Shown here: positions 1-34,721 of the stretch, in pieces
How positions within the stretch are numbered: the stretch's first letter is position 1
Layout: each line of letters opens with the position of its first letter
From: Saprospiraceae bacterium
GTDB lineage: Bacteria; Bacteroidota; Bacteroidia; Chitinophagales; Saprospiraceae
Length of the DNA stretch: 34,721 nucleotides
Direction: 5' to 3'
NCBI GenBank assembly: GCA_028285085.1
Contig: JANQQI010000048.1
Coordinates: 1 to 34,721, forward strand
The notes under the pieces: model-generated
Told to the model about the DNA's origin: nothing
The model's database searches: none
What the model saw: the letters and a program-made list of their open reading frames with translations, nothing else
Made by a program: the position numbers and the translations under genes

Positions 1-314
1 GTTCCGAGGTCCCTGACGCACAAATCGTGCAGGGCCTTGGCTTACATCCTTCACAGATGGGCCTCGCGCCGCAAGGTGGTAAAATGGGGGCTGGCTCCGG
101 ATCGGATCAGCGCGAGAGCTTCAATACCGGCATCTCGCTCAACACACTGGAGCAGGACATCATCCTGGAACCACTTAACGACATCGCCCGCTTCAACGCC
201 CGCGTCGATCCCGACTGGGACATCACCTTTTTTATGGACCACACCCCGCACACCACCACAAACCAGCAAGAGGATGGGCTGCAGCGCACGGGGACCAATA
301 TCACGACCGAATGA
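1..314 (+). CDS. Phage portal-like protein, C-terminal end (partial)
   Basis: This is the open end of a gene that starts left of the window; the reading frame begins at base 3 and stops at 312-314. The visible roughly 103 residues include a 'LHPSQMG' stretch, a glycine-rich 'GGKMGAGSGSDQRE' stretch, and then an amphipathic segment with 'LEPLNDIARFN'. A 'GSGSDxRE' motif near the C-terminus resembles the ends of portal-like proteins in Bacteroidota phages, but I recognise this from memory and the fragment is short. It overlaps the next gene by four bases (ATGA), implying translational coupling within the phage structural operon. It could instead be another head protein. Confidence 0.45.
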   Translation, partial: SEVPDAQIVQGLGLHPSQMGLAPQGGKMGAGSGSDQRESFNTGISLNTLEQDIILEPLNDIARFNARVDPDWDITFFMDHTPHTTTNQQEDGLQRTGTNITTE

Positions 315-1303
315 GTTATCTCTTTACCGACATCGAGGAACTGAAGCAGTACGTCGGTGGCGGCGCCAATCTCAGCCTGGAGATGGCCAGCCTCGATCCC
401 ATCCAGTTGCAAGCCGCTCAGAATCATATCTGGCCTTGGCTCGGCGAGGACCTCTGGCAGGCGCTCGTGAATGACTTTAACTCGCCCTCAGCGGCGCAGG
501 CCGCGCTGCTGCCACATGTGCAGCGGGCTCTGGGCTTTCTGACGCTTTACGAATACGCGCAGATCGGTGGGATACAGCTCTCGGAGGCCGGCTTCTTCCG
601 TATCGAGAATGACCACCAGCGCTCGGCCTACAAATACCAGGAAAACCAATACCGTCGCTGGATGCTCGAATCGGGCTACGAAAATTTGGAGGTGCTTCTG
701 CGCTTCCTGACCAAGCAAGCCGATGACTATCCGCTCTGGAAAGACAACCCGGCCTATCTGCGCCAGCATGAGTCGCTGCTGCGCTACGCCTCGGAATTTC
801 GGGATGCCTACAGCCAGTACCTCTCGCGCTACACCTTTGAGCTACTGCGGCCGCTGGTGCTCGATGTGGAGGCCTTTGCGGTGATCTCGGCTATCGGGGA
901 GCCGCTCTATCTGTATCTGCTGGAGCAGCGGCGTCTCGATCAGCTTAGCGATAAGGAGCAAACGGTCATCCGACTACTGCAGCGAGCCATTGCCAACTTT
1001 ACGGTGGAGGAAGGCCTGCAGCGCAACTGGGTGCGGCTGGAAGGCCGGGCCGTGGTGCAGACGGAACATTTGGAGCCGCAGAGCTACACCAAGGCCAGCG
1101 TGGCCACGATGGCTGCTACGGCTACGAAGGCCCGCCACCACGATGCCTGGGGTAATCGCCATCTGGCACGGGCCGAATCTTATCTAAAGCAGCAGGTGGA
1201 GGATTTTCCACTTTACGGGGCTTTCCCGGAGAGCCAGGCGGCGACCACGGAGCCGGAAGCGACAAGCACTTCGACGACCCGCCGCAAAATCTTCAGACTT
1301 TAA
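311..1303 (+). CDS. DUF6712-like phage structural protein (probable head-tail connector)
   Basis: This 330-residue soluble protein starts with 'MSYLFTDIEELKQYVGGGAN' and has no signal peptide or membrane segment. The N-terminal part contains 'LGEDLWQALVNDF', a pattern I associate with DUF6712-type proteins encoded between portal and tail genes of Bacteroidota prophages. The middle is strongly helical, and the C-terminal 25 residues are a low-complexity Thr/Ser/Ala tail. The start codon overlaps the stop of the portal-like gene, and the next gene follows after 22 bp, so it sits in the structural operon. A role as a connector or neck component is inferred from position and not shown by a catalytic motif. 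The base composition is GC-rich, like the tape-measure gene and unlike the cargo genes. Confidence 0.5.
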   Translation: MSYLFTDIEELKQYVGGGANLSLEMASLDPIQLQAAQNHIWPWLGEDLWQALVNDFNSPSAAQAALLPHVQRALGFLTLYEYAQIGGIQLSEAGFFRIENDHQRSAYKYQENQYRRWMLESGYENLEVLLRFLTKQADDYPLWKDNPAYLRQHESLLRYASEFRDAYSQYLSRYTFELLRPLVLDVEAFAVISAIGEPLYLYLLEQRRLDQLSDKEQTVIRLLQRAIANFTVEEGLQRNWVRLEGRAVVQTEHLEPQSYTKASVATMAATATKARHHDAWGNRHLARAESYLKQQVEDFPLYGAFPESQAATTEPEATSTSTTRRKIFRL

Positions 1304-1325
1304 TTTTTCAAAATTCAATAATACT

Positions 1326-3797
1326 ATGAACCGCTATTTTTTCCTTTTCATTTTCCTCTTCATTAGCATTTCGAGCCAGGCTCAGCGTCGAACTTTACTG
1401 ACCGATCGAGCGATTATCCGAGGTAAGCTGCAGCTGGCTGGTATGCAGATTGATTCAATCAGTACCGACTCCAATTTTGTTAATCCTTCTCACCAAAAGC
1501 TGCCCACGCAAAAAGCCGTTGAGCAACGGATCCAACTGCATCGAGAGCGCAGCCGGCATATTGAGTTCTACGGAGCAGGCCTTGATGATGGGATCGATGA
1601 TAGTGCCACATTGGGAAATCTTAGTGGCAATCAAACCATCCTGGTCAATGGCCAACTGGATATCAACGCTGATGTTACCTTGGGAGCTTCACTTGATTTT
1701 AGTGAAGGCGGCTCACTCCATTTGGCAGATAATGTAACGGTGACCATTGCCGTGCCTTTTATCCCTGCAGAGAATATTTTCCAAGGGAATGCCTTGGTCA
1801 AACTTGATGTAGGCCTGGAAGCCATTAACGTTAAATGGTTTGGAGCTACCGGGGATGGGATGACGGATGATGCAGATGCCATCCAGCGAGCCATAGATGC
1901 TTGCCTCTATGGGAATAGAATGAATAAGCTCATTTATCTGCCGGCCGGTGACTACCGAATCACGAAACCCTTACACCTTGGCTACGGTAATGCTTTTCGT
2001 ACGATCTCGTTGGTGGGCGCCGGTGTGGCTTATCGCAGCGAAGCTTCCTTTGGAGGGACGACGATCATCGCAGATTTTGCGCAAGGCATGGCGGTGAATA
2101 TCCAGGGCTTGCGTAATGCGACCATTAAGGATTTATCAATCACCGGGCAGAATGCGATTGAGAATCCTACCGGCTGGGCGATGCAGGATCCTGCTAACTG
2201 GATTGATCCCACTTTGCCAGCTGATGCAAATAGCCAGTTTGCGCCCTACAGCGCCATCACCGTGGACGCCTACGCGGGGAGTCGGCCGGCCATTTCCTAT
2301 CCCAATGTGGCTTACCCCTTTTACGCGGAGAATGGGAATCAGTACAATAAGTATTTTACCTCCGTGGTCACCATCGAGAATGTGTACATCGATCGCTTCA
2401 TCAATGGGGTCAGTGTGCAACCCTGTAACGCCGATGGCAATGGCGATTTTGTCCGCATCGATAAGGTCGGGATTGAACGCTGTTTGAATGCGATCAGCAT
2501 CGGTAACTCTCAAAGCCGTAATCTCAATGTGTCCAATAGTCAGCTGAGGGCGCATACCAATATCACAACGAGTGATCATGGAAAACAGGTAGGCCGTGTT
2601 GACCTGGTGCAGAATGTACACTTTACTGGCTATCAAGCTTTCCGGATCACCAATACGGCTGTCAGTGGACCGCTGCTGGTCGAATCCTCCTACGGTGAGG
2701 TACTTGGGCGTATCGGTCAGATTGGGAGTAATTCCTCTAACAACGGCTCCGTCTACTTTGTATCCTGTCATTGGCAGTTTGATGGCTTCAATAATCATTA
2801 CATGATTGATATGATCGATATTGATCACAAGGCCAGCACATACTTCCAGGGGAATTTATTTACCGGGATGAAGTGGTATACTGTCGACAACACCTCAAAT
2901 GCACATGTGGCTTTTGTAGACTGTAATTTCTTTGGCCGGCCAGCTTCCTGTGAGCCGGCCAGCGAAGATGTAGAAGACGAGGCGCACGAGTATTTTTATA
3001 AGTACAATGCCTTCGTCTGGGGCAAGAACCCGGAGACGATCAGTATAGAGCGCAGTAAGCGCAGCTCCTCGCCGAGTTATAGTGGGCAGACTGAGCCATT
3101 TGGAAAAGGGACCAATCTGATCTTCAGCCATCCGCAGTATCTCACGCACTGGGATGATGACTTGAAATACCTGGACGATAATACGGCGCATCAGATCTCC
3201 CTGAAGTATCATGGCCGCATCCGCTATTTTCAACCCGCTGGACAAAGCGCTGTTCTGAATCAAAGGGTATTGACTTTCAACCTGCCGGAGGCCAACAACT
3301 ATGGCTACGGAATCGGGACGACTTACACTAGCCCAGATGGATCCATCTTCCTAGTTGATTCAATAGATGGAACGGCCATGTGGGCCAAGCTGATGAATAA
3401 CTATCTGGCGGATAGCAATGGAGACTTTGTCAGCTATACCAATGGGACCCCGAATTTGAGTCTGACCGGGAAGCTATACAGTCCTAATAAACTGGTGATG
3501 CCGAGAAATATCATTGGTGACTTCACGCAGGGCAGTGACCAGGTGACAAACTTACGCTACGCTGACACTGGGGCCGCGGCTAGTGATTTCATTCGCCCCT
3601 CAACACCGCTTTTCTATCTCAACGATGTCGTTCGTGATCAGGATGAATACCTCAGCTCGGATTGTTACATCCTATCTGCTAGCGGGACTTCGCTGACGCT
3701 TAAAACTAATGCTCGTCTGACGGGGACATTTCCACTAATGACTGCCTGGGCGACGGGTAAGGAGATTTTGTATTATTTGATATCGTTGGTTAACTGA
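1326..3797 (+). CDS. Beta-helix tail-spike-like protein with signal peptide (pectate lyase 3 superfamily)
   Basis: This 823-residue protein has three visible parts. Residues 1-19 form a hydrophobic signal-peptide-like segment ending in 'SSQAQ'. Residues 45-70 include 'LPTQKAVEQRI', close to the 'LPTxKAVxxYV' motif of phage tail-fibre N-termini. From about residue 168 comes the 'VKWFGATGDGMTDDADAIQ' signature of the pectate-lyase-3 / GH28-like right-handed beta-helix, followed by 'IYLPAGDYRI'. Such domains form trimeric depolymerising tail spikes. The C-terminal 200 residues are beta-rich and of no family I recognise. Its position right after the connector gene supports a phage adhesin or depolymerase. 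A Sec signal peptide is odd for an intracellularly assembled virion part. The alternative is a secreted polysaccharide-degrading enzyme carried as cargo. Confidence 0.65.
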   Translation: MNRYFFLFIFLFISISSQAQRRTLLTDRAIIRGKLQLAGMQIDSISTDSNFVNPSHQKLPTQKAVEQRIQLHRERSRHIEFYGAGLDDGIDDSATLGNLSGNQTILVNGQLDINADVTLGASLDFSEGGSLHLADNVTVTIAVPFIPAENIFQGNALVKLDVGLEAINVKWFGATGDGMTDDADAIQRAIDACLYGNRMNKLIYLPAGDYRITKPLHLGYGNAFRTISLVGAGVAYRSEASFGGTTIIADFAQGMAVNIQGLRNATIKDLSITGQNAIENPTGWAMQDPANWIDPTLPADANSQFAPYSAITVDAYAGSRPAISYPNVAYPFYAENGNQYNKYFTSVVTIENVYIDRFINGVSVQPCNADGNGDFVRIDKVGIERCLNAISIGNSQSRNLNVSNSQLRAHTNITTSDHGKQVGRVDLVQNVHFTGYQAFRITNTAVSGPLLVESSYGEVLGRIGQIGSNSSNNGSVYFVSCHWQFDGFNNHYMIDMIDIDHKASTYFQGNLFTGMKWYTVDNTSNAHVAFVDCNFFGRPASCEPASEDVEDEAHEYFYKYNAFVWGKNPETISIERSKRSSSPSYSGQTEPFGKGTNLIFSHPQYLTHWDDDLKYLDDNTAHQISLKYHGRIRYFQPAGQSAVLNQRVLTFNLPEANNYGYGIGTTYTSPDGSIFLVDSIDGTAMWAKLMNNYLADSNGDFVSYTNGTPNLSLTGKLYSPNKLVMPRNIIGDFTQGSDQVTNLRYADTGAAASDFIRPSTPLFYLNDVVRDQDEYLSSDCYILSASGTSLTLKTNARLTGTFPLMTAWATGKEILYYLISLVN

Positions 3798-3820
3798 TGT
3801 ACTTCTTTCATTCTTTATTT

Positions 3821-3872
3821 TAAAGATATTTTTTGTTTTCCTTGATTTGTCTTTATTTTAATTATATCTTTA
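3821..3872 (+). promoter_or_regulatory. Promoter with 9-bp inverted repeat upstream of the PadR gene
   Basis: TTG at 3842-3844 is followed after exactly 20 bp by TATCTTTA at 3865-3872, one base off the Bacteroidota -7 consensus TAnnTTTG. The -7 element is inside the right arm of a perfect 9-bp inverted repeat (TAAAGATAT 3821-3829, ATATCTTTA 3864-3872). PadR proteins bind dyads and often repress their own promoters, so autoregulation is plausible. The 34-bp spacer is long for a single dimer site. Confidence 0.45.
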
Positions 3873-3904
3873 TACTAATGGCAAAGCAGTAAGAAAAAAA
3901 AATT

Positions 3905-4210
3905 ATGATAAGATTAACTATGCCACAGGTATACGTATTATCGTCCCTGGAAGGCCAAGACCGATATGGTCTCGAAATCATAAAAGCGGTGAAAAAAATC
4001 GCCGGTCAAAAATTAATATTAGGCAGCCTCTACAATATTCTCAGTAAGCTGGAGCGCGATGATCTGATTGAAGGTTACTGGCGGGATGGAGAGACAGAGG
4101 ATAGAGGAGGACACCGAAGGAAGTACTATAAAATAACGGCAGCTGGAGAAAGGACTATGGATGAAGTTCGTGGAGGATTGGGGAGAATGTGGGGGATGGC
4201 GTTTGGGTGA
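3905..4210 (+). CDS. PadR-family transcriptional regulator
   Basis: This 101-residue winged-helix DNA-binding protein carries the PadR core: an N-terminal helix with 'YGLEIIKAVKK', the recognition-helix region 'LGSLYNILSKLERDDLI', and the wing 'GHRRKYYKITAAGERTM'. It is a short PadR form lacking the C-terminal helical dimerisation domain of PadR-s2 proteins. PadR regulators usually repress an adjacent membrane-protein or transporter gene. Here two small membrane-protein genes follow, beginning 35 bp after its stop, and are the obvious candidate targets. The ATG at 3905 is preceded by an A-rich stretch and no Shine-Dalgarno, which is common in Bacteroidota. A probable promoter overlapping a dyad lies about 35 bp upstream. 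It is not a phage structural gene, so it marks the left edge of the cargo block. Confidence 0.9.
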   Translation: MIRLTMPQVYVLSSLEGQDRYGLEIIKAVKKIAGQKLILGSLYNILSKLERDDLIEGYWRDGETEDRGGHRRKYYKITAAGERTMDEVRGGLGRMWGMAFG

Positions 4211-4245
4211 TTTTGCAATTTTGAAAACTTATAATTTGTTAGTTC

Positions 4246-4698
4246 ATGAAAAACTTTAAGATACTAACATTACTTGTGCTTACTATATATTGGATGATTG
4301 CAAGTTATGAACTTCTTGGTAAGGACGATTTACATTGGGGAGAATCCGTTTCATTGATAATAGGTGCAGTAGTTATTCTGACTGGCTTACTTGAGATAGT
4401 AATAACTGAAAATAGACATGGTTTTTCTTTTAAGACTTATTCAAAGAAGCTTAATTCATTTCAAATTACCTTTTCTCAAAGGATTAGATTAAATCTTATC
4501 CAAAGAATTTTGTCTAAGGAGCGATATGAAGAAACTATAAGTAATTTGGCAGACTTAAAATACGAATTACGACAAGAAGGTGTTAATGAGTCAGAAATCA
4601 AAAAGCGAATATTCAAAGAAAAGAGGGATATTATTCTGTATGCCCTTTTAGACAAAATTCGTGGAATGTTTAGAGGACAAAAGAAAATCCAGGATTAA
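4246..4698 (+). CDS. Small membrane protein of unknown function
   Basis: I do not recognise this 150-residue protein. It has two predicted membrane segments (about residues 4-23 and 33-53) followed by a roughly 95-residue charged, helical cytoplasmic tail that includes 'ERYEETISNLADLKYELRQE'. It is AT-rich compared with the phage structural genes and lies 35 bp after the PadR gene, with the next membrane-protein gene 15 bp downstream, so the three probably form an operon. PadR regulators are often paired with membrane proteins carrying short helical cytoplasmic domains (HAAS-type), but I cannot assign that domain here. The function is unknown, and control by the adjacent PadR is inferred from position only. 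Confidence 0.7.
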   Translation: MKNFKILTLLVLTIYWMIASYELLGKDDLHWGESVSLIIGAVVILTGLLEIVITENRHGFSFKTYSKKLNSFQITFSQRIRLNLIQRILSKERYEETISNLADLKYELRQEGVNESEIKKRIFKEKRDIILYALLDKIRGMFRGQKKIQD

Positions 4699-4713
4699 TT
4701 CTAACCGATTATC

Positions 4714-5181
4714 ATGCAAAAGTTGAAAAAAGTATGGGCATCAATTAAAGAGGTATTTCTACTCACTTTGGCTTTTTTATTGGGTTGCTTTGCATTCAAG
4801 AAGAAAGGATATATAGATGGAGGATTTTTTTGGTGTATATCTTTTTTTTTTAATGCGGAGATCAGAAATCAGATATTAAAGACTACTGCAAGCATTACCA
4901 CGACGATCCAGTTATATTTTCAAATCTTCATTTTCCCACCTTTCAAATACACCTTTGACGTTTTCCGAATTCTCATTTCCCGGCCTTACTTGGTTTTCAT
5001 CTCAGCAGCCCGCTACGAGGAAATACAAGGAGATTTAAATGAGATGGCGACTATTATGGAGCGCACTGGCTTATCGCGTTTTCAGGTTAATGGCATTCTC
5101 TTTTTGCAGAAAGTATCTATCCTGGCTAATCTCTCCGCCATCAAAGTCCGCGATGCGATGCGGAAGGAGCGAGTGAAGTAG
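4714..5181 (+). CDS. Small membrane protein of unknown function, with a T10 tract
   Basis: I do not recognise this 155-residue protein. It has a hydrophobic segment at about residues 13-28, a second aromatic-rich hydrophobic stretch at about 35-48, and a hydrophobic patch around residues 65-95. It ends in a soluble helical tail with 'DLNEMATIMERTGLSRFQVN'. It follows the previous membrane-protein gene by 15 bp and probably belongs to the PadR operon. A run of ten T residues (4842-4851) encodes 'SFFF' and would shift the frame if it slipped. Base composition changes within the gene: the first 180 bp are very AT-rich and the remainder clearly less so, suggesting a mosaic origin. Confidence 0.65.
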   Translation: MQKLKKVWASIKEVFLLTLAFLLGCFAFKKKGYIDGGFFWCISFFFNAEIRNQILKTTASITTTIQLYFQIFIFPPFKYTFDVFRILISRPYLVFISAARYEEIQGDLNEMATIMERTGLSRFQVNGILFLQKVSILANLSAIKVRDAMRKERVK

Positions 5182-5199
5182 ATTTTCATTATAATCAAT

Positions 5200-5229
5200 T
5201 TGAAACTATGTTGTTGTAAATTATCTTAG
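5200..5229 (+). promoter_or_regulatory. Probable promoter of the 295-residue protein gene
   Basis: TTG at 5200-5202, a 19-bp spacer, then TATCTTAG at 5222-5229, seven of eight positions close to the Bacteroidota TAnnTTTG element allowing one mismatch. It sits 29 bp before the ATG at 5258. The leader contains TACTAACCCTA (5236-5246), an 11-mer also found at 10206-10216 just before another cargo gene. Confidence 0.4.
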
Positions 5230-5257
5230 GGGTATTACTAACCCTAAGCTTACGACT

Positions 5258-6145
5258 ATGTTTGACTTCCTACGTCGACTATTTGGCCTAAAAAAGTCAA
5301 AAGAAAAGAAAGTCCTTGTACCCCATGAGGATTACAAAAGCAAAGAATTTTCAGATTCTGAAAAAAGTAAATTTCATAATCCAGAGTTCTCTCAACTCGT
5401 CCCCCCCGATCCTAAGACTGCAAAGGAAAGCGAAATACTACGCTTCATTAAAAATGCCAGTATCGCTGAAGTAGAGAGCTGGTTCTACGGGCATAAACAA
5501 AAAGGACATAACTTTTTTGATTCTATCTACTATGCTGCTCTGGATAAGATTGCATCTAAGGAAGATGAGTTTTATTTGGAACAGCTGAAGGGTATGACAG
5601 CAGAAGAAGTTAAGGCACTTTATCGTGAAGAAAGGCGAGAAGGAGTATATTTTTCTGACACTGTTTACCAGATAATAATGGACATTATTAATTCAGAAAA
5701 ATACCAGAAGAAGTGGGAAATTGATTTGAATACCATATCCTCCCAAAGGGTATTGACCTGGTACTTAAAAATAGCTGATTCCGAAGCATTTGACTATATC
5801 CCAGACGAATTGGAGCGTATTGCCAAAACAAAGATTGAAACTTTATTTAAAGATGAAAAACTATCTATCCCTTACCAAGTAAAACTACTGCACTATTCCC
5901 AACATTATGCCTCAATGGAAGTCACTCAAACCGAAGAGTATTTGAATTTAATTCAGTCTGCGGTCAAAGAAAATAAATTAGATAAGTTGAATAGTATGTA
6001 CCTAAGAAAGATAGGAGAAAAAGCGGAAGCTTTAGGTGACCTTCCAAGAGCAGTTACGTTTTATGAAATTGCTCTATCCGTAAATTCAAAAGTTGGTGTC
6101 AAGAAAAAACTAAAGAAGCTGAAAGATGTCCTGGATAAAGATTAG
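5258..6145 (+). CDS. Soluble helical protein of unknown function, TPR-like C-terminus
   Basis: This 295-residue cytoplasmic protein has no signal peptide or membrane segment. The N-terminus is basic ('LRRLFGLKKSKEKK'). The middle contains two related helical blocks around 'IAEVESWFYGHKQKGHNFFD' and 'TAEEVKALYREERREGVYFSD', each followed by an 'IYYAALDKI' or 'VYQIIMDII' helix. They look like an internal duplication about 50 residues apart. The C-terminal 50 residues ('EKAEALGDLPRAVTFYEIAL') match a tetratricopeptide-like helix pair. The gene is AT-rich like its left neighbours and has its own probable promoter. The family is not recognised; a role in protein-protein contacts is the most that can be inferred. 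Confidence 0.7.
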   Translation: MFDFLRRLFGLKKSKEKKVLVPHEDYKSKEFSDSEKSKFHNPEFSQLVPPDPKTAKESEILRFIKNASIAEVESWFYGHKQKGHNFFDSIYYAALDKIASKEDEFYLEQLKGMTAEEVKALYREERREGVYFSDTVYQIIMDIINSEKYQKKWEIDLNTISSQRVLTWYLKIADSEAFDYIPDELERIAKTKIETLFKDEKLSIPYQVKLLHYSQHYASMEVTQTEEYLNLIQSAVKENKLDKLNSMYLRKIGEKAEALGDLPRAVTFYEIALSVNSKVGVKKKLKKLKDVLDKD

Positions 6146-6196
6146 TATCATCGACCAGTTTTGAACAATAATGAAACTGGATAGGACCTGCCCCTC

Positions 6197-6227
6197 TTGG
6201 CTTTCGGAGAAATTTCCCTTATCTTTG
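6197..6227 (+). promoter_or_regulatory. Consensus Bacteroidota promoter for the leader of the first 87-residue protein
   Basis: TTG at 6197-6199, 20 bp, then a perfect TAnnTTTG element (TATCTTTG, 6220-6227). Transcription should begin a few bases later, around 6231-6234, which is where the first arm of the paired leader structure begins. Confidence 0.65.
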
Positions 6228-6232
6228 GAACT

Positions 6233-6402
6233 GAATACGCCAAATTCAAATTTCATATTATGTTAGTTCCACTCCATTTTTCGCAAGTCCGGAAAATAAA
6301 GAAACGAGAAGCCCCTTCCTGTCTTAGCATTGCTAACATAGGTTTGAATATTGGCGTATTCGGGGGGCTTTCTCTATTTTCTAATTTTAAACGAATACGC
6401 CA
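6233..6402 (+). promoter_or_regulatory. 5' leader with mutually exclusive base-paired arms covering a start codon
   Basis: Arm A (GAATACGCCAAATTCAAA, 6233-6250) is complementary to arm B (TTTGAATATTGGCGTATTC, 6343-6361) over 18 bp with a one-base bulge. Arm B is also complementary over 11 bp to arm C (CGAATACGCCA, 6392-6402), whose last base is the A of the ATG at 6402. A:B and B:C cannot form together, and B:C would hide the start codon. A further possible pairing is AGAAGCCCC (6307-6315) with GGGGGGCTTT (6362-6371). This has the layout of a translational switch, but no ligand or family is recognised. An alternative reading is a 129-bp element with terminal inverted repeats (A and B). Confidence 0.5.
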
Positions 6403-6665
6403 TGTCCAATCCAAAATCTCCCCCAAAACCTGAACCGACCCATTTAGAACTCAAAGAGATCTATCAACGTGCCGAAAGGCTCTACCCAAATGACCTTTGT
6501 CCACCAGCTGAGCTGATCAGCGATTTGGGAACGGCCTTGCTTGCGTATATGCAATCCGAGGACTTTCACCGAGACCCCGATCGCGAGTACATCGGGCCAC
6601 GGCTCCTGCATTTTTACAAATACCTGAGCCGGCTCACCAATTTTTGGGAGCAAGAGCGCGCCTGA
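6402..6665 (+). CDS. 87-residue protein of unknown function, paralogue 1
   Basis: The ATG at 6402 is preferred over an in-frame upstream ATG at 6351 because the homologous protein at 8712-8975 has the same 87-residue length and the leader arms end at 6402. The protein is soluble and mostly helical. It shares with its paralogue the motifs 'EIYxRxxxLxPxxLCxPxEL', 'DLxxALxAYxQSxDFH' and 'PDREYIGPRLLHFYxYL', with roughly 60% identity over the last 70 residues by eye. No catalytic motif is evident. Transcription probably starts near 6232 and stops at the hairpin at 6672-6700. It faces the helical-repeat gene convergently. The function is unknown. The strong conservation of 'DREYIGPRLLHFY' suggests a binding surface. 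Confidence 0.8.
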   Translation: MSNPKSPPKPEPTHLELKEIYQRAERLYPNDLCPPAELISDLGTALLAYMQSEDFHRDPDREYIGPRLLHFYKYLSRLTNFWEQERA

Positions 6666-6671
6666 TCTTTC

Positions 6672-6700
6672 AAAGCCCCGTCGCCCGCCGATGGGGCTTT
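6672..6700. terminator. Bidirectional hairpin terminator between convergent genes
   Basis: AAAGCCCCGTCG (6672-6683) pairs with CGATGGGGCTTT (6689-6700): a 12-bp GC-rich stem with one G-U pair and a 5-base loop, with A/T triplets at the stem ends. It lies exactly between the stop codons of the 87-residue gene (+) and the helical-repeat gene (-), so it can end both transcripts. Confidence 0.75.
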
Positions 6701-6701
6701 G

Positions 6702-8174
6702 CTATAGGGCTTCGACGAGGAAGGCCCAGAGGTCTTCGTAGGGGATCAGTTCGATCTCGATATCGCCCAGGGCGAGCGGCTCAGCCTGTAGGCGGTCGAG
6801 GTAGGGCTTGGCCTTGCGGCGGAAGGCAACTGGGTGGAAGCGGCTGATGGGGAGCTGCATCAGGGTTTTGATGAAGCAATTGCTGCGGTAGGTGTAGTCG
6901 CGACGTAGGTGCTTGTGGGCGTAGGCCTTGAGCGCATCGATGCGGTCGATGATCTTGCCGCGCTGGTGGTTGATAAGGTAGATGAAGATCTGGGCGACGA
7001 GGATGGAGACATTAGCGCCGAGCTTGTCGCGTGAGAAGATGGGCACCTCATTGAGGAATTTGCCGAGCTTGAAGCGGCGGCGGTGCTGCACCCGCCCGAG
7101 CTTGTCGAGGATGTAGAGGTAGGCCTCGATGATGCGCCATTGCTCGGTGAGGTTGGGACTGGGGCAATCGTACTTGAGGTACAGCTCAAAGGCCTCCTCG
7201 GCCCAGGTGTACTGCCGGGCGTGCAGGGCGTTGATGGCTTGGTAGATCAGCGCTACCTGCCAATTGTACCCACCGGGCTTACGAATCTCAAGACAACGCG
7301 ATAGCGCCGCTCTGGCGGCTTCAAACTGACGCAGGAGGATATAAGCCGGCACCATTTTGATTAGGAAGGCGAAGTACGTCAGATTACCCGGCGGAAAACT
7401 AAGCTGATCGAAGTAAGCAATCGCATCCTCTCCGGTGACAATCACCCGCTCCGGTTTCTCTTCCAGATGAGACAACACGATCTGAGCATTGAAGCGTAAT
7501 GAAGTGAGCCGATAAGTTGGATAAGGCTGGGTCAACTGGATCAGTTGCTTTGTCAAGCCAAGAAGATCGTCCTTATCCTCTTCCTCTACTTTATGGATAC
7601 GTGCAAAATAGGCCGCTATCTTTGAATAAAGTAGCTCTGCCTGCATTTCAATACGATACAGCTCATTGTATCGATTGTAAATCTCCTCAAATACTTTTTG
7701 GCGCTTCTCATCACCAGTAATCAGGTAGTGCTGCAGTAGCTCAAAACTGAATAGATAGCACAGCTCCGTGAGTTCATATTTTTGACAATCGCGTAAGGCC
7801 TCCTCAGCGATATCGAGCGCCGCAGCTTTGGACCCTCTGGACAGCAACAGCTTCATGGCCGCGAAGCGCTTGTATCCACGATCATAGTTGATGCGGTACT
7901 CCTCCCTTTTCTCATCTACGATCAGAAATAACGTACTAATCAGAATCTCATCGAGATTGCGTTTGAGGTGGCTAAAACTCGATTGACTGCCGGTTTCGCC
8001 ATATATCTCCTGCCGGATAGCTTCTTCTTCCTGCTCCGGCTGATCGTGAATCAAATCGTAGAGCTGACGGACTTTGGTCCCCTCGTACTGGGGATTATTC
8101 AGTAGTCTCGCTCGATTTAGATGCCAGCGATTTACCTGCTTGGTCAGATCCCGAAGACGCTTTAAAGACGACAT
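6702..8174 (-). CDS. Large helical-repeat (TPR-like) protein of unknown function
   Basis: The ATG at 8174 (490 residues, starting 'MSSLKRLRDLTKQVNRW') is chosen over an in-frame ATG 63 bp upstream, because that extension is Cys/Tyr-rich and unlike the rest. The protein is soluble and almost entirely alpha-helical, with helix pairs of TPR-like spacing. It has no enzyme motif, signal peptide or membrane segment. The N-terminal 90 residues look like those of the 483-residue protein at 19927-21378: an opening helix, then a 'LLNNPQY...LYDLI' block, then 'LKRNLDEILISTLF'. I therefore take the two as distant members of one family, seen by eye only. It is flanked on both sides by the two 87-residue paralogues and is preceded on its own strand by the hairpin-rich intergenic region. 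Confidence 0.75.
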   Translation of the reverse strand: MSSLKRLRDLTKQVNRWHLNRARLLNNPQYEGTKVRQLYDLIHDQPEQEEEAIRQEIYGETGSQSSFSHLKRNLDEILISTLFLIVDEKREEYRINYDRGYKRFAAMKLLLSRGSKAAALDIAEEALRDCQKYELTELCYLFSFELLQHYLITGDEKRQKVFEEIYNRYNELYRIEMQAELLYSKIAAYFARIHKVEEEDKDDLLGLTKQLIQLTQPYPTYRLTSLRFNAQIVLSHLEEKPERVIVTGEDAIAYFDQLSFPPGNLTYFAFLIKMVPAYILLRQFEAARAALSRCLEIRKPGGYNWQVALIYQAINALHARQYTWAEEAFELYLKYDCPSPNLTEQWRIIEAYLYILDKLGRVQHRRRFKLGKFLNEVPIFSRDKLGANVSILVAQIFIYLINHQRGKIIDRIDALKAYAHKHLRRDYTYRSNCFIKTLMQLPISRFHPVAFRRKAKPYLDRLQAEPLALGDIEIELIPYEDLWAFLVEAL

Positions 8175-8388
8175 TTGTTTGATTATCAGTTTTTTATAAA
8201 AAAAATCAGTTCTGGGTCGGCAGTAATTGCAATTCAATTGATCGGTTATCGTCTTACATGGGTAAAAAATAGAGGGACTTAGATTTGGAATGAATCAAAA
8301 GTCCCCCTACGACATGCTTACAATACTTGAAGCACTCCTCTACATAATCATAGAGGATTCTACGGAGGTTTGATAGAGGAGAACGCCG

Positions 8389-8537
8389 AAGCGTCCTCCC
8401 AAAGGTGTTTCTAAAATTAAGAAACAGTTCATACCACGATAATAATTATTCTGGCGTGGCTGGAATAATTATTGTCGTACAATCTTGTAAGCGCCATCCC
8501 ACGGTGCTTTTCCCAAATTAGAGCAGTTCTGCTCATA
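8389..8537 (+). repeat. Degenerate direct repeat, two copies spaced exactly 100 bp
   Basis: The block beginning AAGCGTCCTCCCAAAGGTG at 8389 recurs as AAGCGCCATCCCACGGTG at 8489, and both continue through a T-rich stretch and AAATTA-like bases into a CAGTTC motif. A shorter third similarity (TACAATACTTGAAGCACTCC, 8319-8338) matches the bases that open the second copy (8478 onward). The 16-bp hairpin at 8436-8478 separates the two full copies. Confidence 0.5.
8436..8478. repeat. 16-bp inverted repeat with 11-base loop
   Basis: ACGATAATAATTATTC (8436-8451) and GAATAATTATTGTCGT (8463-8478) are complementary at all 16 positions, counting one G-U type pair, around the loop TGGCGTGGCTG. The stem is AT-rich and has no T-tract, so it is not a usual intrinsic terminator. 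It is the strongest hairpin of the surrounding array. Confidence 0.75.
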
Positions 8538-8645
8538 CTAATTCCCACATTTTTAGGTCAATAGTATTCAAATAGCGTCAGAATTGGTCAAAACTAGTCT
8601 GGTGTTATCTTGCAAAAGTGTCTGATTTTCGAATTTTTATAGCAT

Positions 8646-8653
8646 TATATTTG
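8646..8653 (+). promoter_or_regulatory. Promoter -7 element for the second 87-residue protein gene
   Basis: TATATTTG is a perfect TAnnTTTG element. No clear TTG lies 19-20 bp upstream. The predicted start near 8658 would give a leader of about 55 bases beginning within a 7-bp hairpin (ACTGTTT 8656-8662, AAACAGT 8671-8677). Confidence 0.5.
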
Positions 8654-8711
8654 CGACTGTTTAGACGCAGAAACAGTTCATCCAGTATTTCTAATCCAGA
8701 AATCAATTTTA

Positions 8712-8975
8712 ATGCTACGACAACCTTCATCGGAGGTGGATGAACTGCAATTGCGCGAAATCTACGAGCGCACCGCGAAGCTTTTTCCATATCACCTTTG
8801 CCGCCCTTCTGAGCTGACCGGCGACCTGGCCGTCGCCCTCATCGCCTACCTGCAATCGGATGACTTCCATAATCATCCCGATCGGGAGTACATTGGCCCT
8901 AGGCTACTGCATTTTTATCAGTACCTGATTAAGTTGGTGGGGTATGTGGAAGGGGAGGATGAGGGGGAGAGTTAA
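8712..8975 (+). CDS. 87-residue protein of unknown function, paralogue 2
   Basis: This protein is homologous along its whole length to the one at 6402-6665, with the same 87-residue length and the shared motif 'PDREYIGPRLLHFYQYL'. It is soluble and helical, with an acidic tail ('EGEDEGES'). It is transcribed divergently from the helical-repeat gene, across the hairpin-rich region, from a consensus -7 element at 8646-8653. Its stop lies two bases from the stop of the convergent pentapeptide gene at 8978. The function is unknown. Two retained copies around one large gene suggest either a duplicated module or two differently regulated versions of one partner protein. Confidence 0.8.
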   Translation: MLRQPSSEVDELQLREIYERTAKLFPYHLCRPSELTGDLAVALIAYLQSDDFHNHPDREYIGPRLLHFYQYLIKLVGYVEGEDEGES

Positions 8976-8977
8976 AA

Positions 8978-10117
8978 TTATGTGGGCTTCTTCATGAGAA
9001 GATAATATATTCTTCCACCCTTGTCCCTTCTAGGACGATCGTCGACATAAAAGTTTTCTTCAATTTCATCTATATTTATTCCAGCCTGACACTTTGCACG
9101 AAAATTTTGGATCCAAAATTTATCTGATACTTTAGTATTATTGAAATGAACGCCCACGAGACTTTTAACTTTATGTAAAGTACATCTTCTTATATCCGAT
9201 TCTTCAAAGCTAGTTTGAATTAGTTTTGCATCATAAAATTCCACAGAAGAAAGATCTGATTTGTTGAATGTAACATTGTCGAGAAAGGCACCTATAAATC
9301 CAGCTCCAGATAAAATAACATTATTGAAGTTTACATCTTGGAAGTGCGCCGAATTAAATCCCGAATCTAGTAGGGTTGAATCTTTAAAAGATGTATTTCT
9401 AATCTCAGATTTGTAAAAATTAACTATTCCTTTCCAATTCTCAATTCTAGTTCTATTCAATATAGAAAATTCGAAAGTTCCTAGCGATAAATAACTATTT
9501 TCTAATGTGGCTCCAGTGAGATCAGCTCTATTGAAGTTTATATTTTTAATTCCTCTTGTGTCGACATTCCTTAACTTAATGTCATGTAACTTAGCATTGG
9601 TAAGATCTAAAATTGGTAACTTTTCGTTATCTAGTGCTCTCTCAATTAATCTTGGATCTCTAATTCTATTAATCTGCAGGTTTGATAGGTCAATTTCCTC
9701 ACGCTTCGCTCCCAGAGTTTGAAGACGAGAGACAATTCCGCTTACCCTATAAGCTGCTTCTTCGCTAGACCATCCTTCATAATAACGAAGCTCCGTTGTT
9801 AGTCGGTCAATTTCTCTTCTACGCTCCCCTTGCTGCTCCATTATATTGAACAGAAATACCAAAATAACGACATCGAATATTGCTCCGAATAGTTCAGTTA
9901 AGATACCAGGAAATTGATCTTTAGTATTGACTAACGGACGAATCGAATGGTAATAAGAAGTAATTAATAGAATGGAAATAGATAAGACTAAACCCGAAAG
10001 ATTAACACGATCTGTAGGAAACCGAAACCCTTTTTCATCTATCATGAAGTATAACAAAAAGCAAATACCAGCTAAGTATAGTAGCCAATGATTATTACTT
10101 TCTAAATATTCCCACAT
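8978..10117 (-). CDS. Membrane-anchored pentapeptide-repeat protein (AT-rich)
   Basis: This 379-residue protein has three predicted membrane segments (about residues 8-25, 41-58 and 77-93). A charged coiled-coil-like linker ('GERRREIDRLTTELRYYEGW') follows, and from about residue 190 to 340 a pentapeptide-repeat domain of degenerate A(D/N)LxX units ('FNRADLTGATLENSYL', 'FNKSDLSSVEFYDAKL'). Such repeats fold as a right-handed quadrilateral beta-helix and usually act as binding surfaces. The repeats here are diverged, unlike those of the neighbour at 10228. The gene is markedly AT-rich. It is divergent from the second pentapeptide gene across 110 bp, and both have the same three-TM plus beta-helix plan. 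The function is unknown. Confidence 0.8.
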   Translation of the reverse strand: MWEYLESNNHWLLYLAGICFLLYFMIDEKGFRFPTDRVNLSGLVLSISILLITSYYHSIRPLVNTKDQFPGILTELFGAIFDVVILVFLFNIMEQQGERRREIDRLTTELRYYEGWSSEEAAYRVSGIVSRLQTLGAKREEIDLSNLQINRIRDPRLIERALDNEKLPILDLTNAKLHDIKLRNVDTRGIKNINFNRADLTGATLENSYLSLGTFEFSILNRTRIENWKGIVNFYKSEIRNTSFKDSTLLDSGFNSAHFQDVNFNNVILSGAGFIGAFLDNVTFNKSDLSSVEFYDAKLIQTSFEESDIRRCTLHKVKSLVGVHFNNTKVSDKFWIQNFRAKCQAGINIDEIEENFYVDDRPRRDKGGRIYYLLMKKPT

Positions 10118-10227
10118 CTTATGAAATATGCTATTTTTCTAAAGATAAAAATCAAGGGATTCATTCATATACATCTGCAATATTTTTTTCCGTATTTTAC
10201 AACAATACTAACCCTACTTAGAGCAGA

Positions 10228-11766
10228 ATGAATGACGCCCCTAAAACCCGCAGCAATAATCACAAGCTGATTATTGGCCTCTTGGCTGGCCTCCTCCTGG
10301 GTATCCTCATCACCATGTACGTGTTGGATTATCTGCTTATTACCACACCGGTGCTGATCACGGTCCTGGTCACCATCTTTTTCCTGGCGATTATTATCCT
10401 GCTTCTGCTCACCTGGTTCCGGGAGCGCCTCCTCAAAAAATACCTGGGCTTCGATATGCCTATTGATACCGTTGCCAAAGAAGCGCAGGAGACAGTCACT
10501 CTAGTCTCTGGCCGTGCCGTCGAGACCTTCTTCCCCCTCATGGAGCAGGAGAAAAAGCGACAGCTCAAGACTTTCACCCCCCGAATCATCAATTACCTCC
10601 TCTGGGCCAATCTACGCAATTGGGGGCTGCGTTTTACCATTACCATTTTTGCGGCGATAGGGGGATTGTTGGGGGCGATTCTTCTATATAATCAAAACCG
10701 TCTCATTGATACCCAAGTCAATCTTGAGGAAGCTAACCGACGTAGCTCGCTCATTTTTCTGATGAGTAATATTATGGATAAAGTGGATGAGGAGTTGAAA
10801 GAAGATCCAAACAATGATAAAGTTAGAAATATTAGTCCGCAATTGATTGGACGGATTGCAGCCTTGAGTCAAGCCATGCGGCCTTATCGTTATCTACAAG
10901 ATGGTCAATTAATTGATAAGCCATTGAGTCCTGAGCGTGGGCAGTTATTGACCGCTTTAGTAAGGAGTAAATTTGATTCTTCTGGCTATGCAGATATATA
11001 CAAAGCGGTTAGATTTGAACGAGCAGATTTGCAGAGGGCGCAATTAAAATCCGCTTACCTCAACGAAACAGACCTCCGCGACGCAGACCTCCGCGGAGCA
11101 GACCTCCGCGACGCAACCCTCAGCGGAGCAACCCTCCGCGACGCAACCCTCCGCGACGCAACCCTCAGCACTGCAAACTTCCGCAGAGCAGACCTCATCA
11201 GAGCAAACCTCAACGGAGCAGACCTCAACGGAGCAGACCTCAGCAAAACAGCCCTCAGCGACGCAACCCTCCGCGACGCATACCTCCGTGGAGCAAACCT
11301 CCGCGACGCAGTCCTCCGCGACGCAGTCCTCCGCGACGCAATCCTCAGCGAAACATACCTCAGCAGAGCAGACCTCAGCGGAGCAGACCTCAGCGGAACA
11401 TACCTCAGCAAAGCAGACCTCCGCGGAACATACCTCAGCAGAGCAGACCTCAGCGGAGCAGACCTCAGCAGAACAGACCTCAGCAAAGCAAACCTCAACG
11501 GAGCAGACCTCAGCAGAACAGCCCTCAGCGCAGCAATGCTCATCGAAACAGACCTCAGCGGAGCAGACCTCAGCAAAGCAAACCTCAACGGAGCAGACCT
11601 CAGCAAAACAAACTTCAGCAATGTAAAAAATATCACATTTGAACAGTTACTTATTGTTATTAGCCTCTATGAGTGTAAAGGCCTTCCAAATGCTTTAGTT
11701 GCTCGCCTGAAAGCAGCCAAACCTGAACTCTTCGAAAAACCATCTTGGCCAGAAGAATTAGACTAA
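10228..11766 (+). CDS. Membrane-anchored pentapeptide-repeat protein with near-identical repeats
   Basis: This 512-residue protein has two N-terminal membrane segments (about 13-36 and 38-63), a third at about 134-155, and a soluble linker. A long pentapeptide domain follows from about residue 262 to 470 with units such as 'ADLSG', 'ADLRD' and 'ANLNG', and then a short unique C-terminus ('FEQLLIVISLYECKGLPNAL'). Central Leu and small-residue positions are almost invariant, as in the quadrilateral beta-helix family. The DNA coding for the repeats is itself a near-identical 15-bp tandem array, which opens false reading frames on other frames and strands. It is divergent from the pentapeptide gene at 8978-10117. 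The gp10-like gene follows after 45 bp, so this gene forms the right end of the cargo block. Confidence 0.9.
   Translation: MNDAPKTRSNNHKLIIGLLAGLLLGILITMYVLDYLLITTPVLITVLVTIFFLAIIILLLLTWFRERLLKKYLGFDMPIDTVAKEAQETVTLVSGRAVETFFPLMEQEKKRQLKTFTPRIINYLLWANLRNWGLRFTITIFAAIGGLLGAILLYNQNRLIDTQVNLEEANRRSSLIFLMSNIMDKVDEELKEDPNNDKVRNISPQLIGRIAALSQAMRPYRYLQDGQLIDKPLSPERGQLLTALVRSKFDSSGYADIYKAVRFERADLQRAQLKSAYLNETDLRDADLRGADLRDATLSGATLRDATLRDATLSTANFRRADLIRANLNGADLNGADLSKTALSDATLRDAYLRGANLRDAVLRDAVLRDAILSETYLSRADLSGADLSGTYLSKADLRGTYLSRADLSGADLSRTDLSKANLNGADLSRTALSAAMLIETDLSGADLSKANLNGADLSKTNFSNVKNITFEQLLIVISLYECKGLPNALVARLKAAKPELFEKPSWPEELD
11059..11620 (+). repeat. 15-bp tandem repeat array inside the pentapeptide gene
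   Basis: About 37 units of 15 bp, of the type GACCTCAGCGGAGCA, run without interruption. Units differ at only a few positions and keep the same codons (CTC for Leu, GCA for Ala), which points to recent expansion by slippage or recombination. Because the unit is a multiple of three, unit gain or loss would lengthen or shorten the protein without shifting frame. Confidence 0.9.
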
Positions 11767-11811
11767 ATCCCTGTCCTTTATCCCTCCACTGCAAGGGCCG
11801 AGCTTTGTCTT

Positions 11812-12231
11812 ATGATCAAAGACAATACTCCTCGCCTTGGCGATCGGCTGGAGGAAATGGATCAGGCGATCCTCGACTGGGCCAAGCTCACTCGTACCAA
11901 GCTACGCTACCGACTGGCTCAGCTCACCATGGAAGATCGGGTTCGACTCAATAAAAGTATTCGCCATCGGCTGCGGAAGAAATCCGGAGAGATTGAAGGT
12001 GTGGCTTTTTCCTTTCAACGCCACGGGATTTTCCTGGAACACGGTGTCGGACGTGGCCGGAAAGTAGGCAGTGAGAAAGCCAAGAGATATCGCAAACCTT
12101 GGCTCAGCACAGTACTTCCCGCCGAAATGGAGGCTTTGGCCAATCTCCTGGTCGAGCAGTATGCCGATATTGCCGTGGAGCAGATTAAGCTCAACATCCC
12201 CGGTGTCATCAAAACGGAAATCTCTAACTGA
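11812..12231 (+). CDS. Small phage structural protein (gp10-like neck/tail-completion candidate)
   Basis: This 139-residue basic protein carries an N-terminal helical region ('DRLEEMDQAILDWAKLTRTK') and a conserved-looking segment 'FQRHGIFLEHGVGRGRKVG'. That phrase resembles the 'xxGxxxExGTxxxxAxPFLxPAL' region of HK97 gp10-like minor tail or neck proteins and related Bacteroidota phage proteins. The gene sits directly before the tape-measure gene and overlaps it by one base (TGATG), so the two are translationally coupled. The assignment rests mainly on position and size; it is not a confident family match. No Shine-Dalgarno is evident, and the ATG at 11812 gives the full conserved N-terminus. 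Confidence 0.5.
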   Translation: MIKDNTPRLGDRLEEMDQAILDWAKLTRTKLRYRLAQLTMEDRVRLNKSIRHRLRKKSGEIEGVAFSFQRHGIFLEHGVGRGRKVGSEKAKRYRKPWLSTVLPAEMEALANLLVEQYADIAVEQIKLNIPGVIKTEISN

Positions 12232-15200
12232 TGGCAAGGCGGCAAGTTTCCATATTCATTAATGGCCGGGCGATCGCCAATCAGATCAAGCCAATCCGCG
12301 CGGAGAAGCGGAAGGTCGTCCGAGAGTTGAATAATATGACTGTCGGCACTACCGCCTATGAGAAAAAGATGCGTGAGCTGGACAAGCTCAATCCGATTAT
12401 CAATCGCCATAATCAGCGCATTCGTGGCGTGGCTTCTACCTGGGATAAGGCTAGAGTTGCCGGCGGTCGACTATTGGCCTTCACTGGGATAGCTTTCACC
12501 GCTGATGCGATCGTAGAGTATACCAAAGAACTCTTTCGCACCGGCGTCCAGATAGATACCCTCAGCCGCAAAGCGGAGACTGTGCTTGGCCCGGCGCTCG
12601 AGTACGTGCGACGACAAGCTCAGGAGAATGCCCGTGATATGGGACTCACCGTGGCGCAGTACGTAGCGGCTACTACCGCGATAGCTGATCTTTTGATCCC
12701 AATGGGTTTCCAACGTCAGGAAGCGGCAGAGATGTCGACTACCTTGGTTGATTTATCCGGAGCCTTATCTGAGTGGACCGGTGGTCAGCGTAGCGCCGAG
12801 GAGATCACTAAAATCCTGGGCAAAGCAATCCTCGGTGAACGCGAGCAGCTTAAAGAGCTAGGGATCTCCATCCAAGAAGCGGATGTCAAAGCGCGCTTGG
12901 CCGAGAAGGGCCTCGATAAGCTCACCGGCACTATGCTCCAGCAAGCTAAGGCAGCAGCGACTCTGGAGCTGATCACCGAGAAGTCAGTAGATGCGCAAAC
13001 CTCCTTTGCGACCAATACTGACAGCCTGGTACGTAAGCAGCAGCAACTCTCCGCAACGATTACCGATATTAAGCAAAAAATCGCGCGCCTCCTGATCCCG
13101 GTCTTCGAGCGCCTACTGGATGTAGCCACCCCATTTGTTGATCTGATTGCCCGATATCTGGATACCCCGGTAGCCGCTAAGCTGAAGGAAGAACAACAGG
13201 GACTGAACGTACTGGTGACGCGGATCACCGAGGCCAATATCAAGCAGGAAGATCGAAATAAACTCATCGCTGAGCTGCAGGCGCGCTATCCTGATTTTCT
13301 GGGTCAACTCGATGCTGAAACGGTCACCAATGAGGAGCTGGCCAGTCGTTTGCTCGAGGTCAACAATCAATACATTTACAAGCTCGCTTTACAGAAGGAG
13401 GCCGAAAAGGTGGAAGCCCAAGCCAACCGTCTGGCCGATAAGCAACGCATGCTGGCCGAGCGACGTCTGGAAGTTCAGAAGAACATCGTCAAGATCAACG
13501 AGGACTACAAATTGGGCCTTGATCTGACGAACAAAAGCCTGGAGGAACGTATCCAACTCACAGAACAAGCTCTGCGACAAAGCGATGCTTTCCGCAAAGA
13601 AGACGGTAGCAGCAATGAGATTTTGGCGCGTTCACTGGCTGGCGTACTCGCTAAGATTGAGTTGCGGAAGATCAGCTCCAAGGAGCGTGAGGTTGAACTG
13701 GAGCAGGATAAACTTACGAGCCTCCAGGCTTACGTCGAGGAATTGAAAGCAAGCCTCTCTCTACAACTCGGTATAGAGACGAGCAAAGAGACCGAAGCCG
13801 AGATCGAAACGCAAAGTATCAACTACCAACGGGCCAAGCTCGAACTCCTGAAACAACTCGCCAGCCAAGGGGATGAATTAGCTTTGAAAGAGATCGCCCG
13901 TCGAGAAGCACTGGCCAAGGAGCTGGAGAAGGAAGAAAAACGCGCCGAGAAGGCCGCCGAACGAGAGATCGAGCGACAGCGTAAGCAACTCGAAAGACTC
14001 CAGGAAATGACCCGCGAAAAAGCACGTGAGCTTCGAGTGGCTGCCCTGAGTGAAGACGAGCAACGAATAGAAGCTATCCGCCAGCGCTACGCCAAGGAGA
14101 TTAAGTTGGCTAAAGATTTAGAGGCTAAAGGCATACGCGAAGCTTCACTGGAACGCCTCGAACTGGAGCGCATGCGGGACGAAGAAATTCAAGCGTTCCG
14201 CGAGCAATTAGCCGGAGAAGCTATCGAAAGAGATCTGGAACGCGAGGCCGAAAAGCAGGAGCTGGAACTGGACCAATACCTAGATTATCTCGAGAAGAAG
14301 GAAGCGGCACGCCAGCTCATCGATGGAGAGTTACGCACGGAAGAAGAGGAAGAGCTACTGCAGCTGGAATTACATTACCTAAACATGCTGAATCTGGCCG
14401 AGCAGTTTGGCTTCGATACTGTAGCCATTACCGAAGCGTATCGAAAACGGAAGGCAGAGATCGAAGCGAAGTACGATAAGCAGGAAATCGATCAAACCAG
14501 AAAACTCAGTGATGCGAAGCGTGAACTCCAGATGGCTCAGATTGGTGCTTTGAGGGAGAGTAGTCAGGCCTTGGCGTCTTTAGTTGGAGAAAATACGGTA
14601 CTCTCAAAAAGCCTGTTTTTATTCGAAAAATCTCTGGCTGCAGCTGAGGTGATTATTAATCTCCAGAAAGAAATTGCGGCGATCTCTGCACGTAATGCAG
14701 CCATCCCGGGTGGTCCGATCTTATCTGCTATTGAGATTGCTAAAGCTAAAGCGCGTGCTACCGGGAGCTTAATCACGATCGCCGCCACTTCCGTGGGAGG
14801 AATTACTCAACGTAAGCACGGCGGCTGGCTCAACGTCACCGGCCAAGACGACGGCATTACCTACCGGGCGCAATACCTTGGTCGCCCTCGATCCGGGATG
14901 CTCCCCAACCATCCAGTGGTGCTGGCCAGCGAAGTTGGTCGAGAGTACTTCGTTTCCAATCGCGCCCTCGAGGATCCCCAGGTCTTCAACCATGTACAAG
15001 CCATCGATAATATTGTCCGCCGTCGGATCCCACAATATCGACAAGGTGGGGCGACGGTACCATTGCCGGCCGAAGACTCCAATGCAGCTGTTACCTCCAG
15101 CGCTGCTCCGAATCTCTCACAGCTCCGCAGTACTGTCATTGAGTTGGCGACTCAGGTGAGCCGCCTCAGTGAGCAGCTGGACCAGGGGATTTATGCGGTC

Positions 15201-15278
15201 ATCGAGGATGATACCACCATAGCTTTGATCAAGCGATTTAGGATACTGAATGAAGCCGCTGGGGGGACTTTGGACTAG
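12231..15278 (+). CDS. Phage tail tape-measure protein
   Basis: This 1015-residue protein sets tail length in siphovirus-type phages and helps DNA entry. The N-terminal part has the tape-measure core pattern: 'FIKELFRTGVQIDTLSRKA'-like helices around residues 95-115, then 'LTVAQYVAATTAIADLLI', 'LSGALSEWTGG' and 'ILGKAILGEREQLKELGIS'. Residues about 380-800 are highly charged coiled coil rich in Glu, Lys, Arg and Gln. Near residues 780-850 lies an Ala-rich hydrophobic region ('AISARNAAIPGGPILSAIEI') typical of the membrane-inserting part. By the usual 0.15 nm per residue rule it would span a tail of about 150 nm. It is coupled to the preceding gene. Its 3' end overlaps the integrase gene, on the opposite strand, by 41 bp. 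Confidence 0.92.
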   Translation: MARRQVSIFINGRAIANQIKPIRAEKRKVVRELNNMTVGTTAYEKKMRELDKLNPIINRHNQRIRGVASTWDKARVAGGRLLAFTGIAFTADAIVEYTKELFRTGVQIDTLSRKAETVLGPALEYVRRQAQENARDMGLTVAQYVAATTAIADLLIPMGFQRQEAAEMSTTLVDLSGALSEWTGGQRSAEEITKILGKAILGEREQLKELGISIQEADVKARLAEKGLDKLTGTMLQQAKAAATLELITEKSVDAQTSFATNTDSLVRKQQQLSATITDIKQKIARLLIPVFERLLDVATPFVDLIARYLDTPVAAKLKEEQQGLNVLVTRITEANIKQEDRNKLIAELQARYPDFLGQLDAETVTNEELASRLLEVNNQYIYKLALQKEAEKVEAQANRLADKQRMLAERRLEVQKNIVKINEDYKLGLDLTNKSLEERIQLTEQALRQSDAFRKEDGSSNEILARSLAGVLAKIELRKISSKEREVELEQDKLTSLQAYVEELKASLSLQLGIETSKETEAEIETQSINYQRAKLELLKQLASQGDELALKEIARREALAKELEKEEKRAEKAAEREIERQRKQLERLQEMTREKARELRVAALSEDEQRIEAIRQRYAKEIKLAKDLEAKGIREASLERLELERMRDEEIQAFREQLAGEAIERDLEREAEKQELELDQYLDYLEKKEAARQLIDGELRTEEEEELLQLELHYLNMLNLAEQFGFDTVAITEAYRKRKAEIEAKYDKQEIDQTRKLSDAKRELQMAQIGALRESSQALASLVGENTVLSKSLFLFEKSLAAAEVIINLQKEIAAISARNAAIPGGPILSAIEIAKAKARATGSLITIAATSVGGITQRKHGGWLNVTGQDDGITYRAQYLGRPRSGMLPNHPVVLASEVGREYFVSNRALEDPQVFNHVQAIDNIVRRRIPQYRQGGATVPLPAEDSNAAVTSSAAPNLSQLRSTVIELATQVSRLSEQLDQGIYAVIEDDTTIALIKRFRILNEAAGGTLD

Positions 15279-16326
15279 TAATAGATGGAAACTTCGATCG
15301 AAGTTTACGCAAATCGGCTACACCTAACTGCCGCAGATATCGATCCACCTCTTCCAGGGAACTGTGTCGCAGCTGGATTTGCAATTCCTTAATGCTAATC
15401 CCGGCTTTTACACAACTCACAGCCCCCGTATGCTTCCAACTATACACGGTATAACCCTTTCCAAAGTTGAGTTCCTTTAAGAGTTTACGATGCCGATCGT
15501 ACATGGTATTGTAGCCAATGGGTTTACTCTTATCACGCTTTGAAGGGAACAGCCATTCATTCGGATCACGATGCTTCAGATGTTCCAGGGCAGGTAAGAA
15601 AGCATCCGGGATGACGACATACTCCGTTTTATAATTTTTACTGACCTCTCCCCTCACCACAATCTTAGAATCCTCCCAAAGGATATCCCCTACCCTCAAT
15701 AAACGAAGTTCACTATTGGGCCTGATAAAACAGTAATAAACGAATTGTATAAACAACCACAGCTCTTCATCCCGTTCCTGCATCAGCCGAGCCAAACGCT
15801 TTGCTTGATAAGTTTGATAGTAGCGATCTGGAGTCATGTGATTCCGAAGCCTGGCAATAGGCATAATCATCTCCTCCTCCCCTACCCCTTTCAGGAGGTG
15901 ACCGATCAATTGCCGGTGTGCATTGTAAGTTGACTTGTGACGACTATTCGTTAAATGGTTAAAGAAGCCGATCAGGGTTTCACTACTTACCTCACGACCA
16001 TTCAACCACTCAACCAAGTTAAACAAGCGAGACTTGTAGGTTGAATAAGTCTTCGGACGCCAGCGCCCCTTATTATTCTCCAGAAAACGAATCATTTTGA
16101 AGATCAGCGATTCACGCTTAAAGTACTCTGTATGAAGCTCTTCGATAAGTTTTTCAGCAGCTTGGAGTCGCTTGTCTAAAGTATGGTACTTATTAATATC
16201 TCCATACTTCTTCAGGCGCTGTCCCGCTACCTTAAAATCAATATACCAGGTCTTGGATAGGTCTCGATTTTTGGGCCTTATCGAGAATTCGGGAAGTTGA
16301 GGTAAAAATTTTTTTTCTATTGCCAT
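15238..16326 (-). CDS. Tyrosine-family site-specific integrase
   Basis: This 362-residue phage-type integrase has an N-terminal arm-binding region (about 1-90), a SAM-like core-binding domain (about 95-180), and a C-terminal catalytic domain. The catalytic residues are visible: Arg in 'CFIRPNSELRLL', the beta-hairpin Lys in 'GEVSKNYKTEYV', the box II segment 'YSWKHTGAVSC', His in 'LQLRHSSLEEV' and the nucleophilic Tyr in 'VDRYLRQLG'. Box II has Lys where classical integrases have Arg, a variant I recall in Bacteroidota integrases. It is transcribed from beside the tRNA-Ala gene into the prophage and ends inside the tape-measure gene. The ATG at 16326 gives a complete N-terminal domain. It should catalyse integration and excision at the tRNA locus. 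Confidence 0.93.
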   Translation of the reverse strand: MAIEKKFLPQLPEFSIRPKNRDLSKTWYIDFKVAGQRLKKYGDINKYHTLDKRLQAAEKLIEELHTEYFKRESLIFKMIRFLENNKGRWRPKTYSTYKSRLFNLVEWLNGREVSSETLIGFFNHLTNSRHKSTYNAHRQLIGHLLKGVGEEEMIMPIARLRNHMTPDRYYQTYQAKRLARLMQERDEELWLFIQFVYYCFIRPNSELRLLRVGDILWEDSKIVVRGEVSKNYKTEYVVIPDAFLPALEHLKHRDPNEWLFPSKRDKSKPIGYNTMYDRHRKLLKELNFGKGYTVYSWKHTGAVSCVKAGISIKELQIQLRHSSLEEVDRYLRQLGVADLRKLRSKFPSITSPKSPQRLHSVS

Positions 16327-16360
16327 TTTGAAGTTTGGACGGCAATAGTTCTAAGACGTG

Positions 16361-16380
16361 TTTGTCCACGATTTGTCTAC
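16361..16380. promoter_or_regulatory. 11-bp-spaced direct repeats, possible integrase arm sites
   Basis: TTTGTCCAC (16361-16369) and TTTGTCTAC (16372-16380) start 11 bp apart, about one helical turn, between the integrase start and the tRNA. This placement and phasing fit arm-type integrase or excisionase binding sites of the attachment region. They could alternatively be operator sites of the integrase promoter. Confidence 0.4.
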
Positions 16381-16389
16381 AAGTTTTTT

Positions 16390-16428
16390 AAAACTTTGCA
16401 ACCAATTGAATATCAATCAGTTGCAAAG
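16390..16428 (-). terminator. Hairpin just downstream of tRNA-Ala (terminator or attachment-site inverted repeat)
   Basis: On the minus strand CTTTGCAAC and GTTGCAAAG (plus-strand positions 16420-16428 and 16394-16402) form a perfect 9-bp stem, with a second inner pairing (ATTGA/TCAAT). The stem is followed by four T. It starts 7 bases past the tRNA 3' end, so it fits a tRNA terminator. Equally, an inverted repeat here could be the integrase core-binding pair. Confidence 0.45.
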
Positions 16429-16433
16429 CACTT

Positions 16434-16508
<75 letters not shown>

Positions 16509-16544
16509 GCATTTATTGAATGGCCCTACTTTTTGAGCCGGACG

Positions 16545-16552
16545 CAAATTTA
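16545..16552 (-). promoter_or_regulatory. Promoter -7 element for tRNA-Ala
   Basis: On the minus strand TAAATTTG is a perfect TAnnTTTG element, 36 bp before the tRNA 5' end. No clear TTG lies 20 bp upstream. The predicted transcription start falls near 16538. Confidence 0.45.
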
Positions 16553-16762
16553 ATAACTTTCTCGAAATAGTGCAGCGATTTCACTGGAAATAAGCAAAAA
16601 GCCTACTTGGTGCCCATCCCTTTGCACACGAAGCCATTCCCTAGCGTACAAGCAATTCAAATTAATTTTAAAGAAACAGTCTAAAAGAATCATTTTATCA
16701 TCCAGTGGATCGTTCTAGATCATGTTTAAAATGAATTCCCCGAAAATCAATTGAAGAACCCC

Positions 16763-18085
16763 ATGTGGAAAATTACAATCATCAAAACCGCAGCCTTGAT
16801 CTTCATCAGCTGTCTGCCTCATGCTTTACTAGCTCAGGCACCTAGCCCGGCATTGGTTGGGTATTTCCAGAACTGGCAACTCCCCGATGCGCCTTATATC
16901 CCACTTGATCAAATTGACGCGCGTTACAACGTGGTAGATGTTGCCTTCGCATTGCCCAAACCCGGAACAGACTACAACATGCAGTTTATTCCGGATCAGG
17001 TATCGCCCGTAACTTTTATTTCACAGGTCCAAAGCTTGCAGACACAGGGCCAAAAAGTATTAATCAGCGTAGGTGGAGCGACTGCCCCCATTTCTTTGGA
17101 TAATACGACGGAGAGAGACTCTTTTGTTGTTTCTATGACCAACATCATCAATACCTACAATTTTGATGGCCTCGATATTGACCTGGAAGGCAGTTCTCTT
17201 TCGGTCAGCGGTGGCACCATTTCGGCCCCCGTTGACCCAGCAATTATTAATCTCATTGATGCGATTAAAGCCATCATGGCTAATTACTACGCCCAAAATA
17301 ATCAACGGCTAATCCTGACGATGGCGCCGGAGACTGCTTTTGTGCAGGGCGGACAATCTTCCTACGGTGGAATTTGGGGCGCTTACCTACCGGTCATTGA
17401 TGCTCTAAGAGATTCCATAGACATCCTTCATGTGCAGCTATACAATAGCGGTTCCATGTTCGGTATTGATGGCAATATTTACACTCAGGGTACCGCAGAT
17501 TTTATCATCGCCATGTGCGAAGCGGTCATTCAGGGGTTTAATACCGCAGGTGGCCTATTTGCAGGCCTGCCCGCCAGTAAAATAGCGGTTGGACTACCAG
17601 CTTGCCCTATGGCGGCTGGCGGCGGTTTTACAAGTACCGATACAGTAAAAGCAGCCGTAGATTATTTGCGAGGAAATGGTCCACAACCTGGTTCCTACAC
17701 TTTGGTCAATCCAGCGGGCTATTCTGACTTAAGGGGTATGATGACGTGGAGTATCAACTGGGATGCTACCCCAAATTGTAGCGCCGCCTATGCATACGCG
17801 ACGAATTACCAAAGCATATTTGAACTCACTACATCGACCGCATCCTTACCTATTCATATGGATCATATTACTGTTTATCCCAATCCTGCGCGAGCATTTA
17901 TTCACCTTGATATTTCACAGCCTCTTACCACTCCATTAAACACCTACATCTATAATTCACTGGGTAAAATTGTTTTATCAAAACGCATTGATCAACAAAA
18001 CGATAGGCTCAATATTTCTCATTTGCCGCAAGGCATCTATTATTTGAAAATCGACAATCATCAACAAACAATCTTTAAGTACTAA
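16763..18085 (+). CDS. Secreted GH18 chitinase-like protein with T9SS sorting domain
   Basis: The ATG at 16763 (440 residues) is preferred over an in-frame TTG 12 bp upstream, because it starts the signal peptide cleanly ('MWKITIIKTAALIFISC', then 'LLAQA'). The GH18 barrel carries the catalytic signature 'FDGLDIDLEG' (DxxDxDxE) at about residues 134-144, with the acid Glu intact. Upstream is 'VLISVGGAT' (the SxGG strand), and near the barrel end is 'GMMTWSINWD'. These residues cleave beta-1,4-N-acetylglucosamine polymers by substrate-assisted catalysis. The last 75 residues are a type A T9SS sorting domain ('ITVYPNPARAF', 'LPQGIYYLKID'), so the enzyme is exported across the outer membrane. 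It is a single gene, the first host gene beyond the tRNA. Confidence 0.93.
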   Translation: MWKITIIKTAALIFISCLPHALLAQAPSPALVGYFQNWQLPDAPYIPLDQIDARYNVVDVAFALPKPGTDYNMQFIPDQVSPVTFISQVQSLQTQGQKVLISVGGATAPISLDNTTERDSFVVSMTNIINTYNFDGLDIDLEGSSLSVSGGTISAPVDPAIINLIDAIKAIMANYYAQNNQRLILTMAPETAFVQGGQSSYGGIWGAYLPVIDALRDSIDILHVQLYNSGSMFGIDGNIYTQGTADFIIAMCEAVIQGFNTAGGLFAGLPASKIAVGLPACPMAAGGGFTSTDTVKAAVDYLRGNGPQPGSYTLVNPAGYSDLRGMMTWSINWDATPNCSAAYAYATNYQSIFELTTSTASLPIHMDHITVYPNPARAFIHLDISQPLTTPLNTYIYNSLGKIVLSKRIDQQNDRLNISHLPQGIYYLKIDNHQQTIFKY

Positions 18086-18207
18086 GTACAGTTAAAATTA
18101 TTCGAAATATCGACAAAGCAACAACTCAAACGTAAATCTTCATCTCACTCAAAATCCTTTTAATATCCATTTATTTAACCCTATCTTAGGCGCAAAACCC
18201 CTTTGCC

Positions 18208-19161
18208 ATGAAACAACTATCCTTTGCCAATAATGATACTATGCCAGCCATTGGACTAGGCACCTGGAAGTCACAACCGGGAGAAGTATACAATGCCGTC
18301 CGCGAAGCGATCCGCATCGGCTATAGGCACATCGACTGTGCCTTTATTTACATGAATGAAGCAGAAATCGGGCAGGCACTCAGCGATGCCATCGCTGCCG
18401 GAGAAGTAACGCGGCAGGAGCTATGGATCACGTCCAAGCTCTGGAATAATGCCCATCGAGAAGCCGATGTATTACCTGCCTTACGCAAGACGCTCAGCGA
18501 TTTGCAGCTTGATTATCTTGACCTTTATCTTGTGCACTGGCCCGTTGCACATCAGCCGGATAAGGTAGGCGTAAAAACGGGCGCTGATTTTGTCCCTCTC
18601 AACGAAGTACCCATCGCCGAAACCTGGCGTGGTATGGAAGCCGCCGCCGATGCTGGCTTGGCGCGGCATATCGGCGTGTCAAATTTCAGCGTGAAGAAGA
18701 TCTCGGACTTGCTGCAAACGGCGCGCATTCGCCCCGAAGTTAATCAGGTCGAATTGCATCCGCTGCTCCAGCAGCAGGCTTTGTTCGATTACTGTGCTTC
18801 CGAAAACATCTACCTCACGGCCTACTCTCCGCTGGGCTCGGGTGATCGCAGTGCCGAGATGAAAGCCGCCAACGAACCCAGTCTGCTGGAGAATCCGGTG
18901 ATCAACGATATTGCAAACAAAAACGGCTGCACCGCCGCTCAGGTCTTGATCGGATGGGCGGCCCAACGCGGCACCAGCGTGATCCCGAAATCTACGAATC
19001 CGGGCCGCTTGCGGCAGAACCTGGAAGCCAGCAATCTGATCCTTGCACGCGAGGATATGGATACCATCGCGGGATTGGATCGCCACTTCCGTTTTATTAA
19101 CGGACAATTTTGGGCCATGGAAGGCTCACCCTACACGGTTGCCTCACTTTGGGATGAATGA
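18208..19161 (+). CDS. Aldo/keto reductase
   Basis: This 317-residue NADPH-dependent oxidoreductase has the usual length for an AKR barrel. The catalytic tetrad is complete: Asp43 and Tyr48 in 'YRHIDCAFIYMNE', Lys77 in 'LWITSKLWN' and His110 in 'LDLYLVHWP'. The C-terminal nucleotide-binding loop reads 'SVIPKSTNPGRLRQN', typical of the family. It reduces aldehydes or ketones; the exact substrate cannot be read from sequence. It overlaps the following arylamine N-acetyltransferase gene by four bases (ATGA), so the two are co-translated. A TATCTTAG element at 18182-18189, 19 bp before the start, may be the promoter -7 box, though it lacks an upstream TTG. Confidence 0.95.
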   Translation: MKQLSFANNDTMPAIGLGTWKSQPGEVYNAVREAIRIGYRHIDCAFIYMNEAEIGQALSDAIAAGEVTRQELWITSKLWNNAHREADVLPALRKTLSDLQLDYLDLYLVHWPVAHQPDKVGVKTGADFVPLNEVPIAETWRGMEAAADAGLARHIGVSNFSVKKISDLLQTARIRPEVNQVELHPLLQQQALFDYCASENIYLTAYSPLGSGDRSAEMKAANEPSLLENPVINDIANKNGCTAAQVLIGWAAQRGTSVIPKSTNPGRLRQNLEASNLILAREDMDTIAGLDRHFRFINGQFWAMEGSPYTVASLWDE

Positions 19162-19922
19162 TTGATCAACAGGCCTACTTCGAACGGATCGGCTACCACG
19201 GAGCACCCGCAGTGACAGCTCCATGCTTGCGGCAGCTCCATGCTCGGCAAGTGATGTCCGTTCCTTTTGAGGATTTAGATATTCACGAGGAGGTGCCTTT
19301 ATCGTTGGCGCTTCCCGATTTGTTCGATAAGGTGGTACAGCAGCAAAGAGGTGGTTTTTGCTACGAGCTAAACTATCTCTTTGCTAGCTTGCTGCGCCAG
19401 TTGGGTTTTGAAGTCACTTTGCTCTCCGCCCGGATTTTTAATCTACCCGATCAGTTAGGTCCGCCTTTTGATCATCTTGTACTCTTAGTCTCACTGGCTT
19501 CCGACCGCTATCTGTTGGATGTGGGCTACGGTGATTTATTCATTGAACCTTTGCGGTGGACATTTGGAATCACCCAACGGGATCAGTTTCATCATTTTCA
19601 ACTCCGAGAAGCTAAAAACTGTGTAGAGCTTTGGATGAGTTCTCTGGGCGAAGCAGACTTTGAGCTCCGTTATATAATTGACACTAGGCCAAGGCGCATT
19701 GAGGACTTTGCGAAGGCCTGCCATGACAAGCAGCATGATGCAGACTCTTATTTCGTACAAAATCGGCTGTGCACTTTGCCCACACCTAAAGGACGAATTA
19801 CTCTTTTCAATGACACTTTTACCGAACGCATCGATGGGCAAAAACATCAAGAGCCAATCAAGGATGAGCAACACTTCCGCGCTATTTTAAGAAACCGCTT
19901 TGGAATCGTTCTAGATGCATAG
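19158..19922 (+). CDS. Arylamine N-acetyltransferase
   Basis: This 254-residue enzyme moves acetyl from acetyl-CoA to arylamines or hydrazines through a cysteine thioester. The Cys-His-Asp triad is present: Cys68 in 'RGGFCYELN', His106 in 'PPFDHLVLLV' and Asp121 in 'YLLDVGYGD'. The length fits the bacterial NAT family (about 250-280). It is translationally coupled to the aldo/keto reductase (ATGA overlap), suggesting a joint role in detoxifying or modifying small molecules, which is inference. Its stop lies only four bases from the stop of the convergent helical-repeat gene at 19927, with no terminator hairpin between them. Confidence 0.95.
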   Translation: MIDQQAYFERIGYHGAPAVTAPCLRQLHARQVMSVPFEDLDIHEEVPLSLALPDLFDKVVQQQRGGFCYELNYLFASLLRQLGFEVTLLSARIFNLPDQLGPPFDHLVLLVSLASDRYLLDVGYGDLFIEPLRWTFGITQRDQFHHFQLREAKNCVELWMSSLGEADFELRYIIDTRPRRIEDFAKACHDKQHDADSYFVQNRLCTLPTPKGRITLFNDTFTERIDGQKHQEPIKDEQHFRAILRNRFGIVLDA

Positions 19923-19926
19923 GCTC

Positions 19927-21378
19927 CTATCCCATCAATTCCAATTGTTCTAATAACCAATCCTTATCCGAAAGATGTTTTGTGGCGTTGATCTTTTGGC
20001 GTAGTTTCTCGATTCGAGCGGCCTGATAACGTGTTTTGGGATTACGCAACTGACGTAAGAGGTTGATGAAATTATTGTTCCGAGTCCGCTTGTAAGGAAG
20101 AATGGCGGATTTGGGCAAGCGGAAAACGTATAATTTAAAGGCATCCATTTTCGCATCCAGCAATTCCGAGTCCGTCTCGTAGTAAATTTTTAACTCCAGG
20201 CGTCGGGCGGCCAGTTTATAAAACCAATCTTCGTAATGATCGGCTAGCAGATTCAAGGCTTCATCGTAAGCCTGATTTTTAAAATGAAAAGTAGCCAAAT
20301 TGAAGTGGTACACATCCTGTGGAAAGCGCGTTCCACTGATCCGATTTTTATAATCTTCCAAAAATTGACGCACCCAAGCTCTGGCATTTACCCGCAATCC
20401 CATCGTCACAATATTTTTGACCGTAGAAGGCAATAGCCCCCCCTGAAAATCCAAATATCCCGCCGCGAGATGGCTCTGGTACAACGCAAAGAGTTCAGAT
20501 TCCAAATGTTTATCTCCTCGATTGTAGCGGTAGATAATGAAGTTGCGGCTCAGTCCATGCAAGTCTTGCAAAGAAGCCAGTGGTAAGACTTCGCCCCGCT
20601 CGGCCAGCATTTGTTTGAGTTGCCAATAAGCATCATCATCGGTTGCTTCGATGGATTTCAACATATCAAAAGCCAAGTAATATAAAGCAATGACCGGTTC
20701 TTCCAACAAGCCATAACGTTCATAAATCACTCTGATATCTTCCAGAAAACGGACCGCACTATCTACTGCAATTGGCCGACGAAAGGTATTTTCGGATAGC
20801 AAAAAGCAAACATCTTCTAATCGATTTAACACATAGTATATGTCAAGAAAGCGATTCATTTCATTCAGGGCAGTTGCTTCGATCAGCTTTCCTTCTAAGA
20901 TGCGGGATTGCCAGTGTTCCTGCTGCCCACGAAACTGCCGATGGTAGTCCGCCTTAATTTCTGGTTGTGTTTGTTGCGCCTTTTTCAGCTTTTTCAAGAT
21001 CGGTTCATAAAGATCGTAGGCATTCCGTTCTCGGAAAAAACGGGATAGGTTCAGTAGCTTTTCTTGTTGTTGCGTATCTTGATTGGTGCAATGCAGATGG
21101 ATAAATTGATAGACCTTTTGTAAAAATACAGAAATGAGTTTGTCGAGTCGATCTCGTTGATAAGCTTCGGTGGGGAAACAATGGGTAAAAACCGCTTCGC
21201 GATCAAGTTGCTGTTGGGTAAATTGGGGATAGAAAGGTCTCAGATAAGTCCAAAGTTTTAATACCTCTCGCTGTTGTTTGCCTCGGAGAAAATAAGGAGA
21301 AGACAGAAATAATTGCAAGTGCTGCAATTCATCTTCTCTAAGTATCCGTAGTGTTCTCAGTAGTTTGCTGCTATGCAT
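19927..21378 (-). CDS. Helical-repeat protein of unknown function
   Basis: This 483-residue soluble protein is almost all alpha-helix, rich in Leu, Gln and Tyr, with no signal peptide, membrane segment or enzyme motif. The N-terminal 90 residues ('LLRTLRILREDELQHLQLF', 'SSPYF', 'LDKLISVFLQKVYQF') resemble those of the 490-residue prophage protein at 6702-8174. The middle and C-terminus have helix pairs of TPR-like length ('FHFKNQAYDEALNLLADHYE'). Proteins of this architecture appear, from my recollection, to be expanded in Saprospiria, but I know no function. It is monocistronic and converges on the arylamine N-acetyltransferase gene. Confidence 0.8.
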   Translation of the reverse strand: MHSSKLLRTLRILREDELQHLQLFLSSPYFLRGKQQREVLKLWTYLRPFYPQFTQQQLDREAVFTHCFPTEAYQRDRLDKLISVFLQKVYQFIHLHCTNQDTQQQEKLLNLSRFFRERNAYDLYEPILKKLKKAQQTQPEIKADYHRQFRGQQEHWQSRILEGKLIEATALNEMNRFLDIYYVLNRLEDVCFLLSENTFRRPIAVDSAVRFLEDIRVIYERYGLLEEPVIALYYLAFDMLKSIEATDDDAYWQLKQMLAERGEVLPLASLQDLHGLSRNFIIYRYNRGDKHLESELFALYQSHLAAGYLDFQGGLLPSTVKNIVTMGLRVNARAWVRQFLEDYKNRISGTRFPQDVYHFNLATFHFKNQAYDEALNLLADHYEDWFYKLAARRLELKIYYETDSELLDAKMDAFKLYVFRLPKSAILPYKRTRNNNFINLLRQLRNPKTRYQAARIEKLRQKINATKHLSDKDWLLEQLELMG

Positions 21379-21470
21379 AATGCGCCGATGCTTCGAGAGA
21401 TTTCGGGAAAAATGTAATGGCTTTTTAAAGCACTAAAAACCAGCTTTGGTTATCTGCTTGCGCTAATTCG

Positions 21471-21497
21471 ATACCCAAGACAAAGTGATTTGGGTAT
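21471..21497. repeat. 8-bp inverted repeat in the 292-bp divergent gap
   Basis: ATACCCAA (21471-21478) and TTGGGTAT (21490-21497) form a perfect dyad with an 11-base spacer, between the divergent starts at 21378 (-) and 21671 (+). It could be an operator for either gene. Nothing else is evident in this gap. Confidence 0.35.
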
Positions 21498-21670
21498 TAT
21501 CGGTCTAATACATTCATCTTTAACGATATAACTCATCACCAACCTCCCCAAGCTCAAAAGCCACCGATAACTGATCCGTTTTTTGGTGTCTTCACAAAAC
21601 GTCATACATCAGCTTGGCAAAAGAAGATGTATTTATAACAACTCACTAATTTAACAAAATCAACTAAACC

Positions 21671-22552
21671 ATGCGGCAGTTTACGCTCCTCGTCCTATTC
21701 TCACTATCTTTTCAACCATTAGATGCTCAATTTATTGCAGCTCTCAATACTGAGAATGTAGAAGATATTGTCAATAAAATCGATGTTCGCTATAGTGTAA
21801 ACTATGGCCCCCATGTTACTCGAAATGATATTTTACTCTATCTACAAGATCTGGTTGACGTAAAACCGACAAGTAGTGTAGAGTGTCAGCCGGGAGGAGA
21901 TATAAAATGTACCAGTTGCCCGATCGGCCCGGAAGAAATCATGATTCTCCGTTGGAATCAGCTATTTTTCGAGGCAGATTCGAGTTTCGGTAGCTATTTT
22001 GATTTGGATAATGGTTGGATCGATGCTTATCTGACGACCATGCCGGGCTTGATGTTTACACATATCAGTGATTTCAAATTCAAAATCTTTGCGTTCAATG
22101 GTCGCTGTGCGGATATTCAAAGTGATTATTTGATCATTATTATCGATAAGGATATCGATTTCAATTCTCTTACCTCCGCCGTAGAAAGCCTCTCGATGGA
22201 TACCATTCGATATTACGGAACGATGTATCTTGAGATTGATGATTTAGAGGTAGAATTAGCGGAGGAAACCACCGAGTTATCCACCGTAGCCGATATCACG
22301 ATGTCCGTCTCACCTAACCCTACTCATCAAGATGTTAACGTCCAGTATCAGTTGGGGAACGATAGTGCTTTACAACTGGACATTTTAGAACCGATGACGG
22401 GTAAGACAGTCCAGTCTCTACTCCAATTAGCTCATCAGGCGCCCGGCCAATATGAATATCATATTACGCTCTCTGACTTACCCAAAGGGATGTATCTGCT
22501 TCGTCTGCGCACCGAGACGCAAACGATTATTCGAAAGATCATTAAAATGTAG
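21671..22552 (+). CDS. T9SS-secreted protein of unknown function
   Basis: This 293-residue protein has an N-terminal signal peptide (about residues 1-19, ending 'PLDAQ') and a C-terminal type A sorting domain of about 80 residues ('MSVSPNPTHQDVNVQY' ... 'LPKGMYLLRLRTETQTI'). It should therefore be exported by T9SS. The 190-residue passenger domain contains four Cys, including a 'CQPGGDIKCTSCPIGPEE' cluster that may form disulfides, and a hydrophobic 'YLIIIIDKDIDFNSL' strand. I do not recognise the passenger fold. It converges on the DUF805 gene through a strong bidirectional hairpin. Confidence 0.85.
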   Translation: MRQFTLLVLFSLSFQPLDAQFIAALNTENVEDIVNKIDVRYSVNYGPHVTRNDILLYLQDLVDVKPTSSVECQPGGDIKCTSCPIGPEEIMILRWNQLFFEADSSFGSYFDLDNGWIDAYLTTMPGLMFTHISDFKFKIFAFNGRCADIQSDYLIIIIDKDIDFNSLTSAVESLSMDTIRYYGTMYLEIDDLEVELAEETTELSTVADITMSVSPNPTHQDVNVQYQLGNDSALQLDILEPMTGKTVQSLLQLAHQAPGQYEYHITLSDLPKGMYLLRLRTETQTIIRKIIKM

Positions 22553-22574
22553 ATTCGCAAATTCTTTATAGCAA

Positions 22575-22611
22575 AAAGCGGTAGGTCAGACCTGGTCCAA
22601 CCTACCGCTTT
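22575..22611. terminator. Bidirectional hairpin terminator
   Basis: AAAGCGGTAGGT (22575-22586) and ACCTACCGCTTT (22600-22611) form a perfect 12-bp stem with a small nested GACC/GGTC stem in the loop. On the minus strand the stem is followed by five T, ending the DUF805 transcript. It also lies just past the stop of the plus-strand T9SS gene. Confidence 0.85.
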
Positions 22612-22632
22612 GGGAGTTGTTTGGATAAATTG

Positions 22633-23028
22633 CTAATCCACCAAATGTTTTGAAATATCATCTGGATCTACTTCTTTCGGATTGGGGCCCCATTGATTTT
22701 CTCCGGGCTGACCTTCGGTCGCCAGAAAAACAATTAGGATGATTGCTCCCACAAAAGGGATGAAAGAAATCAATAACCACCATCCACTTCGGCCTGTATC
22801 GTGCAGGCGACGGACAGCCACGGCCAAACTAGGCACCAAAGTCACTAAAGCAAAAACCAAAGCCACTAAGCCAAACAGCATTGCACCGCCTCGGCCAGTC
22901 AGCATAGAAAGCATGTTGAGCCCCATTGAAATGATGAAGTTGAACAAAAAGAAGTACCAATATTCACTGCGGCGAGAGCGGCCACTGAAATCGGAAAAAC
23001 GACGGAAAGCCATTAAATACCAGTCCAT
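22633..23028 (-). CDS. DUF805 family inner-membrane protein
   Basis: This 131-residue protein starts with the family hallmark 'FRRFSDFSGRSRRSEYWYF', followed by four hydrophobic segments (about residues 25-42, 48-68, 80-100 with 'LHDTGRSGWWLL', and 'FVGAIILIVFLA'). It ends in a soluble tail with 'GENQWGPNPKE'. DUF805 proteins (YhaH/YhaI type) are small inner-membrane proteins of unknown function. All conserved signatures (FSGRxxRxEYW, RRLHDTGxSGWW, GxNxYGPNP-like) are present, so the gene looks intact. It is single and ends at the hairpin at 22575-22611. Confidence 0.95.
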   Translation of the reverse strand: MDWYLMAFRRFSDFSGRSRRSEYWYFFLFNFIISMGLNMLSMLTGRGGAMLFGLVALVFALVTLVPSLAVAVRRLHDTGRSGWWLLISFIPFVGAIILIVFLATEGQPGENQWGPNPKEVDPDDISKHLVD

Positions 23029-23185
23029 AGAGTTGGGTTTAAAGTTAGAAATGTGTTGTTTTAGTTTAATTAAAATTGGGCCTGATCAATAGCTATAAAA
23101 GCGGCAAAGACTATACCGTGCTAGTAGGATCACACACTCTAAAATACAAAAGTTTGGCTTCCGACAAAGTCTTATCAATCCTTAT

Positions 23186-23899
23186 TCACATCCGTTCTCC
23201 ACGTCGTACAATCACCTCAGAACCTTCCGCTAGAAAAACAGAAGCCGGTGCTTGTGTCAAAAAAGGAGAAAACTCAGCAGTATAAAGCCCTGCAACATCA
23301 CATTTAAACTCAAAATCCGTCACTGAGAAAATCGCCCAGCGCGGATGCTCCACTTGATAGATCAGTGTTGGCTTTCCTGGCCCACCGGTATAGCCCCAAT
23401 AATGCTCTGTGATGAACTCCGCTTTGCTCCCCTCAACCAAGGCCTCGGACTCAAGCTGAGCCCGACATTTCAGAAACTGCCAAGCGCCTTTCCATTTCCA
23501 GGCATATTCAATGTGCCGACTATCCGATGTCAAGCGATGTTCGTGTCGCATTGGCAGGGTTTGATAATGCTCGCCGTAAAAAGTATTGGCTACCCAACTG
23601 ATCGCATGCCGTGGAACAATTTCCTTGATAAACACTACCCCACGCCGCCATTCGCCGTCAACCTTTTGTCGCACATAAAAACGCAGATTCACCTCCTCGA
23701 AGTTTTGGTGCAGCGGAATAGGAATGCCTAAAACTTTGGTATCCAGAAATAGGAACCCGACCATACTGACGTAAGTCTTACCTTCCCAGCTATCTAATTC
23801 TGTTCCCTCCGGGATATAAGGCCTCAAAATCTCAGGATCAACCTCATAATTCGCCATCAACAGATCCTTCCAGTAAGCGGTTAAAAACTTTTTTTGCAT
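23186..23899 (-). CDS. DUF2071 (YqjF-like) family protein
   Basis: This 237-residue soluble protein matches the DUF2071 pattern in order: 'LTAYWKDLLMANYEVDPEIL', 'YIPEGTELDSWEGKTYVSMVGFLF', 'NFEEVNLRFYVR', 'RGVVFIKEIVPRHAISWVAN' and, near the end, 'HPRWAIFSV'. The family adopts an acetoacetate-decarboxylase-like beta fold, but its biochemical role is not established. The length is typical. The gene is divergent from the glucosaminidase gene across a 182-bp AT-rich gap and appears monocistronic, with no terminator hairpin evident. Confidence 0.9.
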   Translation of the reverse strand: MQKKFLTAYWKDLLMANYEVDPEILRPYIPEGTELDSWEGKTYVSMVGFLFLDTKVLGIPIPLHQNFEEVNLRFYVRQKVDGEWRRGVVFIKEIVPRHAISWVANTFYGEHYQTLPMRHEHRLTSDSRHIEYAWKWKGAWQFLKCRAQLESEALVEGSKAEFITEHYWGYTGGPGKPTLIYQVEHPRWAIFSVTDFEFKCDVAGLYTAEFSPFLTQAPASVFLAEGSEVIVRRGERM

Positions 23900-23990
23900 G
23901 TGCCCATCTTTTTGTTTTAAGTTAATCCATTGATAACCAATTCAATGCTTCACTTGTGTTTATTTGTTTTAAATAAATGTTTTAAATGTT

Positions 23991-24021
23991 TTGACTTAAT
24001 AAACATTTTGTTTTAAATTTG
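23991..24021 (+). promoter_or_regulatory. Consensus Bacteroidota promoter of the glucosaminidase gene
   Basis: TTG at 23991-23993, 20 bp, then a perfect TAnnTTTG element (TAAATTTG, 24014-24021). Transcription should start near 24027, giving a leader of about 55 bases before the ATG at 24082. Confidence 0.7.
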
Positions 24022-24081
24022 CTTCTGTAATTAATCAACAAAGCAAATAAGCTATCTCAAGATAGAAAAGATCACAATATC

Positions 24082-24981
24082 ATGGATGACAAGGACAAGA
24101 GAAAACAGAAGTATCATATTCCCATGACGATCATTGACGCTCGTTCTGAAAAACCACATGTTTTAGATGATCAGCCGAAGCAATTGCATCCAGTGGAAGT
24201 TAAATCAGGCGATGGTGACCAATTGATGCCAACAATCGAAATGTTACTACGCCGCATCGGACAGCAGCTGCAAAAGTTGTTGATTGCACTGAAATTCCGC
24301 TTTTTTCGTATGCTCGATCGTTTCTTTGAAGATATGGAAATCCCGTGGTTGAAAGTCATTGCAGTCGCTCTGGTCGCCTTTGTATTATTCAAAAAAAATA
24401 TTCAGTTCAATTTTTCTTTTAATGGTCCAAATTCGGGAATCGTAGATGATCAAAATTATGATACGCCTCATCCCCAGACCGCCACTTTTGGAGCGGGTGA
24501 TGCCAACCCTTACGCACCGGTAGCCGCTACCAGCCTGCGCGATAAAGAGAGCCTGAATTTTATTCGGAAATACACCGACTTGGCGCGCACCGAAATGAAG
24601 CAGTTTGGCATTCCGGCCAGCATAAAAATGGCACAAGCGCTGATCGAAAGCCGAGCTGGTAAAAGCAAGTTAGCACGTAATAATAATAACCATTTCGGTA
24701 TCAAATGCTTCAGCAAAAAGTGCAAAAAAGGACACTGTACTAATGCTACCGATGATCACCACAAAGACTTTTTCCGTAAGTATGGCGAAGCGAAGGACAG
24801 TTGGCGATCACACAGCAATCTGCTATCGCAAAACCGATATAAGCATCTCAAGAGCCACGGCAAGGATTACAAAAAGTGGGCGCATGGACTTAAGGCCGCT
24901 GGTTATGCTACAGATAAATCTTACGCTCAAAAATTAATTCGCACCATTGAAAAATTTGAACTCTACAAACTAGATCGATAA
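24082..24981 (+). CDS. Membrane-anchored glucosaminidase-domain protein (FlgJ-like peptidoglycan hydrolase)
   Basis: This 299-residue protein has a roughly 85-residue cytoplasmic N-terminus, one membrane segment (about 88-106, 'WLKVIAVALVAFVLF'), a Gly/Asn/Pro-rich linker, and a C-terminal glucosaminidase domain (about 155-297). The domain shows 'FGIPASIKMAQALIESRAG' with the catalytic Glu, then 'NNNNHFGIKC', 'DSWRSHSNLL' and 'YATDKSYAQKLIRTIE', the usual order for the family. It should cut N-acetylglucosaminyl bonds of peptidoglycan on the periplasmic side. A short membrane-protein gene follows 36 bp downstream. A consensus promoter lies upstream. The long N-terminal cytoplasmic stretch before the membrane anchor is a little unusual. 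Confidence 0.92.
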   Translation: MDDKDKRKQKYHIPMTIIDARSEKPHVLDDQPKQLHPVEVKSGDGDQLMPTIEMLLRRIGQQLQKLLIALKFRFFRMLDRFFEDMEIPWLKVIAVALVAFVLFKKNIQFNFSFNGPNSGIVDDQNYDTPHPQTATFGAGDANPYAPVAATSLRDKESLNFIRKYTDLARTEMKQFGIPASIKMAQALIESRAGKSKLARNNNNHFGIKCFSKKCKKGHCTNATDDHHKDFFRKYGEAKDSWRSHSNLLSQNRYKHLKSHGKDYKKWAHGLKAAGYATDKSYAQKLIRTIEKFELYKLDR

Positions 24982-25017
24982 TCCCTCTTTTTCCTTAACC
25001 CCCTATTTCGAAACACT

Positions 25018-25227
25018 ATGATCAAGTATTTACTAACAGCTGGTTTTTTAGCTTTATTTATTGGATTGCTTTACAAACCACTGCCTACACCTTCGCCGGA
25101 GCTCATCGACAGTTTTCGACCGTCATTACAAGCCCCACTCAACAAAGATTTTATTGACGAACCCCAAGATTCCATTTATCAATATGCTACCGGGCCCATA
25201 TCGCTCGGTAGCTCCCCAAAGCATTAA
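25018..25227 (+). CDS. Short membrane-anchored protein of unknown function
   Basis: This 69-residue protein has one N-terminal hydrophobic segment (about 4-20) that could be a signal anchor, followed by a Pro-rich, otherwise unremarkable tail ('PLPTPSPELIDSF'). It starts 36 bp after the glucosaminidase gene on the same strand and is probably co-transcribed with it. No family is recognised. It is small enough that a chance reading frame cannot be excluded, but the spacing, ATG start and hydrophobic N-terminus support a gene. Confidence 0.55.
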   Translation: MIKYLLTAGFLALFIGLLYKPLPTPSPELIDSFRPSLQAPLNKDFIDEPQDSIYQYATGPISLGSSPKH

Positions 25228-25366
25228 ATCAGTTTATGCTAAATAATCCAAGTTGTAATTGATGAAGAGAGATAAGGATAAGGAGGATTTTGTGTAAAAT
25301 ATTTGATTTGGCAATACAGATTAGATAAATGGCCTCTCTTCTGATTGATTGTAACTTGTATTAAAA

Positions 25367-25407
25367 GGCCTCGATTAAAAAATAAACTTTGCCTTTCAAT
25401 CGAGGCC
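25367..25407 (-). terminator. 10-bp inverted repeat, terminator-like on the minus strand
   Basis: GGCCTCGATT (25367-25376) and AATCGAGGCC (25398-25407) are perfectly complementary with a 21-base AT-rich loop. Read on the minus strand the stem is followed by TTTT. No minus-strand gene is known just upstream, so its role is unclear. Confidence 0.4.
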
Positions 25408-25565
25408 ACACCCAAAATCTAATAGTCGAAGGCTATTAAACTGAGGAGGCAATAAGTCAAGATAATTGTTGACCCATTGCAAATAATTCAGCATGAAACT
25501 CATCATAGAAAATTGATTAAAGATTTTTTCCTCTCATAGCGGTTCTCTCATAGTCTGTTTTTTGG

Positions 25566-25599
25566 AAGACCATCCTCTCCGGATGGTCTTTTTTGTTTT
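25566..25599 (+). terminator. Strong intrinsic terminator with no gene directly upstream
   Basis: AAGACCATCC (25566-25575) pairs with GGATGGTCTT (25581-25590) around a 5-base loop and is followed by TTTTTTGTTTT. The nearest plus-strand coding stop is 340 bp upstream, so it may end a small RNA or a long 3' untranslated region. Confidence 0.85.
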
Positions 25600-25823
25600 A
25601 TTCTCTCAAATTAGCTTAGATATTAGAACAATTTGGCATACATTTTGATTATTTATAATGTGTTTAAAATTAGACAAAAACTAAGAACAGAAGAGAATAC
25701 CTATAGCACCATTCCACACACTTTTTTGTGGTGCTCTGCGGTTTAAGCGCATCTACAAAAACTGTCTACTTTTTACACCACAGGGAAAGTTAGACATACT
25801 CAGAAAATGAACAAACACTTACC

Positions 25824-25864
25824 AGTCCGAAATTCGGTCGTTTCGAATTTCGGGCTTCTTTTTT
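25824..25864 (+). terminator. Strong intrinsic terminator before the acyl-CoA oxidase-like gene
   Basis: AGTCCGAAATTCG (25824-25836) pairs with CGAATTTCGGGCT (25844-25856), 13 positions with one G-U pair, around the loop GTCGTTT, followed by TTCTTTTTT. It follows the first terminator by about 225 bp with no gene in between and would insulate the downstream gene. It may mark the 3' end of a small RNA. Confidence 0.85.
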
Positions 25865-25981
25865 AGGCTCTCTCCAACCTTAAAGCATCCATCAAAGCCA
25901 AAAACTATTATCTTGGAATAAGTGTTTCGCTGATAAGCACTAGTGGCCACATTTGCCTTTACCAAACCAAATTCAACAAAG

Positions 25982-28294
25982 ATGAGCCCTCTTCCCTCCT
26001 ACTCCCCCGGTGTTTTGAGCTTATTGCCCTTGTATTATGTCGGCTGGGCCGATAGTTTGCTAAGCCCCGCTGAAGTCAAACTGATTCGCAACAAGATTTC
26101 TAAGCTTTCTTTTTTGGAGGCGGATGACAAAAAGCTCTTACTCAAGTGGGCCGACCCAGCACATCCTCCACAGCACCAATTATTCCGGCAATGGGGCGCC
26201 ATCTTACGCCGCGCGGCAGCAGAGCTACCACGCACACAAAAGCAATCATTGGTCGAGCTAGGGCTTGAAATGGCACGCAAGAGCACCGAGGGAGGACAGC
26301 TACTCCATTGGAAGGCGCCACAAACCAAAGAAGCGCTCGAAGAACTTGAGGAAGCGCTCGGCATTCTATCCGGCGAATCTTACCGTGGTATTTTCGGTAC
26401 ACCATCGGAAGAGGACGCCAAGGAAGCCTTTTCATCTCAAGCTATGCAAGCATTACTTGACGATGACTACGGGCCTGCGCGCCAACGCATGCGCACCTTA
26501 CTCAGTGATCCGGCCTTTCAATATCAAACGCTTCCCCAGAAAGAAGATCAGCGGGATTTGGTGCTTAAATGGTGCCACTTGCTAGCTGAGCGTGGCCTGG
26601 GCGCTATCTCCTATCCCGAAGCCTACGGTGGAAAAGATGACATGGGTGAGTACGCCGCCGTTTTTGAAATGCTGGGGTATCATGATCTCAGTTTAACCAT
26701 CAAATTTGGGGTCCAATTTGGGTTGTTTGGTGGTAGCGTACTCTGGCTCGGCACCGATTATCACCACGGTAAATATCTACACGACATTGGGCGCCTCGAA
26801 CTGCCCGGTTGCTTTGCCATGACGGAAACGGGGCACGGTTCGAATGTCCGGGGGCTCGAAACAACAGCCACTTACCAACCGGAAACGGATACGATCATTG
26901 TGCATAGTCCAAATGAAGCGGCAGGCAAAGAATACATCGGTAATGCCCTGCACGGGCGGATGGCTACCGTTTTTGCTCAATTACTTGTAGATGGCAAAAA
27001 TCACGGCGTTCACGCGGTGCTCGTTCCCTTACGTGATGAACAACATCAATTGATGCCGGGCATTCGAGTGGAAGACTGCGGCTATAAACTAGGACTGAAT
27101 GGCGTGGATAATGGCCGCATCTGGTTTGATCAAGTGGAGGTCCCCCGCAAAAATCTGCTCAACCGCTTTGGCGATATAACGCCCGCGGGGCAATACCAAA
27201 GCCCAATTGAAAACCCCGATCGTCGCTTTTTCACCATGCTGGGCACCCTGGTGGGTGGGCGCGTCTGTGTACCACGCGCGGGACTCAGCGCTGCAAAAAG
27301 TGGCTTAACCATCGCTATCCGCTACGCTTTGCAGCGTCGTCAGTTTGCCCCGGATAAAGATCAACCCGAAAGCCTGTTGCTGGATTATCCGACCCACCAA
27401 AGACGGCTCATGCCGCATCTAGCCAAAGCCTATGCATTGGACTTTGCGTTGACCTACCTTACCAAGCGCTACGTCCAACGCAGCGAAGCCGATATCCGGG
27501 AGATCGAAACCCTGGCAGCCGGCCTCAAGTCTTATGCCACCTGGTTTACTACGGCCTGCTTGCAAGAATGCCGCGAAGCTTGTGGCGGGAAGGGCTACCT
27601 CGCCGAGAATCGCTTCGCTGCCTTGAAAGCCGACACCGATATTTTCACCACCTTTGAAGGAGACAATACAGTATTGATGCAATTGGTCGCTAAGGGCCTA
27701 CTTTCCGATTTTCGGCAAGAGTTCCACGACGATGGATTCCGAGCGGTGATGCGTTTGCTCAGCCGGCAAATCACCACCTCTTTGACCGAGCGAAATCTAT
27801 TCATCAAACGCAAAACAGATCACGCCCACCTCACCGATGATGAATTCCATCGCTCCGCCTTTCGTTACCGTAGGCATACGCTCCTTGTCAGTGTCGCGCA
27901 ACGGATGCAGCGACTTATCCGGCGCGGCATGCATCCCTACGATGCCTTCTTACGCTGTCAAACGCACCTGCTGCATCTTGCCCATGCTTACGTTGAAGAA
28001 TTAGTGTTGGAACAATTTCTTGAAAAGGTCACCCATTGCGAAGATGCCAGTTTGCGCAAGCCTTTAGAAAAGCTCTATCAGCTATTTGCGCTTTCCACGA
28101 TCGAGGAACATAAAGGTTGGTATCTGGAAAATAACTATCTGGAAGGCGTAAAAACCAAAGCGATTCGCAGAACGGTGGATAAACTATGCCGTGAAATTAG
28201 AGAGCAAGCCAGCTTGTTGGTTGACGCTTTTGGGATTCCTGACAGTTGCTTAGCAGCCCCCATCGTAGTACAACCGCGAGTGCCAGTATCCTGA
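25982..28294 (+). CDS. Acyl-CoA oxidase/dehydrogenase-like flavoenzyme
   Basis: The ATG at 25982 (770 residues, starting 'MSPLPSYSPGVL') is preferred over an in-frame GTG 39 bp upstream. The protein has an N-terminal extension of about 150 residues and then the acyl-CoA dehydrogenase core: 'GCFAMTETGHGSNV' (flavin and substrate contact, around 275-290), 'GYKLGLNGVDNGRIWFDQVEVPR', 'ALQRRQF', 'CGGKGYLAENRFA' (around 535) and 'FTTFEGDNTVLMQ' (around 555) with the probable catalytic Glu. A C-terminal domain of about 190 residues makes the protein longer than ordinary dehydrogenases (about 380-600) and closer to acyl-CoA oxidases. It carries out the first oxidation of fatty acid beta-oxidation. 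Whether O2 or electron-transfer flavoprotein is the acceptor cannot be read. Confidence 0.9.
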   Translation: MSPLPSYSPGVLSLLPLYYVGWADSLLSPAEVKLIRNKISKLSFLEADDKKLLLKWADPAHPPQHQLFRQWGAILRRAAAELPRTQKQSLVELGLEMARKSTEGGQLLHWKAPQTKEALEELEEALGILSGESYRGIFGTPSEEDAKEAFSSQAMQALLDDDYGPARQRMRTLLSDPAFQYQTLPQKEDQRDLVLKWCHLLAERGLGAISYPEAYGGKDDMGEYAAVFEMLGYHDLSLTIKFGVQFGLFGGSVLWLGTDYHHGKYLHDIGRLELPGCFAMTETGHGSNVRGLETTATYQPETDTIIVHSPNEAAGKEYIGNALHGRMATVFAQLLVDGKNHGVHAVLVPLRDEQHQLMPGIRVEDCGYKLGLNGVDNGRIWFDQVEVPRKNLLNRFGDITPAGQYQSPIENPDRRFFTMLGTLVGGRVCVPRAGLSAAKSGLTIAIRYALQRRQFAPDKDQPESLLLDYPTHQRRLMPHLAKAYALDFALTYLTKRYVQRSEADIREIETLAAGLKSYATWFTTACLQECREACGGKGYLAENRFAALKADTDIFTTFEGDNTVLMQLVAKGLLSDFRQEFHDDGFRAVMRLLSRQITTSLTERNLFIKRKTDHAHLTDDEFHRSAFRYRRHTLLVSVAQRMQRLIRRGMHPYDAFLRCQTHLLHLAHAYVEELVLEQFLEKVTHCEDASLRKPLEKLYQLFALSTIEEHKGWYLENNYLEGVKTKAIRRTVDKLCREIREQASLLVDAFGIPDSCLAAPIVVQPRVPVS

Positions 28295-29724
28295 TTATTG
28301 GCCCAAGAGGATCACTTTTTGTACTAAGGGGCCGACGGTCGTTTGAGCGAACAAATAATATAAGCCCGGCGGCGTTTGAGTGGCAAGATGGATTTGATAG
28401 CTTTGGTTAGAGATTCTTTCTAGTTTTTGCGGGATAATACTCTGACCATTAGGCTGAAAAAGAACGACATCATTGAGCGCTCCACGATTAAGGTTGACCT
28501 GAAGCACCCCTTGGCAGGATTAGGATATATAGCAAGCTGTGGCGCTATTAACTCGGCATCTGTCGACAAAAACAAGGGATCAGCCAATAGCAATACATCC
28601 TTACCCTCGGCATTACAAATGTAGAGATCCGTAAAGCCATCATTATTAAAATCTGCACTAGCTATCCCGAAGCCTTCAATCGTATAATTACCCAGATAGC
28701 TTGCCGTCACATCGAAAAATACCCCTTGCCCATTGTTTTTATAGCAGTACATGGGAACACCAAGCACATTGGATACCACTAGATCCCGAAATCCATCTTG
28801 ATCAATGTCCAGAAATTCTGCATCGAGCGACTGATCATTATAGCCTGGTAAATGGGTATCCGATACATCCGTAAACACGCCAAATCCATTATTGAGAAAA
28901 AGTCGGTTACGTGGATCTTTACCTACCGTGAAGGCCACATTGCATAAATACAAATCCATATCGCCATCACTATCTACATCTTCCAAGATCACCCGACGTG
29001 TATCAATATTCAGACCTTGTGGCAAGCGAAATTGGGTTTCATCGGTGAAGATGCCACTACCGTTATTGACGTGCAAAAAGTTGATGTCCTCATTCGCGAC
29101 AAATAAATCCAAATCATTATCACCATCAAAATCTTCTAAAACAACATCTTGCGTCAGGTCATTGATAAATGGCAACCAATCAAAAAATTGGTTTTGCAAC
29201 TGCCCATTGCCGTCGTTGAGCAGTAGCATATTTTGTCCATTATTACCAAGCACGGCATCCGGGAACGCATCGTTATTAACATCACCAACGGCTATGCCGC
29301 GACAAACTGTAAAGGGCAAAAAGTACGGTGCCAGAGCAAAAGTATCACTGCCAAGGCGCCAGTAATATTCGTGTTCAAAATCGTCCTCACTCACAAAAAT
29401 GAGGTCCTGATGCCCATCCATATTGAAATCGGCCATAACGATAGACTCACTATCGTGCTCCGAGTTCGGCAAGAGACCATAATCGGCCAAAGTAAAATAA
29501 CCAGCACCATCGTTGAGTAACATCACATTGAGCTGAAATTCATTCGCGAGGATAATATCCGCATCTCCATCTTCATCAACATCTTCCACCCACACATCCT
29601 TGGTTTGGAAGCTCGTGGCATCGGTAGGTAGCCGATCAGAAGCATCGATAAATGCCTGGGCCATGCCACTAAGGGGGAAAAGCATACAGCATAGGCCCCC
29701 AAGAATTGGGTGTCTTAAGCTCAT
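28295..29724 (-). pseudogene. FG-GAP/VCBS-repeat secreted protein, frameshifted before its T9SS sorting domain
   Basis: The first frame (29724 down to 28420) gives a signal peptide ('LCCMLFPLSGMAQA') and at least seven FG-GAP/VCBS-type calcium-binding repeats with the DxDxDGxxDL pattern (for example 'DVDEDGDADIILANE', 'DFDGDNDLDLFVANE', 'DFNNDGFTDLYICNA'). This is a seven-blade propeller arrangement. The sorting domain begins at 'LAIYPNPAKG' but then runs off frame. The rest ('VLQVNLNRG' ... 'LATQTPPGLYYLFAQ' ... 'VILLGQ') continues in another frame down to 28295. One extra G in the GGGG run (plus-strand CCCC at 28507-28510) would restore a single protein of about 476 residues. It is either a sequencing error or a fresh mutation that blocks T9SS export. 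It abuts the acyl-CoA oxidase gene, convergently. Confidence 0.85.
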
Positions 29725-29829
29725 GGGTGTGTAGTTTTAGGCTTTAATTTTTATGAAAAAATTAGCCATAAGGGGAAGTCAAACATGACTCATACAAAAT
29801 TAACAAATTTTTCTTCTTTAAATATTCAA

Positions 29830-29837
29830 TAACTTTG
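29830..29837 (+). promoter_or_regulatory. Promoter -7 element of the PsbP-like protein gene
   Basis: TAACTTTG is a perfect TAnnTTTG element, 62 bp before the ATG at 29900. No TTG lies about 20 bp upstream; that region is T-rich. Confidence 0.4.
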
Positions 29838-29899
29838 CACTAGATCTATTAAATATAAGCGGTAACCTTAATTTTGTCGAAAGACAAAAATCATCCCAA

Positions 29900-30718
29900 A
29901 TGCAACATATTATCCTATTCTCGATCTACTTATTAGTTCATCTGAGTTTCCTGCCGGCAGCCACAAGCCAGCAAAATCCAGATTGGAAGCCCTACCATTC
30001 TGTAAGCGGCGATTTTTTGATCAGCTTCCCCGAACTGCCGTTACTCAGCACCGAAGAGATTCATTTTGATGGCTTCAATAGTGTTTCCCATTTTTATCAA
30101 CATAAATATCCACAATCCACTAATACCTCTTACAGCTTACGCTACCTGGACTATCCTCCAGAACTACTTCACTCTGATTTAGACGAAAATATAAGTCGCA
30201 CCTTTCTCGATGAAGGCATGGAAGGAAGAGCCCGTACACTCAAAGGAAAATTACTGGATACGAAGGAACGTAACATCCGGACTTACCCCGGTCGACAAAT
30301 GGAAATCAGCTATGATAAAGACCGAGCGATTGCTACTTTTTGTACTTTCCTCGTAGATAATCGCGTGTACGAACTTAAGGTTGTTTGCCGGTCAGGGGAT
30401 CGTCGAAATCCAGATATTGAACGCTTTTTCTCATCTTTTGACCTTCTACGAGAGGCACGCAGCGCAGAACCTTATCGCTCATTATTCGCAGCGCAAATCC
30501 CAGATATGGAAATTGATACCGTCATCACGTTTAGTCCAGAAACTTTTGAGGAGCAGCTGACGGTCATTAAGCATTTACATCGTGTGGAGACTGAAATCAC
30601 CCGAAAATTCAAACTCTACGGGGAAGAGGCGCAGCGTGTTTTGTACTACGCACGAGAAGGTGAAGAAGAGGTGATCAAACAAATTCATATTGTCTATCCC
30701 CCCGGATATTCCTGGTAA
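29900..30718 (+). CDS. Secreted PsbP/Mog1-like protein of unknown function
   Basis: This 272-residue protein has an N-terminal signal peptide (about 1-23, 'LLVHLSFLPAATSQ'). The first 180 residues follow a pattern seen in small secreted or periplasmic proteins with a PsbP-like alpha-beta fold: 'YHSVSGDFLISFPELP', 'SYSLRYLDYP', 'TYPGRQMEISYDKDRA' (the 'yPGRe' motif), 'DNRVYELKVVC' and 'FFSSFDLL'. The remaining 90 residues are unassigned. There is no T9SS sorting domain, so it should stay in the periplasm. It is preceded by a good -7 element and is divergent from the FG-GAP gene across 175 bp. It converges on the isomerase operon (9 bp between stops), with no terminator visible. Confidence 0.8.
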   Translation: MQHIILFSIYLLVHLSFLPAATSQQNPDWKPYHSVSGDFLISFPELPLLSTEEIHFDGFNSVSHFYQHKYPQSTNTSYSLRYLDYPPELLHSDLDENISRTFLDEGMEGRARTLKGKLLDTKERNIRTYPGRQMEISYDKDRAIATFCTFLVDNRVYELKVVCRSGDRRNPDIERFFSSFDLLREARSAEPYRSLFAAQIPDMEIDTVITFSPETFEEQLTVIKHLHRVETEITRKFKLYGEEAQRVLYYAREGEEEVIKQIHIVYPPGYSW

Positions 30719-30727
30719 GCGACTGGT

Positions 30728-31723
30728 TTAAGTATTATACTTCGTTAACTCATTTTTTAAAAAATCGATGACCCGAATCTCCATTGGGTCTACCCCTCGT
30801 AAATTGGCTAAATAAACCGAAATCCAATCACCCAAGTGAATAAAATAAAGCATGCGTTCGCATAAGTTTTGGCCCTTGGAATAGATTTCAATGACCGTGT
30901 CGACATAATTAGCGATAATCTCTTTGCTGATCCCGACGCGCACTTGATTTCGAGCCCATTCGTCGCGATTACTCAAAAATAAGACCGCGAGTTTCTGATG
31001 ACGATCACGCCACCCCACCAGTTCATTATGGTTCATTTCAGGAATGACCTGATGCCAACATAAACACTTGGCATTCTCATTAATTTGCTGACGCAACCTT
31101 AGAGCAACACTTTCCATGCGATCGGTCGTATAAATCACCGGAATTTTGCCCTCCAACATTTGCGCAATGCGTTCGGCTCGGAATTTAATCTCTACTTGCT
31201 CCCGCACCAGCATTTCGGCGGCCGCTACCAATTGCCCCGACACCGCCTCACTAATCACCCCAAAATGGTGCAACACATAAATTTGCAGCACCAAAGAATA
31301 GCCTAAGCAGGCCCGTGGCGAAGGGGATCCCGCAGGAATTTGCACATAATCCAGTCCCAATTCCTGCGTCTTTGCCATCAACTGCCCCCCCGAAGCAATC
31401 ACGACGATCTTGGCGCCTGCGTCCAGCATAGTGGACATTGCTTGCAATGTTTCCTCGGTATTCCCGGAGTACGAAGAGGCAATGGCTAGAGTCTCCGGGC
31501 CAACGAAGGCCGGAATCTGGTATGACTTCCCAACAATTATGGGCAACTTGCATTCCGCCCGAATCAACTCCGCGACAATATTAGCACCAATGCCGCTCCC
31601 CCCCATCCCAGCGATATAAATCTGGCGAATAGGTGTAGTGGGCCTTTTTAATTGCACTGCTTCGCCAATGGCGATAGCTTCGCGTAATTGTTCCGGGAAA
31701 GCTTGTACCAGTTGGTCCATCAT
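30728..31723 (-). CDS. Bifunctional phosphoglucose/phosphomannose isomerase-like protein (SIS domains)
   Basis: The start is taken as the ATG at 31723 (331 residues, 'MMDQLVQAFPEQL'), 20 bp after the pgi stop; an in-frame ATG upstream would overlap pgi. The protein has two SIS sugar-isomerase domains: 'IYIAGMGGSGIGANIV' and 'IASSYSGNTEETL' in the first, and a C-terminal PMI-type block with 'CWHQVIPEMNHNELVGW', the hallmark of the bifunctional PGI/PMI family. It interconverts glucose-6-phosphate or mannose-6-phosphate with fructose-6-phosphate. The length matches that family (about 300-350). It lies in an operon with classical pgi and could supply mannose sugars for glycans, which is inference. 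Confidence 0.88.
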   Translation of the reverse strand: MMDQLVQAFPEQLREAIAIGEAVQLKRPTTPIRQIYIAGMGGSGIGANIVAELIRAECKLPIIVGKSYQIPAFVGPETLAIASSYSGNTEETLQAMSTMLDAGAKIVVIASGGQLMAKTQELGLDYVQIPAGSPSPRACLGYSLVLQIYVLHHFGVISEAVSGQLVAAAEMLVREQVEIKFRAERIAQMLEGKIPVIYTTDRMESVALRLRQQINENAKCLCWHQVIPEMNHNELVGWRDRHQKLAVLFLSNRDEWARNQVRVGISKEIIANYVDTVIEIYSKGQNLCERMLYFIHLGDWISVYLANLRGVDPMEIRVIDFLKNELTKYNT

Positions 31724-31742
31724 AGTTCTGAAATTTCGGTGC

Positions 31743-33395
31743 TTAGTGACGCATTTGCTTAAAGGCATTGATCAAGCCATTGGTAGACGCATCGTGGGTA
31801 TTCACCTCCGCATCCCCTTCCAGCTCGGGCAGAATCTTCTTGGCTAATTGTTTTCCCAGCTCTACGCCCCATTGATCAAAACTGAAAACATTCCAAATTA
31901 CACCTTGTACAAAAATCTTATGCTCGTACAGTGCGATCAAACTACCGAGGGTGTGCGGGGTCAGTTTTTTCACCAAAATGGAATTCGTTGGACGATTACC
32001 GGAAAATGCTTTAAAAGGCACTAAGAAAGCGATCTCTTCCTCCGTCTTACCGGCTGCGAGTAGTTCCTCTCGCACTTCCGCCTCTGTTTTGCCAAGCATT
32101 AAAGCTTCTGTCTGCGCAAAGAAGTTCGACAGCAAAATAGCGTGGTGCTCGCCAACAGGATTATGACTAATAGCCGGTGCAATGAAATCTGCGGGGATCA
32201 ACTTGGTCCCTTGGTGGATTAATTGATAAAACGCATGCTGCCCGTTTGTCCCAGGCTCTCCCCAGAGGATCGGCCCCGTTTGATACGCTACGGATTGCCC
32301 TCCGCGGTCAACCGATTTGCCATTACTCTCCATATTGGCTTGCTGGAAGTAGGCAGCAAACCGATGCAAATATTGATCATAGGGCAGGATAGCTTCGGAT
32401 TCGGCCCCGAAGAAGTTGTTATACCAAATGCCAATTAAAGCCATCGTAACGGGTAAATTATCAGCAAATTCCGCCGTTCGAAAATGATTGTCCATCGTGT
32501 GCATTCCTTCTAGAATTTCCACGAAAGACTGGAATCCAATCGTACAAGCTACCGTCAAGCCAATAGCTGAAGAAAGCGAGTATCGGCCTCCAACCCAGTC
32601 CCAAAACACAAACATATTCTCCGGTGCAATACCAAATGATTTGACCTTTTCCAAATTAGTTGAAACGGCCACAAAATGGCGAGCCGTCGCCGCTTCATCT
32701 TTGAAATGTTGCAGTAACCATTTCCGAGCAGTGAAAGCATTAGTCATCGTTTCCTGAGTGGTAAACGATTTGGACGCAATCACAAATAAGGTGGTTTCGG
32801 GCGACAAGTTACGTATCGTTTCCGCAATATGGGTACCATCAACATTGGAGACAAAATGAGCGCGCAAATGATCGGCTCGATAAGCACCCAAGGCTTCCGT
32901 CGCCATCACCAAGCCCAGGTCAGAACCTCCGATGCCAATATTGACAATATCTGTGATAGCCTTACCAGTATATCCCAGCCATTCCTGATTTTGAATTTGC
33001 GTCGCGAAGCGCTCCATTTGCTGCAACACCTCATTCACTTTCGGCATCACATCCTCTCCGTCAACGTAGACCGGGATATTAGAACGATTGCGTAGTGCGG
33101 TATGTAGCACCGCCCGACCTTCGGTAGCGTTGATTTTTTCTCCGGCGAAGAAAGATCCAATCGCCGTTTCCAACTCACATTCGGTAGCAAGCTGACGAAG
33201 CAAATCCATCGTTTCGGCAGAAACAATATTTTTAGAAAAATCTAATAACAAATCACCAAACCGAAGCGAAAATTGCTCGAAACGTGCCGGATTATTGGCA
33301 AAAAGATCGCGCATGTGCTGCGATTTCATCTCGGCGTAGTGTTGTTCTAAAGCAGACCAGGCGGCCGTCGTTGTGGGGTTGATGTTTTGTAACAT
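31743..33395 (-). CDS. pgi: Glucose-6-phosphate isomerase
   Basis: This 550-residue glycolytic enzyme converts glucose-6-phosphate and fructose-6-phosphate in the cytoplasm. Family signatures are present: '[16 protein letters not shown]', '[16 protein letters not shown]', '[15 protein letters not shown]' (signature 1) and '[18 protein letters not shown]' (with the catalytic His region). Near the C-terminus comes '[24 protein letters not shown]', with the catalytic base region and Lys. The length is that of the long bacterial and eukaryotic type (about 550). It is the first gene of a two-gene operon with the PGI/PMI-like gene. A -7 element (TATGTTTG on the minus strand) lies 85 bp upstream. 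No defects are seen. Confidence 0.97.
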
Positions 33396-33479
33396 GATGA
33401 CAAGATTAATAATGGCGTTGGAGAAGCGTTAGGAACGAATTTCAAAAAGCTCAATGGCCTTTGGAACGATTCCAAAAAT

Positions 33480-33487
33480 CAAACATA
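33480..33487 (-). promoter_or_regulatory. Promoter -7 element of the pgi operon
   Basis: On the minus strand TATGTTTG is a perfect TAnnTTTG element, 85 bp before the pgi ATG. The expected TTG at 20 bp upstream is not present. Confidence 0.45.
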
Positions 33488-33541
33488 TTTTCGCTGCAAT
33501 ATTAAACATAAATCCCGAAATTAAAGGGAAAATCAAGGCTT

Positions 33542-33901
33542 ATGCACAAGCATTTAGAGCGCGGGCAACGTGGGGAACAAATTGCTTTCGATTTCCTACA
33601 GCGGGAGGGCTGGACGATCCTCGAACGTAACTGGCGATTTAGCCGGGCGGAAGTTGATCTGATCGCCAAAGAGGGTGACGTCTTAGTATTCGTAGAAGTC
33701 AAAACGCGGCATTCTGATGTACACGGTGCACCGGAGTTGGCCGTCAATGAGAAAAAAGAAGCGCTCCTGCTTGATGCAGCTCAGGTTTATATGGCTCAAA
33801 TTGGACACGAATGGGAGATCCGCTTCGATATTATTTCTGTCATTCTCCATCCAAAAGTGCAAATACAACACTTTAAAGACGCATTTTTCCCGTCGTGGTA
33901 G
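33542..33901 (+). CDS. YraN family (UPF0102) nuclease-fold protein
   Basis: This 119-residue protein has the family's full length. It carries the restriction-endonuclease-like core 'RGEQIAFDFLQREGWTILERNWR', 'RAEVDLIAKEGDVLVFVEVKTR' (the ExD...ExK-like residues) and a C-terminal 'WEIRFDIISVIL' strand. YraN proteins are predicted nuclease-fold proteins; their function is not settled. The ATG at 33541-33544 gives the normal N-terminus. The gene is divergent from pgi across 146 bp and precedes the sensor-like membrane protein by 69 bp on the same strand. Confidence 0.93.
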   Translation: MHKHLERGQRGEQIAFDFLQREGWTILERNWRFSRAEVDLIAKEGDVLVFVEVKTRHSDVHGAPELAVNEKKEALLLDAAQVYMAQIGHEWEIRFDIISVILHPKVQIQHFKDAFFPSW

Positions 33902-33970
33902 TGTTTTCTACGGTTTAGCATCATTTTTGCACTCCATTGCCAGAACAACCAAAAAACTGAGTAGTGCGGG

Positions 33971-34721
33971 ATGGAGCTACCGTCAATCATATACATACTA
34001 CTGTTCAGTCTACAACTGGTTTTAGGGACTAGAATTTATCTCATCAGTCCCGATCGGACCCTGTATCGACTTCACTCTCTTGCCATGTTCGTGGCAAGTA
34101 TTACGATATTTGTAGAATACGAGATTGCCAAATCCGACCAACTTGAAGTGGTCCGTGGTCTCTCTCAATATCATACTTCCGCCAATATTAGTCTCGTCTG
34201 CATATTCGTCATCATTTCCTGGTTGTTCGCACGACCGTTTCGTAACTATCGTTACAGCAAGTGGCTCAATGGCATTCCTTTGACCTTGATCACGGTGAGC
34301 GGCGCCATCATTGTCATCCAGCTGTTAACGCATAATTTCTATACCGATTCGGATCTACGCATGACGGATGGCTTGTGGACTTACAGGCTTTCGCTTGACT
34401 CTTTGTGGGCCTACGCCTACGTCACCTGGTTTGCCGCCGCACTAGGGATGATTTCCATGGCACTTTATCGAGCGTATAACCAAGAACGGTTTCACCTCTA
34501 TCGCTACTGGAAGTTCATTCTGTTCATCATTTTTACCTTGGTGACGCTCTATCTGTTTGTGATGTTCATCTGGAGTCCAAGTACCATGACGGAGAGTCGG
34601 GCGGATTACACCATGTCGCCTTATCTGGGCTTATTAACGTTGTTTTTGAGTTGGACCTTCACCAATTTCAAATTGTTCGAAGTGACGCCAACGGCAGCGA
34701 TCAATAATATCCTAGGCTCAA
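33971..34721 (+). CDS. Multi-TM membrane protein, probable sensor kinase N-terminus (partial)
   Basis: The frame from the ATG at 33971 stays open to the right edge of the window (250 codons), so the C-terminus is missing. It shows about seven hydrophobic segments: starting 'MELPSIIYILLFSLQLVLG', then around 'SLAMFVASITIFVEY', 'SLVCIFVIISWLFA', 'LTLITVSGAIIVIQLL', 'WAYAYVTWFAAALGM', 'YWKFILFIIFTLVTLYLFVM' and 'SPYLGLLTLFLSWTF'. The segment 'FTNFKLFEVTP' followed by 'AINNILGS' is like the junction between a 7TM sensor region and the PAS or kinase part of Bacteroidota signalling proteins. The kinase domain itself is not in the window, so the assignment is tentative. Confidence 0.6.
   Translation, partial: MELPSIIYILLFSLQLVLGTRIYLISPDRTLYRLHSLAMFVASITIFVEYEIAKSDQLEVVRGLSQYHTSANISLVCIFVIISWLFARPFRNYRYSKWLNGIPLTLITVSGAIIVIQLLTHNFYTDSDLRMTDGLWTYRLSLDSLWAYAYVTWFAAALGMISMALYRAYNQERFHLYRYWKFILFIIFTLVTLYLFVMFIWSPSTMTESRADYTMSPYLGLLTLFLSWTFTNFKLFEVTPTAAINNILGS

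Follow-up and report, generated by a model that had tools for sequence, protein, structure and literature searches.

Transcription attenuators work through competing antiterminator and terminator hairpins. In translational attenuators of the erm type, which carry an open reading frame (ORF) in the leader, arms alternately free and cover the start codon. In Bacteroides, inverted repeats serve invertible promoters. A 154-bp invertible switch with a known recombinase and termination through Rho has been described in the 5' leader of flgB in C. difficile (PMC7446863). Long 5' UTRs with short ORFs are reported for Bacteroides thetaiotaomicron, where they are called reminiscent of attenuation-mediating leader peptides (PMC7366714). 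Bacteroidota are described as having no Shine-Dalgarno sequence, initiation being tuned by structure and by nucleotides near the start (PMC6847099, PMC3155529). A refolding leader in this phylum would therefore be a clean test of structure alone setting expression. The stretch at 6232-6401 studied here, upstream of a small gene of a Saprospiraceae bacterium, may be an orphan attenuator-type 5' leader acting in cis, a tentative assignment with a probability of about 0.35.

The window, i.e. the whole stretch of 34,721 nucleotides that was analyzed, is a contig of a 7.47-Mb genome, and its left part looks like a prophage. Family searches identified a DUF6712 protein (311-1303), a tail-spike-like protein (1326-3797) and an integrase (15238-16326) adjoining a tRNA-Ala (16434-16508), and a weak match (E about 5e-5) pointed to a tape-measure-like protein at 12231-15278. 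The genes within 3905-11766 are read as cargo. They include a PadR regulator, a pentapeptide-repeat protein at 8978-10117 and proteins without family; a second pentapeptide-repeat protein, at 10228-11766, was judged by eye from its repeats. The repeat part of this last gene (11055-11636) also contains long low-complexity open frames, on the opposite strand and in a different frame. PADLOC models gave no match for nine cargo proteins. T9SS sorting domains were present in two proteins of the window, a pointer to Bacteroidota. The protein of the upstream neighbour gene (5258-6145) had two weak matches, of 21% and 38% identity, outside its own genome in a search of 198 genomes, and neither this protein nor that of 6702-8174 had a match in viral contigs.

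The gene downstream of the putative leader (6402-6665, + strand) encodes a protein of 87 aa that is predicted to be all-helical. An earlier sequence-only reading of this DNA had described it as a protein without a known function lying in prophage cargo. This description agrees with the lack of a match in Pfam, PHROGs, PADLOC and NCBIfam and with neighbours that are read as cargo. The structural model had a mean pLDDT of 80.1 and a pTM of 0.57. Comparison with PDB structures returned 20 matches with E up to 10, and since the best of these had an E of only 4.2, the model yields no function. By sequence comparison, a paralogue at 8712-8975 (+ strand), 55% identical, is the sole relative found. 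Further relatives were absent from 58 related genomes, from overlapping draws of 398 genomes of the family, 396 of the order and 395 of the phylum, with the own genome among them, and from scans of GTDB contigs, viral contigs, phages and plasmids, where those of GTDB and viral contigs each relied on two short peptide patterns, which distant relatives can escape. Differences between the two genes were distributed as 34, 24 and 49 over the three codon positions in 84 codons, with a dN of 0.39. The synonymous sites were saturated by the method used, and the case for coding therefore rests on the codon-position counts and on conservation. The two genes stand in the same layout (6402-8174 and 8712-10117), in which a small gene on the + strand, belonging to one orphan family, faces a larger gene on the - strand. 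The larger genes differ in Pfam, one encoding a 490-aa protein without clear family and the other a 379-aa pentapeptide-repeat protein. The gene 6402-6665 (+) converges with 6702-8174 (-), and a compact hairpin between them at 6671-6701, CAAAGCCCCGTCG / CGATGGGGCTTTG, is perhaps a terminator common to both; it was absent from the output of a terminator scan that allowed loops of 3-8 only.

The three arms on which the sequence-only reading was built are all present exactly where it had placed them. Arm A (6233-6250, + strand, GAATACGCCAAATTCAAA) makes up the first bases of the predicted transcript and pairs with arm B (6343-6361, + strand, TTTGAATATTGGCGTATTC) in a helix of 18 bp with one bulge, across a spacer of 92 nt. 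Arm C (6392-6402, + strand, CGAATACGCCA) is the perfect complement of 6352-6362, and B:C is a perfect 11-bp helix whose end is the A of ATG 6402. The possible partners of B are A, C or B itself. A and C are direct copies of each other (14 of 17 bases), and B is an inverted copy. A scan for inverted repeats with stems of at least 17 bp, at most one mismatch or bulge and a spacer of 3-150 found A:B as the only case in the window and none in 30 shuffled windows. A sample of 367,085 bases from this genome contained three, as compact hairpins spanning 38-46 bases. Once more mismatches were allowed, a further repeat appeared in the window at 22575-22611 (18 nt, 89%, 1-nt spacer). Of 5000 shuffles of 6363-6402, 4 matched the length of the observed helix to B with Watson-Crick pairs and 49 when G-U pairs were counted, with 10 bp scored as the observed length since B was cut at 6361. 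The pairing of A:B and of B:C is real and non-trivial.

A Bacteroidota primary-sigma promoter was predicted by pattern scan at 6197-6227 (+ strand), with TTG at 6197-6199, N20 and TATCTTTG at 6220-6227. The published consensus is TTTG/TANNTTTG, with 4-5 nt separating the -7 element and the start (PMC6847099), and this distance puts the predicted transcript start at 6232-6233. The consensus promoter with a start near 6232 that had been proposed earlier thus fits the published pattern. The predicted promoter is well placed, yet the pattern count over the window was not significant, as TTG-N19-21-TANNTTTG gave three matches over the two strands and 100 shuffles averaged 1.34. Leaders in Flavobacterium johnsoniae are reported to average 33 nt (PMC6847099), and the resulting leader of near 170 nt would be long by comparison.

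The sequence-only reading had overlooked a bare -7 element at 6339-6346, TAGGTTTG. If it served as a downstream promoter, a short RNA from near 6351 would be made in which only B:C is possible and the start is partly covered, while the upstream promoter would give A:B, so that control would lie in the choice of promoter and not in refolding. The folding of such RNAs agrees with this idea: those starting at 6351 or 6352 gave B:C with a probability of 1.0 and a half-paired start region, and those starting at 6232 gave A:B with a probability of 1.0. A leader of 50 nt would also be closer to the reported 33-nt average (PMC6847099). However, no TTG was found at N19-21 upstream of the element, and the + strand of 5150-12000 holds 10 TANNTTTG elements, those at 6220 and 6339 counted, which puts the copy at 6339 at chance level. 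Control by promoter choice is considered very unlikely.

A third fold between A and C, absent from the sequence-only reading, is formed by 6306-6317 and 6362-6374. These stretches are arm D (GAGAAGCCCCTT, + strand) and arm E (GGGGGGCTTTCTC, + strand), which form the 5' and 3' sides of the stem that closes a three-way-junction domain. The D:E stem has 10 Watson-Crick and two G-U pairs with one bulge, and its branched loop holds hairpin 1 (6318-6342, + strand), the 3' half of which pairs near 6258-6267 in the A:B fold, and hairpin 2 (6346-6361, + strand), which is formed by arm B itself. After the stem comes a T-rich tail, TATTTTCTAATTTT, at 6375-6388 (+ strand), as in an intrinsic terminator. 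From its sequence, the three-way junction with its tail can be called intrinsic-terminator-like; it was absent from the output of the terminator scan with its loops of 3-8 only. The domain was stable at 6290-6386 (z -3.98, 0 of 200 shuffles as stable) and at 6306-6375 (z -4.28, 1 of 400 shuffles), with the other strand of the latter also stable (z -4.00). D:E and A:B exclude each other because the order A-D-B-E makes them cross and because hairpin 2 uses B.

The fold of 6228-6420, the interval put forward for folding in the sequence-only reading, had an energy of -45.6 kcal/mol (z -3.48), and none of 200 shuffles was as stable. For 6232-6401 the z was -2.84 (0 of 400 shuffles), and the other strand was nearly equal (z -2.64). 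Tiling of the window with 692 tiles of 170 nt, with 25 shuffles each, gave a z of -3.4 or lower in 18 tiles, and the tile at 6232 on the + strand was absent among the 30 tiles listed. Stronger folding is thus found elsewhere in the window, and the energy of the leader alone is unremarkable. Both strands of 8240-8600, between divergent genes, fold far more strongly than the leader (z -5.11 and -5.35, 0 of 400 shuffles each), and 8240-8730 reached a z of -6.78 (0 of 100 shuffles). No Rfam match was found for 8240-8600. A query with 8180-8711 against the own genome and 58 relatives returned, besides itself, only 23-30 bases at the left edge, outside the folded part. The stretch 8240-8600 is a candidate structured RNA. 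Strongly folded intergenic stretches were also observed at 22575-22611 and 25220-25950.

Constrained ensemble energies for 6232-6440 were -50.2 kcal/mol for A:B, -42.9 for B:C and -42.7 for D:E. The helices are mutually exclusive, with A:B ahead of D:E and B:C by about 7 kcal/mol. In the intact leader the probability of A:B was 0.999-1.000, and that of B:C was from 0.0007 to 1e-5, varying with the 3' end. Since the intact leader is almost wholly in A:B, B:C would need something to keep arm A away. With A blocked, or in RNA starting at 6251 (end 6440), D:E had a probability of 0.55 and B:C of 0.45. The A-blocked share of B:C depended on the 3' end and was 0.24 at 6402, 0.90 at 6420, 0.45 at 6440, 0.56 at 6470 and 0.27 at 6665. 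The mean unpaired share of 6390-6413 was 0.82 with A:B and 0.84 when D:E dominates, compared to 0.58 for RNA from 6251 and 0.50 for RNA from 6351. The earlier logic of exclusive helices, with the start open in A:B and covered in B:C, holds in these calculations. The two-state switch built on it was sustained in the exclusive pairing, but B:C did not exceed 0.0007 in the intact leader, and D:E rivals B:C when A is blocked. As D:E leaves the start as open as A:B does, it could lower expression only via termination.

Path barriers at full length were 17.7 kcal/mol from A:B to B:C and 10.5 for the reverse, 29.3 from A:B to D:E and 23.0 for the reverse, and 24.8 from D:E to B:C and 23.9 for the reverse. 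With barriers this high, the choice of fold would be slow to reverse once the RNA is made. In a crude co-transcriptional run with 0.03 or 0.1 s per base the RNA reached A:B, and with 0.01 s per base it stayed in local hairpins. D:E and B:C never formed in this run, even with A blocked, the candidate list being small. The modelled outcome is weak, but does not speak in favour of the switch.

An explanation without any switching could be that the upstream gene 5258-6145 simply has D:E as its intrinsic terminator, and that A:B and B:C arose incidentally when a scrap of sequence was duplicated and inverted at a DNA junction. Over the start of the 6402 gene the G+C content rises sharply, from 0.370 at 6050-6349 to 0.583 at 6500-6799, which suggests that DNA of different origins meets there. 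Two direct copies (A and C) with one inverted copy (B) are the pattern that duplication and inversion leave. The search for relatives of the gene points the same way, as it found one, and the leader of this paralogue is different. The sequence-only reading had looked to homologues for conservation of the arms, and in the one that could be checked it failed: no A, B or C arms lie upstream of the paralogue, which is preceded by a separate -7 element at 8646, TATATTTG, and a short predicted leader that is unstructured (8658-8730, z +1.03). However, read-through RNA from the upstream gene would carry A as well, so that by the ensemble energies A:B would form and mask D:E. It is also odd for scrap that copies of the motif sit where the transcript is predicted to begin and where the start codon lies. 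An incidental origin at a junction is uncertain but a serious rival, and is given nearly the same weight as the switch.

The attenuator-type leader remains a reasonable, if unproved, reading. In the default state the long A:B hairpin would form, leave the start at 6402 open and exclude the terminator-like D:E. If arm A were held off, e.g. by a ribosome starting at ATG 6260, D:E or B:C would form instead. D:E would bring about an early end of the transcript and B:C would cover the start codon, and the 87-aa gene would be turned down either way. As outputs, termination via D:E and hiding of the start via B:C are equally likely. Sequence and computation show the arms, their exclusivity, their order of stability and the rarity of A:B; use of the promoter, engagement of arm A, termination at D:E and the response in expression are inferred.

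The switch had also been called translation-sensing, although no sensor was named. A possible leader ORF of 57 aa (6260-6433, + strand) begins with an ATG 10 nt past arm A and overlaps the gene start in another frame. ATG 6260 lies 28 nt from the predicted transcript start, near the 33-nt average of F. johnsoniae, and has A at -3, which is reported to be favoured at starts (PMC6847099); ATG 6402 has G at -3. An ATG frame of at least 47 codons open to the leader end was kept in 81 of 5000 leader shuffles. The codon score per codon was -0.12 for the leader ORF, near the 25th percentile of stop-free stretches, and +0.12 for the 6402 gene and +0.17 for the paralogue. The codon usage of the leader ORF is not gene-like. 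When 6240-6275 was blocked, the probabilities were 0.948 for D:E, 0.039 for B:C and about 1e-5 for A:B; when 6245-6276 was blocked, A:B remained at 0.841 and D:E was at 0.150. The effect of a ribosome at 6260 thus rests on five bases of assumed footprint. A ribosome modelled at 15 positions from 6260 to 6344 left A:B at 0.84 or more at 13 of them, the last two shifting to D:E; beyond 6260, A:B was at least 0.95 until 6332. Sensing of translation thus has a possible sensor in ATG 6260, but one whose frame has codon usage unlike that of a gene and whose effect on the fold depends on the footprint.

A stricter form of the idea is a three-state prophage leader that reads translation initiation, in which a ribosome at ATG 6260 covers A and turns A:B into the D:E terminator, and a free A means that the gene is on. 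This was considered the most doubtful of the readings. If it were true, the prophage gene would be expressed when host translation initiation falters, e.g. under attack by another phage.

Searches were performed for further copies of the leader. The leader block had one match in the 7.47-Mb genome with E up to 0.001, and its best match in the 58 relatives was 26 bases long (E 0.005 per genome). Arm A with up to three mismatches had one other site in the genome, at three mismatches. A small repeated inverted-repeat element, an alternative that the sequence-only reading had raised itself, was not supported, given the single genome copy and the short matches in the 58 relatives. A window search for known Rfam cis-regulatory families at the gathering score gave only a tRNA, and on 6100-6750 with E up to 10 none of four Rfam matches overlapped 6232-6402. 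The three-arm pattern was absent from viral contigs and was present in one genome contig, archaeal, in which the stretch at the match is itself repeated. A looser B..C pattern occurred in three viral contigs, the stretches reading alike only in the pattern when compared by eye. No homologous leader was found in the own genome, the 58 relatives or the genome and viral contigs. The 10-mer GAATACGCCA occurred 34 times in the genome compared to eight for a reversed-letter control.

The repeated motif could also act at the level of DNA. A GAATACGCCANNTYCAA-like motif, present in three copies (A and C direct, B inverted), would then be a protein-binding or recombination site, e.g. bordering an invertible A-B segment or forming an operator set. 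Three copies in 177 bases agree with this, and inversion of the spacer in silico kept A:B and abolished arm D and the terminator-like D:E. Invertible promoters of Bacteroides are a precedent. The leader switch of C. difficile is another (PMC7446863). Against this, the motif, derived from A and C, occurred at up to three mismatches seven times in the window compared to 2.14 expected, three of these being A, B and C. No TANNTTTG lies wholly within the spacer 6251-6342 on either strand, where an invertible promoter of Bacteroidota would carry it, the copy at 6339 running into B. Apart from the integrase, no recombinase gene was identified in the window, and the assembly holds no second copy of the element. 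Lastly, the GAATACGCCA sites, in spite of their number, had by eye no common flank extension in 15 looked at of 31 outside the leader block. A role as a DNA element is considered unlikely.

If an attenuator-type leader controls this prophage cargo gene, its product could be one whose action is confined to times of trouble for the host. As a single orphan locus described from its sequence, it would have its value as a testable candidate. Compared to transcription attenuators, the putative leader is alike in that an early, long A:B excludes a terminator-like G+C stem with a T-rich tail. It is unlike them in the large, branched loop of D:E, in having no recognised site for a ligand, protein or tRNA, and in being without an Rfam match or homologues found. 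Alternating arms that free or cover the start codon and a possible leader ORF are shared with the erm type. However, the default here is open and not closed, and the 57-codon leader ORF, which overlaps the gene start, is unconvincing in its codon usage. The flgB switch of C. difficile, as described, is similar in its inverted repeats in a 5' leader and in termination as an output, which here is proposed (PMC7446863). It differs in its length of 154 bp, its known recombinase and its action through Rho, and inversion here is in silico only. The 5' UTRs reported for B. thetaiotaomicron belong to mapped transcripts, whereas the leader here is predicted, but the phylum is the same and both combine a long leader with a short ORF (PMC7366714).
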